Shown here: piece after piece, positions 1 through 64,000 of the stretch
Numbering within the stretch: the stretch's first letter is position 1
Layout: the number at the start of each line of letters is the position of its first letter
Assembly (NCBI GenBank): GCA_948567375.1
Contig: OX419760.1
Coordinates: 16,740,001-16,804,000 of the forward strand
Source of the DNA: Lunularia cruciata
Lineage: Eukaryota > Streptophyta > Marchantiopsida > Lunulariales > Lunulariaceae
Reading direction: 5' to 3'
DNA length: 64,000 bases
Translations under genes and position numbers: made by a program
The notes under the pieces: model-generated
Database searches by the model: none
The model's input: the letters and a program-made list of their open reading frames with translations, nothing else
Told to the model about the DNA's origin: nothing

Positions 1-462
1 AAGTTACTAATTACCAAAGTTACTAATTACCAAAGTAACTAAAATTACTAAGCTAAAAGTCAAAAGATCTAAAGGAATATCCAAGCACGCAAAAATAATC
101 CCATGAGTAGGTGATCTTATCCTCACCTACCAACTAAGTCAAGGATTCTTTCAAATGGCCTATCATTGGACTAGAGAAAAATCTGCACAAACAAGACTTG
201 TGGACACATGAGTTCTCAACTCTTTTCTCAAAGTCAAATGACTATGAATAATACCAAGTCAAGACATTAGAAAACCAAATATTGGTGCTCACTCTTTCCC
301 TTCCTCTAGAATAGGATCACCTTTATCTTAGTTAAGACTAACTCTAGCTAATCATGAATAATATATAGCTTAGCCAAATTCTATATAAATATTATTTCTC
401 CACTACTTGCAATACCAAACTCAATATCCCTGTAGAGTATACATGCACCAAGTGGTGTTACA
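1..462 (-). repeat. G1 3' LTR, partial
   Basis: The stretch ends in the family's LTR terminus (reverse complement begins TGTAACACC), followed by the reverse complement of a polypurine tract. It aligns with the right-hand LTR at 33097-33749, including the shared TCACCTACCAACTAAG block. The first ~35 bases hold two to three copies of a 16-bp unit around TTACTAATTACCAAAG. The LTR continues to the left of the window. Confidence 0.85.
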
Positions 463-3138
463 TTTACTCTTGGACAAAGATTTAACTTTGTCCTTAGAGC
501 AATAACACCTTTGCCTTCTATATATACCTTCAACTTATGATAGTTAATCTTCTCAAAGTGTCTTCCTCCCAACTCCTTGAAATCATAGGTGTAATTGCTC
601 CACACTTGCTCCAATATGAAAGGTCCAAAGTACTTAAGCAATTGCTTCTTTTGTACCCTCTTTAATTGAACAAAATCAAACAACATTACCTAATCACCTT
701 CCTTGAAGGGCTCCACCTTCTTCTTACCTTGCCTTGCCTCTTGTCATAACTCTCCTTTTGTTTCCTTTAGGCTTGCTCTACTCAAACCATAGTCTTGCCT
801 CTTTCAATTCCATGAGTTGTTCCTTCCTTGACTTATCTACATCAACTTCTTATGCCTTTTTCAATTTCTTATGAAAAGTAGGAAGATCAAAGTAAATAGG
901 TAAAGTAGATTCAATACTATATACCAATTGAGATGGATAATGTCTTGTGGATGTCCTCATGGTTTTCATATAATCCCACAGAACCGTATGAATTGTCTTG
1001 TGTCAATGATGCTTTTTACCCTCCATTTTTGCATCTTTGGCCAACATTCCACACAAGGTTTGGTTGGTTCTCTTTGACAGACCATTGGAGTTTGGCTTAT
1101 AGGAGGTAGTCACTCTATGTGTGATAGAGAAATATCATAGCATGGCTATAGTGATACTTCTTGTAAACTCTCCTCCTCTATCAGAAACCAACTCCAAAGG
1201 GCACCTAAACCTAGTGATGATGAGTTCAGAAATAAATCTACCAACTTCATTTTCATTCTTGTCTCTCAATGTTCTAGCTTCAATCCACTTGGTAAAGTAA
1301 TCAATAACTACCAAAATGTATCAATTGTTCCTAAGGGTTCTATTGAGAGGACCTACATAGTCAATTCTACACTTATCAAAAGGTCCTAGCAATGGGATTG
1401 ATCTTAGATGTGGAGTAGAGATAGACTTTCTAGCAAAAGTTTGACAAACATTACAAGTTTTGCAATAATAAAGACAATGCTTGAAAATTACCCGCCAATT
1501 GTAACTTGCATCTAAAATCTTAAAAGTGGTCACTTGTCTTGCAAAGTGACTCTCACATACCAAACCATCATGAAGCTCCTTCGTGAGTATAATAGACTCC
1601 TCTTTACCCACTACTCTTCAAAGTAGACTATCAGCTCCTTGATGAAAAAAATGTTCTCCACCATAGTGTACAGTTTAGATCTTACTACAGGGCATTCCTC
1701 TCCTTAACATGTATCATATATGGGTAGTTACCTCTTGTAACAAAGTTGACAATCTCCTTGTACTCCATTGGGACCTCTTGAATGATTGAGATTATCATGA
1801 GCTCTTCATCCAAAAAAGAATCATCCATTTGCTCAAGTACATCATGATCATAGGTCCTAGTCAGGGAAGAAACATATAAATCAACATTTGTGTGTTTTTT
1901 CCCTGGCTTATCTTCAATAGAGTATTATCCACCTTGCTAGCCTCCTCTCCATATAAAGGTTGATGAAGATGTACTTCAAAGCTTTGTGATCTATGACAAT
2001 GGTGGCCTTCCTTCCAATCAAGTAGTGTCAAAACTTCTTGAGACAAAAAATTACTACCAACTCTTCCTTTTCTATGATTGAATAAATTTTTTTTGTTAAG
2101 ACAATTTGTCTACTAACATAAACTATTAGATGATCATGCCATCTTGGTCTAATTGACAAAGAGTGCATCCTATAACTACATTGGAAGCATCAATATAAAG
2201 AATAAAAGGCTTGCTCTTATCAAGTTTTAGCAAGAATTGGAGCATAACAAGGGATTCCTTGAGCTTCTCAAAAGATTTGAGAGCCTCTTTGTCCTCCAAA
2301 CTCACCATGTATTCTAGATCCTTCTTCATGTAAAGGGTCAATGCATAAGCCTTGTTGGAAAATGAGAAGATAAACCTCCTATAGTATAGAACCATCCCCA
2401 AGAATTGGCATAACTTTGTCAAGCTTGAATAGAATGGAATCTTTGAGATTTTCTTCACCTTTTTAGGATCCATTATTATTATCCTATCCTTGGAAATGAG
2501 ATGCACAATAGTAGAAATTCTTCACAACCAAAGATGCACTTCTCTAGGTTGAGTGATGTACATGCTTCATCCAACCATTGCAAGATCTTGATCAAATGTT
2601 GAAAGTGCTCTTCCTTGCTTCCATATACAGAAGGTCATCACTGAAATCTATCATAAATTTCCCTAAGAAAGGTTCAACTACCTTGTTCATGAACCATGGA
2701 AGTGTGGCTGGAGCATTACAAAGCCCAAAAATCATGACCTTGAAAGCATAGGTTCCACAAGATGTGATGAATGTGGTGAGTTGCCAATGTTGTGGTGCAA
2801 TATTGATTTGGTTGTAGCCATTCTAACCATCATCAAAATTGTGCATCTATTGGTTTACAACCTCCTCCAAGATCTCCTCAATCAATGGCAAGGGGTAGTA
2901 ATACTTCTTGGTACTAACATTGAGTTTCTTGTAATCAACACATACTCAAAGTTTGCTATTCATCTTCTTTACAATCACAATTAGAGACACCCATTCTGAA
3001 TTCTCCATCTCAAAAATAAACTCAGCTCTTGAGCTTGTCAATCTCCTCATTATAACCAAAGCTATTAGTAGGCTAGTGTAACATTTCATTTGGTATAATG
3101 GTCTTGCATGTGATTCCACCTCTATGTGATGCTCGTCT
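463..3138 (-). pseudogene. G1 pol remains: integrase, RNase H, part of reverse transcriptase
   Basis: Read on the minus strand, this region holds an integrase N-terminal HHCC zinc module at about 1430-1600 (residues such as CKTCNVC), the start of the integrase core (KCRIDYVGPLNR, about 1330-1390), an RNase H region at about 1880-2250 and a reverse-transcriptase thumb region at about 2290-2500 (LCQFLGMVLYYRRF). Homology to G2, G3 and G4 is clear throughout. The polyprotein would have carried out reverse transcription and integration in virus-like particles. It is heavily decayed. At 3138 the sequence is cut by G2 and resumes at 29536. Confidence 0.75.
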
Positions 3139-3829
3139 TGTGAGCTGGCCTGTCTCTCACTTAGGATGAACCTCTGATGGCTATTATGGTAGCGCACCAT
3201 GGAGTAAGATGGCAAGGAACCCCAACTCCATCATACTCCTTCAAGGCTAACACTCCAAGACTCAAGACATTGCTCACTAGAGAACTCAATGAGAGAGAGA
3301 TAGTTGCAAATGAAAGGATAATGAGTACCTCCTCACCCCTTGTTTATATACTTGTGAAGTAGTTATGTACCAAATTTACTAATTACTGCTGTAACTCAAA
3401 TTACTAGACTAAAAGTCAAGTAAAGTCAAAAAGTAGAAAGGAATATCCATTCACATGTGCATATTCCACTAGCATATGATCTTATCTTGACCCGACCACT
3501 AAGTCAAGGATTCTTTCACATGGGCTATCCTTGGACTATAGAAGAATCCAAAACAAAAAGGCTTGCGGGCCCAAGAGTTCTCAACTCTTTCCTCAAAGCC
3601 AAACACCTAGGAATAATACCAAGTCAACACACTAGAATCCAAAATAGTGGTGCTCATCTTTTCCACTTCCTTTAAAGTAAGGTCCCCTCTATCTTAGTTA
3701 TGACTAAATTTAGCTAATCATGACTAATGTGGAACCATCCTTTATCTCTATATAAATAATATCTCTCAAGTACTTGTAATACCAAGCTAAATATCACAAT
3801 ATCACACACATGCACAAATGGGTGTTACA
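3139..3829 (-). repeat. G2 3' LTR
   Basis: The LTR is 691 bp and starts, in element orientation, with TGTAACACCC and ends GGCTCACA-like, giving TG...CA termini. A polypurine tract abuts it at 3830. A TATA-like element (TATATAAA on the minus strand) lies at 3343-3350. It matches the split 5' LTR at 10609-10749 and 28983-29535. Confidence 0.92.
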
Positions 3830-3846
3830 TTTACCCCCGGACTAAG
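3830..3846 (-). other. G2 polypurine tract
   Basis: On the minus strand the bases next to the 3' LTR read CTTAGTCCGGGGGTAAA, a typical plus-strand primer. The same motif abuts the 3' LTRs of G3, G4 and G5. Confidence 0.8.
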
Positions 3847-3859
3847 TTTTCACTTTGTC

Positions 3860-4990
3860 CTCAAAGTGAATGTCTCTCTACCTTCTATGATATATCTTCA
3901 ACTTATCATGGTTAATCCTATCAAAGTGTCTTCCTCCCAACTCCTTGAGATCATAGGTGTAATTGCCCCACACCTTCTCCAATATGAAAGGTCCAAAGTA
4001 CTTAGGCAAAAACTTCTTTTGCATTTTCTTGAATCAAATAGAATCAAACAACATTACCCAATCACCTTCTTTGAAAGGCTCCACCTTCTTCTTGCCTTGC
4101 CTCTTGTCATAGCTCTCCTTTTGTTTCCTTTGGGCTTGCTCCACTTGAACCATAACAACTTCTCTTGCCTCTTCCAACTCCATGAGTTGTTCCTTCCTTG
4201 ACTTCTTTGCATCACCTCCTTGTGCTTTCTTCAATCTCCTATGAATGCTTTGGAAGGTAAGAAGATCAAAGTGAATAGGTAGGGTAGACTCAATACTATA
4301 TACTAATTGAAATGAAGAATATCTGGTGGAAGTCTTCATGGTTGTCCTATACTCCCACAAAACTGCATGAATCCTCTTGTCCCAATGATGTTTAGCTCCC
4401 TCCATTTCTGCATCTTTGGCCAACATCATGCACAAGGTCTGATTGGTTCTCTCTGCCAAGCCATTGGAATTCGGCTTATAGGATGTAGTCACTCTATGTG
4501 TGAAAGAGAAATGTTGTAGCCTGGCTGTAGTAATGCTTCTTGTAAGCTCTCCTCCTCTATTAGAAACCAACTCCAAAGGGCATCCAAATCTAGTGATAAT
4601 GCGTTCATAAAGAAATCTACTAACTTCATCTTCATTCTTATCCCTCAATGGTCTATCCTCAACCCACTTGGTAAGGTAATCAGTAACTACCACAATGTAC
4701 CAATTGTTCCTTGGGGTTCTATTGAGAGGACCTACAAAATCAATTCCCCACTTCTCAAAAGGTCTTAGCAATGGAATTGATCTTAGTGATGGAGTGGATC
4801 TAGACTTTCTAGCAAAAGCTTGACAAACATGACAAGTTTTGCAATAATCAAGACAATCCTTGAAAATCCCTCTCCAATGGTAACTTGCATCTAGAATCTT
4901 GAAAGCAGTCACCTTTCTTGCAAAGTGTCCTCCACACACTAAACCTTCATGAAACTCCTTTATAAGTAGGATAGACTCTTCCTTACCCAC
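3860..4990 (-). pseudogene. G2 integrase region
   Basis: The region holds an HHCC zinc-binding module (about 4800-4960; HFARK with CKTCHVC), then the DDE-type catalytic core beginning WGIDFVGPLNR (about 4720-4760), a region with NSNGLAERTNQTLCMM (about 4430-4480), and a C-terminal basic part with the GDWVMLFDSI motif (about 4034-4065). A tail with FGPFIVEKVWGNYTYDL-like sequence leads to the polypurine tract. Integrase would join element cDNA to the host chromosome. I see no chromodomain, which separates this family from C1, C2 and E. It is the best preserved pol part of G2. Confidence 0.85.
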
Positions 4991-5139
4991 TTCTCTTCAA
5001 AGTAGACCATTTGCTCCTTGGTGAAAAAGAATATCCTCCACCATTGTATAAGTCTAGATCTTGTTGCAAGAGCCTTCCTCTCCCTAACATGCATCCCTTC
5101 TGGAAAGTTACTTCTTGTCACAAAATCCACAATCTCCTT

Positions 5140-5500
5140 TTACTCCATTGGAACCTCTTGAGTGACTGAGATTGTCATGAGCTCCTCATCCGGGAAGGAA
5201 TCATCCACTGGCTCATCTCCATCATGATCATAGGCTCTAGATAACAAGTCAGCATTTGCATGTTTCTTTCTTGGCCTATCCTCAATGATGTAGTCATACT
5301 CAGACAAGAGTATCATCCACCTTGCTAGTTTCTCTTCAATATTAGGCCTGTTGAAGATGTACTTCAAAGACTTGTGATCTATGACAATAGTGGCTTTCCC
5401 TCCAATCAAGTAGTGTCTAAACTTCTTGTAACCAGAGATCACTGCCAACCCTTCTCTCTCGGTGATAGAGTAGTTCTTTTCTGCTGAAACCATTTGCTTA
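5140..5500 (-). pseudogene. G2 RNase H region
   Basis: The translation contains EKNYSITEREGLAVI, KFRHYLIGGKATIVIDHKSL and LSEYDYIIEDRPRKKHANAD, the standard Ty3/gypsy RNase H signatures, followed by the linker to integrase (ARERKAL-type). RNase H would remove RNA from the RNA:DNA hybrid during reverse transcription. Confidence 0.85.
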
Positions 5501-5639
5501 CTAGCATAAGCTATTGGATGATCATGCCCACCTTGGAGATGATGTGCCCCAAAAGTAGACCTTCTTCACATCCAAAGATACACTTCTTTGGTTTGAGTGA
5601 TGCATTTGCCTCATCCAAGCGTTGCAAGACTTTGATTAG

Positions 5640-6900
5640 GTGCTCAAAGTGCACCTCCTTGTTCCCACAAACACAAAAGTCATCAATGAAGTCTCTCCCA
5701 AATTTCCCAATGAAAGGTTAAAATATCTTGTTCATGAACCGTTGGAATGTGGCTTGAGCATTGCAAAGCCCAGAACACATGACCTTGAAAGCGTAAGTTC
5801 CCCAAGGTGTGGTGAATGTGGTGAGTTTTTGATGCTTTGGTGCAATCTTGATTTGGTTATATCCACTATAACCATCTCCAAAACTGCACCTCTCATGACC
5901 TGCAAACTCCTCCAAGATCTCATCAATGAATGGCAATGGGTAGTAGTCATTCTTGGTAACACCATTGAGCTTCTTGTAATCCACACATACAAAGTGGTCC
6001 TCCTTGCTCCAACACACACAAAAGTCATCAATGAAGTCTCTCCCAAATTTCCCAATGAAAGGTTAAAATATCTTGTTCATGAACCGTTGGAATGTGGCTG
6101 GAGCATTGCAAAGCCCAAAAGGCATGACCTTGAAAGCATAAGTTCCCCAAGGTGTGGTGAATGTGGTGAGTTGGTGATGCTTTGGTGTAATCTTGATTTG
6201 GTTATATCCACTATAACCATCTCCAAAATTGTACCTCTCATGACTTGCAAACTCCTCCAAGATCTCATCAATGAATGGTAATGGGTTGTAGTCATTCTTG
6301 GCAACACCATTGAGCTTCTTGTAATCCACACATACAAAGTGCTCCTCCTTGCTCCCACACACACAAAAGTCATCAATGAAGTCTCTCCCAAATTTCCCAA
6401 TGAAAGGTTAAAATATCTTGTTCATGAACCGTTGGAATGTGGCTGGAGCATTGCAAAGCCCAGAACGTATGACCTTGAAAGCGTAAGTTCCCCAAGGTGT
6501 GGTGAATGTGGTGAGTTGGTGATGCTCTGGTGCAATCTTGATTTGGTTATATCCACTATAACCATCTCCAAAATTGTACCTCTCATGACCTGCAAATTCT
6601 TCCAAGATCTCATCAATGAATGGCGATGGGTAGTAGTCATTCTTGGTAACACCATTGAGCTTCTTGTAATCCACACATACCCGAAACTTGCAATTCTTTT
6701 TCTTCACAATGACAATTGGAGACACCCATTCTGAATTCTCTACCTTGAAGATAAATCCATCCTCCTTGAGCTTATCAATCTCCTCCTTCACAACCAAAGA
6801 TAGTGGTGGGTTTATGCAGTGTTGCTTTTGGCAGATTAGTCTTGCATATGACTCCACCTCTATCTTGTACTCCTCCAAGGTGACTTCCTTCAAATCCTTG
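5640..6900 (-). pseudogene. G2 reverse transcriptase region (contains a tandem triplication)
   Basis: Starting from the linker near 6900, the minus strand encodes KLKEDGFIFKVENSEWVSPI, RVCVDYKKLNGVTKNDYYPS and a GYSGYNQIKIA / TPWGTYAFKV / GLCNAPATFQRFMNKIF series, which are the fingers and palm motifs of a Tat/Athila-like reverse transcriptase. The palm segment occurs three times in a row with a period of 345 bp, so this copy has two more palm segments than its relatives G3 and G4. Confidence 0.85.
5654..6690 (-). repeat. Tandem triplication, 345-bp unit, inside G2 reverse transcriptase
   Basis: The marker GGTTAAAATATCTTG recurs at 5716, 6061 and 6406, a period of exactly 345 bp (115 codons). 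The three units are about 95 % alike by eye. Each spans from the DYKKLNG motif to the NKIF motif. The duplication is local to G2; G3 and G4 have one copy. Confidence 0.92.
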
Positions 6901-7269
6901 TAACTAAAAGCAAACACATGAATGAATTTGCATAAAATCTCCTCAAATCTCACCTTCTCCTCCTTGGTAACATTTGGACCATCCTTGAGGGTAGATAACC
7001 TTCTCTCGACCTCCTCAAGTGTCAATGGTGATTTATCTTGGTCCTTCAAAACCTCTGGCTTAGGTGAAAAATGTATAGCACACAAAGGATACACATGTAA
7101 ATCAAATTCAGATTCATCCTCTTTTGTGGAAGTCTCCTCTTCCATGCTTGTGTCCACACCTGAAGCTCCTTCTTCAGAATCTGATTCCCAATAATCAAAA
7201 GATGGTGTATCTGAATGTGAAGTGTTGGTGGTGTTAGTCACAAGAACTGTGACTCTATGGTTTGATGAC

Positions 7270-7610
7270 CCAATACTCAAGTACCCTTTGTGCCATCAAT
7301 CAATTGTGCGTGCTGCTCTCAACCATGGCCTCCCAAGAAGTAAGTCATAGCTTGAATCCTTCAAGACTTGGAAAGTCATGAGATTTTAAACTCCCATTAC
7401 TGAAACTACCACCTTATCCATCACCCCTACTGGTCAAACTTGTTGCTTGTTTAACATGCTCACCACAAATGTTGAAGGTCTTGAGGGTATCATACCCAAC
7501 GTCTTCATCAAATTTTCTGACATGTCATTTATTGTTGATCCTCCATCAACCAATGCATCCTTGATGTTGTGACCATTCACTCTCACATCAATCTTGGAGG
7601 CATATTCACA
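7270..7610 (-). pseudogene. G2 aspartic protease region
   Basis: The segment reads IDVRVNGHNIKDALVDGGST, with a DGG/S catalytic-type loop, followed by MKTLGMIPSRPSTFVV and a region aligned to LMTFQVLKDSSYDLLLGRPW in G3. This is a retropepsin fold by homology. The protease would mature Gag and Pol. A linker rich in Glu and Asp (7280-7100) leads into the reverse transcriptase. Confidence 0.75.
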
Positions 7611-9034
7611 AGCCTCCCATGGTGTTGGCTTGGCATCCACCACTCCCATTGATACATGAGCTTTTTCCTTCTTCTTCTTCTTGCTCCTTGTAGAACTCAA
7701 ACCACCTCTAAGCTCTTTTCTCAAGGTAGGGTTCAAAGCAATCAATTGGCCCATTGTGATCTTAGCCTTATGGTTACCAACATCCTCCAACACATTGTAG
7801 TTCCACTGTTGCTTTGAAATCAAGAAATCCTCCATCCCCAACTTCTTCCTTGGAGTCTTTGTTGTTGATGGTGTTGAAGTACGAGTGCTCCTAGTAGACA
7901 TAGGAGTATCCTTGAGAAGAGTGAACATCCTTTGTAAAACGAGCTCTCTTCTTCTCTTGTGCCAAAAGCTCCAAATTAAGACCCTTGGAGTTTGAGCATA
8001 CTCTCCTTTCTCATACTTTCTCTCAACCACATCTATGGATGCTATCCCCTTACCTTTGTTTGGATTAGGAGCCACTTGGATTTCACTACCTCCTTCTTTC
8101 CCTCTATTTGCTCCCTCATAACTCCTTCCTCCATGGTAAGTAGAATTTGGGCCATTCCTTTGGATGTGACCTCTTCCTCCACAACTAGAACAATTTCTCT
8201 CATTGAAATTGTTGGTTGGTTGGCCGCCTCTATATGGATAATTTCCATAACTCCTAGGCTCTCTTCCCACATTATGATATACCTCTCTCTTCTCCCATAG
8301 TTGCACCACATTGATCTTGAGATCTGCAAGTTGTTCTGTGATGGTTTGAAGTGGATCCTTTGGTGAAGGTGCAAGAACTGGAGCAACTACTACTTGTGGT
8401 GCAACTCTTGCTACCAAAGTATCAGAAGTTCCACCATAATTGTAACCTTGAGGAGGATGCACAACCTCCTTCACCACCAAATCACTCTCATCTCCTTGCA
8501 AACTCTCCTCCATATGAATTGCGATCTTGATAGCTTCAACCTTGGAAGAAGGTTTCTCATATCTCACCTTGCTTCTAATTTGTGGTCTCAACCCTCCCAC
8601 AAAATTCTTGGTGAGCATGGCCCCTATGCCAATCATAGTAGTCTCCACATCATCCCCACCCTTCCTCAACACTATGCAAAATTTGGACTCTAACTTTTCC
8701 ACTCTTTCTACATATACTCTCACTTTCTCTCCATCTCCTTGTTTGAGAAAGGTAATCTCACTCATCAATCTCTCATCATTCTTCTTTGGGAGAAAGTTCT
8801 CAATGAGTGCTGAAGTCAAACTCTCCCAAGACTCTTCTTCCCTATCTCTCTTCTCTCTCTTTTGGTATTCTGACTCATACCATATAAGTGTTGCATCCTC
8901 AAAAAAATCTGGCAATAGTGAGTCCCACTCATTCTTCCTCCTCTCATTGTTTCTTATGCAAGCTCTCTTGAAGTCTCACAAATCTCTCCACATCTTCTCC
9001 ATCCTTGCCAAAGAAAACAAGAAGTTTCCCCATC
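7611..9034 (-). pseudogene. G2 gag region
   Basis: The protein begins near 9034 with a KLPVFFGKDGE-like start shared with G3 and G4. It contains a capsid-like helical region (FFEDATLIWYESEYQKRE, FLKQGDGEKVRVYVERVEKL) and a zinc knuckle region at about 8140-8200 (NCSSCGGRGHIQRN), then a basic KKKKKEKAHV stretch. Gag would build the virus-like particle and bind element RNA. About 470 codons are comparable with G4. Confidence 0.85.
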
Positions 9035-9275
9035 TTAACCCCTCACTATCTTTCTTTTCTCTCAATTTTTTTTCTTCTTTTTCTCTTTTCTTTTCTCTCA
9101 CTCTATAACTAATAGAGTATATACATGACTAACACCATCTGAGAATAATCAACTCTAGGGAACAAAAAAGGTTCAGGTTGCTCCAAAATTTCTATAGCAA
9201 TATCAAATCCTAGAGTGCATATTAATCTGACTCTCATGGATAGTTTATCCATAAGTTAAAAGATTGTCTCCATCA

Positions 9276-9735
9276 CTAATCTTGAGAACTAGTTGATGTA
9301 GGTGGTAGTATTTCTGTACTTGTACTAAGACTCCCTCCAAGGTCCTTCACCAAAGTCTCCAAAAGTGCTTTTACTCCACTAGACTCATGTCCTTTTGGAA
9401 GTCCTTCAATTCCACAAACCTCACACAACTCCTTGGTCTTAGATCTTCTCCCTCCCAATCTTGGTGAAGAAGTTCCAACATCCAAACCCAAGTCAAGTAA
9501 GCCTCTCCTTTCCCTCAATCTCTTGCTCTCAAAGGTCAATGGAAATGAACTTGCCTTATGTCCCTTCTCTCCACATAGAAAGCACTTAGACTTACTTTTT
9601 CCTCCAAGTGCTGTAGATTTTTGGATTTTCTCAACACTCTCTTCAAATTCTATTGTAAACTATCTTTTCCTCAAATCCACCCCTAAAATCACCTCAAACC
9701 CTTTGGGAGGCTTTCATAGTTTCAATTTCTACTCT
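9276..9735 (-). pseudogene. G2 upstream leader reading frame with cysteine motifs
   Basis: An extra reading frame lies between the leader and gag and is conserved in G1, G2, G3 and G4. Its better-preserved versions carry a CCHC knuckle (CFLCGEKGHKASSCPLTF in G3) and a second cysteine cluster (CEVCGVEGLPKGHECSG), ending in a Ser/Thr-rich tail with SSASSQD. The G2 copy shows the second cluster (CEVCGIEGLPKGHE) and the tail. The function is unknown; a nucleic-acid-binding accessory protein is an inference from the cysteine pattern. Confidence 0.65.
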
Positions 9736-10022
9736 TGATGACCTTCCATGTTGCCAAGATCAATCTAAGCATTCAAACATGCTTTTTGTTGGTCTCAAAC
9801 TCCTCATGCATGAGATCTCTACTCTGTTGAATTGATACTTCCTCACAATGTCACTCAAATCTCCCAACCAGTATGTGAAAGTCATCTGAAATTATTTTCA
9901 CTTTATCACAACTCTAGGGAATCCCTCCCTGCAAAATTTCAGATCTTTTCATTGAGCCATTTGGCCTAGACAGCTTTCTATTCAGCACACATATTTCAGA
10001 TTTGGTCTGAAAACCACCCCTC

Positions 10023-10600
10023 TCACTTCAAAAACTCATAACTCCCTCTGAAAGATTGATCTCTCTCTAATTTTTGTGGCAGCACGTAGGATAAAATGCA
10101 CTTAATTTTCTTGGAAATTTTTAGAACAATTAACTGAAAATTAAAGAAATGGCAGACTCTGTATAATTTTCCAGAGAGCATGCAGTTGCGGGAGCATTTT
10201 ACCCTATCAACTTTGAAAAATTCTAGCCCAGTGTGCATAGTAGCTCTTACAATAATTTTAAATGTGATAATTGAAAGATAACACAAGCTATCATGTGTAG
10301 AAATTTTATATCCAGATCTCAAACTTGAGATTTTGCCCAAAATCACCTTAATCCCCAAAATCTGCAATCCACCTCACACAATCTCTCCAAATCCTCTCAA
10401 GTGTATTAGTTGTACAAAATCATTTCAAAGACATCATAATGAACTACAGGGTAAACAAGTAGATCTAAGTTCTCTAACATAAGTTCAGCACTCTCTTCTC
10501 CTAATGTTCTCTCCAAGTGAGCTCTTATAGCCTCCTTCTTCCTATTGTAAAATTGAACGTGGAACATTATCTTGCCTTCTAGAGAGGTCCCGGCAACAGA
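10023..10600 (-). other. G2 conserved leader (two short peptides-like stretches)
   Basis: Just after the primer-binding site the minus strand encodes FHVQFYNRKKEAIRAHLERT and GEESAELMLENL, about 60 residues that recur in G3 (about 35762-35960) and G4 (about 52206-52375). A second conserved stretch begins MQILGIKVILGKISSLR in G2, G3 and G4. I recognise no family. These may be short upstream reading frames or conserved leader RNA. Confidence 0.5.
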
Positions 10601-10608
10601 ACCAAAAA
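10588..10608 (-). other. G2 primer-binding site
   Basis: On the minus strand the bases next to the 5' LTR read TTTTTGGTTCTGTTGCCGGG, followed by ACC. The TTGCCGGGACC core is like the primer-binding sites of plant Tat/Athila elements. The same site follows the 5' LTRs of G3 and G4. I did not assign the tRNA. Confidence 0.7.
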
Positions 10609-10749
10609 TGTGAGCCAGCCTATCTCTCACTCAGGTGAACCTTTGATGGCTATTAGGGTAGCACACCATGGAGTAAGAAGGCAAGGAACCCCAACTCCAT
10701 CATACTCCTCCAAGGCTAACACTCCAAGACTCAAGACATTGCTCACTAG
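10609..10749 (-). repeat. G2 5' LTR, first piece (U5 side), interrupted by M
   Basis: This is the first 141 bp (plus-strand order) of the 5' LTR, beginning TGTGAGCCAGCC and stopping at CTCACTAG. The uninterrupted family sequence reads CTCACTAGAGAACTC, so M has been inserted within it. The rest is at 28983-29535. Confidence 0.9.
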
Positions 10750-11200
10750 TGTCACGCCATTTGTAGTATCGTATCTAGATTGCTTGGACATTGGAGTTCC
10801 AATGATAGTAGTTAGAGTTATTTCAGTAATATCTCAGAGACTACTTTCCGACGGTCAAATATTGTGTTCAAGGTACTGACTTTACGGTAGGGTCCACCGT
10901 CACTTTGCACTGTTCACATCGTCGAGTGTGCCGTCAGTGGGACTATTAGGGTTTTAGAGCTAGCTCGAGTCCAGGGGGTATAGTTTTGAAGTGAGCTCTA
11001 GAGAGCTCACTTCTTTGATGTTAAGTCTTTGAGTTCTTGACTATGGTGGACACAGGCCGGCAAGCGTCACCTGGATTCTCTATGCTTGAGTGGGTGTGGC
11101 TTGATTGTAATCAGTGCCCAGTTGTTAGGAGTTTATAGAGTGATAGATCAAGTACTAATCTAAGTTGAGCTGAGTTGAGAGTGGTAAGCAATCTGATTAT
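10750..11200 (+). repeat. M 5' LTR piece
   Basis: The sequence from TGTCACGCCATTTGTAG to CAATCTGATTAT matches 28420-28860. It lacks the ~103-bp segment that begins the complete LTR at 28317. Differences from the 3' copy are about 45 substitutions, nearly all transitions, plus one 10-bp length difference in a GAGCTCT-type repeat. Confidence 0.88.
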
Positions 11201-11212
11201 ATCAGAGAAGTG
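11199..11212 (+). other. M primer-binding site (probable)
   Basis: TATATCAGAGAAGT abuts the LTR end and shares TATCAGAG with the initiator-methionine tRNA site TGGTATCAGAGC that is typical of plant LTR elements. Confidence 0.5.
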
Positions 11213-12430
11213 AAGTTAGGGGGAAATCGAGTATAGGAACTTTGAGTGTTGGTGGTATCTCCAAGCTCAATGGATTGATTGGTAGCTCGATTCAAGTTCA
11301 GTGTTTCCCTAGTGTGCAAAAACTCATTCAATTGATGCAGATTTGGCAATTAGGCAAACCATGTGCAGAAGCACTGGCCAAATTTTGAGCAAAGAAGGAG
11401 TAAATTTTGAGTAGTGGTTGTGATTTTGAACTTAGGAGGTGAAGGCAGGATCAATTTGTTGCGAGTTGGGCTCAGAAAGTCAAATTGAAGGTGGGGTTGG
11501 GAAGCTATTCTCATGAATTTGTGATTTGGAAAAACCTGTGTTGTCAATTTGGCTCGAGTGTAAAGTTAGCTAGGGATTTGGCGGACAACCAAATTTAGGG
11601 TTTACGTTAGATTTTGGTTGGAATTTACATCAGATTTTGGCCAGATTTGGAGGAGTTTTTCTCTTTGGCTAGATTTGGAGGACTTTCGCAAGTTTGGAGA
11701 CGTTTCACCAATTTTGGAGGAGGTTCAAAGTGGCAAGAAGAAAGGCCTCATTTGGCATTTAGAAGCTTCGAGGCATAGGGCTGTGGGCTATGAGAGGCTA
11801 CAAAGGCCTAGAAGGGCCAGCAAGCTAGCTTGCTGGTGTGAGGCTAGCTAGTTTAGAGTAGATCTTGGTCATTGGTTGGCAAAATCTGTCTTTCTTGCTA
11901 GATTGTGCGTAACAGGTTTTGACCCCTAGATCTCTTGTTCCTAGACTGGTGCTCTAGCCAACTAGTCCACCCTCACTTGTTGTCAAAGTGACTGTGCCAT
12001 TGTTATCTATACACATGTAGCTTTGGCTAAGAGAGGCAGTTTGATCCCATTCTTGGTGATCCTAGTAGCTTAGGACTTAGATACAAACTTCTCTTATGTC
12101 AAATGCCAAATGGTGGCAAAGTCAATCTCATGTTATGTTATGAGATGAAGTGTTTTCATTTAGATTTCTTGTGATTGGACCCCCTCCATTCTCTGCTTCC
12201 TATTAATGCACCACGTTTGTGTGAGGTGCCCTGACTTTTGAGTGTTGGTGTTCTAGTGTGCTCTCAATAGTGAGGTTGGAGTGATGACCAGTAAGACTAC
12301 CTTTGTTTCTCTCCGGTGAGGCAGGAAGTGATGACCTGTAGACCGTGAGAGTGTGTGTTATGATGGTAGGTTACAAGTTGTCATTTCCCCTAGTGTAGTT
12401 ATTTTGGTTAGAGTTACATTAGTGGGTGGT
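11213..12430 (+). other. M leader, no gene recognised
   Basis: About 1.2 kb separates the primer-binding site from gag. It holds several short frames with no family I recognise, a palindromic stretch around GCCAGCAAGCTAGCTTGCTGG (near 11816-11836) and a tRNA-like relic on the opposite strand at 11905-11976. Confidence 0.5.
11905..11976 (-). repeat. tRNA-derived relic, possible SINE head
   Basis: Read on the minus strand, TGGACTAGTTGG (11959-11970) matches an A box and GGGGTCAAAACC (11915-11926) resembles a B box, with AGAGC after the D loop and tRNA-like spacing. The stems pair poorly, so it is not a working tRNA gene. It is either an old tRNA pseudogene or the pol III promoter of a SINE; no tail or target duplication was found. 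Confidence 0.4.
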
Positions 12431-12474
12431 GCTTAGTTGGTGTTGGCACTTGGTGGGGCACTTGCGGTTGCAAC

Positions 12475-13970
12475 TTGCGGTTACAATTGGTGGTTTGGGT
12501 TTACTGTTGTGGTTACTTGGTCACGACAGAGTTCTTTGGGGATTCCAGAGGAGATAACACTACAATACATAGTGGGTTTACTCGGAGTGGTGCTCGGTAT
12601 CAGCTTGTATCTCAGGTCTCAGTGAGGGAGGAGATTGACTCTAAGTTGGAGTTTGACATAGGAGCTGATTCAGTTGAGAGTGCACTTGGTGTGTCCGCAC
12701 TGTTGTTGTGGGACATGGATGAGATATATAGGGCCTCCAAAGGCCCTAGGCGTTACTTTGGTATAGTGGGTACCATTGAGTTGGATGACTTCATCCAAGA
12801 GTTTGATAGTAAGTGTGATCTGCAGTTGATGCGGAACCCGACTTTGTTCACACCCTTCATGGCATGGAAAGGGTTGTTTCAGCACTTGGAGGGTCAGCTG
12901 ATGGATGACTACCATGAGTTCAAGAGAACTCATTTGGAGGAGATTGAGTTATGGAGACAGTATTAGTCTCTACACTATGTCTCCATCACTTCAAGCTCGG
13001 TGGCAAGAGTAGATCGGCTGTACCTACGAGTTGTAGCTCGAGTAGTGTGGGTGGAGCTAGTGGAGGTGCACTAGTTGGAGATAGTGCTACTACAAGTGGA
13101 GGTACTACTGAAGGAGGTGGTGTGGTACCGGAGTTTAACCCCATGGTGGAGTTCTTCTTGTGTTTGAGGCAGAACTACCAGGGAGCGCGGACTGACAAGC
13201 TGAGGAGCTTGCAAGAGTTCCAACAGAAGGCTGGAGAGAGCCTACGCGAGGCATACACTCGCATCACACGGCTGATCAGTTTCACTCAGGGAGTTATTGA
13301 GGCCCAGGCAGTCCAGTTTTGGTATAGGATATTGGACAAGGAGTTGCAACGTAGAGTTTGTGATGCTACATTGTCATAGGCTACTTTGCCTACTTTGGCA
13401 GTGGTCTTTGGTTTGGCTGAGCATATTGAGCTCAACATGGTGGAGGAGAGAGTGGTGACATTTGGATTTGGTAGGGAGACCTCATCCACGGCTGTGACTT
13501 CTTCTAGAGTGCAGAAGAGTGCACCACGCCCAGTTGGTTTTTGAGGACAGGGTGGACAGCCTATATCCTATGGAGCGAGTAGAGGGCCTAGTGGAGTTAG
13601 ACCCTTATCCTCATTTTTGGGTCAGCAACAACCAATGAGTGGTGGTGTTGCTTGTTGGACTTATAGTGGACCTCACCATCGGAGAGAGTGTACTCAAGGC
13701 AATGGACCTAATACCTTGGGTGTATCACAACCAGCACAGAGGCAGTGTGAGCATTGCCACAGATTTGGTCACACTAGTGACCGGTGTTTTGACCAACACT
13801 CGGAGTTACGGAGTGGTAGGGCTGCTATGGCAGGTAGTAGAGGAGCTCCAATTCATGGAGGATTAGGTGGTAGAGGTGGTGGTAGAGGATCTAAACCTAG
13901 TAGGGGTGCAATACCTACCCTTACTTCTGATACAACTATGGCTTCTTGGATTGAGCAGTTGGAGTAGAGA
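12475..13970 (+). pseudogene. M gag region with CCHC zinc knuckle
   Basis: The translation shows a helical capsid-like region (DFIQEFDSKCDLQLMRNPTL, WKGLFQHLEGQLMDDYHEFK, at about 12780-12930), then LRSLQEFQQKAGESLREAYT (about 13200-13260), and a zinc knuckle at 13745-13788 reading CEHCHRFGHTSDRC, a perfect C-X2-C-X4-H-X4-C. A Gly/Arg-rich stretch follows (GGLGGRGGGRGSKPSRG), common downstream of Gag knuckles. It would package the element RNA. Confidence 0.8.
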
Positions 13971-14639
13971 TTGGCTAGTATGGCCATTGCTCAAAGGAGA
14001 TCAGATTTGGGTGCTGAGGCTTCCACCTCATATGCTTAGGATAGAGATGCTTTGGACTTCATGTGCGGAACAACACAAGTGGATGCATCTACAACAATGA
14101 CTAGGAGTGCAGTACGTGCTCCAGAGCCTAGAGGAGCATCAGTGGAGTTGGACCCACAGAGAGGAGAGGTTGGGAGACAGGTCAGACTTCCCCAGTCTTT
14201 CACACTATCTAAGGCATTGTAGACGACATCCATGGTTTCTAGATGTCCCAGTGCAGGTGTGGTAGGTGGTGATGGAGTGCATGATGGACTACCTGCTAGT
14301 CAGCCACCTACTACAACACAGACTGAGTCTAGCATGATGTTGGGGGTGGCTCAGCTGATTATGCGGCATCCTTTGTTTTCGGCTAGTGACATGTTTACAT
14401 TGGGAGTTGACCTAGCCCCATTGTTTCGGTTGGCTGCCATGTTGTGTGAGAGTAGGGATGGTGCGGTTCCTACTACCAGAGCAGAGGTGGTTGGTAGTGG
14501 AGCTGACTTGGTTGAGGAGCATGGGATCCGTTCAGTGACCATTGGTTTATGGCAGGCAGTAGTGGCTAGAATGGAGGAGTTGCCAATTAGACTGGCCTTT
14601 GAGAGAGCATGGTTTACACCTGGTGTTGTCCTATTGGAT

Positions 14640-15090
14640 AACTAGAGGGGGATTTTCCATTTGGTGGGACCTTCAAGGAAGGTCTATACACCATAGAGAG
14701 TCTTGTTAGACCCTAGTGCGTAGCCCCTTATGTTGGGGAAGGCTGTAGTTGTTGGTCTGGAGTTACAGAAGACCGATGTGGAGAGGTGTCCATTTCAGAT
14801 CCAGACATCTCTAGGTGGTGGTTTGACATAGTACATCACACGTAGAGAGATTGTTGTCCAGGTTCAGCCTGGTCATCCGACTGATAGCTTGGTGGTGAGA
14901 GCTCAAGTTATTGCAACAATAGCTGAGTCATATGATGTGCTAGTTGGGGGAGCACTGTTATACCCCATGGGTTTCACCATTGACTATTGGGAGGAGACAA
15001 CCTCTTATAGACCTAGTTGGCAGTCTAGTGAGGGACAGGTATATCGCCTACAAGTACGCTTTAGTAGTGGCAGTCTTTGCTCACTATAGT
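14640..15090 (+). pseudogene. M protease-like region
   Basis: The segment has a VLLDPSA-like active-site loop near 14705 and later VVRAQVIATIAESYDVLVGG followed by LLYPMGFTIDYW (about 14890-14990), which matches the flap and C-terminal part of retropepsin-like proteases (the hydrophobic-DVLIG-LYP pattern). It lies where a protease is expected, between gag and pol. The call rests on position and weak motif similarity. Confidence 0.5.
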
Positions 15091-15371
15091 CCCGGACCAT
15101 GGCAGCATCAGTTTTAGCTTTTAGTGGTGCAGTTACTTGGCTTGGTGACTTGTTGGAAGGGAATGCCCATGCAGAGGATACTCCAGTACTAGAGGAGATC
15201 ACTCGGCTTTGGAGTACGAGTGGGATTGTTCCATCCACTTTGGATGTTCCATTGTGGAGTTCCAAGGAGGCATTGCAGTAGCATGCATATCAATTGGTGC
15301 AGTAGGCTTGGAGTGGAGCCTTCGTACCATCAGGAGATGAGTGTGAAGATGAGCCTCTAGAGGCAATTGCT

Positions 15372-16310
15372 GTGACACCTTTGGATACCACACTCATTGC
15401 TTGGCAGTATCCAATAGAGGGGATATGCCTATTGGAGTTGTTTGGTGGGATCAGCACCGGACTAGCTGTGGTGTTATATGCGGGTATACAAGTACAGAGG
15501 TACTTGTATGTAGAGAGAGATGAGACTGCTAGGCGAGTCTCTCTACACCATGTGGCACACTTGGCCTATTGCTATCCGGAGTTATTACCAATGTCAGCAG
15601 TCAGAGGTTACCAAAAGGCCCTATCAGGAGACATTTCTTTACTGGGGGCGCATGACCTAGAGAGACATGGGCCTATTCACTTGGTGATTTTTGGATGGCC
15701 ATGTCATGGACATACACATGCTGGTAGAGGATTGAGTCTTCAGGATCCTCGTTCTAGTGTGTTTTGGGAGATGTTACGTATACTACGACATCTCCAGGTT
15801 CATCAGTCTGTTTCTCCAACTTACGAGAATCACCTTCCTTTGATAGGTGATTCTTGCACTAGAGTGGTGGCAAGTACACATTAGGTCCATTCTTGGATGG
15901 GACCTGTTGTACTGTTAGATGCAGCCAAAGTGGGATCACGTGCTCATCGTCTTCATCTTTGGTGGATGAACTTCTTACCCAAAGAGGTTCTACAATGTGC
16001 TTATGATGGGATTCAATGACTAGACCACATTCTTGTTGATGATATCTTAGATGTTGGACATCAGTCTCAAATAGTGGTAGTGGCTGATAGGTCACCTATG
16101 GCAATGGTGAACCTAGTTGGACAGCCTAGAGCCGCATTTCCCACAATCATGAGTTTCCCAAGCTCTCATGCTTTTTGAGAGGGAGGACCTTGTTTGGGAC
16201 TCACAGTTACAGCAATTGGTGGAGCCCAACGCTGATGAGAGAGAGCGGGTGATGGGTTTTCGCAACGGTATTACCGTTGTTCCACCAGTGTTAGAGGCAT
16301 CCAAGTGTTG
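15372..16310 (+). pseudogene. C5-cytosine DNA methyltransferase domain (DNMT3-like) within M
   Basis: The region encodes, in order: motif I LLELFGGISTGLAVV with GIQVQRYLYVERDE (15429-15524), motif III GDISLLGAHDL (about 15628-15660), motif IV HLVIFGWPCHGHTHAGRG with the catalytic-type Pro-Cys at 15699-15704 and then LQDPRSSVFWEMLRIL, motif VI-like YENH (15822-15833), motif VIII-like SRAHRLHLWW (15936-15965), and a C-terminal block NADERERVMGF (about 16228-16260). The pair GGI-TGL and GIQV-RYL closely resembles DNMT3 (FDGIATG, LGIQVDRYIASE). The order is unpermuted, unlike plant DRM. The enzyme would transfer a methyl group from S-adenosylmethionine to cytosine in DNA. It lies between protease and reverse transcriptase, so it looks like part of the polyprotein. 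It is a fossil with a few breaks. Confidence 0.85.
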
Positions 16311-17559
16311 TCGTGGGGAACGTTTGGTCTCAAGAGTGCGCCGAGCACATGGCTGCTTGTGCTTAGTTTTTCCCTACTGTCCTTCTTTTGGGTCTTTCCC
16401 GTAGACTGACATTCCTTCCCTACTCTTGGATTGTCGGGAATTTGTCTCTATATGAACTTGTTGTTTCAGTTCCCTGAGGTTGGCTTCCCTGAAGGTTTTT
16501 TTTTATCCTTGACTTTCATAAAATTAATCTTGTCATGCAAGTCTGGTGTTATGGTTTCTACCTCTTCCTGGTCTCATATTCTATTTTCACATCAGGTTCA
16601 AGCTATGGTTCGGGATCTGGCAGTTCATAGACCTAGGTAAGGTGACCCTTTATTAAAATAAAAGAAATGACAACTGACAAATGACAACTGAGTGATCTAA
16701 CAGAACATAAACCTGGGGCACCCAGATCATTTAATTATGCTATTCACATGGACCGGACTGAGAGCTCCTAGAATGGAGTTTTCCTCAACTCTAGTCACAA
16801 TTCATAACACAAATCTGCTTCCAAGACTCATCATTCATAGGAATTTCAACAACAAAGTTCACAAGGTTGGATAAGTCAAATAGTTCTAGTCAAGACAATG
16901 CCTGCCTAAGGTTGCAATTGCTCATCAACTCAGCCTGGCACTTCACATATGCTCTCTCCGACAGCAGACAAGGCAACTCATCCTCCGAACCTCTTCATTC
17001 TCCTATGCCATGTTTTGCAGATCAGATTCACTCCATTTAGACAGGCCAACCAACTTCAAATCTTTTCTTGTCCTTGCTCCAGATGAGCTGATCCACTTCA
17101 AAATTCTCCTCCTCTTCTTCCTGACTAGCTCCTATCACTGCATGTTCAGTCACTCTTCACAACATTTCCTAAAAAAAATAAAATATCTTTCTTCTTCACT
17201 CCTATCCTCACCTTTGGGAGATTACCCATCGGCAACTTATGCAGCAAATCCCCTTCAGACCTGCAAAAATTTCTCTCCCATTTTGTCCTTCATCACTCTA
17301 TCCACATTTTCCCACAGAAATCTTCCTTCTTCAGTCTTGTCCTCACCTTCGTGAGAGTTCCCTTATGCAACTCATGCAACCAACCCTTGAGACCTACAAA
17401 AATTTTCTACTCCAACTACTCACAACCCTTCACAGTCCTGCCCTTACATTCCATACATCTGCCCTCTGTCCAAGCTTTCAACTCCTGCAATTTTCCAGCC
17501 TTTACATTCATGCAAAATTTCTCCTTCTTGCACCTCACAAAAACCCCTTCTTCTTCCTG

Positions 17560-18213
17560 CAAAATTTTCTTTCTCCCAGCCTTCTCTCTCCTGCAAAGTC
17601 CTTCACTCTCTTGAGAAGAAAAACTTTTTGCCTTGCACTCTCAAGCCCTAACAATCCTCTTGCAAAAATTTTCCTTATGTCCCGGCACCTCTCTCCTGCA
17701 CATGCTCCATTCCTTCAAGAAGAAAACCCTCCCTTGCCTTGCTGTCTCAAGCCCTAGCATCTCCTGCAAAAATTTTCTTTCTCCTAGCCCTCTCTCTCCT
17801 ACACTCTCTCCTTTGATTCTCATGAGAGGACAAACTTTTGCCTTGCACTCTCAAGCCCTAGCATCTCCTCCTGCAAAAGTTTTCCTTCTGTCCCAACACT
17901 TCCCTCCTGCACATGCTCCATTCCTTCGAGAAGAAAACCCTCCCTTGCCTTGCTGTCTCAAGCCCTAGCATCTCCTGCAAAAATTTTCTTTCTGTCCCAA
18001 CACTTCTCTCCTGCACATGCTCCATTCCTTTGAGAAGAAAACCCTCCCTTGCCTTGCAGTCTCAAGCCCTAGCATCTCCTGTGAAAATTTTCTTTCTCCT
18101 AGCCTTCTCTCTCCTGCACTCTCTCCTTCGATTCTCTTGAGAAGAAACAATTTTTGCCTTGCACTCTCAAGCCCTAACAATCTTCCTGCAAAAATTTTCC
18201 TTCTGTCCTAGCA
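17560..18213. repeat. Tandem array 1 in M, unit about 104 bp
   Basis: Units built around CACATGCTCCATTCCTT, GAGAAGAAAACCCTCCCTTG, CTCAAGCCCTAGCATCTCCT and GCAAAAATTTTCTTTCT recur about six to seven times. Two unit types alternate (a CACATGCTCC type and a CTCTCTCCTTCGATT type), so there is some higher-order structure. Confidence 0.85.
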
Positions 18214-18650
18214 CTTCTCTCCTGCCAAATCCTCTCCTGTCCAACTCAAAAATTCCTACCACTTCTCTCTCTTGTCCAACTCTTCACTTCTTGGGCATTT
18301 CTCTCCTGCCAAACCCTCTCCTGTCCAACTCAAAAATTCCTACCCTGATTGTTCTTCTGTCCAAACCCTTCACTTCTTGAGAATTTCTCTCCTGCCAAAC
18401 CCTCTCCTGTCCAACTCAAAAATTCTTGCTCTTATTGTTCCTCTGTCCAAACCTTTCACTTCTTGAGAATTTCTCTCCTGCCAAACCCTCTCATGTCCAA
18501 CTCGAAAATTCCTGCCCTGATTGTTCCTCTGTCCAAACCCTTCACTTCTTGAGAATTTCTCTCTTGCCAAACCCTCTTCTGTCCAACTCAAAAATTCCTG
18601 CCACTTCTCTCTCCTGTCTAACTCTTCACTTCTTGAAAATTCCTGCCACT
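18214..18650. repeat. Tandem array 2 in M, unit 86 bp
   Basis: TTTCTCTCCTGCCAAACCCT starts units at about 18214, 18298, 18384, 18470 and 18556, giving five copies at 84-86 bp spacing and a partial sixth. The period is not a multiple of three, which argues against a coding repeat. Confidence 0.92.
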
Positions 18651-19599
18651 TCTCTCTCGAAACTCCTCTCCTCATTTCCCGAAAATCCTTGTCTCTCTCA
18701 AAAATCTCTGCCAACTTCTCCTCTAAGGCAAGTCCTCTTTCATTCCCATAACGTAAACAAAACCTGAGCTAGTGTAACCCCACATTATTTCTTGGCTCAA
18801 GCCACATTAAAAGACTCCTTGAGCTAATAACACCATAACTTTTTCCAGCTTCACAATAATATAGGAAATATTGCCCGTGGCAAGGTAGCATAAAACCACA
18901 CCTGAGACATATTGACATAAATCCATGTTCCCTACAAGAACTAAAAGAGAAAAGAAAATTTATCACACAAAGCCTCAAGGGTACACGTGGGCTATTTTCA
19001 CGACGACAACGTCAGGTGAGGTCAGGCTATGGACTTGAATTGTTTGACTTGGATTGTGAGCCTTGGCTTGGTAGAGCAGCATAGGATGTGCTTGATAGGC
19101 ATCACCACTCGGACACTTGTGAGCCCTGTGCCTATTGAGACGATTTAGGCACATGCTAGGGGCGATGGACTGAGTGCACATGGTATTCTTGGGACACATC
19201 CAATAGCTACTAGGGAGAGTGGTCTACTTGGAGTCCATCCAGGTGAGCGTGGGCTACTTGGATTACACTCTTGGTCCACATGGGATGCAGCTAGAGGACG
19301 TGTGGAGCTTGCAGCCGGAGTGGAGGGAGTTTTTCACACAGAGGTTGGGACCTCTAGTGGTCGAGAGCATGACACTATTGCTCCCAAGGGCCCAATGTAG
19401 CAGCCAGTCAATATGTCTTCCACTCCTATGATAATTACAAAGGACACTTGGTAGCCAGATCTTGGACCCAAGCTTACTGGAGAGGAAAGACAAAGGGTTT
19501 GGAGGTTCTTGAGGAGCCACACGAGTTTTTTTGCCTTCAGTATGAAGGATTTGGGTGCTCTGAAGAAACCTGGTATACGGATTGAGCTGACTAGCAACA

Positions 19600-20880
19600 C
19601 ACTAGTTTTCTGATGTCCTTATCGATATAGTGATATGGAGAGGATATTGATTCAGAGCCGGAGTAGTGACCTTTTTGAGGCTAGTTTGGTGGAGATTTCA
19701 CATGGAGAGAATGCATCAACGACAGTGATGCTAGCCAAGAATGATATGCATGGCAACTATACAGATAGGAGGATGTGTGGAGATTACCGTCCTATCAACC
19801 GACAGACTAGGGCTGATTGGTATGCCATGCCTACACCGAAGGAGATTTTTGATGCGATTGGGCATGCAAAGATCTTCAGTACTTTGGATCTTCGAGCAGG
19901 ATATCATCAATTGCCGATCAGGGAGGAGGATAAGTCCAAGATAGCATTTTGGGCTTATTGATCCTCACGGCAAGGATGTGTTATATCAATGGAGGTTCTT
20001 ACCATTTGGGTTAAAGAATGCTCCTGCTGAGTTCCATAGGGTCATGGATAGGATCCTAGCTGGATTGGATTTTGCTTGGTGCTATATTGATGACATTTTG
20101 GTTTATAGCACTACTATGGAGGAGCATGAGAGATAGTTGTTGGAGGTGTTTGAGAGGTTGAGATCTCATGGACTCAAATTATATCCTAGCAAGTGTAGGT
20201 TCTTCCACGAGCAAGTTGAGTATTTGTGTCACACTATCTATCTCGGAGGACTTGGTGTTTAGCAGACCAAGGTGGAGGCTATTGCACGTATTCCTTGGCC
20301 TACGGATGTGAGCAGAGTGTGAGCATTCCTTGGGTTGGCAAACTTCTATCACCGGTATGTTAGAGGATTTAGTGCCATTGCCAAGGCCTTGACGAAGCTG
20401 ACCAAGCTTACACAGGAGTGGTGTTGGGGAGATGAGCAAGAGAGAGCTTTTGTAGAGCTCAAGGAGAGGTTGACATCTACTCCTATTTTGAGGAGACCAA
20501 TTAGGGGACGACCATTTCAAGTTCATATTGATTGGAGTATGTTGGGGCTTGGAGCGGTGCTCACCTAGCATGATGATGAGGAGAAGGAGTTTGTGGTGGC
20601 CTATGCTAGTTGCTCCAACAATTCAGCGGAGGTGAAGTATAGTTCATATGAGGGAGAGTGCTAGGCAGCAGTTTGGGTAGTAGCACATTTTTTATGTTAC
20701 CTATTTGGTAACCCCTTCACTCTCATCAATGATCATCAGCCGCTGAAGTGGTTGATGGAGTACGACAAGCTTTCAGAGAAACTTGCACAATGAGCTCTGA
20801 TTTTATGGTTGTTCATAGACCTGGAGTGGTGAACTGCAATGCAGATGGGTTGAATAGAAACCCATGTCCCAGCCAGTAGG
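19600..20880 (+). pseudogene. M reverse transcriptase and RNase H region
   Basis: The translation has RRMCGDYRPINRQTRADWYA, IFSTLDLRAGYHQLPI, the palm catalytic YIDD at 20083-20094 followed by ILVYS, then FLGLANFYHRYVRGFS and the RNase H start FQVHIDWSMLGLGAVLT and INDHQPLKWLMEYDKL. These are standard Ty3/gypsy motifs. The line is distinct from both the G family (DYKKLNG type) and the C family (DYRGLHKQT type). C1 interrupts the element shortly downstream at 21003. Confidence 0.88.
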
Positions 20881-20997
20881 ATCAGACCGGAGCACGTTGG
20901 CATGGTGAGATAGATGAGGAGATGGTGCCAGGTTGGCATGCATCGGCCTTTTTGTGTATATTTGTAGAGGCTTTGGTGGTATCTCTCTCAGCACATA

Positions 20998-21002
20998 CAG
21001 GA
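20998..21002. repeat. Target-site duplication of C1 (left copy)
   Basis: CAGGA at 20998-21002 is repeated exactly at 26646-26650 on the other side of C1. Confidence 0.95.
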
Positions 21003-21425
21003 TGTAAAAGACCGAAACCGAGGAGAGAAATAGGAGAATGGAAATTCACATTGGGACACTTGAATGAGGGAAAACTCCGAATGCCTAGCATGAGCTTTGG
21101 CCTTGGTATTTATAGGTATCATACAAGTCCCTTGAAGCTTCTCAAGAAGCTTCCTTGAGCCGCTTTCTTGGAGTGCAAGCCAAGTTAACTAGGAAGCTTC
21201 TCAAGAAGCTTCCTTCTAGAAGCCACCTACTTGGCGTGCAAGCTAAGCTAGTTAGAAGCTTCTAGAAGCTTCCTTCTAGAAGCTACCTGCTTAGGGCGCA
21301 AGTTAACTAGTTAGGAAGCTTCCTAAGAAGCTTCTTAGATGCTTCTAGAATATTCTAGGCTATTTTGTCTTATTCTCTACTTCGTAAGCTCAACTAACTT
21401 CGTCACTAAACTCCATATTGTTACA
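21003..21425 (-). repeat. C1 3' LTR
   Basis: In element orientation it begins TGTAACAATATGGAG and ends CTTTTACA. A dense run of GAAGCTTC and TTCTAGAA blocks lies at about 21135-21355. Confidence 0.95.
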
Positions 21426-21440
21426 TATTCCCCCGCCGCT
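21426..21440 (-). other. C1 polypurine tract
   Basis: On the minus strand the sequence AGCGGCGGGGGAATA abuts the LTR start TGTAAC. Confidence 0.85.
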
Positions 21441-21477
21441 AGTTGGTGACGTCCTCGTCGCCAGTGAAGCTTCGAAT

Positions 21478-21640
21478 TCCTTGATGGCCATCTGTGCATT
21501 TTGGAGGTGAGAAAGAGGTTCCCATGTAGCATCATGAAGGGGATACCCTTTCCAAAGGACCTTGTACTCCGTATGTTGGTGACGGCCTTGTTGAATATGG
21601 CGACGCGCAAGGATACGGTCAACTTCGTACTCCTCATGAT
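21478..21640 (-). pseudogene. C1 chromodomain
   Basis: The C-terminal part of the integrase reads EEYEVDRILARR, then EYKVLWKGYPLHDATWEPLS and LQNAQMAIKEFE. The VLWKGY and ATWEP motifs are diagnostic of chromodomains, which in chromoviruses steer integration to methylated-histone chromatin. This places C1 in the plant chromoviruses. Confidence 0.93.
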
Positions 21641-22760
21641 CATTGATAGGGACAGGTAGAGGGGGAAGTTGGACTCGAGAGGAAAAGGAAGAAGGGTTAG
21701 GAACAAAGGGTTTCAACTTGGAAATATGAAAGACAGGATGGATACGCATGTGACAAGGTAAGGCAAGACGATAAGCAACAGGAGAGATAATGTGGGTGAT
21801 ATCAAAGGGTCCTATCCAATTAGGAGCAAGTTTACGAACTTGGGTATCAAGTGGGAGAGGGAGGTTACTAGAGGATAGCATGACTTTATCACCAACTTCA
21901 AAGGTGAGATCACGACGATGATGGTCTGCATATTGTTTTTGGCGATTCTGAGCAACAAGGAGGTGAGATTTGGCTTGTTGGAGAGATTGGGATATAGTGG
22001 TCAAGAATGTAGAAGTATGAGGAACCTGAGAGGGAAGGGGAGCAAGAAGAGAATCTGGAACAAGCGGATCTTGGCCAAAATTGAGAAAGAAGGGAGAAAA
22101 TCCAGTGCTTGCCTGTTTGGAATTGTTGTAGGCAAATTCTGTAGCTGCAAGACATTCATCCCAGTTGGTATGGTGGACATTGACAAAGGCCCGCAACATA
22201 TCCTCCAATGTTCGATTGGCGCGTTCGGTTTGTCCATCAGTTTGAGGATGATAGGCCGTGGACAAAGCAAGCTTGGTGCCGAGTATCTAGAAGAGTGCTT
22301 GCCAAAACTTCCCGGTAAATCGAGGATCACGGTCGGAGATGAGTACACATGGCATCCCATGATGCTTGAAGACATTGTCGAAGTAGATTTGTGCTAAGGT
22401 TGGAGCATCCACGGTATCACAGGTTGGTGCCAAGTGGATTTGCTTACTAAGCTTATCCACAAACACCACAATTGCCGTGTGTCCTTGTTTTGTCTTTGGC
22501 AAGGATGTGATGAGATCCAAGCTCACATGCTCCCAACGAGCGGATGGAATGGCGAGTGGTTGAAGGAGTCCACTCGGCTTCTGGTTGGTGGCCTTGTTCC
22601 GTTGGCAACTCTCACATGATCGGACAAAGTCTCGAACATCTCGTGTCATGTTGGGCCACCACCATTGGCGTTGGAGGGTGCCCAAGGTCTTGTCCACTCC
22701 CATGTGACCAGCTATTGGTAAATCATGAGCTTCTTGAAGGCGCACAAGTCGAAGATCACC
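21641..22760 (-). pseudogene. C1 integrase region
   Basis: The N-terminal zinc module is complete by eye (H-IAGHMGVDKTLGTLQ and CESCQRN, about 22600-22730). The catalytic core has WEHVSLDLITSLPKTKQGHT, IVVFVDKLSKQIHL and, later, TAYHPQTDGQTERANRTLED. The C-terminal part carries the GDKVMLSSSNL and RKLAPNWIGPF motifs typical of chromovirus integrases, leading into the chromodomain. Confidence 0.9.
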
Positions 22761-22778
22761 TTTGGTTGGAACATAGAT

Positions 22779-24100
22779 CTAGTCTGCATGGAATAAAAGG
22801 CCTTCCTTGAAGGAGAAGGTGTTGTACTCCTTGTCACGTGCTGTTAGACGACCGTGTACCATTTGAAAGAAGGGATCTTGCTGTAGGGCTAACCGAAACT
22901 CGTTATGAATCTTGGGATCAATTGACACCGTTGTAATTGCTGCCATGATGAGAGGAAGAGACTTCAAATCAGGTCGTCGTGATAGAGCATCAGGGATGAC
23001 ATGGAACCGACCTGGTTTGTACTCAAGTTTGATGTCGAACAATTGGAGTTGCTCTTCCCATCGATGATGTCGACTCTTCATGTGCTCTAGGTGTAAGGTC
23101 TGCAACAATGGCTTGTGATCAGTTCGCATGATCACTTGTTTCCCCAAGAGATAATGCCTCCATACCTTGGTGGCATATACCATTGCAAGTTGTTCCCGAT
23201 CCCGAGCAGAGTAATTTCTTTCCGCTGTATTTAGTCGGCGAGACACAAAGGCAATTGGATGTAGTCCATCTAGAAATTCTTGTTGCAACACAACTCCAAT
23301 TGCAAAGTTAGAAGCATCAAAATCAACCACACAAGGTAGTTGAGGATCATATGGTTGAAGAATAGGTCTTGAAGACACCATATGCTTTAACTTCTGGAAT
23401 GCTTCTTCATGCTTGGTGGTCCACTGGAAGCTCGAGTTCTTTCCCAAGAGGTCAGTCAATGGTGCAGCCACGTGAGCATAATAGTGGATGAATCGTCGAT
23501 AAAAACTGGCCAGTCCATTGAATGCTCGTACTTCTGTAGCATCCTTTGGGGTAGGCCAATCAGTAATGGCCTTGATCTTCTCTTCTTCCATCTTGATCCC
23601 CTCTGATGAGATCTTATGACCCAAGAAGGTAACCTCCTTCTGCCAAAAAGCACACTTTGACTTCTTGCAGTAAAATTTCCACCGTCGTAGTCGTCTTAGG
23701 ACTTCTCGCACATGATTCACATGTTCTGCCTCTGTCCTGCTATAGATTAAGATATCATCTAAGAACACCACCACGGACCGATCTAATAGTCCCTCCAACA
23801 CTTGATGCATCTGATCCATGAAGACTGCTGGAGCATTAGTGAGTCCAAAAGGTAGAACTCTCCACTCAAAATGTCCATACCTTGTGCGAAAAGCAGTCTT
23901 TTGCACGTCCTCTCCTTCAATAGGAATTTGCCAATAGCCGCTACGAAGATCCAGCTTGGAAAAGTAGCGTGCTCCACTTAGTTGATCAAGCAAGTCATCG
24001 ATCCGAGGCAAGGGATATGCATTCTTCACGGTTTGCTTATTGAGCCCACGGTAATCAATACAGAAACGAAGTCCTCCATCCTTCTTTGGAACAAATAGTA
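22779..24100 (-). pseudogene. C1 reverse transcriptase and RNase H region
   Basis: Motifs include [65 protein letters not shown] (catalytic F/Y-X-DD block), then RNase H signatures [34 protein letters not shown] and [16 protein letters not shown]. Length and order match chromovirus Pol. Confidence 0.93.
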
Positions 24101-24128
24101 CCGGTGCTCCCCACGGAGAGGTACTATG

Positions 24129-25025
24129 TCATATGAAATCCTTCTCCAACAACTCTGTAAGTGTTGTTCGCAACTCCTCCAACTCCTTTGGTGAGAGCCG
24201 ATAGATTGGTCTACTCACTGGAGTACTCCCTGGCAATAACTCGATCTTGAAGGGCATACCTCGATCGGAGGGTAATCCCTTTGGCAGATCATCCGGAAAC
24301 ACATCTGCAAACTCCTGAACTATCCGATCAACCATTGCTTGATGCGGCACTTGGCCCTCCTCAGATTGTTCTTGTGCAATCGGCTTGATCCACACCGCGA
24401 ATACAGACTTATCGTCCTCCAAAGCTTGCTCTATGGCTGCTTCATTCACAAACTTCCCTTCTAGGGACTCATCTCTCTTCCAAGCTTGCTCCATGGTTGC
24501 CTTCTTGGCAAACTTCCCATCTTGGGACTCATCTCCCTTCCAGATTCGCTCTATGGCTACCTTCTCGACAAACTTCCCATCTTGGGACTGACTATTCTTA
24601 GGTGTCTTACTCAGAGGTGCCAGACAACCTAATCGGAAATTCCTACCTTGGTGTTGTACTTGAATTTGGTGTCGGGTCCAATCAAATTGAACCTTATGAC
24701 ATTCAAGCCAAGGTAGACCTAGAATGATATCATAATGTAGAGGTGCCACTACGAACCTCATACACTCCAAATACTCCTTCCCAATCTTGAAGGTAACAGG
24801 ATGCAAGGTGCGGAATGCAGAACCCTTTCTACCATCCGCCATCATCAAACTACTTCCAATCACTGGCCTGATAGGAATACCCAATTCCTTTGCCACTTGC
24901 ATAGATATGCAATTCTCTGAACTTCCAGAATCAACCAAAATTCTACAACCCCGATTAGATATCATACCTTGCAAGTGAAGCAAACTTGCATAGGTCGAGC
25001 CTTCAATCCCATTGGAACTAATCAA
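24129..25025 (-). pseudogene. C1 protease region and pol linker
   Basis: The retropepsin active-site loop reads ILVDSGSSENCIS (about 24900-24945), followed by YDIILGLPWLECHKVQFDW, the flap and C-terminal signature. Downstream lies a segment with a three-fold imperfect repeat of about 60 bp (SQDGKF and EGKF blocks, 24430-24600) before the linker to reverse transcriptase. Confidence 0.88.
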
Positions 25026-25051
25026 GCTCCCAGTAGGCGGCTCGAAATCTC

Positions 25052-25951
25052 CTACTGGGATTCCTCGTTTCCCGGATCATTCCGCTCCACAACCTTCACT
25101 TGGGCAACTTGTCGAGGTTGTCTATTCTTGAGTGGACATTCAACAATGCGATGCCCCAACTGGTGACAATAAAAGCAACCTCCATTTTGTCGTAATCTTT
25201 CTCTATCTGCTGTGCCAAGTGGTCTTCGCTGGATAGCATCAATCTCCATTGGTACCGGTTCTTCCACTCGTGGTACGGGTAGGTTTTGTGTAGGTCGAGG
25301 TCGAGACCAAGTTGTTGCAACTAAGGAATCAAAACGCTCAGCCAATTGCATGGCTTCTTCTACGTTCTGTGGCTCTCGCATGGTCACCTCCAATCTGGTT
25401 CGTGACTTCAATCCTCGCACAAATCGATCCAGAACTTCACCTTCTTGGATATCTGGAATTTGCATGATGATATTCTGAAATTGTGTGATGTAGCTTCTCA
25501 CCGAACCAATCTGCCTCAACTCCGCCAATTTATCTCGTGCAGCTCGGGTGGCATTTATAGTCTGAAATCGACCAAGTATTGCATCCTTGAATTCTACCCA
25601 TGTCAAAATTGGTGTAACAATTTGTCGTTCAGCTCTTTCTACTCTGAATCACCACCAAAGTTTTGCCACGCCATCCAACTGGCTAGAAGCCAAGAGAATT
25701 TGTTTCCGCTCATCTTGAAGATTGGTGGCTTCAAAGTAACGTTCACAGTCAAGCACAAAATTTTCCACTGTGCCTGGAACATTCTTGCCTTCAAACACCT
25801 TGGGTTTCGGAAATCGAATGCGATCTTCTCCATCTCGAACTGGCGCTCTGTCTATCTGTTCTCGTCGTTGCTGGTCTCGTTCATCCAACAATCGGGTAAG
25901 ATGCTCGATTTGTTGTTGCATTGCAAGGATAACATCCGGTATTGCGGCCAT
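25052..25951 (-). pseudogene. C1 gag region
   Basis: The frame starts at MAAIPDVILAMQQQIEHLTR near 25951, includes a capsid-like region (DCERYFEATNLQDERKQILL, AELRQIGSVRSYITQFQNII, VLDRFVRGLKSRTRLEV) and a CCHC zinc knuckle CFYCHQLGHRIVEC at about 25135-25180. C2 carries the same protein at about 60510-61400. Confidence 0.92.
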
Positions 25952-26207
25952 TGCTACTACCCTAATCCACTACCCTCAATTTATCTAGTTGATTAACACA
26001 TAGATACAACACGTCCACCGTTCTCCATAAGTCACAACTGGAAGTATCAAGGGTTCCTCTAACACGGTGATCATATGTAGAAAATTCTGCCCAAAGCGTG
26101 AGGTGATGAACTGTGTGAAACGATGCTTTGGTAATATCTGGACATGAAAGTCCCAATGGTTTGGCGGAAGTGGATTTGGTGGTCCATAAATTCCATCCAT
26201 CCCATTC

Positions 26208-26222
26208 CTGCTCTGATACCAA
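26208..26222 (-). other. C1 primer-binding site
   Basis: On the minus strand TTGGTATCAGAGCAG follows the 5' LTR, an initiator-methionine tRNA primer site. Confidence 0.92.
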
Positions 26223-26326
26223 TGTAAAAGACCAAAACCGAGGAGAGAAATAGGAGAATGGAAATTCACATTGGGACACTTGAATGAGGGAAAACTCCAA
26301 ATGCCTAGCATGAGCTTCGGCCTTGG

Positions 26327-26334
26327 TATTTATA
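26327..26334 (-). promoter_or_regulatory. C1 LTR TATA box
   Basis: On the minus strand the sequence is CTATAAATACC (TATAAATA core). The same box is at 60133-60140 in C2. It lies just downstream of the GAA/TTC cluster. Confidence 0.7.
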
Positions 26335-26354
26335 GGTATCATACAAGTCCCTTG

Positions 26355-26575
26355 AAGCTTCTCAAGAAGCTTCCTTGAGCCGCTTTCTTGGAGTGGAAGC
26401 CAAGTTAACTAGGAAGCTTCTCAAGAAGCTTCCTTCTAGAAGCCGCCTACTTGGCGTGCAAGCTAAGCTAGTTAGAAGCTTCTAGAAGCTTCCTTCTAGA
26501 AGCTACCTGCTTAGGGCACAAGTTAACTAGTTAGGAAGCTTCCTAAGAAGCTTCTTAGATGCTTCTAGAATATTC
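26355..26575 (-). promoter_or_regulatory. Cluster of heat-shock elements in the C1 5' LTR
   Basis: The consensus for heat-shock factor binding is alternating nGAAn and nTTCn pentamers. Here GAAGCTTCTAGAAGCTTC (about 26472-26491) is four contiguous perfect pentamers, and TTCTAGAATATTC near 26563-26575 is three more. Further GAAGCTTC pairs lie at about 26355, 26367, 26412, 26424 and 26537. The cluster is directly upstream of the TATA box in element orientation. Activity under heat is an inference. Confidence 0.7.
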
Positions 26576-26645
26576 TAGGCTATTTTGTCTTATTCTCTAC
26601 TTCGTAAGCTCAACTAACTTCGTCACTAAACTCCATATTGTTACA

Positions 26646-26650
26646 CAGGA
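26646..26650. repeat. Target-site duplication of C1 (right copy)
   Basis: CAGGA, identical to 20998-21002. Confidence 0.95.
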
Positions 26651-26725
26651 GGAGTTATTGAGGTCACAGATCCAAAGAGTGAAGATATTGGTACAGTTCA
26701 GTGAGACATTCATGATGATGTCTTA

Positions 26726-27640
26726 GTGATGGACTATCTTTGCACTAGTGTTGTGGGTGGCACAGTTGGAGCCAAGGAGAGAGAGTGTGTTCTTCAGCAA
26801 GCCAAACAGTTCAGATTGGAGGATAGATCCCTTTTGCATGTATGGGAGGATGGTAGAGTACGAGTAGTACCACTTCCATCTCAGAGACCACAATTGGTCC
26901 GTCATGCTCATGAGGAGCTAGGACATTTTGGAGTAAAGCGTAAGTATAGCTTACTCCAAAGTCATTATTGGTGGCGCGGTATGCAAACCAAGGTACAACA
27001 GTTTGTTGCCAGATGTGTGGTTTGTGACCGAGTTAGAGCATCATTCAATGCTCTTATGCCACAATTACACCCATTACTTATCATGGGATTGGGTTACCGT
27101 TGGAGTTTGGACTTCACCGGACCTTTACCGCTGGTTGTGAGACATCATTGGTATGTTTTGGTGATGGTGGAGCACTTCTCCAAATGGATTGAGTTGGTGG
27201 CACTTCTTGACAAGTCTAGTGAAGGGACAACTTACTCATTCTTGGATCAAGTTCTTAGTCATTTTGGTGCACCAGTTGAGGTTTTGACTGATCAGGGTAC
27301 ATAGTTCTTGGAGGGAGTTTCAGGTCTTGTGTGACAAGGCTTTGATTGATCATCGTACTACATCCCAAGATCACCCTGACGCAGATGGCTTAGCAGAGAG
27401 AGTGGTTCAGACGGTGAAGAGAGGATTGTGAAAGTATGGTTTGCAGAGAGGCCACTTGGGAGATTGGGCTCTCCAATTACCTTGGTTGGCCATGGGCTAT
27501 CGGTTCAGCCAGCAAGCCTCCTTAGCATCCTTCTCTCCATACTTTCTACTCTATGGACAAGATCGAGATTTATCTGCAGCCATTTGTCAAGATGCTATTG
27601 TAGTTTTGGACTTGGATGACCCTGATGTATAGATGAGCGT
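26726..27640 (+). pseudogene. M integrase region
   Basis: The translation begins with RDRSLLHVWEDG-type sequence, then an HHCC module (RHAHEELGHFGVKRKYSLLQ, CVVCDRV; about 26900-27035), then the catalytic core with WSLDFTGPLPLVVRHHWYVL and VEVLTDQGT (about 27100-27304), and a core end with PSPYFLLYG-like sequence. It is the continuation of M after the C1 insertion. Confidence 0.87.
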
Positions 27641-27848
27641 ATGTTTTCAGTGGGTAGAGATCTTTTGGAGAGTGATGTCGATGGCCTTTGAGAACTTGGC
27701 AATTGCTCAGCATACAGATACTTTATGCTATGCTACCATTCAAGGAGGAGGTTATAGACCCTTGATCCATTGATTTCATCAAGAAGACTATGTATATCTA
27801 TAGCAAACAACACCAACGACACTTGATGTTTCTACAAGCCACACTATC

Positions 27849-28148
27849 TTGAGAGTGCGGGAGGTTTTGCCATCTAGAGTCCTTGTGTTAGAAGGACATG
27901 ATGGTGTTGTTTGGAAGGATCATGTGTGCAATTGTGCACCATGCCACCTCACAAACATTGATGGTACTATGGACCCAAGCTTGGCACTTGTATGTGCAGG
28001 CTTGAGGTGTATGTTATGTGGCTCTTCTGATGGAGCTGCTACTATGTTAGTGTGTGATAGCTGTTTGAGAGGATGGCATATGGTATGTATGACTCCTCCC
28101 CTCATGGTGGTTCCTCAAGGACAATGGCTATGTCCTAGATATACTTGA
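27849..28148 (+). pseudogene. M integrase C-terminal part with PHD finger
   Basis: After VREVLPSRVLVLEGHDG and WKDHVCNCAPCHLTNIDG, a PHD finger begins at 28008: C-M-L-C, then CDSC, GWHMVC, TPPL and GQWLCP, running to about 28142. The C-X2-C ... C-X2-C-X4-H-X2-C spacing with the Trp and Pro-Pro-Leu is typical of PHD fingers. These read histone H3 tails (often Lys4 state). In chromoviruses a chromodomain takes this place; here a PHD finger does. With the methyltransferase domain it gives M both a writer and a reader of chromatin marks. DNMT3 proteins carry a related PHD-like (ADD) module, but the two domains here are far apart. Confidence 0.88.
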
Positions 28149-28302
28149 CCTATAGCTAGTTCATTCTTTATATGGTATAGATTGCAGACAGGCGACTAAT
28201 GATGGGGCTCCATAGCACCCAGCCTCTTGATCTTTGCCCATTAGAGGGTATACCATATACTTAGAGTAGATGGCTATTTGGAGTTAGAGGGACCTAACCG
28301 CC

Positions 28303-28316
28303 AGCTAGGGGGTGAT
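28303..28316 (+). other. M polypurine tract
   Basis: AGCTAGGGGGTGAT directly precedes the TGTGGCAC start of the complete LTR. This placement is the main reason to set the LTR start at 28317. Confidence 0.65.
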
Positions 28317-28860
28317 TGTGGCACTTTAGAGTCTATGACTTATGTGTGAGTTGTGCTTCTATAGTGTATGATGTTGACAGCGATGTATGTTGTGTAGCGA
28401 TGTATATACGCAAGACAGTTGTCACGCCATTTGTAGTATCGCATCTAGATTGCTCGGACACTAGAGTTCCAGTGATAGTAGTTAAAGTTATTTCAATAGT
28501 ATCTCAAAGACTACTTTCTGACGGTCAGATTTTGTGTTTAGGGTACAGACTTCACGGTGGGGCCCACCATCACTTTGCACCATTCACACCATCAAGTGTG
28601 CCATCAGCGGGACCGTTAGGGTTTCAGAGCTAGCTCAAGTCCAGGGGGTATAGTTTTGAAGTGAGCTCACTTCTTTGATGTTGAGCCTTCGAGTTCTTGG
28701 CTATGGTGGACAGAGACCGGCGAGCATCACCTGGATTCTCTATGCTTGAGTGGGTGTGGCTTGACTGTAATCAGTGCCCAATTGTTGGGAGTTTATAAAG
28801 TGATAGATCAAGTACTGATTTGAGTTGAGTTGAGTTGAGAGTGGTAAGCAATCTGATTAT
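28317..28860 (+). repeat. M 3' LTR, complete copy
   Basis: The 544-bp copy begins TGTGGCACTTTAG at the polypurine tract and ends CAATCTGATTAT, the same point at which the 5' piece meets its primer site. Inside it, at about 28413-28426, lies GACAGTTGTC, an inverted-repeat motif that marks where the outer ends of the whole M insertion fall. Confidence 0.8.
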
Positions 28861-28982
28861 TGTGGCACTTTAGAGTCTATGTATGACTTATGTGTGAGTT
28901 GTGCTTCTATAGTGTATGATGTTGACAGTGATGTATGTTGTGTAACAATGTATGTTGTGTAGCAATGTATATACGCATGACA
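28861..28982 (+). repeat. Extra M LTR fragment (first ~103 bp of an LTR) at the right end
   Basis: TGTGGCACTTTAG to GCATGACA repeats 28317-28416 with a few small length differences (a repeated ATGTATGTTGTGTA unit). It is followed by the G2 LTR. The 5' LTR piece lacks exactly this segment. Confidence 0.9.
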
Positions 28983-29535
28983 CCAGAGAACTCAATGAGA
29001 GAGAGATAGTTGTAAATGAAAGGATAATGAATACATCCTCACCCCTTGTTTATATACTTGTGAAATAGTTACGTACCAAAGTTACTAATTACTATAATAA
29101 CTCAAGTTACTAGACTAAAAGTCAAGTAAAGTCAAAAAGTAGAAAGGAATATCCATTCACATGGGCATATTCCACTAGCATATGATTTTATCTTGACCCA
29201 ACCACTAAGTCAAGGATTCCTTCACATGGGCTATCCTTGGACTAAAGAAGAATCCAAAACAAAAAGGCTTGCGGGCCCAAGAGTTCTCAACTCTTTCCTC
29301 AAAGCCAAACACCTAGGAATAATACCAAGTCAACACACTAGAATCCAAAATAGTGGTGCTCATCTTTTCCACTTCCTATAAAGTAAGGTCCCCTCTATCT
29401 TAGCTATGACTAACTTTAGCTAATCATGACTAATGTAGAACCATCCTTTATCTCTATATAAATAATATCTCTCAAGTACTTGTAATACCAAGCTAAAAAT
29501 CACAATACCACACACATGCACAAATGGGTGTTATA
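28983..29535 (-). repeat. G2 5' LTR, second piece (U3 side)
   Basis: The sequence resumes at CCAG/AGAACTCAATGAGAGAG and runs to GGGTGTTATA, the U3 end. A TATA box (TATATAAA on the minus strand) is at 29049-29056. Confidence 0.9.
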
Positions 29536-31620
29536 GTCCAAGGTGACTCTTTGAGATCCTTGTAACTTAAAGCAAACACATGGATAAATGTATGGAAAAT
29601 CTCCTCAAATCTTACCTTCTCCTCCTTGGTAACATTTGGACCATGCTTGAGGGTAGATATTTTCCTCTTTATCCCCTCTAGTGTCAATGATGATTTATCA
29701 AGATCTTTCAAACCTCTAGCTTAGGCACAAAATCCATAGCACACAAGGATGCACATTTGAATCAGATTAAGATTCATCTTCATTTGAAGAGGTCTCTTCC
29801 TCCATGCTGGTTTCCATAGCTAAAGCTCTTTCTCTTGAATTTATATCCCATAACCAAAAGAGGGTGTATTTGGATGTGAGGTTTGGTTGGTTTGGTAATT
29901 GGAATTGTGACTCAATGGTTTGAAGACTCAATTTTCAAGTACCTTTTGTGCCATTGATTAGTTGTTTGAGTTGCTCTCAACAATGGATTCCTACATACCA
30001 AATCATAACTTGCATCCGTCAAGACTTCGAAAGTCATGAGATTTTGAACTCCCATGATTGAGACCACCACCTTATCTATCACACCCACTAGTCAAACTTG
30101 TTGTTTTTTTGTCATACTCACCACAAAAGTTGAAGTTCTAGATGGTATTATACCTAACTTCTTCATCAACTCTCTTACATAACATTCACCATAGATCCTC
30201 CATTAACAAGTGCAACCCTGATGATATGACCATTCATCCTCACATAAATCTTGGAGGTATATTCTCAAGCTTCCCATGGTGTTGGTTTTGCATCCACTAC
30301 CTCCTTTAGTATTGGAGCCTCTGATTTCTTTTTCCTTTTGCTCTTTGTAGAACTCAAACAACCCCTAAGCTCCTTCCTCAAGGTAGATTCAAAGTCACTA
30401 GTTGATCCACTTTGATGTTGGCCCTATAACTACCAACATCTTCCAACAAATGGGAGTCCCATTGTTTCTTTGAGATCAAGAAATTGTCCATCTCCAACTT
30501 CTTCCTTAGAGGTTTTGTTGATGGTATTAAACTAGTAGTGCAAGCACTTCTTGGGGACATTGGACTATTTTTCTAGGTGTGGATTCTTGAGAAGAATGTA
30601 TATCATCTACAAAATGAGCTATCTTCTTCCCTTGTGCCAAAAGCTCAAAGTTAATTTAAGTTAACCCTTGGAGTTTGAGCACTCTCTCTTCTCATACTTA
30701 CTCTCAACCACATCTATTGATATTATCTCCTTGTCTCTATTTTTCACATGAGGTACTCAGGCTTCACCACCTCCCTCTTTCTCTCTATTTTCCTTCTCAT
30801 AACTCACTCTTCCATGGTATGTGGAATTTGGTCAATTTCTTTGGATGTGACCTCTACCTCAATAATTCAAACAATTTCTATCATTGAAATTGCTAGTTGG
30901 TTGGCTCTTACTATGGATAGTTTCCATAATCCTTAGGTCCTCTCCCAACATTCTGTTCCACCTCTCTCCTCTCCCATAGTTGCACTACATTGATCTTGAG
31001 ATCTATAAGTTGCTCCATGATAGTTTGAAGTGGAACTTTTGGTATTGGTGCAAGAATAGGAGCACCTACTACTTGTGGTGTCACCTTTGCCACTAATGGA
31101 TCAGAAGGCCCACCATATGGTGAAGGATAAAAAACCTCCTTCACCACCAAATCACTCTCATCTCCTTCCAAACTCTCCTCCATATGAACTACAATCTTGA
31201 TAGCTTCTACCATGGGAGAAGGTTTCTCACATGTCATCTTGGTACAGATTTTTGGTTTTTAACACTCCTACAAAATTCTTGGTGAGCATGGCTCCTACCT
31301 CAATTATGATAGTCTCCACATCATCCTCACTCTTCCTCAACACTACACAAAATTTGGACTCTAACTCTCCTTGTAGTCAAAGTCTCCCAAGACTCCTCTT
31401 GCCCATGTCTCTTCTCTCTTTTTTGGTATTTTGATTCATACCATGTAAGAGTTCCATCCTCAACAAAATCCAATAGTAATGAAGCCCACTCATTCTTTCT
31501 CTTCTCATCATAGTTTCCTATTGTCGTTTTGAAGTCTCTCACACAAGCCTCCACATCCTCTCTATTCTAGCCAAAGAAAATTGGAAGTCTCCCCATCTTA
31601 GCCCCTCATTACCTTTCCTT
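29536..31620 (-). pseudogene. G1 remains: pol linker, protease and gag
   Basis: Right of G2 the G1 sequence resumes: the pol linker (GPNVTKEEKVRFEEIFH, about 29590-29650), the protease region (about 30000-30250), the C-terminal part of gag (KKLEMDNFLISKKQWDS, about 30440-30520), and the gag capsid-like region (about 30911-31600, including LTWYESKYQKREKR). It aligns with G2, G3 and G4 but is far more decayed. Confidence 0.75.
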
Positions 31621-31847
31621 CCTTTGTATACATGTTTTTTTCCTTATTGTCTCTCACCTTATTACCGCACCATTTCAGAGTAGTCAACCATAAATAACAC
31701 AAAAGGTTTAGTTTTCTCTTGGATTTCCATTGCATGATCAAACAAAGTACATATTAGTAAAACTCTCATGGATAGTTTATCCATCAATTGAAAGGCTATC
31801 TCCATCACCAATCTTGAGAAGTATTTGATGAAGGTAATTTCTCCATA

Positions 31848-33096
31848 ATGGTACTAAGATTCTCCCTGAGATCGTTCACTAAAGTATTCAAAAGTGTAGT
31901 TACTCCACTACCCTTTTGGAAGTTTATCTACTCCACAAACCTCACACAACTCCTTGGTTTTAGATCTCCTTCTCCAAATCTTGATGAAGAAGGTCTAACT
32001 TGTAATCCCAAGTCAAGTAAGCCTCTCCTTTCCCTCAAGCTCTTTTTCTCAAAGGTCAATGGACATGAGCTTGCCTTATTTCCCTTCTCTCCACCTAAAA
32101 AGCACTTAGAGTCACTTTTTCCTCCAAGTGTTGTAGGTTTTTGGATCCTTTCAACACTCTCTTCTAAACTCTTGTTTTCTTCAAATAACTCCTACAATCA
32201 CCTCAAACCCTTGGAGAACCTTGTATAATCTCAAATTCCACTCTTGATGGCCTTCCATGCTCCCAAGATGAGTCTAAACATTCAAACATGCTGTTGGTTG
32301 TTCTCACACTCCTCATGCATGAGAACTCAACTCCCTTGAAATGATTATTCTTTACCATATCAGTCAATCCTCACAACTAGTAACTTTAAATCCTCTACAA
32401 CTGTTCACACACAAGCTTCACTTTAGGAAGTCCTCCCCTAAAACATCTCTGCCCTTTTCATCAAGCCATTTGGCCAAAAAACCTCTACGTTTCTCATGCA
32501 TCATCCCAAATTTAGTCAAAAACCATCCCCTTCATTTCAAAAATTTATAACTTTTTACACAAGAATGAACTCTCCCTAATTCTTGAGCCAAAAGATAAAA
32601 TAGCTTGCATTGAATGTTCATAAATGTTTTTGAAATAATCCAATTGAAAATGAAAAAATGACAAGCTCTGTACATAATTCCAAAGATCATGTAGTTTGTG
32701 GGAACAATTTACCTTACCACATTTGAAAATTCTAGCTCAGTGCATGTAGCAGCCTTTACAATAATTTTAAGTGTTCTAGCTGAAAGATAATCCAAGTTAT
32801 AATCTATGAAAATTTCAACTCTAGATCTCAAACTTGAAATTTGTCCCAAAATCATCATAATCCCCAAAATCTGTAATCTACCTCACATACTCTTTCCAAA
32901 TACTCTCATGTGTATAATATGTATAACATGATCTCAAAAACATTATAGTCAACTATAGGGTGTATAAATGGATCCAAGCTCTATAACATAAGTTTAACCC
33001 TCTCCAAGTGAGTTCTCATAGTCTTTTTTGTCTAATATACAATTGAACGTGGAATATTATTTTGCCTTCTAGAAATCCTAGCAATGAAACAAAAAA
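31848..33096 (-). pseudogene. G1 upstream leader reading frame and leader
   Basis: The minus strand of 31848-32230 aligns with the cysteine-motif leader frame of G3 and G4. From 32230 to 33096 the sequence aligns with their leader, including the FHVQFY-like start after the primer site at about 33070-33096. Strongly decayed. Confidence 0.6.
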
Positions 33097-33749
33097 TGTG
33101 AGCCAGCTTGTCTATCACTCAAGCCTTCCTCACTAAAGAACTCAATAAGAGAGAGATAGTTTCAAATGAATGGATAATGAATGCCTCTTCACCTCTAGCT
33201 TATGTACTTGTGAAAATGATAGACAACAAACTTATGTACTTGTGAAAATGATAGACAACAAACTTATGTACTTGTGAAAATGATAGACAACAAAATTACT
33301 AATTAGTAGAGTAATTCAACTTAATTGGCTAAAAGTAAAAAAAAAGTCAAAAGGTCTAAAGGAATATAGAAGCACATGGGAATAATCCCATGAGTAGGTG
33401 GTCTTATCCTCACCTACCAACTAAATCAAAGATTCCTTCACATGTGTTATCTTTGGCATTTAGAAAATCCGCACCAATAAGGCTTGTGGGTCCAAGAGTT
33501 CTCAAGTCTTTCTTCAAAGTCAAATATCTAAGAATAATACCAAGTCAATACACTAGAAGATAAAATAGTGGTGCTCACTCTTTTCCTTCCTCTAGAATAG
33601 GGTCACCTTTATCTTAGCTATGACTAACTCTAGCTAATCATGATTAATATAGAAGCTTAGAAAAACTTCATATAGATAATATTTCTCCACTTTTTGCAAT
33701 GTCAAACTTAATATCTCTATAGAGTATACATGCACCAATGGGTGTTATA
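33097..33749 (-). repeat. G1 5' LTR
   Basis: The copy runs from TGTGAGCCAGCTTG to GGTGTTATA. It is about 653 bp and shares subfamily-specific blocks with 1-462 rather than with G2-G5. Confidence 0.85.
33199..33294. repeat. Three tandem copies of a 32-bp unit in the G1 LTR
   Basis: Units start with CTTATGTACTTGTGAAAATG at 33199, 33231 and 33263 and are identical by eye, so this expansion is recent compared with the age of the LTR. Confidence 0.95.
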
Positions 33750-33799
33750 GTTCAAGTACTTCTCAATTGCCAACCATTCTTCTTGATAAGGTGGAGCAA

Positions 33800-34250
33800 C
33801 TATGGTACATAATGGAGCGGGTAAAGCGGCAAGCACAGAGTTCACATACATTGAGTTCAGCAAGGGAAGGCAGGCAGGCACGCAAGCAAGAATGGAGGGA
33901 AGGGAAGGGAACTTGCTGAGGAGGGAGGACAGACATCCCCAAACACCCAAGCACTAGTAGTACCAGCACTAGACTGTGGGAGGGAGGGAGGGAGGAAGGA
34001 AAGGATTGGTGAGAAAGCCGAGTGAGCAGAGGCAACAAGGCAAGGCAAGGAAAGCCACACCAGTAGTAGACAAGGCTCTCAAAAGCGCCCTTGCTATTGC
34101 TCTGTTCTCATCCCCTTGTGACTGATGTAAACTTCTGGTGGTGTAGCGTTGCTTGTTTGTTGTAAGCTCCAACCCAACCCCAGCAACATAGCAAAGCACA
34201 AAAAATTTTGCTAGTCATTCAATTAGGTAGTAGTAGTAGTAGTAGTCCCA
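33800..34250. other. Purine-rich segment of different composition, possible small insertion in D
   Basis: This ~450-bp segment has more G than its surroundings. It has a GGGAGGGAGGGAGGG run near 33977-33993 (a G-quadruplex-type sequence) and a (GTA)n run at about 34229-34247. It separates two D coding stretches that should be close together. CACTATTGG lies at its right border and CAACTATGG at its left, a weak hint of a duplication. I recognise no family. Confidence 0.4.
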
Positions 34251-35040
34251 CTATTGGGCGGAAGAGGGGATTTCTTCAGAGAAAGATTCAAGAGCAAAGA
34301 CAATGTGCTCACCAATATCCCCCACTATTGGTATGGTATAGAAGTCATCCACCACATAATCTTCTTGCTCCATCATTTCTTGCGCATTATAGAACCTTGC
34401 TCTAGATAACATGTCAACAATTGGATTTCCCACACCAAGAAAGTGCTTAAATTTTGGATTCAATGTCTTGATATATGCTATCCATCTAAGCATAGCAATA
34501 CCCGGAGTTGAACAACATGTGATCATACCAAGTAGCAGAAAAAATTTGTTTCCACAATCAATGGTGCTCTTATGAAATACTACTTATCTGCCATTAGAGC
34601 AAAACCATCCCTCATAACTCCCTCATAACTTGATGATAGTCTCATTGTCTTTGCTTCAAAACTTTAGCACCAAATCTGACCACATATCTTTGGCCATCTC
34701 CATCCTTCAGTCCTATTGCCCAACCAACACCAATATGACTAGTATCAATTGTAAGAAAGACATATTATCTCAATCATATAATGACTTCCTCAACATTGGT
34801 GTAGAAACTAGTAGTTCCTTCAACTCTTGCATGGAAAAAATCTGCTTCTTCATACACATGATCTACATATACTTGTGAGTATACCACGATCCAAAGCCTC
34901 ATCTGCGCTAAATCTGAACCTCATTCTGAGCTAACATCTTTCTGGGAGTAAGAGTCAGATTCAAATCCCAGAAGCTAATATACTAATATAAGTACATTCA
35001 TTGCAAACAAGTTCAATGAATCAAAATGTCCAGTAAGGTC
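34251..35040 (-). pseudogene. D RNase H region
   Basis: Motifs on the minus strand include MQELKELLVSTPMLRKSLYD (start of the RNase H domain, about 34790-34850), and RWIAYIKTLNPKFKHFLGVG with VDMLSRARFY (about 34390-34480), the typical end of gypsy RNase H. The region ends at the G3 insertion site. Confidence 0.7.
35036..35040. repeat. Target-site duplication of G3 (left copy)
   Basis: AGGTC at 35036-35040 matches AGGTC at 42988-42992. Confidence 0.8.
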
Positions 35041-35731
35041 TGTAACACCCATTTGTGCATGTGTGTGATATTGTGATATTTAGCTTGGTATTACAAGTAC
35101 TTGAGAGATATTATTTACATAGAGATAAAGGATGGTTCTACATTAGTCATGATTAGCTAAAGTTAGTCATAGCTAAGAGTGAAGGGACTTTACTTTAGAG
35201 AAAGTGGAAAAGATGAGCACTACTATATTGGATTCTAATGTGTGGACTTGGTATTATTCCTAGGTGTTTGGCTTTGAGGAAAGAGTTGAATACTCTTGGG
35301 CCTACAAGCCTTTTTGTTTTGGATTTTTCTATAGTCCAAGGATAGCCCATGTGAAGGAATCCTTGACTTAGTGGTTGGGTCAAGATAATATCACATGCTT
35401 AGTGGAATATGCCCATGTGAATGGATATTCCTTTATACTTTTTGACTTTACTTGACTTTTAGCCTAGTAACTTGAGTTATTCCAATAATTAGTAACTTTG
35501 ATGCGTAATTATTTCACAATTATATAAACAAGGGGTGAGGAAGTACTCATCATCCTTTCATTTGCAACTATCTCTCTCTCATTGAGTTCTCTAATGAGCA
35601 ATGTCTTGAGAATTGGAGTGTTAGCCTTGGAGGAGTATGATGGAGTTGGGGTTTTTTGCCTTCTTAGTCCATGGTGCGCTACCATAATAGTCATTAAAGA
35701 TTCATCCTGAGTGAGAGATAGGTTGGCTCAC
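35041..35731 (+). repeat. G3 5' LTR
   Basis: It begins TGTAACACCCATTTGTGC and ends GGTTGGCTCAC. A TATA box TATATAAA at 35521-35528 suggests transcription starts some 25-35 bp further on, giving a U3 of about 510 bp. Confidence 0.92.
35521..35528 (+). promoter_or_regulatory. G3 LTR TATA box
   Basis: TATATAAACAAGGGG is conserved at this place in all G-family LTRs (for example 42777-42784 and 51953-51960). Confidence 0.65.
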
Positions 35732-35755
35732 ATTTTTGGTTGTGTTGCCAGGATC
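35732..35755 (+). other. G3 primer-binding site
   Basis: ATTTTTGGTTGTGTTGCCAG follows the LTR, matching the site of G2 and G4. Confidence 0.65.
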
Positions 35756-36563
35756 TCTCTAGGAGGCAAGATAATGTTCCACATACAATTCTATATTAGA
35801 CAAAAGGAGGTTATGAGATCTCACTTAGAAAGAACTTTAGGGGAGGAGAGTGCTGAACTTATGTGAGGGAATTTGGAGCCATTTGTATACCTTGTAGTTC
35901 ATTATGATGTCTCTGAGGTGATTTTTTACATCTTGTACACTTGAGAGGATTTGAAGAGATTGTGTGAGGTGGATTGCAGATTTTGGAGATTAAGGTGATT
36001 TTGGGCAAAATCTCAAGTTTAGGATTTGGATTTGAAATTTCTACATATGATATTTTGCATTATATTCAAGTTATCAAACTTGAAATTATTGCGAGAAATG
36101 CTATCCGCATTGGGCTAGAATTTTTGAAAGTTTATAGGGTAAATTGCTCCTGCAATTGCATGCTCTTGAGATAATTGTACAGAGTCTGCCATTTTTTCAA
36201 TTTTAAGTGGATTTTAAAGAAACTTTCCAAAATAATTCAGTGCATTTTATCCTACCTGTTTACACAAGAATTAGATAAAGATCATTCTTGAGCATAGAGT
36301 TGTAAGTTTTTAAAGTGTTGGGGGTGGTTTTTAGACCAAATCTGAAATATGTGTGCTGAATAGAAAGGTGCCTAGGCCAAATTGCTTGATGAAAAGATCT
36401 GAAATTTTGCAAGGAAGGACACCCTAGATTTGTGATCAAGTGTGAAAATTTTAGAGGATTGTGACATACCAATTGAGAGATTTGAGTGACATTGTGAGGA
36501 AGGGTCAATTCTGCAGAGTTTATATTTCATGCATGAGGAGTGTGAGAGCAACAAAAAGAGTGT

Positions 36564-37064
36564 TTGAGTGTTTGGACTCATCTTGGGAACATGGAGGGTC
36601 ATAAAGTGTGGAAATTGAGGCTATGCAAGGTTTTGCAAGGGTTTGAGGTGATTATAGGGGTGGATTTGAGGAGGAGAGAGTTTAGAATAGAATTTGAAGA
36701 GAGTGCTGAGAGGATCCAAAAACCTACACCATTTGGAGGAAAAGATGAGTCGAAGTGCTTTTTATGTGGAGAGAAAGGACATAAGGCAAGTTCATGTCCA
36801 TTGACTTTTGAGAGCAAGAGATTGAGAGAAAAGAGAAGCGTACTTGACTTGCATTTGCATGTTGGACCTTCTTCACCAAGATTGGGAGGGAAAAGATCTA
36901 AGACCAACAAGTTGTGTGAGGTTTGTGGAGTAGAAGGACTTCCAAAAGGACATGAGTGCAGTGGAGTAAAAGCACTTTTGGAGACTTTGGTGAAGGTTCT
37001 TGGAGAGAGTCTTAGTACAGATACAGAAATACTACCACCTTCATCAGCTAGTTCTCAAGATTAG
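36564..37064 (+). pseudogene. G3 upstream leader reading frame with CCHC knuckle
   Basis: This is the best-preserved copy of the extra frame upstream of gag, about 166 codons. It contains a CCHC knuckle CFLCGEKGHKASSC (C-X2-C-X4-H-X4-C, about 36750-36795), a basic region, a second cluster CEVCGVEGLPKGHEC (about 36918-36962), a short hydrophobic helix VKALLETLVKVLGE and a Ser-rich end. It is separate from and upstream of gag, which has its own knuckle. No known function; RNA binding or a packaging role is inferred. Confidence 0.7.
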
Positions 37065-37283
37065 TGATGGAGATAATCTTTCAATTTATGGATAAACTAT
37101 CCATGAGAGTTTGATTAATATGCACTCTAGGATTTGATGTTGCTATAGAAATCTTGGAGCAACTTGAACCTTTTGTGTTCCCTACAGTAGATTATTCTTA
37201 GATGGTGTTAGTCATGTATATACTCTATTAGTTATAGAGTGAGAGAAAAGAAAAGAGAAAAGGAAAGATAGTGAAAGATTAAG

Positions 37284-38720
37284 ATGGAGAAACTTCCGGT
37301 TTTCTTTGGCAAGGATGGAGACGATGCAGAGGACTTTGTGAGAGACTTCAAGAGAGCTTGCATAGGAAACATTGAGAGGAGGAAGAATGAGTGTGCTCCA
37401 TTATTACTAGATTTCTTTGAGGATGCAACAATTACATGGTATGAGTCAGAATACCAAAAGAGAGAGAGGAAAGATAGGGAAGAAGAGTCTTGGGAGAGTT
37501 TGACTTTAGCACTCATTAAGAACTTTCTTCCAAATGAGAGTTATGAGAGATTAATGAGTGAGGTTACCTTCCACAAACAAGGAGATGGAGAGAAAGTGAG
37601 AGTCTATGTGGAAAGAGTGGAAAAGTTAGAGTCCAAAGTTTGCATAGTGTTGAGGAAGGGTGGGATGATATGGAGACTACTATGATTGGCATAGGGCCAT
37701 GCTCACCAAGAATTTTATGGGAGGGTTGAGACCACAAATTAGAAGAAGGTGAGATATAAAAAACCTTCTTCCAAGGTTGAAGCTATCAAGATTACAATTT
37801 GTATGGAGGAGATTTTGGAAGGAGATGAGAGTGATTTGGTGATGAAGAAGGTTGCGCATCTTCCTCAAGGTTACAAGTATGGTGGAACTTCTGATACTTT
37901 GGTGGCAAGCGTTGCACTACAAGTAGTAGTTGCTCCAATTTGTTCACCTCTACCAAAGGATCCACTTCAAACCATCATTGAAGAACTTGTAGATCTCAAG
38001 ATCAATGTGGTGTAACTATGGGAGAACAGAGAGGTGGACCAAAATGTGGGAAGAGGGCCTAAGAGTTATGGAAGTTATCCATGTAGAGGAGGCAAACCAA
38101 CCAATAATTACAATGAGAGAAATTGTTTTGGTTGTAGAGAAAGAGGCCATATCTAAAGGAATTGTCCAAATTCCATTTACCATGGAGGAAGGAGTTATGA
38201 GGGAGTCAATAGAGGGAAGGAGGGAGGTAGTGAAACCCAAGTGGTTCCTAATCCAAACAAAGGTAAGGAGATAGCATCTATAGATGTGGTTGAGAGAAAG
38301 TATGAGAAGGGAGATTGCTCAAACTCCAAGAGTCTTAATTTGGAGCTTTTGGCACAAGAAAAGAAGAAAGCTTGTGTTGCAGAGGATATGCACTCTTCTC
38401 AAGGATTTAATCCTAGCCAAGATACTATTATGCCTACTAGGAGCACTTGCATAAGCAATTTAACACCATCAACAACAAAGAATCTAAGCAAGAAGTTAGG
38501 GATGGAGGAGTTCTTGATCTCAAAGCAACAATGGAACTACATTGTCTTGGAGGATGTTGGTAATCACAAGGCTAACGTCACAGTGGGCCAATTGATTGCT
38601 TTGAATCCTACTTTGAGAAAGGAGCTTAGAGGTGGTTTGAGTTCTATAAGGAGCAAGAAGAAGAAGTCAAAAGTTCTAGTATCAATGGGGGTGGTGGATG
38701 CCAAACCAGCACCATAGGAG
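37284..38720 (+). pseudogene. G3 gag region
   Basis: The start MEKLPVFFGKDGDDAEDFVR is preceded by AGATTAAG and followed by the capsid-like core (ITWYESEYQKRERKDREEES, VTFHKQGDGEKVRVYVERVE), a knuckle region at about 38100-38170 and a KKLGMEEFLISKQQWNY block. Homologous along its length to G2 and G4. Confidence 0.85.
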
Positions 38721-38739
38721 GCTTTTGAATATGCCTCTA

Positions 38740-39100
38740 AGATTGATGTGAGAGTAAATGGTCACAACATCAAGGAAGCATTGGTTGATGGAGGATCAGC
38801 AGTGAATGCCATGTCAAAAAGGTTGATGAAGAAGTTGGGAAGGATACCCTCAAGACTTTGACAGTTTTGGTGAGCATGGCAAACAAGCAACAAGTTAGAA
38901 CAATAGGGATGATGGATAAAGTGGTTGTTTCAATTAAGGGAGTTCAAAATCTCATGACTTTCCAAGTCTTGAAGGATTCAAGCTATGACTTACTTCTTGG
39001 GAGGCCATGGTTGAGAGTATCATGCACAAATGATCAATGGCACAAAGGGTACTTGAGGATTGGTCATCAAACCATAGAGTCACAGTTCCTGTGACTAACA
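38740..39100 (+). pseudogene. G3 protease region
   Basis: The DGGS-type loop (ALVDGGSAVNAM-like) is followed by NLMTFQVLKDSSYDLLLGRP and W, the flap and C-terminal motif of retropepsins, at about 38945-39010. Confidence 0.75.
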
Positions 39101-39174
39101 CCACCAACACTTCACATTCAGATACACCATCTTTTGATTATTGGGAATCAGATTTTGAATAAGGAGCTTCAGGT

Positions 39175-40300
39175 GTGGACACAAGCATGGAGAAGGAGAC
39201 TTCCACGGAGGAGGATGAATCTAAATTGGATTCAGATGTGTATCTCTTGTGTGCTATAGATTTTGCACCTAATCCAGAGGTTTTGAAGGACCCAGATAAA
39301 TCACCATTGATGCTTGAGGAGGTAGAGAGAAGGTTAGCTACCCTCAAGTATGGCCCAAATGTTACCAAGGAGGAGAAGGTGAGATTTGAGAAGATTTTCC
39401 ACAAGTTCATCCATGTGTTTGCTTTCAATTAATAGGATTTGAAGGAAGTCACCTTGGAAGAGCACAAGATAGAGGTGGAGTCACATGCAAGACCAATCTC
39501 CCAAAAGCAACATTGCATCAGCCGCCCAATATCTTTGGTTGTGAAGGAGGAGATTGATAAGCTCAAGGAGGCTGGATTTATCTTTGAGGTAGAGAATTCA
39601 AAATAGGTGTTTCCAATTGTGATTGTGAAGAAAAAGAATGGCAAGCTTTGAGTATGTGTGGATTACAAGAAGCTCAATGTTGTTACCAAGAAGTACTACT
39701 ACCCATTACCATTCATTGATGAGATCTTGGTGGAGGTTGCAAGTCATGAGAGGTATAGCTTTAGAGATGATTAAAGTGGATATAACCAAATCAAGATTGC
39801 ACCAGAGCATCAACAACTCACCACATTCACTACACCTTGGGGAACTTATGCTTTCAAGGTGATGCCTTTTGGGCTTTGCAATGCTCCAATCACATTCCAA
39901 TAGTTCATGAACAAAGTATTTGAACCTTTCATTGTGAAATTTATGAGAGACTTCATTGATGACTTTTGTGTCTATGGGAGCAAGGAGGAGCACTTTGAGC
40001 ACCTAATCAAGGTCTTGCAATGCTTGGATGAGGCAAATGCATCACTTAACCCAAAGAAGTGCATTTTTGGATGTGAAGAATGTCTACTTTTGGGGCACAT
40101 CCTCTCTAAGGATGGAATAGCAGTTGATCTTGAGAAGGTGAGGAAAATCTTAGACCTTCCATTCCTTTCAAGCTTGAAAAAGTTACGTCAATTCTTGGGA
40201 ATGGTTGGGTACTATAGGAGGTTCATCTTCTCATTTTCCAACAAGGCTTATGCATTGACTATCTACATGAAGAAGGCTGTAGATTACAGGGTGATTTTTT
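39175..40300 (+). pseudogene. G3 pol linker and reverse transcriptase region
   Basis: An acidic linker (EEETSTEEDES type) leads to KVRFEKIFHKFIHVFAF and then the reverse-transcriptase motifs DYKKLNVVTK, TPWGTYAFKVMPFGLCNAP, the catalytic block FIDDFCVYGS (about 39952-39985), LLLGHILSKDGIAVDLEKV and LRQFLGMVGYYRRFIF. This is a Tat/Athila-like type. Confidence 0.85.
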
Positions 40301-40730
40301 AAGACAAGGAGGCTCTCAAAGGTTTTGAGGAGCTCAAGCAATCCCTTGTTGTAGCTCCAATTCTTGCTAAACCTGATTGGAGTAAGCCTTTTATCCTCTA
40401 CATTGATGCTTCTAGTGTAGCTAGAGGATGCACTTTTAATCAATTAGACCAAGATGGGCATGATCATCCACTAGCTTATGCTAGTAGGTAGATGGTTTCA
40501 GCAGAGAAGAACTACTTTGTCATAGAGAGAGAAGTGTTAGCAATGATCTTTGGTCTCAAGAAGTTTAGACACTACTTGATTAGAGGGAAAACCACCATTT
40601 TCACAGATCACAAGGCTTTGAAGTACATCTTAAACAAGCCTAATGTAGAAAGGAGACTAGCAAGGTGGATGATACTCTTGTTTGAGTATGATAGATTTGT
40701 TATCTAGGGCCTATGATCATGATAGAGATG
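40300..40730 (+). pseudogene. G3 RNase H region
   Basis: FILYIDASSVARGC, EKNYFVIEREVLAMIFGLKK, TDHKALKYILNKPN and the following LARWMILLFEYD are RNase H signatures shared with G2 and G4. Confidence 0.82.
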
Positions 40731-40939
40731 AACCAATGGATGATTCCTTCCCATATGAGGAGCTCATGACAATCTCAATCACTCAAGAGGTTCCAATGGA
40801 GTACAAGGAGATTGTGGATTTTGTGGCAAGAGGTAACTTTCCAGAAGGGTTGCATGCTAGGGAGAGGAAGGCCCTTGCAGCAAGATCTAGACCTTACACA
40901 ATGGTGGAGGATTTTATTTTTCACCAAGGATCAGATGGT

Positions 40940-42055
40940 CTACTTCAAAGTGCAGTGGGTAAGGAAGAGTCTATCCTACTCATATAGGAGTTTCATGAAG
41001 GTTAAGTATGTGGAGGACAATTTGCAAGAAAGGTGACTTCTTTCAAGATTCTAGATATAGGTTACCATTGGAGAGGGATTTTCATGGATTGTCTTGATTA
41101 TTGCAAAACTTGTCATGTTTGTCAAGCTTTTGCTAGAAAGTTTGCATCCACTCCACTACTTAGATCAATTCCATTGCTAGGACCTTTTGAGAAGTGGGGA
41201 ATTGATTTTGTAGGTCCTCTTAATAGAACCCCAAGGAACAATTGGTACATTGTGGTAGTTACTGATTACCTTACCAAGTGGGTTGAGGCTAGACCATTGA
41301 GGGATAAGAATGAAGATGAAGGTGGTAGATTTCTTTATGAATGCATTATCACTAGGTTTGGATGCCCTTTGGAGTTGATAGAGGAGATAGAGGATAGAGG
41401 AGCATAGTTTACAAGAAGCATCACTATAGCCATGCTATGACATTTCTTCATCACACATAGAGTAACTACATCCTATAAGCCAAATTCCAATGGCTTGGTA
41501 GAGAGAACCAATCAGACCTTGTGCATGATGTTGGCCAAAGATGCAGAAATGGAGGGGGCTAAACATCATTTGGACAAGAGGATTCATGGGGTTTTGTAGG
41601 AGTATAGGACAACCATGAAGAATTTCACCAGATATTCTCCATTTCAATTGGTATATTGTATTGAGTCTACCCTACCTATTCACTTTGATCTTCCTACCTT
41701 CCAAAGCATTCATGGAGATTGAAGAAAGCACAAGGAAGGAACAACTCATGGAGTTGGAAGAGGCAAGAGCAATTGCTATGGTTTGAGTGGAGTAAGCCCA
41801 AAGAAAACAAAAGGAGAGCTTATGACAAGAGGCAAGGCAAGAAGAAGGTGGAGCCTTTCAAAGGAGGTGATTGGGTAATGTTATTTGATTCTATTCGATT
41901 CAAGAGAGTGCAAAAGAAGTTTTTGCTTAAGTACTTTGGACCTTTCATAGTGGAGAAGGTGTGGGGAAATTACACTTATGATCTCAAGGAGTTAAGAGGA
42001 AGAGACTTTGATAGTATTAACCATAATAAGTTGAAGATGTATCATACAAGGTAGA
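40940..42055 (+). pseudogene. G3 integrase region
   Basis: The zinc module (CLDYCKTCHVCQAFARK, about 41085-41140), the core (KWGIDFVGPLNRTPRNNWYI, about 41190-41250; ERTNQTLCMMLAKD, about 41500-41540), and a C-terminal part (KKVEPFKGGDWVMLFDSIRF and VEKVWGNYTYDLKEL) are all visible. Confidence 0.85.
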
Positions 42056-42102
42056 GAGACCTTCACTTTGAGGATAAAGTGAAAACTTAGTCCGGGAGTA
42101 AA

Positions 42103-42296
42103 TGTAACACCCATTTTTGCCTAAGTTCTTTGGACCTTTCATAGTAGAGAAGGTGTGGAGCAATTACACCTATGATCTCAAGGAGTTGGGAAGAAGACAC
42201 TTTGATAGGATTAACCATGATAAGTTGAAGATGTATCATAGAAGGTAGAAAGACCTTCACTTTGATGACAAAGTGAAAACTTAGTCCGGGGGAAAA
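42103..42296 (+). repeat. 194-bp duplication of the integrase tail, polypurine tract and first LTR bases in G3
   Basis: TGTAACACCC occurs at 42103 and again at 42297. Between them the integrase tail (TTCTTTGGACCTTTCATAG to AGTCCGGGGG) is repeated. The first TGTAACACCC is therefore a false LTR start followed by a second polypurine tract and the true 3' LTR. Confidence 0.9.
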
Positions 42297-42987
42297 TGTA
42301 ACACCCATATTTGCATGTGTGTGGTATTGTGATAGTTAGCTTGGTATTACAAGTACTTGAGAGATATTATTTACATAGAGATAAAGGATGGTTCTACATT
42401 AGTCATGATTAGCTAAATTTAGTCATAACTAAGATAGAAGGGACCTTACTTTAGAGGAAGTGGAAAAGATGAGCACCACTATTTTGGATTCTAGTGTGTT
42501 GACTTGGTATTATTCCTGGGTGTTTGGCTTTGAGGAAAGAGTTGAGAACTTTTGGGCCCGCAAGCCTTTTTGTTTTGGATTCTTCTATAGTCCAAGGATA
42601 GCCCATGTGAAAAAATCCTTGACTTTGTGGTTGGGTCAAGATAATATCACATGCTTAGTGGAATATGCCCGTGTGAATGGATATTCCTTTATACTTTTTG
42701 ACTTTACTTGACTTTTAGCCTAGTAACTTGAGTGACTCCAATAATTAGTAACTTTGGTGTGTAACTATTTCACAAGTATATAAACAAGGGGTGAGGAAGT
42801 ACTCATCATCCTTTCATTTGCAACTATCTCTCTCTCATTGAGTTCTCTAGTGAGCAATGTCTTGAGTATTGGAGTGTTAGCCTTGGGGGATTATGATGGA
42901 GTTGGGGTTTTTTGCCTTCTTAGTCCATGGTGCGCTACCATAACAGTCATCAGAGGTTCATCCTGAGTGAGAGATAGGCTGGCTCAT
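42297..42987 (+). repeat. G3 3' LTR
   Basis: The 691-bp copy starts TGTAACACCCATATTTGC and ends at GGCTCAT before AGGTC. The TATA box is at 42777-42784. Confidence 0.92.
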
Positions 42988-42992
42988 AGGTC
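42988..42992. repeat. Target-site duplication of G3 (right copy)
   Basis: AGGTC, as at 35036-35040. Confidence 0.8.
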
Positions 42993-43281
42993 ACACATGC
43001 AAGGTCAAGATCAAAGAGGTTGAGAAAGTTGTATCCAATCGTGTGTCTTGAAACCAATTATCTCAAGGATTGTCAAGAGAATGCAGAAAGAAAGTAGATA
43101 TGTTAGAGCATTGGATGCTATTGTAATAATATTGGGACAATATCTAGGAAGTAGTGTCCAGTCCGGTGACTAATTATCTCTGGAAATTGCTGAAAATCAA
43201 ATTCTCATCAAAATTTCTCCTTCTTCCTTAGTAGTTGGTACAAAGGATTACAACATACACAAAATGAGGAATCTGATTTCT

Positions 43282-43480
43282 TTAAAAGAGACAAGCACCT
43301 AAAAGCCTTCTAACTTCTGTCCTAGTACTATATATTTCATGAATGTTCCCTATGGCTTGCACTTTCTTTGGACTTAGCTTCTTGCCATAAGGTCTACACA
43401 AATTCCCAACTACAAGTACTTCACAAACCTCAATGGTCAATTTCTCCCTTGATAATGTCAAATGTACTTCCTCCAATCTT
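43282..43480 (-). pseudogene. D reverse transcriptase thumb
   Basis: The minus strand reads LTLSREKLTIEVCEVLVVGN, YGKKLSPKKVQAI and RTEVRRLLGACLF, which match the end of the gypsy palm and thumb (the LS-K, VVGH and G-P-KV-AI ... EVR-FLG series). It is the piece of D just right of the G3 insertion. Confidence 0.7.
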
Positions 43481-43499
43481 GTCAGAATGTTTTTACAGT

Positions 43500-44560
43500 T
43501 GATTATGTGACCAATGACAAATTTCCTAAACCCAAATGCTCATCCTTGTTATGGCACCTCCAAAAAGTCTCCTTCATTAGAAAAATCAAGTTTGAAGGAT
43601 TGGAGGAGTTTAGGATGATGCAATGGTTCTCCAAAGAACCCTTGCAAATCTTGGACAATTTGCTAAAATCATCTAAGAAATATTGCTCCTTCAAAATCCT
43701 TAATACAAGTTCTCCTTCTTCCATTTCATTTTCCTCCATCAACACATGATGTACAATTTTTACATAGTCTCCTTTGTCTCTCCTTAATTCTTCCACTCTA
43801 CTAAACAACACAACCATCTTGTATGACACACACAAAACTTGTACAAAAGAGCTTCTCTTTATCCTTGTAAAATGAGAATCCATTGTAATTAGTGCCAGCA
43901 CATTCCCAATTTGTAATAGCACCTCCTAAAAATCCCCTTCATTAGCAAAATCAACAAATTCTTGATTAGTGTGTGTTGTAGTTGTTGCACAATTATTTGA
44001 TCTAGAATGACTCCCTTCCTCTTTGATCTTACTTCACCTTAAATTTCACTTGATGGCATTTATGGGTAGGTTTGGAATGAAGGCATTTAGCATATCCGTC
44101 CTCAATGCCCACTACTTTTCCTTGATAAACTTCTATAGTCTATATTTTGGGCAATCAAGGACCTTCAACCACACACCGCTTTCTCTTGATAATAGCAATG
44201 ATCATGGAACTCCCTCTTGGCAATGCCAAGTACTTTCCTAGTGTAAATTCCACCTTCCCATTCAAGATCTAATCTTTTAGAATCTTCCTCAAATCAGTCA
44301 TAACTTTAAAATCAAAAATTAGAGTTTGTAAGCGGGTAATTTACCTCTTTGGTGTTTCCCACCCCTACCAATGTATTGAGCTTTTCTGTGAGCTATCCCT
44401 TCATCCATGAATGTATCCTTCCTAGTAGTTTGTTTTTATTTAACTTCAAGCTCTTGTGTAGGCCTCCACTTATTTTCAAGCTTTGGTGTAGGCCTCCTTC
44501 CAAATCATGTTTGTCTCTTTGATGGTCTTGCTTCATCACTCTCATCCCTTTCTCTCTTCT
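43500..44560 (-). other. Decayed pol DNA of D, no domain assigned
   Basis: Position puts the N-terminal part of the reverse transcriptase and the protease of D here. The longest minus-strand frame (about 43503-43922) contains EENEMEEGELVLRILKEQ and SNPSNLIFLMKETFW, which I cannot place in a family. Confidence 0.4.
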
Positions 44561-44563
44561 TTT

Positions 44564-45925
44564 CTACCAACATATCATACTTTTTTTGGCTATGTAAATG
44601 TGAACATACATTGAGTCTATAGGATCATCCCAACCTATAGATAGTTTGATGGTATTTCCTATCCTTTTTTGAACATCTTGGGATACCTCTTGCTTATAGA
44701 AAGAGCTCAAAACTTGTGACCAAAGAGAATCATGTAGCTTCTCCTCATCCACAACTTGTATTTGAGAATTCATGGCTTCTACCAATGACACCACATGAGA
44801 AGACATAGTATCATCCTCTGATTTTTTCATCCCTCTTTTCCCAATATTTGTCTTCAATTGTTCACCATTTTCTTTCAAATGGATCAGTTTATCTTTGAAG
44901 AAGACAACTCCTTTCTACAAAGATTCCTTGAATTCTCTACATTGACCTTTATGATGGATTGGACTATCACATCACATACATAGTAATTGCACACTCGACC
45001 ATCCTTCCAACTCCTTGCAGTTTATGTATTATCTTATTACCAGCTTGCTTATTGTAGACTCAATCTCCAACATTTGAACCTTTAGATCCTTAAACATGCT
45101 CACAAGATCCTCCACTAACACATCACTTGCCTTAGGAACAATTTGCACCACCAGGGCAACCTTTCCATTCTTATCTACTCTTCTAAGAACCGTTATCTGC
45201 AATAATAGATATATGTATGATTGATAAGAGCTGATCCTTCCGCATCTGTCTTTTCCATCATAGTGCCACAACATCCTCAAAATCCGTCCAATTGGTTGCT
45301 AGGCCTCTTTCTTCAGCCTTGTTCTCTAAGAGAACTTCTGATTTCTCATGTAACATAAGCTCTACCGCTTACAAGAAGAACTATATCTTCTATGCATCCA
45401 AACTAAGTTTCTCAAGCCTAGAAAGTTGTTTCAACTTCCTCTCAATCTCTCTCAAAAGTTATTTTGCAATAAGATGCTTATTTGGTCTCCCAATCCATTC
45501 CAAAAAAGACCTTATTATCACTCTATCAGAATTGTCCATAAAGAACTCATCCTTTAGTGCACATACAAAAGATGGTCATTTTCCATGACTTGTTATGTAT
45601 ACCTATTGATTGCATCTCTAAGTTCAGTTATGCAAGCAAGTACAAATGTGGAGACCCTATCCACATCAAAAACCTTGTACACATCCATCTACAACTCCAA
45701 AAATCTCATAAACTTCAAATATTTTCCCCCATCAAATTGACCATTCTTATTGACCACGACTTGCAACTCTTGTTCTTGTAAAGACTCTCACCTCTCATCA
45801 GCTTGTTGTTGATGCATGTTTGCCATAAATAATTGAAACATCTTCATCACATTTGGACCTAGCTCTCTCTAGGACAATGTTCTTCTCCTTGTTCTCTCAT
45901 TTCACTTAATCTTCCAATGGATGAA
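44564..45925 (-). pseudogene. D gag region with CDS-type zinc knuckle
   Basis: Near 44900-45000 the minus strand encodes CDSPIHHKGQCREFKES and then VVFFKDKLIHLKENGE and TNIGKRGMKK. This knuckle followed by a FKDGKIH / L-TN-GKGGMKK block is a recognisable signature of one gypsy gag line. Upstream lie VEDLVSMFKDLKVQMLEIES (about 45040-45130) and an N-terminal ELGPNVMKMFQLFMANMHQQ stretch (about 45815-45880). Heavily decayed. Confidence 0.65.
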
Positions 45926-45929
45926 ACTA

Positions 45930-46610
45930 ACAACTAAATCTCCACACCAAATTTCATGTCATGTTCACCAAAGCTATTGTGGAGCTTAGTTCCCAACTAC
46001 TAGAAGATTGGTATCCTTGGTAAATAGATTCAAGGTTGTTTGGATTTCTAATTGGGTCCAAGTATTTTTCAACACTCATTAGTCTAAACAAAATATTTGA
46101 AAAAACACTTGAATACCCATAACTTGCAAATTTATTATACTTGGGATAAACTCAAAGAATTTACAAATTATGGTGCTCATCACTTCTATATGAAAGTTAT
46201 TGTGAACTTCTATAGATCTTAATGATCTTAAATCCCATTTCTACAATCAATTCTCTCTACCTTCAATCTCCTTTAATTCTTATACCCTTCTTAATCCATA
46301 GTGTCCAATCCAAGAATCTTAATCACCATCATTAGAGCCTCCTTCAATATAAAATTCCTTTATACTCCAATAATCATCACGTATCATTCTTCTATAACAA
46401 CTGAATTGCTTGGAAATTGCTCCTAGAGAAAAATTAAGAACCACCAGAAACCCCTAAATGCAAATTGCACCACTTAAATAAGGATCCCAAGAACTAACAC
46501 ATGTGGCCATGTAACCACAAAGTGACATGCAAGAAGACACAGAAGTATGGAAAACCCACAAAATGGAAAGTTTAGGAAAATATAAGTATATGAAAACCAA
46601 AGTTTGAGAA
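45930..46610. other. Unassigned A/T-rich DNA, probably 5' leader or flank of D
   Basis: I see no open frame of note, no LTR end and no RNA gene in these 680 bases. Confidence 0.5.
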
Positions 46611-47990
46611 ATGCAAAACTTGAAATAGTTGTAACTTCCTCTATAGAACTTTGTTCTCATTGAACTTGATGTTTATAGAAAGCCCTTGAGAATACTATTC
46701 TTGAGATAAAGCAAGCCTTTTTTGGACCAATATTCATGGAGGAATTGGCCCAAACATGAATTGCAAGATTTCTATAGGATTTGCCTATGGGAATGCCCTG
46801 CGGGATTTGACCTATGAGAACTAAGTCAAGGAGAACAAGGACATTCAACTTGTCATAAATTCTTTTCTAAACCTCAGTTTGCCATGACCTTGGTGTAATG
46901 AAAAATCCTTGAGAATATGATTCCAATGCAATAAAGCACTTCTTGTTTGAACAAATATTATTGGGGAAATCAACCCCAATGTGAATTGTAGGATGCCTTA
47001 TGGGATTTGACATACAAGATTCTCCTTGAAGGAATCAAGGCCAAGAGAACAAGTACATCCAACTTCTCAGAATGTCTTCTCTAGATCTTTGTTTGCCTAA
47101 ATCTTGGTGTTTATGGAAAGCACTTTGAGAAGACAGATCCAATTAGATGAAGCTTTGTTTGGACCAATATTCTTAGAGAAATAAGCCCCGATGTGAATTG
47201 TGGGATGCTGTTTGAGATTTGTTGTGGGATTGCCTATGGAAATGCCATGCATGATTGCTTGGGGCATTCACACTATGGGATGTCCTATGAGATTTCACAT
47301 TCATGATTCTCTCAATAGGAATCAAGTATGAGAGAATATGAACATTCAACTTGTCATAAATTCTTTTCTAGACTTTTGTTTGCCATGATTTTTGTATCGA
47401 TGGAAAGCCTTTGAGAAGAAAATTCCAATGAGATAGAGTGTGCACTATTTGAACCAATATTTTTGGAGAAATCTGCCCTAATGTGAATGTATGATGCCAT
47501 ATGGGATTTTCTTGCAAGAATGCACTATGAGATTGCTTACGGCATTCACATTATGTGATGTTGTGTAGGATTTCACTTGTGGGATTCAAATCCAAGAGAA
47601 AAAGGACATTCAACTTGTCATAACTTCTTCTCTTGACGTTTTTTTCCTTGATTTTGTTGTCAATGGAAAGCCCTTGAGAAGACAATTCCAACAAGATGAA
47701 GAAGTCCCTATTTGGACTAATATTCCTAAAGAAATCAGCCTAACATTAATTGTAGGATGCCTTTTGGGATTTGTTGCAAGGTTGCATATGAGAATGCCTT
47801 GTGGGATTTGACCAATGGGATTCTACTTGCAGTTATCAAGTTTAGCAGAACAAGGATATTCAAGTTGTTATTATTTCTTCTATAAACCTCCATTTGTCAT
47901 GATTTTGGTGTCTATGGAAAGCCCTTGAGAAGACAACTCCAACAAGTTAAATACTCTTTGTTTGGGAAATTATTTACAAAGAAATCAGCC
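46610..47990. repeat. Degenerate tandem array, about six copies, unit roughly 220-280 bp
   Basis: An AACTTGTCATAAATTCTTTT-type block followed by TTTGCCATGA, TGGAAAGCCCTTGAGAAGA, GGACCAATATTC and ATGTGAATTGTAGGATGCC recurs with starts near 46623, 46848, 47067, 47347, 47613 and 47857. Copies are diverged and vary in length, partly through GGGATTTG/GGGATTGC sub-repeats. No coding potential is conserved among units. Confidence 0.8.
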
Positions 47991-48110
47991 CCATAGTAAG
48001 GCTGTTGTAAGCCTATAATTTGGCCCATAGTAGATCAGCTCATAGTAAGCCGGCAATGAGCCCATAACTTAACTTGTAGTAGATCTTAATAATATCCACA
48101 TTTAAGAAAT
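47990..48110. repeat. Short imperfect repeats after the array
   Basis: CCCATAGTAAG, CCCATAGTAGATC, CTCATAGTAAGCC and GAGCCCATAAC occur in tandem over about 100 bp. Confidence 0.5.
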
Positions 48111-48169
48111 TGATAGAAACTATATTGAAACATATTGGAAATTTAGTTTTTTAGTGAGTAAATAGTCCA

Positions 48170-49960
48170 CTTCATGACAATGAAAGAAGAGAAGGTGAAA
48201 TACCCTTGCCACTTCCACAATCTAGTGTATTTTATTGGGTATCTGGACCTACCTAAGGAAATAACAAAATACCACAAGGGAGACAAGTTGTATGCTCATG
48301 AAAAGTAATTCATATCTATTAAAAGAGTCCTCCAATACAATGATGCCTCATAAGAAGGTGCTAGTAGTGTGACCTAAGATCCAAGTCTTCAAAAAATGAA
48401 AGTGAACTGTCCAATTGATTGACAAGTTGTCTAGAAAAAGTGGAAGTATAGAAGTCCCTAGAGACAAAAAAAATGATGACATAATGGTAAAGCTGGTCAA
48501 TCTGCATCACAAATTGCATTTGATTGGGGAATGATTGCTTCAAAACATAACAAAAGATCAAGAAATGATAATTCTTTCATTAGGATTTTGTCACTTGGGA
48601 TGGATGACAAGGTGAACATATGGAGCAAGATTATGAAGTATAGTTGTTTCAAACAACAACAAGAAACAAGGACAAGGTAAGATCTATAGAAAAGCTCCCT
48701 ATCTTCCACTTGAAAATGACACCAAAGAAAGTAGCCCCTATCATGAACATCATCCTTGGTGTTCTTGATAACAAATCCAAGTTGTCAAGGAGGAAGTTGG
48801 ATGACAAGATCCATACAAAGGAAGCATATCAATGAAGAACATGTTTTGAATAAAGAATCACTTACAAAAGAAGAGGTCCTTAAAATTAACAAGGATTCCA
48901 GAAGAGTGCACCAACAAGACAAGAGGGGAAGTCCAACATCATCCAATGATGTGGTCATCACTCTCAAATAGGAAAGAATGGACAGACCAAATCAATCTAT
49001 GAGCCCATGGCTAGGCTAGCAAATGATGAATAGACAAAGAAGGAGAGCACTATTAAAAAGATCTTAGGCTGTCTTAAACATAAAGGCAATCCACTTTCTT
49101 GGCTGATGACAATCTATACGGTGGCACTAATCATGAAGACCTTAGAAGAAATCCTGCCATTCTATAAGGAACTTTAACCTTAAAAAAAGGACCTTGATAT
49201 ACTTTTATAACATCTCCACCAATTGGCTCACTCTAGAGCATAGAAGACCCTAATTTGTAAAGAGCTTGAATAAGATCAAAGAAAAGCTTGAGACCATAGA
49301 AATGGCATCTCAAGAGAAGAATTGAGTGCTAAAGAAGTACCAAAAGGACAAAATGGCTTGATGGGAAAAGAATGAGGTATTCTTGTAGAAGATAAAGACA
49401 AATATTGACAATCTCAACAATAAGGTATCCCAACAACAAGTAAGACATCTTGACCAAATATGAGCACAAGACAAGGAAGTGTCAATACTATGAGTAGAGG
49501 TGGAGGAGGCCAATGCCAAGACATCTACTATAGAATCCTACTACAAGAATCTTAAGAGGATTTTAGACCTTTGTATCCAAGAACTCACTACAAGTCTAAA
49601 GTGACAACAAAAGAAAGAAGATGAGCTAAAGGCAAGGGTTTGTGACAAAGTGATGGCAAAGCTTCAAAGTGAATAAACAAACTTGGGGAATAAATAGACA
49701 AGGTAACTTGCAATAATCGGGAATACAACAACTCAACTCTTGATCCAATTGGAATAAATAGCCAATGAAAACCCCAATGTACAAAGACAAAGGACTTCAA
49801 GACACAAATCAATGCATTGGAGAGGAAGGTCTGTATGAACAAACAACTAAAGGCAATGTTCATGAAGCTATAAGACCATACTAACTCCAAGTTCCATGGG
49901 ACATAGACTAGCTTTACATGAGAAGTTGCCACTTATAAAAAGAAGTGTGACAACCTAATA
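48170..49960 (+). pseudogene. Decayed coding-like stretch, unrecognised
   Basis: The plus strand holds many short frames that read as the remains of a charged, probably coiled-coil protein: KVKYPCHFHNLVYFIGYLDL (about 48190-48250), LSRKSGSIEVPRDKKND (about 48430-48480), QKDKMAWWEKNEV (about 49340), and EVEEANAKTSTIESYYKNLK with DLCIQELTTSLK (about 49500-49600). Frames change often, so it is a dead gene or mobile-element product. I recognise no family. An old element gag or accessory frame is possible. Confidence 0.4.
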
Positions 49961-49992
49961 TTGATGTAGTAATATTATAATTGGTAAGAATA

Positions 49993-50740
49993 TGTAATAC
50001 TTCAAGGACAAGAGAAGAGAGAAAACACAGATTACACACTCAAACATTTGATGCCCCAAAGGAGCACCTTCTCTTGACTATATAGACAAAGAGGATCTCC
50101 TCCAAGGAAGCTCCACATAGGATTAGGCACACAAATAGGTGACATGTCAGAAAGCTCCACCCTTGGATTACTTACTTGGATGGGTGACATGTTTGGTCTA
50201 GGTCCTATCTGGTCGGTCAAACAAGCTTTGACCAGAGGGAATCTTTTTAGGAATCTTCTTGTAGGAATCTCAGAATCACATTAGTAAGGTACCATGGGAA
50301 AGCTCTCAACAAGAAAGAGCAGGGGGGGAGGGAAGGCCAGCCTTTCCTCCATTGTGGGGGGGGGGGGAGAAATTTGCACATTTTTGATGCCTAATTCATC
50401 CGTTTAGGCCTCCAAAATTACCTTGAAAGATTTCAAGTATATTTTGGTTCCTACTCTATTAGTAGAAGTCCCCTTTTGGTGATATCTCTTTCTAATCTGT
50501 TTAGTCCATCATGTCTAACATCCTTCTAGATGTTACCAAGTCAATTCTTATCTTTAAATCATATGTCTAGCCATTGGTTCTAAGGTTCTCAAGTCTATTT
50601 TGGTTTCTGCCCTATTAGTAGAAGTACTCTTTTGGTGATACTTCTATTTGATCTATTTTTACCATCGTGTATAACATCATTCTAGATGTGACCAAACCAA
50701 ATTTCACATCTAGATCATATGGCTAGCTCTTGGTATTACA
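49993..50740 (-). repeat. E 3' LTR
   Basis: The 748-bp LTR has TGTAATAC and GTATTACA inverted termini. It is followed by GACCTCCCTCCTTTTT, whose reverse complement AAAAAGGAGGGAGGTC is the polypurine tract. A G12 run lies at 50356-50367 and a G7 run at 50322-50328. Confidence 0.85.
50433..50740. repeat. Tandem duplication of about 156 bp in the E LTR
   Basis: TCAAGTATATTTTGGTTCC at 50433 and TCAAGTCTATTTTGGTTTC at 50589 start two diverged copies, each containing CTATTAGTAGAAGT, TTTTGGTGATA and TTCTAGATGT blocks. Confidence 0.85.
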
Positions 50741-50754
50741 GACCTCCCTCCTTT

Positions 50755-51470
50755 TTAAGACGCAACGTCCTCGTTGTGCAATTGTTGCTCAAATGCTTGC
50801 ACCAACATCAGTGCATGTTTCAAATTGGCAGTGTGCTCCTTGGTTGCTTCATAGAGGGGATAACCTTTCCATTGTTCTAGATAGTCCACCCGTGGATGGC
50901 GAGTACCACGCATGCATATTTGGAGAATCTGCTCCACTTCATATTCCTCTGTGCCATCAATGAGTGTTGGACAAGGTCAAATCTCTTGTGTGGAATGACC
51001 TTGGCCTGATTGGGGAGCATATCTGCATAGTAGGGAGACATGGAACATTGGATGGATCTTCATGTGTGGTGGTAGCTCAAGGTGAGAAGCCATAGCGCTG
51101 ACGTGACGAAGAATCAAGAAAGGCCCAATAAAATTAGGTCTGAACTTACGAGGTCCAACTAATGTGAGGTTGGTTGTTGATAGCCACACTTGATCCCCAA
51201 CATTGAACTCCATGTGCCTATGGTGTGCATCAACATATTGCTTCTGTTGATTTTGCACAATTTGTAATTTGTGTTTGGCGCTCTCCACACTTTGTTGGAT
51301 TCTAGAAAAGAATGTGTTGATCGCATTGACCTTGGTAACCATTGGATAGATCTTCATTAAGCTAGAAGGTGTGAAGGAATTCTCACCATACATGAGGAAG
51401 AATAGAGTGACCAAGGTGGATGCATTCACTAAATTGTTGTAAGCAAATTCCACCAACGTGAGTAGGGTGT
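50755..51470 (-). pseudogene. E integrase C-terminal half and chromodomain
   Basis: The integrase part reads EFAYNNLVNASTLVTLFFLM, QNQQKQYVDAHHRHMEFNVG, DQVWLSTTNL and RKFRPNFIGPFLILRHVS. The chromodomain follows with ILQICMRGTRHPRVDYLEQW and KGYPLYEAT at about 50830-50930, then a HALMLVQAFEQQ helix. Chromodomain, then polypurine tract, then LTR is the standard chromovirus order. Confidence 0.85.
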
Positions 51471-51472
51471 TC

Positions 51473-52164
51473 TATAACACCCATTTGTGCATATGTGTGG
51501 TGTTGTGATATTTAGCTTGGTATTACAAGTACTTAGGAGATATTATTTATATAGAGATAAATGATGGTTCTATATAAGTCATGGTTAGTTAAAGGTAGTC
51601 ATAGCTAAGATAGAGGGGACCTTACTTTAGAGGAAGTAGAAAAGATGAGCACCACTATTTTGGATTTTAGTGTGTTGACTTGGTATTATTCCTAGGTGTT
51701 TGGCTTTGAGGAAAGAGTTGAGAACTCTTGGGCCCGCAAGCCTTTTTGTTTTGGATTCTTCTTTAGTCCAAGGATAGCCCATGTGAAGGAATCCTTGACT
51801 TAGTGGTTGGGTCAAGATAAGACCACATGCTTAGGGGAATATACCCATGTGAATGGATATTCCTTTCTACTTTTTGACTTTACTTGACTTTTAGTCTAGT
51901 AACTTGAGTTACTATGGTAATTAGTAACTTTGGTGTGTAACTATTTCACAAGTATATAAACAAGGGGCGAGGAAGTACTCATCATCCTTTCATTTGCAAC
52001 TATCTCTCTCTCATTGAGTTCTCTAGTGAGCAATGTCTTGAGTCTTGGAGTGTAAGCCTTGGAGAAGTATGATGGAGTTTGGGTTTTTTTCCTTCTTAGT
52101 CCATGGTGCGCTACCATAATAGCTATCAGAGGTTCATCCTAAGTGAGAGACAGGCCGGCTCACA
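51473..52164 (+). repeat. G4 5' LTR
   Basis: A 692-bp copy from TATAACACCCATTTGTGC to GGCCGGCTCACA. The TATA box TATATAAA is at 51953-51960. Confidence 0.92.
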
Positions 52165-52186
52165 TTTTTGGTTCTGTTGTCGGGAC
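52165..52186 (+). other. G4 primer-binding site
   Basis: TTTTTGGTTCTGTTGTCGGG follows the LTR, matching G2 and G3. Confidence 0.65.
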
Positions 52187-52205
52187 CTCCCTAGAAAGCA
52201 AGATA

Positions 52206-52700
52206 ATGTTCCGTGTTCAATTCTACATTAGGTAGAAGGAGGCTATGAGAGCTCACTTGGAGAGAACATTAGGAGAGGAGAGGGCTGAATTTATGTTAGA
52301 GAACCAAGATCCATTTGTATACCTTGTTGTTCATTATGATGTCTTTGAAGTGATTTTGTACATCTTGTACACATGAGAGGATTTGGAGAGATTGTGTGAG
52401 GTGGATTGCAGATTTTGGGGATTAAGGTGATTTTGGGCAAAATCTCAAGTTTGAGATTTGAACTTGAAATTTCTACAAATCAGAGCTTAGGTTATCTTTC
52501 AGTTAGCACACTTGGAATTATTGTGAGAGTTATTATGCACATTGGGCTAGAATTTTTGAAAGTTGATAGGGTAAACTATTCCCGCAACTGCATGCTATCT
52601 GGAAAATTGTACAGAATCTGCCATTTCTTTAATTTTCAATGGATTGTTGTGAAACTTTTCAAAACAATTCAGTACGTTATATCCTACCTGCTGATATAAA
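52206..52700 (+). other. G4 conserved leader
   Basis: The short conserved peptide (FRVQFYIR, RAHLERTLGEERAEFMLENQ) and the MQILGIKVILGKISSLRF stretch match G2 and G3. They may be upstream frames or conserved RNA. Confidence 0.5.
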
Positions 52701-53039
52701 AATTTGAGAGAGATCATTCTTGAGCAAGGAGTAATGAGTTTTTGAAGTGAGGGGGGTGGTTTGCAGACCTAATCTGAAATATGTGTGCTGAATAGAAAGG
52801 TGTCTAGGCCAAATGACTTAATGAAAAGATCTGAAATTTTTCAAGGAGGGACACCCTGGAGTTTTCATTACATGTGAAATTTTTTTGAGGACTGTCACAT
52901 ACAAGTTGAGAGGTCTGAGTGAAATTGTGAGGAAGGGTCAATTTTGTAGAGTGGAGATCTCATGCATGAGGAGTTTGAGAGCAACAAAAAGTATGTTTGA
53001 GTGTTTAGATTCATCTTGGGAACATGGAGGGTCACCAAG

Positions 53040-53489
53040 AGTGGAAATTGAGACTATGCAAGGTTCCCCAAGGGTTTGAGGTGATTTTAGGGGTGGATTT
53101 GAGGAAAAGAGAGTTTACAATAGAATTTGAAGAGGATCCAAAAACCTACACCACTTGGAGGAAAGAGGGAGTCTAAGTGCTTTCTATGTAGAAAGAAGGG
53201 ACATAAGGCAAGTTCATGTCCGTTGACCTTTGAGAGCAAGAGATTGAGGGGAAGGAGAGGCTTACTTGACTTGGGTTTGTATGTTAGACCTTCTTCACCA
53301 AGATTGGGAGGGAGAAGATCTAAGACCAAGGAGTTGTGTGAGGTTTGTGGAGTTGAAGGACTTCCAAAAGGACATGAGTGTAGTGGAGTAAAATCACTTT
53401 TGGAGACTTTGGTGAAGGATCTTGGAGAGAGTCTTAGTAAAGCTACAGAAATACTACCACCTTCATCAGCTAGTTCTCAAGATTATTGA
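53040..53489 (+). pseudogene. G4 upstream leader reading frame with CCHC knuckle
   Basis: This carries CFLCRKKGHKASSC (about 53178-53220) and CEVCGVEGLPKGHEC (about 53337-53382), a KSLLETLVKDLGES helix and a Ser/Thr-rich end SSASSQDY. Same frame as in G2 and G3. Confidence 0.7.
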
Positions 53490-53725
53490 TGGAGATAATC
53501 TTTTATCTTATGGATAAACTATCCATGAGGGTTTGATTAATATGCACTCTAGGATTTGATGTTGCTATAGAAATCTTGGAGCAACACAAGCCTTTTGTGT
53601 TCCCTAGGGTGGATTAATCTCAAATGGTGTTAGTCATGTACATACTCTATTAGTTGTGGAGTGAGAGAAAAGAAAAGAAAAGAAACGGAAAAAATTGAGA
53701 GAAAGAAAGATAGTGAGAGGTTAAG

Positions 53726-55140
53726 ATGGGGAAACTTCCGGTTTTCTTTGGCAAGGATGGAGAAAATGTGGAGGCCTTTGTGAAAGACTTCAAGAGAGCT
53801 TGCATAGGAAACAATGAGAGGAGGAAGAATGAGTGGGTCTCATTATTACCAGATTTTTTTGAGGATGCAATACTTACATGGTATGAGTCAGAATACCAAA
53901 AGAGAGAGAGGAGAGATGGGGAAGAGGAGTCTTGGGAGACTCTAACTTCAGCACTCATTGAGAACTTTCTTCTTGATGAGAGTTATGAGAGATTGATGAG
54001 TGAGGTTACATTTCTCAAGCAAGGAGATGGAGAGAAAGTGAGAGTCTATGTGGAAAGAGTGGAAAAGTTAGAGTCCAGATTTCACATATTGTTGAGGAAG
54101 GGTGGAGATGATGTGGAGACTACTATGATTGGCATAGGGGCCATGCTCACCAAGAATTTTGTGGGAAGGTTGAGACCACAAATTAGAAGCAAGGTGAAAT
54201 ATGAGAAACCTTCTTCCAAGGTTGAAGCTATCAAGATTGCAATTTGTGTGGAGGAGAGTTTGGAACGGGATGAGAGTGATTTGGTGGTGAGGAGGTTGTG
54301 CATCCTCCTCAAGGCTACAAGTATGGTGGACCTTCTAATACTTTGGTGGCAAGGGTTGCACCTCAAGTAGTAGTTGCTCCAGTTCTTGCACCTCTACCAA
54401 AAGATCCACTTCAAACCATCACAGAACAACTTGCAGATCTTAAGATCAATGTGGTGCAACTATGGGAGAAGAGAGAGGTGGATCAGAATGTAGGGAGAGG
54501 GCCTAGGAGTTATGGAAACTATCCATATAGAGCAGGCCAACCAGCCAACAATTTCAATGATAGAAATTGTTTTGGTTGTGGAGGAAGAGGCCATATACAA
54601 AGGAATTGCCCAAATTCCACTTACCATGGAGGAAAGGGTTATGAGGGAGCCAATGGAGGGAAAGAGGGAGGTAGTGAAACCCAAGTGGCTCCTAATTCAA
54701 ACAAAGGTAAGGGGATAGCATCCATAGATGTGGTTGAGAGCAAGTATGAGAAGGGAGAGTGCTCAAACTCCAAGGGTCTTAATTTGGAGCTTTTGGCACA
54801 AGAGAAGAAGAGAGCTTGTTTTGTAGAGGATGTTCACTCTTCTCAAGGATTTACTCTTAGAAAGTATACTCCTATGTCTACTAGGAGCACTTGCACCTCA
54901 ACACCATCAACAACAAAGAATCCAAGGAAGAAGTTGGAGATGGAGGACTTCTTGATCTCAAAGCAACAATGGAACTACAATGTGTGGGAGGATGTTGGTA
55001 GTCACAAGGCTAACATCACTGTGGGCCAATTGATTGCTTTGAACCCTACCATGAGAAAGGAGCTTAGAGGTGGTTTGAGTTCTACAAGGAGCAAGAGGAA
55101 GAAGAAAGCAAAAGCTCCAGTATCAATGGGAGTGGTGGAT
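53726..55140 (+). pseudogene. G4 gag region
   Basis: MGKLPVFFGKDGENVEAFVK opens the frame, and the capsid-like core (ILTWYESEYQKRERRDGEEE, VTFLKQGDGEKVRVYVERVE, TKNFVGRLRPQIRSKV) is followed by QLADLKINVVQLWEKREVDQ, a zinc knuckle CFGCGGRGHIQRNC (C-X2-C-X4-H-X4-C, about 54568-54610) and a KKLEMEDFLISKQQWNY block. It is the cleanest Gag of the family here. Confidence 0.9.
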
Positions 55141-55179
55141 TCCAAGCCAGCACAATGGGAGGCTTGTGAATATGCCTCC

Positions 55180-55530
55180 AAGATTGATGTGAGAGTGAAT
55201 GGTCACAACATCAAGGATGCATTGGTTGATGGATGATCAACAATAAATGCTATGTCAAAAAGGTTGATGAAGAAGTTAGGTATGATACCCTCAAGACCTT
55301 CAATATTTGTGGTGAGCATGGCAAACAAGCAACAAGTTTGACCAGTAGGGGTGATGGATAAGGTGGTAGTTTCAATTATGGGAGTTCAAAATCTCATGAC
55401 TTTCCAAGTCTTGAAGGATTCAAGCTATGAATGACTTCTTGGGAGGCCATGCTTGAGAGCAGCATGCACAACTGATTGATGACACAAAGGGTACTTGAGG
55501 ATTGGGCCATCAAACCATAGAGTCACAATT
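55180..55530 (+). pseudogene. G4 protease region
   Basis: IDVRVNGHNIKDALVDG begins the domain, followed by MKKLGMIPSRPS-like and LMTFQVLKDSSY-like sequence, as in G2 and G3. Confidence 0.78.
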
Positions 55531-55539
55531 CCTGTGAAA

Positions 55540-56700
55540 AACACCACCAACACTTTACATTCAGATACACCATCTTCGGATTATTGGGAATCAAATTCTA
55601 AAGAAGGAGCTTTAGGTGTGGACACAAGCATGGAAGAGGAGACTTCCACGGAGGAGGATGAATCTGAATCTGATTCAGATGTGTATCCTTTGTGTACTAT
55701 GGATTTTGCATCTAAGCCAAAGGTTTTGAAGGACCCAAATAAATCACCATTGACACTTGAGGAGGTAGAGAGAAGTTAAGCTACCCTCTAGTATGGCCCA
55801 AATGTTACCAAGGAGTAGAAGGTGAGATTTGAGGAGATTTTCCGCAAGTTCATCCATGTTTTTGCTTTTAGTAACAAGGATTTGAAGGAAGTCACCTTGG
55901 AGGAGCACAAGATAAAGGTGGAGACACATGCAAGACTAATCTGCCAAAAACAACATTGCATTAGCCCACCAATATCTTTGGTTGTGAAGGAGGAGATTGA
56001 TAAGCTCAAGGAGGCTGGATTTATCTTTAAGGTAGAGAATTCAGAATGGGTGTTCCCAATTGTCATTGTGAAGAAAAAGAATGGCAAGCTTTGGGTATGT
56101 ATGGATTACAAGAAGCTCAATGTTGTTACCAAGAAGGACTACTAGCCATTGCCATTCATTGATGAGATCTTGGAGGAGGTTGCAGGTCATGAGAGGTACA
56201 GTTTTGGAGATGGTTATAGTAGATATAACTAAATCAAGATTACACCAAAGCATCAACAACTCACAACATTCACCACACCTTGGGGAACTTACACTTTTAA
56301 GGTCATGCCTCTTAGGCTTTGCAATGCTCCAGCTACATACCAATGGTTCATGAACAAGGTATTTAAACCTTTCATTGGGAAATTTATGAGAGACTTCACT
56401 GATAATTTTTGTGTCTATGGGAGCGAGGAGGAGCACTTTGAGCACCTAATCAATGTCTTGCAATGCTTGGATGAAGTAAATGCATCACTCAACCCAAAGA
56501 ATTTCATTTTTGGATGTGAAGAAGGTCTACTTTTGGGGCACATCATCTCCAAGGATGGAATAGCAGTTGATCTTGAGAAGGTGAAGAAAATCTCAGACCT
56601 TCCATTCCCTTCAAGCTTGACAAAGTTATGCCAATTCTTGGGGATGGTTGGATACTATAGGAGGTTCATCTTCTCATTTCCAACAAGGCTTATGCATTGA
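55540..56700 (+). pseudogene. G4 pol linker and reverse transcriptase region
   Basis: An acidic linker (EEETSTEEDESESDSD) leads to FEEIFRKFIHVFAFSNKDLK, then KKKNGKLWVCMDYKKLNVVT, GLCNAP-type sequence, the catalytic-type block with NFCVYGSEEEHFEHL, and GLLLGHIISKDGIAVDLEKV and LCQFLGMVGYYRRFIF. One palm segment only. Confidence 0.88.
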
Positions 56701-57190
56701 CCATCTACATGAAGAAGGGTGTAGATTACATGATGATTTTGGAAGACAAGGAGGCTCTCAAAGCTTTTGAGGAGCTCAAGCAATCCCTTGTTGTAGCTCC
56801 AATTCTTGCTACATCTGATTGGATTAAGCCTTTCATCCTCTACACTGATACTTCTAATGTAGCTAGAGGATGCACTCTTAGTCAATTAGACCAAGATGGG
56901 TATGATCATCTAATAGCTTATGCTAGTAGGCGGATGGTTTTAGCAGAGAAGAACTACTCTGTCACGGAGAGAGAAGGGTTGGCAGTGATCTTTGGTCTCA
57001 AGAAGTTTAGACACTACTTGATTGGAGGGAAAGCCACCATTGTCACGGATCACAAGGCTTTGAAGTACATCTTCAACAAGCCTAATGTTGAAGGGACACT
57101 AGCAAGGTGGATGATACTCTTGTCTGAGTATGACTACACCATTGAGGATAGGCCAGGAAAGAAACATGCAAATACTGATTTGTCTTCTAG
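56700..57190 (+). pseudogene. G4 RNase H region
   Basis: FILYTDTSNVARGCTLSQLD, EKNYSVTEREGLAVIFGLKK, VTDHKALKYIFNKPN and SEYDYTIEDRPGKKHANTD cover the whole RNase H domain. Confidence 0.88.
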
Positions 57191-57329
57191 AGCCTATGAT
57201 CATGATGGAGATGAGCAAGTGGATGATTCCTTCCCGGATGAAGAGCTCATGACAACCTTAGTCACTCAAGAGGTTCCAATGGAGTACAAGGAGATTTTGG
57301 ATTTTGTGACAAGAGGTAACTATCCAAAA

Positions 57330-58300
57330 GTGATGCATGCTAGGGAGAGGAAGGCCCTTGCAGCAAGATCTAGACCTTACACAATGGTGGAGGATATTCT
57401 TTTTCACCAAGGAGCAGATGGTCTACTTCAAAGAGTAGTGGGTAACAAAGAGTCTATCCTACTCATAAAGGAGTTTCATGAAAGTTTAGTATGTAGAGGA
57501 CACTTTGCAAGAAAGGTGATTGCTTTCAAGATTCTAGATGCAGGTTACCATTGGAGAGGGATTTTCAAGGATTGTCTTGATTATTGCAAAGTTGTCATGT
57601 TTGTCAATCTTTTGCTAGAAAGTCTACATCCAATCCACCACTTAGATCAATTCTATTGCTAGGACCTTTTGAGAAGTGTGGAATTGATTTTGTAGGTCCT
57701 CTCAATAGAACCCCAAGGAACAATTGGTACATTGTGGTAGTTAATGATAACCTTACCAAGTGGGTTGAGGCTAGACCATTGAGGGACAAGAATGAAGATG
57801 AAGTTGGTAGATTTCTTTATGAACGCATTACCACTAGGTTTGGATGCCCTTTGGAGTTGGTTTATGATAGAGGAGGAGAGTTCACAGGAAGCATAACTAT
57901 AGCCATGCTACGACATTTCTCTATCACACATAGAGTAACTACATCACATAAGCCAAATTCCAATGGCTTGGCAAAGAGAACCAATCAGACCTTGTGCATG
58001 ATGTTGGCCATAGATGCAGAAATGGAGGGGGTAAACATCACAAGAGGATTCATGCAGTTTTGTGGGAGTATAGGACAACCATGAAGACTTCCATCGGATA
58101 TTCTCCATTTCAATTGGTATATGGTATTGAGTCTACCTTACCTATTCACTTTGATCTTCCTACCTTCCAAAGCATTCATAGGAGATTGAAGAAAGCACAA
58201 GGAGGTGATGCAAAGAAGTCAAGGAAGGATCAACTCATGGAGTTGGAAGAGGCAAGAGCAATTGCTATGGTTTGAGTAGAGCAAGCCCAAAGAAAACAAA
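57330..58300 (+). pseudogene. G4 integrase region
   Basis: Visible parts are the zinc module (HFARKVIAFKILDAGYHW and the cysteine pair near 57590), the core (CGIDFVGPLNRTPRNNWYIV, CPLELVYDRGGEFTGSI, about 57680-57890), FQLVYGIESTLPIHF, and a basic C-terminal part leading to FKEGDWVMLFDSIRFKR at about 58340-58390. Confidence 0.87.
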
Positions 58301-58572
58301 AGGAGAGCTATGACAAGAGGCAAGGCAAGAAGAAGATGGAGCCTTTCAAAGAAGGTGATTGGGTAATGTTGTTTGATTCCATTCGATTCAAGAGAGTGCA
58401 AAAGAAGTTTTTGCCAAAGTACTTTGGACCTTTCATAGTGGAGAAGGTGTGGGGAAATTACACCTATGATCTCAAGGAGTTGGGAGAAGACAATTTGATA
58501 GGATTAACCATGATAAATTACAGATGTACCATAGAAGGTAGAGAGACCTTCACTTTGAGGAAAAAGTGAAAA

Positions 58573-58589
58573 CTTAGTCCAGGGGTAAA
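58573..58589 (+). other. G4 polypurine tract
   Basis: CTTAGTCCAGGGGTAAA precedes the 3' LTR start at 58590. Confidence 0.75.
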
Positions 58590-58929
58590 TGTAACATCCA
58601 TTTGTGCATGTGTGTGGTATTGTGATATTTAGCTTGGTATTACAAGTACTTAAGAGATATTATTATATAGAGATGAAGGATGGTTCTATATTAGTCATGG
58701 TTAGCTAAAGTTAGTCATAGCTAAGATAGAGTGGACCTTACTTTAGAGGAAGTAGAAAAGATGAGCACCACTATTTTTGATTTTAGTGTGTTGACTTGGT
58801 TTTATTCCTAGGTGTTTGGCTTTGAGGAAAGAGTTGAGAACTCTTGGGCCCGCAAGCCTTTTTGTTTTGGATTCTTCTTTAGTCCAAGGATAGCCCATGT
58901 GAAGGAATCCTTGACTTAGTGGTTGGTTC
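58590..58929 (+). repeat. G4 3' LTR, first 340 bp
   Basis: The copy begins TGTAACATCCATTTGTGC and stops at GTGGTTGGTTC, where the uninterrupted family sequence reads GGTTGGGTCAAG. G5 starts at the next base. Confidence 0.9.
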
Positions 58930-59617
58930 TGTGATCCGGCCTGTCTTTCACTCAGGATGAACCTGTAATGGCTATTATGACAGCGCACCATGGACTAAGA
59001 AGGCAAGGAACCCGAACTCCATCATACTCCTGCAAGGCTAACACTCCAAGACTCAAGACATTGCTCACTAGAGAACTCAATGAGAGAGAGATAGTTGCAA
59101 ATGAAGGATGATGAGTACTTCCTCACCCCTTGTTTACATACTTGTGAAATAGTTAAGTACCAAAGTTTCTAATTACAATAACTCAAGTTACTAGACTAAA
59201 AGTCAAGTAAAGTCAAAAAGTAGAAAGGAATATCCATTCACATGGGCATATTCCCCTAAGCATGTGGTCTTATCTTGACCCAACTACTAAGTCAAGGATT
59301 CCTTCACATGGGCTATCCTTGGACTAAAGAAGAATCCAAAACAAAAAGGCTTACGGGCCCAAGAGTTCTCAACTCTTTCCTCAAAGCCAAACACCTAAGA
59401 ATAATACCAAGTCAACACACTAAAATCCAAAATAGTGGTGCTCATCTTTTCTACTTCCTCTAAAATAAGGTCTTGTCTATCTTAGCTATGACTAACTTTA
59501 GCTAACCATGACTAATATAGAACCATCCTTTATTTCTATATAAATAATATCTCTTAAGTACTTGTAATACCAAGCTAAATATCACAATACCACACACATG
59601 CACAAATGGGTGTTACA
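58930..59617 (-). repeat. G5 3' LTR
   Basis: The 688-bp copy runs from TGTGATCCGGCCTGTC to GGGTGTTACA (in element orientation TGTAACACCC to the LTR end). Confidence 0.92.
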
Positions 59618-59818
59618 TTTACCCCCGGACTAAGTTTTTGCTTTGTCCTCAAAGTGAAGGTCTCTCTACCTTCTATGGTACATCTTCAACTTATCATGGT
59701 TAATCCTATCAAAGTGTCTTCCTTCCAACTCCTTGAGATCATAGGTGTAATTTCCCCACACCTTCTCCACTATGAAAGGTCCAAAGTACTTTGGCAAACA
59801 CTTCTTTTGCACTCTCTT
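58930..59818 (-). mobile_element. G5: Ty3/gypsy (Tat/Athila-like) element in the G4 LTR, 3' end only, cut by C2
   Basis: The 3' LTR is at 58930-59617, the polypurine tract at 59618-59634 and the tail of the integrase region at 59640-59818 (minus strand, KKCLPKYFGPFIVEKVWGNY). C2 begins at 59819. The rest lies past the right edge. It inserted in the opposite orientation to G4. Its LTR belongs to the same subfamily as G4. Confidence 0.9.
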
Positions 59819-59889
59819 TGTAACAATATGGAGTTTAGCGACGAAGTCAGTCAGGCTCACAAAGAAGCACATAAGACAAATTAGCCTAG

Positions 59890-60115
59890 AATATTCCAGA
59901 AGTATCTAGGAAGCTTCTTGGGAAGCTTCTTGATTAGCTTAGCTTGCACCCTAAGTATGTAGCTTCTAGAAGGAAGCTTCTAGAAGCGTCTAACTAGCTT
60001 AGCTTGCACGCCAAGTAGGTGGCTTCTAGAAGGAAGCTTCTTGAGAAGCTTTCTAGTTAACTTAGCTTGCACTCTAAGAAAGCGGCTTGAGGAAGCTTCT
60101 TGAGAAGCTTCTCAA
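59890..60115 (+). promoter_or_regulatory. Cluster of heat-shock elements in the C2 LTR
   Basis: TTCTAGAAGGAAGCTTCTAG with GAAGC after it (about 59964-59988) and GAAGCTTCTTGAGAAGCTTC (about 60091-60110) show alternating GAA and TTC pentamers, as in C1. The cluster lies upstream of the TATA box at 60133. Confidence 0.68.
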
Positions 60116-60132
60116 GGGCCTTGTATGCTACC

Positions 60133-60140
60133 TATAAATA
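60133..60140 (+). promoter_or_regulatory. C2 LTR TATA box
   Basis: CTATAAATACC (core TATAAATA), about 20-30 bp after the last heat-shock-type block. Confidence 0.72.
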
Positions 60141-60244
60141 CCAAAGCCAAAGCTCATGCTAGACATTCGGAGTTTTCCCTCATTCAAGTGTCCCAATGTG
60201 AGTTTCCATTCTCTTATTTCTCTCCTCGGTTTCGGTCTCTTACA

Positions 60245-60259
60245 TTGGTATCAGAGCAG
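60245..60259 (+). other. C2 primer-binding site
   Basis: TTGGTATCAGAGCAG, the initiator-methionine tRNA primer site, directly follows the LTR. Confidence 0.93.
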
Positions 60260-60509
60260 GAATGGGATAGATGGAATTTATGGACCACCAAATCCACTTC
60301 CGCCAAACCATTGTAACTTTCATGTCCAAATATTACCAAAGCATTGTTTCACACAATTCATCACCTCACGCTTTGGGCAAGATTTTCTACATATGATCAC
60401 CGTGTCAGAGGAACCCTTGATACTTCCAATTGTAACTTATGGAGAACGGTGGACGTCTTGTACCTATATGTTAATCAACTAGATAAATTGAGGTTAGTGG
60501 AATAGAGTA

Positions 60510-61400
60510 GTAGTGATGGCAACAATACCGGATGTTATCCTTGCAATGCAACAACAAATCAAGCATCTTACTCAATTGTTGGATCAACGAGACCAGCAAC
60601 AACGAAAATAGATAGACAGAGCACCAGTTCGAGATGGAGAAGATTGCATTTGATTTCCGAAACCCAAGGTGTTTGAAGGCAAGAATCTTCCAAGCACAGT
60701 GGAGAATTTTTTGTTTGACTGTGAATGTTACTTTCAAGCTACCAATCTTCAAGACGAGCGGAAACAAATTCTCTTGGCTTCTAGCCAATTGGATGGCATG
60801 GCAAAACTTTGGTGGCGATTCCGAGTAGAAAGAGCTGAACAAAAAATTGTTACACCGATTTTGACGTGGGCAGAATTCAAGGATGCAATACTTGGTCGAT
60901 TTCAGACTATAAATGCTACCCGAGCTGCACAAGATAAATTGGCAGAGTTGAGGCAGATTGGCTCAATGAGAAGCTACATCACACAATTTCAGAATATCAT
61001 CATGCAAATTCCAGACATCCAAGAAGGTGAAGTTCTGGATCCATTTGTGCGAGGATTGAAGTCACAAACCAGATTGGAGGTGACCATGTGAGAGCTACAG
61101 GATGTAGAAGAAGCCATGCAATTGGCTGAGCGTTTTGATTCCTTAGTTGCAACAACTTGGTCTCGACCTCGACCTACACAAAACCTACTAGTACCACGAG
61201 TGGAAGAACCTGTACCAATGGAGATTGATGCTATCCAACAAAGACCACTTGGCACAGCAGAAAGAGAAAGATTACGACAAAATGGAGGTTGTTTTTATTG
61301 TCGCCAGTTGGGGCATCACATTGCTGAATGTCCACTCAAGAATGGACGACCTCGACAAGTTGCCCAAGTGGAGGTCGTGGAGCAGAATGATTAGGGTAAT
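60510..61400 (+). pseudogene. C2 gag region
   Basis: DCECYFQATNLQDERKQILL, AELRQIGSMRSYITQFQNII, VLDPFVRGLKSQTRLEV and the zinc knuckle CFYCRQLGHHIAEC (about 61290-61335) match C1 Gag along its length. Confidence 0.9.
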
Positions 61401-61441
61401 GAGGAATCCCAGTATGAGATTTTGAGCTGCCTACTAAGAGC

Positions 61442-62340
61442 TTGATTAGTTCCAATAGGATTGAAGTCTCGACCTATGCAAGTCTACTTCACTTGCAAGG
61501 TATGATATCTAATCAAGGTTGTAGGATTTTGGTTGATCTTGGAAGTTCAAAGAATTGCATGTCTATGCAAGTAGCAAAGGAATTTGGTATTCCTATCAAG
61601 CCAATGATTGGAAGTAGTTTGATGATGGCGGATGGTAGAAAAGGTTATGCATTCCGCAGCTTGCATCCTATTACCTTCAAGATTGGGAAGGAGTATTTGG
61701 AGTGTATGAGGTTTGTAGTGACACCTCTACACTATGATATCATTCTGGGTCTACCTTGGCTTGAACGTCATAAGGTTCAATTTGATTGGACTCGATGTCA
61801 AATCCAAGTACAACACCAAGGTAGGAATTTCCGATTAGGTTATCTGGTACCTCTGAGTAAGACACCTAAGAATAGTCAGTCCCAAGATGGGAAGTTTGTT
61901 GAGAAGGTAGCCATAGAGCAAATCTGGAAGGGAGATGAGTCCCAAGATGGGAAGTTTGCCAAGAAGGCAACCATGGAGCAAGCTTGGAAGAGAGATGAGT
62001 CCCTAGAAGGGAATTTTTTTAATGAAGCAGCCATAGAGCAAGCTTTGGAGGAAGATAAGTCTGTATGCGCGGTGTAGATCAAGCCGATTGCACAAGAACT
62101 ATCTGAGGAGGGCCAAGTGCCACATCAAGCAACGGTTGATTGGATAGTTCAGGAGTTTGCAGATGTGTTTCCGGATGATCTACCAAAGGGATTACCCTTT
62201 GATTGAGGTATGCCCTTCAAGATCCAGTTATTGCCATGGAGTACTCTAGTGAGTAGACCAATCTCTCGGCTCTCACCAAAGGAGTTGGAGGAGTTGCAAA
62301 CAACACTTATAGAGTTGTTGGAGAAGGACTTCATACGACA
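61442..62340 (+). pseudogene. C2 protease region and pol linker
   Basis: The active-site loop reads ILVDLGSSKNCMS at about 61530-61570, followed by YDIILGLPWLERHKVQFDW. The SQDGKF / EGNF three-fold repeat seen in C1 recurs at about 61880-62030. Confidence 0.87.
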
Positions 62341-63500
62341 TAGAACCTCTCCGTGGGAGCACCGGTACTATTTGTTCCAAAGAAGGATGGAGGACTTTGT
62401 TTCTGTATTGATTACCGTGGGCTCCATAAGCAAACCGTGAAGAATGCATATCCCTTGCCTTGGATCGATGACTTGCTTGATCAATTAAGTAGAGGATGCT
62501 ACTTTTCCAAGCTAGATCTTTGTAGCGGCTATTGGCAAATTCCTATTGAAGGAGAGGACGTGCAAAAGACTGCCTTTTGCACAAGGTATGGACATTTTGA
62601 GTGGAGAGTTCTACCTTTCGGACTCACTAATGCTCCATCAGTCTTCATGGATTAGATGCATCGGTGTTGGAGGGACTATTGGATCAGTCGTGGTAGTGTT
62701 CTTAGATGATATCTTAATCTATAGTAGGACAGAGGCAAAACACAAGAATCATGTGCGAGAAGTCCTAAGACGACTATGATAGTGGAAATTCTACTGCAAG
62801 AAGTCAAAGTGTGCTTTTTGGCAAAAGGAGGTTACCTTCTTGGGTCATAAGATCTCATCAGAGGGGATCAAGATGGAAGAAGAGAAGATCAAGGCCATTA
62901 CTGATTGGCCTACCCAGAAGGATGCTATTGAAGTACAAGCATTCAATGGATTGGCAAGTTTTTACCGACAGTTCATCCACTATTATGCTCAGGTGGCCCC
63001 ACCATTGACTGACCTCTTGGGAAAGAACTCGAGCTTCCAATGGACCACCAAGCATGAAGAAGCATTCTAGAAGTTAAAGCATTTGGTGTTTTTAAGACCC
63101 ATTCTTCAACCATATGATCCTCAACTACCTTGTGTGGTTGATTTTGATGCTTCTAACTTTGCAATTGGAGCTATGTTGCAACAAGAATTTCTAGATGGAC
63201 AACATCCTATTGCCTTTGTGTCTTGCCAACTAAATACAGCTGAAATAAATTACTCTGCTCGAGATCAGGAACAACTTGCAATGGTATATGCCACCAAGGT
63301 ATGGAGGCATTATCTCTTGGGGAAACATGCAATCATGCAAACTGATCACAAGCCATTGTTGCAGACCTTACACCTAGAGCACATGAAGAGTCGACATCAT
63401 CGATGGGAAGAGCAACTCCAATTGTTTGACATCAAACTTTGAGTACAAACCAGGTCAGTTCAATGTCATCTTTGATGCTCTATCATGACAACATAATTTG
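62340..63500 (+). pseudogene. C2 reverse transcriptase and RNase H region
   Basis: [68 protein letters not shown] (catalytic block, about 62693-62735), [38 protein letters not shown] and [20 protein letters not shown] are all present. Confidence 0.9.
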
Positions 63501-64000
63501 AAGTCTCTTCCTCTCATTGCGGCAACAATTACGACGGTTTCAATTGATCCCAAGATTCATAATGAGTTTCGGTTAGCTCTACAGCAAGATCCCTTCTTCC
63601 AAATGGTACATGGTCGGCTCACAACAGGTGATAAGGAGTACAACACCTTCTCCTTCAAGGAAGGCCTTCTATTCCATGCGGACCGGATCTATGTTCCAGC
63701 CAAAGGTGATCTTTGACTTGTGCGCCTTCAAGAAGCCCATGATTTACCCATCGCTGGTCACATGGGTGTGGACAAGACCTTGGGCACCCTCCAACGTCAA
63801 TGGTGGTGGCCCAACATGACACGGGATGTTCAAGAATTTGTCCAATCATGTGAGAGTTGCCAACGTAACAAGGCCAACAACCAGAAGCCGGGTGGACTCC
63901 TTCAATCGCTTATCGTTCCATCAGCTTGTTGGGAGCATGTGAGCTTGGATCTCATCACATCCTTGCCAAAGAAAAAACAAGGACACACCGCCATCGTGGT
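63500..64000 (+). pseudogene. C2 integrase, N-terminal part, running off the window
   Basis: After a linker ([20 protein letters not shown]) the HHCC zinc module is visible (HDLPIAGHMGVDKTLGTLQR-like and CESCQRNK, about 63745-63870), then the start of the core (WEHVSLDLITSLPKKKQGHT). Confidence 0.87.

Follow-up and report, generated by a model that had tools for sequence, protein, structure and literature searches.

Retrotransposons that carry a DNA methyltransferase are known but rare, as a preliminary description of the locus studied here had noted, and the published relative of our element is KnitGypsy-Dnmt3 of the alga Klebsormidium. In the sections of their paper on which we draw, de Mendoza et al. 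(2018, PMC5890265) report purifying selection on KnitGypsy-Dnmt3, hold that the K. nitens lineage acquired it independently, and describe yeast assays in which it gave no methylation, a result that they deemed inconclusive. Its repeats have the A-coding-B-A-B structure of SymbioDIRS-Dnmt3 from Symbiodinium, for which the same sections demonstrate de novo CG methylation in yeast. Streptophyte retrotransposon DNMT3s are also mentioned, citing de Mendoza et al., in the part of PMC12344493 available to us, and the text of Morozov et al. that we used (PMC6338049) gives retrotransposon methylases as absent from land plants.

In the openly available main texts searched, we found no description of a DNMT-bearing land-plant retrotransposon, of a PHD finger together with one, or of the readthrough site described below. 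The main text of de Mendoza et al. (PMC5890265) lacks the words PHD, Marchantia, moss and readthrough, the REXdb survey (PMC6317226) lacks PHD, methyltransferase and Marchantia, and the word retrotransposon is missing from the main text of two reviews (PMC8566409, PMC9516144). Here we describe such an element, M, from the liverwort Lunularia cruciata. It lies in a window of 64,000 nucleotides (the whole stretch analysed; contig OX419760.1, positions 16,740,001 to 16,804,000), and coordinates below are those of the window, on its forward strand unless stated otherwise.

Anatomy of element M

M occupies 10750..28978. It is a decayed member of a Ty3/gypsy family that is large and was active recently, with the layout A1-gag-PR-MTase-(TAG)-RT-RH-IN-PHD-B1-A2-B2 and two nested insertions. 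Its limits follow from blastn of related copies and from its termini, TGTCACGCC...GACA, which are flanked by CTAG and CCAG, a 4-bp duplication with one mismatch. The 5' terminal repeat A1 (10750..11200) is 88% identical to A2 with gaps counted; of 441 sites compared, 43 differ by a transition and 3 by a transversion. It is followed by a broken gag-like region (12781..13499; 85-88% amino acid identity to ORF1 of a preserved copy) and a protease-like region (14748..15059; 85.6% identity to the PR region of the copies). The Retrotrans_gag profile matched two of the three ORF1 frames scanned, below its cut-off (E 0.06-0.07). A DSGAQ protease motif is visible by eye in one copy, and gag-asp_proteas and Asp_protease_2 match one Closterium and one Klebsormidium relative, near or under their cut-offs.

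The broken, DNMT3-like C5 methyltransferase domain comes next, with motifs I to IX at 15405..16305 (residues 1-303 of 331, placed by DNMT3A and PF00145 matches and the copy alignment) and motif X (GQAMD) at 19020..19088 (residues 308-330, placed by motif and copy alignment). Between them lies nested insertion 1, of about 2.7 kb (16304..19009, no strand assigned), which appears as a gap in the copy alignment and whose edges are uncertain by a few bases. This insertion carries an almost perfect inverted repeat at its ends (TGTTGTCGTG / CACGACGACA) and contains internal repeats of about 105 bp. Downstream are the ORF1/ORF2 boundary TAGCAGCCA (19398..19406), a readthrough-type stop (UAG-CARYYA) conserved among copies, the reverse transcriptase (19701..20421; 90.5% amino acid identity to that of the copies) and RNase H (20422..20805, from the copy alignment). 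Nested insertion 2, a gypsy element on the reverse strand (21003..26644) with 422-bp LTRs that are 98.6% identical, parts these from the DDE-type integrase (26834..27434; motifs and copy alignment) and from a PHD finger that forms the C-terminal part of the integrase polyprotein (27990..28145; copy alignment, with PF00628 at E 7.4e-10 in one copy). By eye, this young gypsy element has a chromodomain-like C end and a 5-bp duplication, CAGGA. Repeat comparison places B1 at 28317..28419, A2 at 28420..28860 (from its match to A1) and B2, the 3' end of M, at 28861..28978. Further gypsy-like remnants lie at 1054-2945, 4415-6737, 39652-41539, 56095-57994 and 62404-63998; four of them were placed in the reverse transcriptase tree, where they fall into two local groups.

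The preliminary description, of a methyltransferase domain at 15372..16310 between a protease-like region and the reverse transcriptase of a Ty3/gypsy element with a PHD finger, is confirmed. The one preserved ORF2 scanned (1,037 aa) matches RVT_1, RNase H, H2C2, rve and PHD, and the domain does lie between protease and reverse transcriptase. However, 16310 is not its end, since motif X is found beyond insertion 1, and the reverse transcriptase is reached only across that insertion.

The methyltransferase and its affiliation

The 192-aa open frame at 15306-15881 has DNMT3A as its best match among proteins of known structure (E 4.7e-5), followed in order by DNMT3B (2.4e-3), HaeIII (0.026), chain 4onj (0.098; its entry is named just 'DNA methyltransferase', and we take it to be DRM) and DRM2 (0.14). 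Against PF00145 (DNA_methylase) this frame scores 21.4 bits (E 1.9e-4), marginally below the 22-bit cut-off, whereas all three better-preserved copies scanned pass it with 30.4-31.2 bits (E 1.9e-7 to 3.4e-7). The cytosine methyltransferase first proposed for this place is thus borne out by the DNMT3A match and by the profile matches of the copies, and the profile check suggested for it falls just short in the window copy itself.

Across the family the motifs run in unpermuted order, I to X with PC, ENV and AHRxR. A permuted DRM-type domain (VI-X before I-IV) is rejected for M; the host's true DRM is permuted. Among 20 copies, LFGG, PCQ, ENV, AHRLR and GQAMD are each present in 19 and ERERAMGF in 18, and PCQ, E-N and AHR-R are invariant in an alignment of six element sequences; motif IV reads ECQ, not PCQ, in Closterium P0042 and metagenome P0041. 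An open methyltransferase with PCQ, ENV and AHRLR together is found in just 9 of 21 copies, the window's counted. The window copy has three stops in aligned codons plus frameshifts; the Pro-Cys of motif IV noted earlier is there but reads PCH, and the region taken for motif VI is altered. This copy is dead, and is cut before motif X by the nested insertion.

A Marchantia relative taken alone also has DNMT3A as its best match (E 1.7e-8; best DRM-type chain 4onj, 2.6e-3), and a profile of the six element sequences gives DNMT3A at 1e-24, 4onj at 6e-14, chains named DRM2 at 4e-12 and HhaI at 3e-10, with no chain named DNMT1 among its 57 structure matches at 1e-3. The predicted fold (pLDDT 78) has a TM score to DNMT3A of 0.81 by target length and 0.60 by query length, and all 50 entries listed by a search with it belong to the DNMT3 family. 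Thus, on profile scores and a predicted fold, the element methyltransferase is closest to DNMT3 among C5 methyltransferases of known structure, in line with what its motif I had first suggested.

In a tree without phage sequences, 45 element rows, hand-picked out of 116 nearly full-length element methyltransferases, are monophyletic (100/99) with respect to a single host DNMT3 and a single DRM. A scan of viral contigs gave 67 C5 methyltransferase loci, of which 14 were taken for a second tree and 13 were long enough. There, 19 element rows form one clade (100/100, and 100% of 200 bootstrap trees), none of the 13 phage methyltransferases joins it, and a phage or bacterial origin is rejected. 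Element and host DNMT3 are grouped in 0% of bootstraps, on long branches and with one native DNMT3, one DRM and the 13 phage enzymes as references. The DNMT3 affiliation is read from profile scores and fold, not from the tree with outgroups.

Copies in the Lunularia genome

From 2,161 first-look candidates, a DNA_methylase family search of the genome (565.77 Mb in 74 contigs) yielded 123 scored matches, among them host methyltransferase exons. Of the first 28 loci, 24 (L005-L028) match the window methyltransferase at 85-90% amino acid identity, and L001 does so weakly. L001 is DNMT3-like and L002 is a permuted DRM (DRM2 E 1.6e-103); read by eye, L004 is DNMT3-like and L003 CMT/MET-like. All four look like host genes on their sequence. 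The host DNMT3 used for comparison, L040, lies at C7:31984500-31994400, and a second DNMT3-like gene at L041. When 15306-16310 was used as a DNA query, 40 of 6,897 candidate places were scored, and 39 of these are loci outside the window copy, at 91-92% identity. The domain is not confined to the window copy; its absence from all other copies was what the preliminary description had named as refuting it.

Twenty loci with long methyltransferase-containing frames were taken, 9.9 kb each. Preserved ORF1 frames reach 1,428 aa from stop to stop, and match DNA_methylase at E 1.9e-7 to 3.4e-7; two CCHC knuckles can also be made out in them by eye, as can a protease motif. The domain order is gag-PR-MT-RT-RH-IN-PHD in 19 of the 20 loci, and L017 differs from it just by the missing gag, which puts the methyltransferase between protease and reverse transcriptase in every one.

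We estimated abundance from 60 random places drawn on eight large contigs, 20 of which were examined at 1.5 kb each, counting a piece as M-like if it aligned to at least five of the 20 loci. M-like DNA was present in three of the 20 pieces and made up 13.0% of 30,000 bases, with an exact binomial range on 3/20 of 3-38%; M is a major family whose genome fraction is poorly known. A1 and A2 differ by 0.7-2.7% in eight copies, which together show 48 transitions and 8 transversions, and by 10.4% in the window, which shows 43 and 3; their identity over 16 loci runs from 91.7% (L013) to 100% (L021, 285 bp). With a plant substitution rate of 7e-9 per site and year, these divergences correspond to roughly 0.5-2 million years for the eight copies and about 7 for the window, the latter probably an overestimate given the high mutation rate of methylated cytosines. 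The part consulted of a report on the 580 Mb Lunularia assembly attributes most of its extra size to Ty3/Gypsy bursts (PMC9985172).

The readthrough stop

ORF1 and ORF2 are in frame and parted by a TAG after the methyltransferase in 20 of 20 copies. The stop is followed by CARYYA in 19, with L028 deviating. The part of PMC5382211 used here gives UAG-CARYYA as the type I signal for readthrough in tobamoviruses, among others. By chance, CARYYA would follow a particular stop about once in 512 cases; as the 20 copies share descent, its 19 occurrences count as a single conserved site. Frames of Marchantia (P0004, P0005) and metagenome (P0014, P0016) relatives likewise end 74-115 residues past the methyltransferase. 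Since ORF1 stops past the domain in all 20 copies, at a TAG with CARYYA in 19, we expect synthesis of the enzyme at the level of Gag; from these reading frames we infer that it is produced together with Gag and protease, ahead of the readthrough point. The layout gives a sharp prediction, namely that the enzyme would be present at Gag stoichiometry.

Repeat layout and integration

Direct A repeats of at least 268 bp link both ends in 16 of 20 loci; in the stretch taken, L010, L016, L017 and L025 are without a normal A pair and show, respectively, 77 bp, none, none and an inverted match. The order A1-internal-B1-A2-B2 was found in the window and in all eight loci read at both ends, their 5' ends being in or near reach (L011, L012, L014, L015, L018, L026, L027, L028). 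This layout rejects an ordinary LTR pair, with two identical full LTRs at the ends. Identical 4-bp flanks surround TGTCACGCC...ACGACA in all six copies with both flanks (CATA, GAGG, AACC, TCCT, AATG, ACTT). The B1/A2 junction (28405-28435 in the window) reads GACA-GC-TGTC (GACAGCTGTC) in six of eight copies, with the variants GACAGTTGTC in L012 and the window and AACAGCTGTC in L027, and by its sequence it looks like two element ends joined with two bases added. A two-repeat circle opened at the B|A junction would yield an A-int-B-A-B molecule.

Another way to view this layout is against the marks of the two element orders. Like Ty3/gypsy elements, M has gypsy-type domains in the order RT-RH-IN, an integrase of the DDE type and a short target duplication, and it has the split direct repeats of DIRS elements. 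The usual DIRS element, however, has a tyrosine recombinase and no target duplication (PMC6696364, in the part consulted), whereas M has a 4-bp duplication in 6/6 copies and the four frames scanned gave an rve integrase and no phage-integrase (tyrosine recombinase) match. Split repeats together with a DDE integrase pose a replication puzzle.

The PHD finger

The one M ORF2 scanned gave no chromodomain match and has a PHD finger after the integrase instead. All eight zinc ligands are retained in 20 of 20 copies, and seven of the eight in the window. Its nearest solved relatives are the PHDs of CHD4, PHF12, KMT2D, KMT2C, KDM5, KAT6A, PHF21A, DPF3, ATXR5, WSTF, BAZ2, UHRF1 and AIRE, several of which (CHD4, KDM5 and UHRF1 among them) read H3 unmethylated at K4. 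Any ligand assigned to the finger of M would be a guess, with KAT6A, DPF3 and WSTF also among those relatives.

Relatives of M

Protein searches gave 43, 47 and 341 matches (the best 120 of the 341 used), scored from the 7,994-7,996 candidates sharing most words. Element methyltransferase relatives among the matches listed come from Marchantia polymorpha, M. paleacea, Riccia sorocarpa, Calypogeia fissa, Sphagnum fallax, S. troendelagicum, S. tenellum, Closterium strains, Klebsormidium nitens and many metagenome records, the closest named ones listed being from liverworts and Sphagnum. The order PR-MT-RT holds in all 15 proteins whose PR and RT could both be located (Marchantia, Sphagnum, Closterium, Klebsormidium). 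Nine metagenome proteins have RT-RH-MT-IN-PHD instead, some partial ones fitting this order (among P0025-P0041), and so the methyltransferase occurs at two places in Pol.

In the reverse transcriptase tree, a branch supported at 99/99 and present in 98% of bootstraps separates 19 methyltransferase-bearing rows from five methyltransferase-free gypsy rows, all from the window; in another tree, with a single outgroup row, P0045 stands beside the outgroup with weak support (59/71). With the window's five as the methyltransferase-free rows compared, this topology fits one capture of the methyltransferase and one move within Pol, a reading that runs against the published independent acquisition in K. 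nitens. The methyltransferase of Sphagnum troendelagicum P0108 groups inside liverwort rows (92/83; 94/70 with phage rows), which hints at horizontal transfer between bryophytes or at old paralogues.

Selection and sequence composition

Mean dN over mean dS, for 20 copies per domain (19 for gag) with the window excluded, is 0.24 for gag, 0.27 for PR, 0.36 for MT, 0.18 for RT, 0.26 for RH, 0.64 for IN and 0.27 for PHD; these copies were picked for a long ORF1, which flatters intactness and lowers dN/dS. The methyltransferase value is above those of gag, PR, RT, RH and PHD, and only IN is higher. Identity between Lunularia M and Marchantia proteins is 62-72% for MT (five proteins), 64-66% for gag (three) and 68-77% for RT (two; a third covers only 16%). 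The methyltransferase is a fixed part of the M family, with catalytic motifs retained in most copies examined and dN/dS well under 1.

The 20 M copies have a CpG o/e of 0.44 and a CWG o/e of 1.43. As CpG o/e is 0.42 in 17 random non-M pieces, CG depletion does not set M apart, and as a sign of self-methylation it is not diagnostic. The copies differ mostly by transitions, like silenced elements, so the methyltransferase does not spare them.

Proposed function and its alternatives

Our best explanation of the whole, to which we give a probability of about one half, combines methyltransferase cargo at Gag level, self-methylation of cDNA and PHD-steered integration. Most ribosomes would halt at the TAG and yield Gag-PR-MTase, and a few would read through to give Gag-PR-MTase-RT-RH-IN-PHD, making the methyltransferase a structural-level cargo of the particle. 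We infer that the enzyme methylates M's own new cDNA before or at integration, probably at CG, a preference modelled on the SymbioDIRS-Dnmt3 enzymes in yeast. The PHD finger would steer integration into silent chromatin, where a premethylated copy might do little harm and meet little response, which could let the family reach high copy number.

It is unlikely, though credible, that the methyltransferase instead acts in trans, spreading methylation or disturbing the dosage of host DNMT3 and DRM, with silencing hijacked or saturated. Substrates and partners exist, since the host encodes a DRM and a DNMT3 of its own that bears a DUF3444 tail, and the copy number of M is high; the placement of the domain before the readthrough stop, however, would point to a particle and not to a free nuclear enzyme. 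We find it distinctly unlikely that the fold is retained with no catalysis, the domain instead binding DNA or RNA within Gag, say, or serving as an oligomerisation module. A structural role would also be expected to give dN/dS below 1, and some relatives have ECQ in place of PCQ, but this role sits poorly with PCQ, ENV and AHRLR each being kept in 19 of 20 copies and with the invariant PCQ, E-N and AHR-R of the six-sequence alignment. Very unlikely, in our view, is a shield for cDNA against host nucleases or a defence against DNA viruses; Morozov et al., in the text available (PMC6338049), propose the antiviral role for retrotransposon methylases, arguing partly from their absence in land plants, which the land-plant members found here contradict. 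The broken state of the window copy might by itself suggest a host gene or retrocopy that landed by chance in one copy, or a passenger drifting in a few, but the methyltransferase sits between PR and RT in 20/20 long-frame copies and at the same place in 15/15 database proteins and has dN/dS below 1, so that chance insertion is refuted and its probability practically nil.

Self-methylation with PHD-steered integration can be set in a broader frame, which we regard as possible but doubtful. M would then belong to one ancient streptophyte-wide Ty3 lineage, from Klebsormidium to liverworts and Sphagnum, with a single DNMT3 capture, Gag-level packing through a plant-virus-type readthrough, cDNA premethylation and PHD-guided DDE integration of a permuted A-int-B-A-B molecule, and it would be among the main causes of the doubling in size of Lunularia's genome.

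Because M is abundant in a liverwort and has relatives in other bryophytes, land plants too host DNMT3-bearing retrotransposons: such elements occur in several bryophytes and are abundant in one genome. Bryophytes such as Marchantia can be transformed, which makes it testable why a parasite carries the enzyme used to silence it. Surveys of plant DNMT3 should screen out element copies, because public Marchantia gene models include them.

Comparison with known systems

We take the K. nitens proteins P0080 and P0087 to be KnitGypsy-Dnmt3, by species and kind and not by accession. Both lie within the element methyltransferase clade, and P0087 has the order PR-MT-RT-RH-IN. As described in the sections used (PMC5890265), KnitGypsy-Dnmt3 resembles M in its Gypsy domains, its unpermuted DNMT3-type methyltransferase in Pol and its DIRS-like repeats, and its lineage shares both the methyltransferase clade and the reverse transcriptase clade with M, the methyltransferase-free rows compared being the window's five. 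It differs in its algal host and in P0087, a record marked partial, having no PHD match; those sections of PMC5890265 mention neither a readthrough stop nor a target duplication, and both are present in M.

SymbioDIRS-Dnmt3, compared by description only, is likewise a retrotransposon DNMT3 with A-coding-B-A-B repeats and the methyltransferase inside Pol, but has a tyrosine recombinase where M has a DDE integrase (PMC5890265, same sections). Plant DNMT3s, represented by Physcomitrella PpDNMT3 (Yaari et al. 2019, PMC6453930, in the part consulted) and the host DNMT3 L040, share with M an unpermuted DNMT3-type catalytic domain. The host gene, unlike M, has exons and a DUF3444 tail (E 4.6e-8), a tail typical, in the same part of PMC6453930, of DNMT3 in non-flowering streptophytes, and all 200 bootstrap trees set the element methyltransferases apart as a clade of their own. 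Chromoviruses (compare 21003-26644 in the window) are like M in their Ty3/gypsy Pol and in carrying a chromatin-reader module past the integrase; M differs in having a PHD finger instead of a chromodomain and in its distinct reverse transcriptase branch (99/99). Compared with these systems, the land-plant members, the PHD finger and the readthrough design are new within the literature searched; the DNMT3-bearing retrotransposon itself is known from a charophyte alga.
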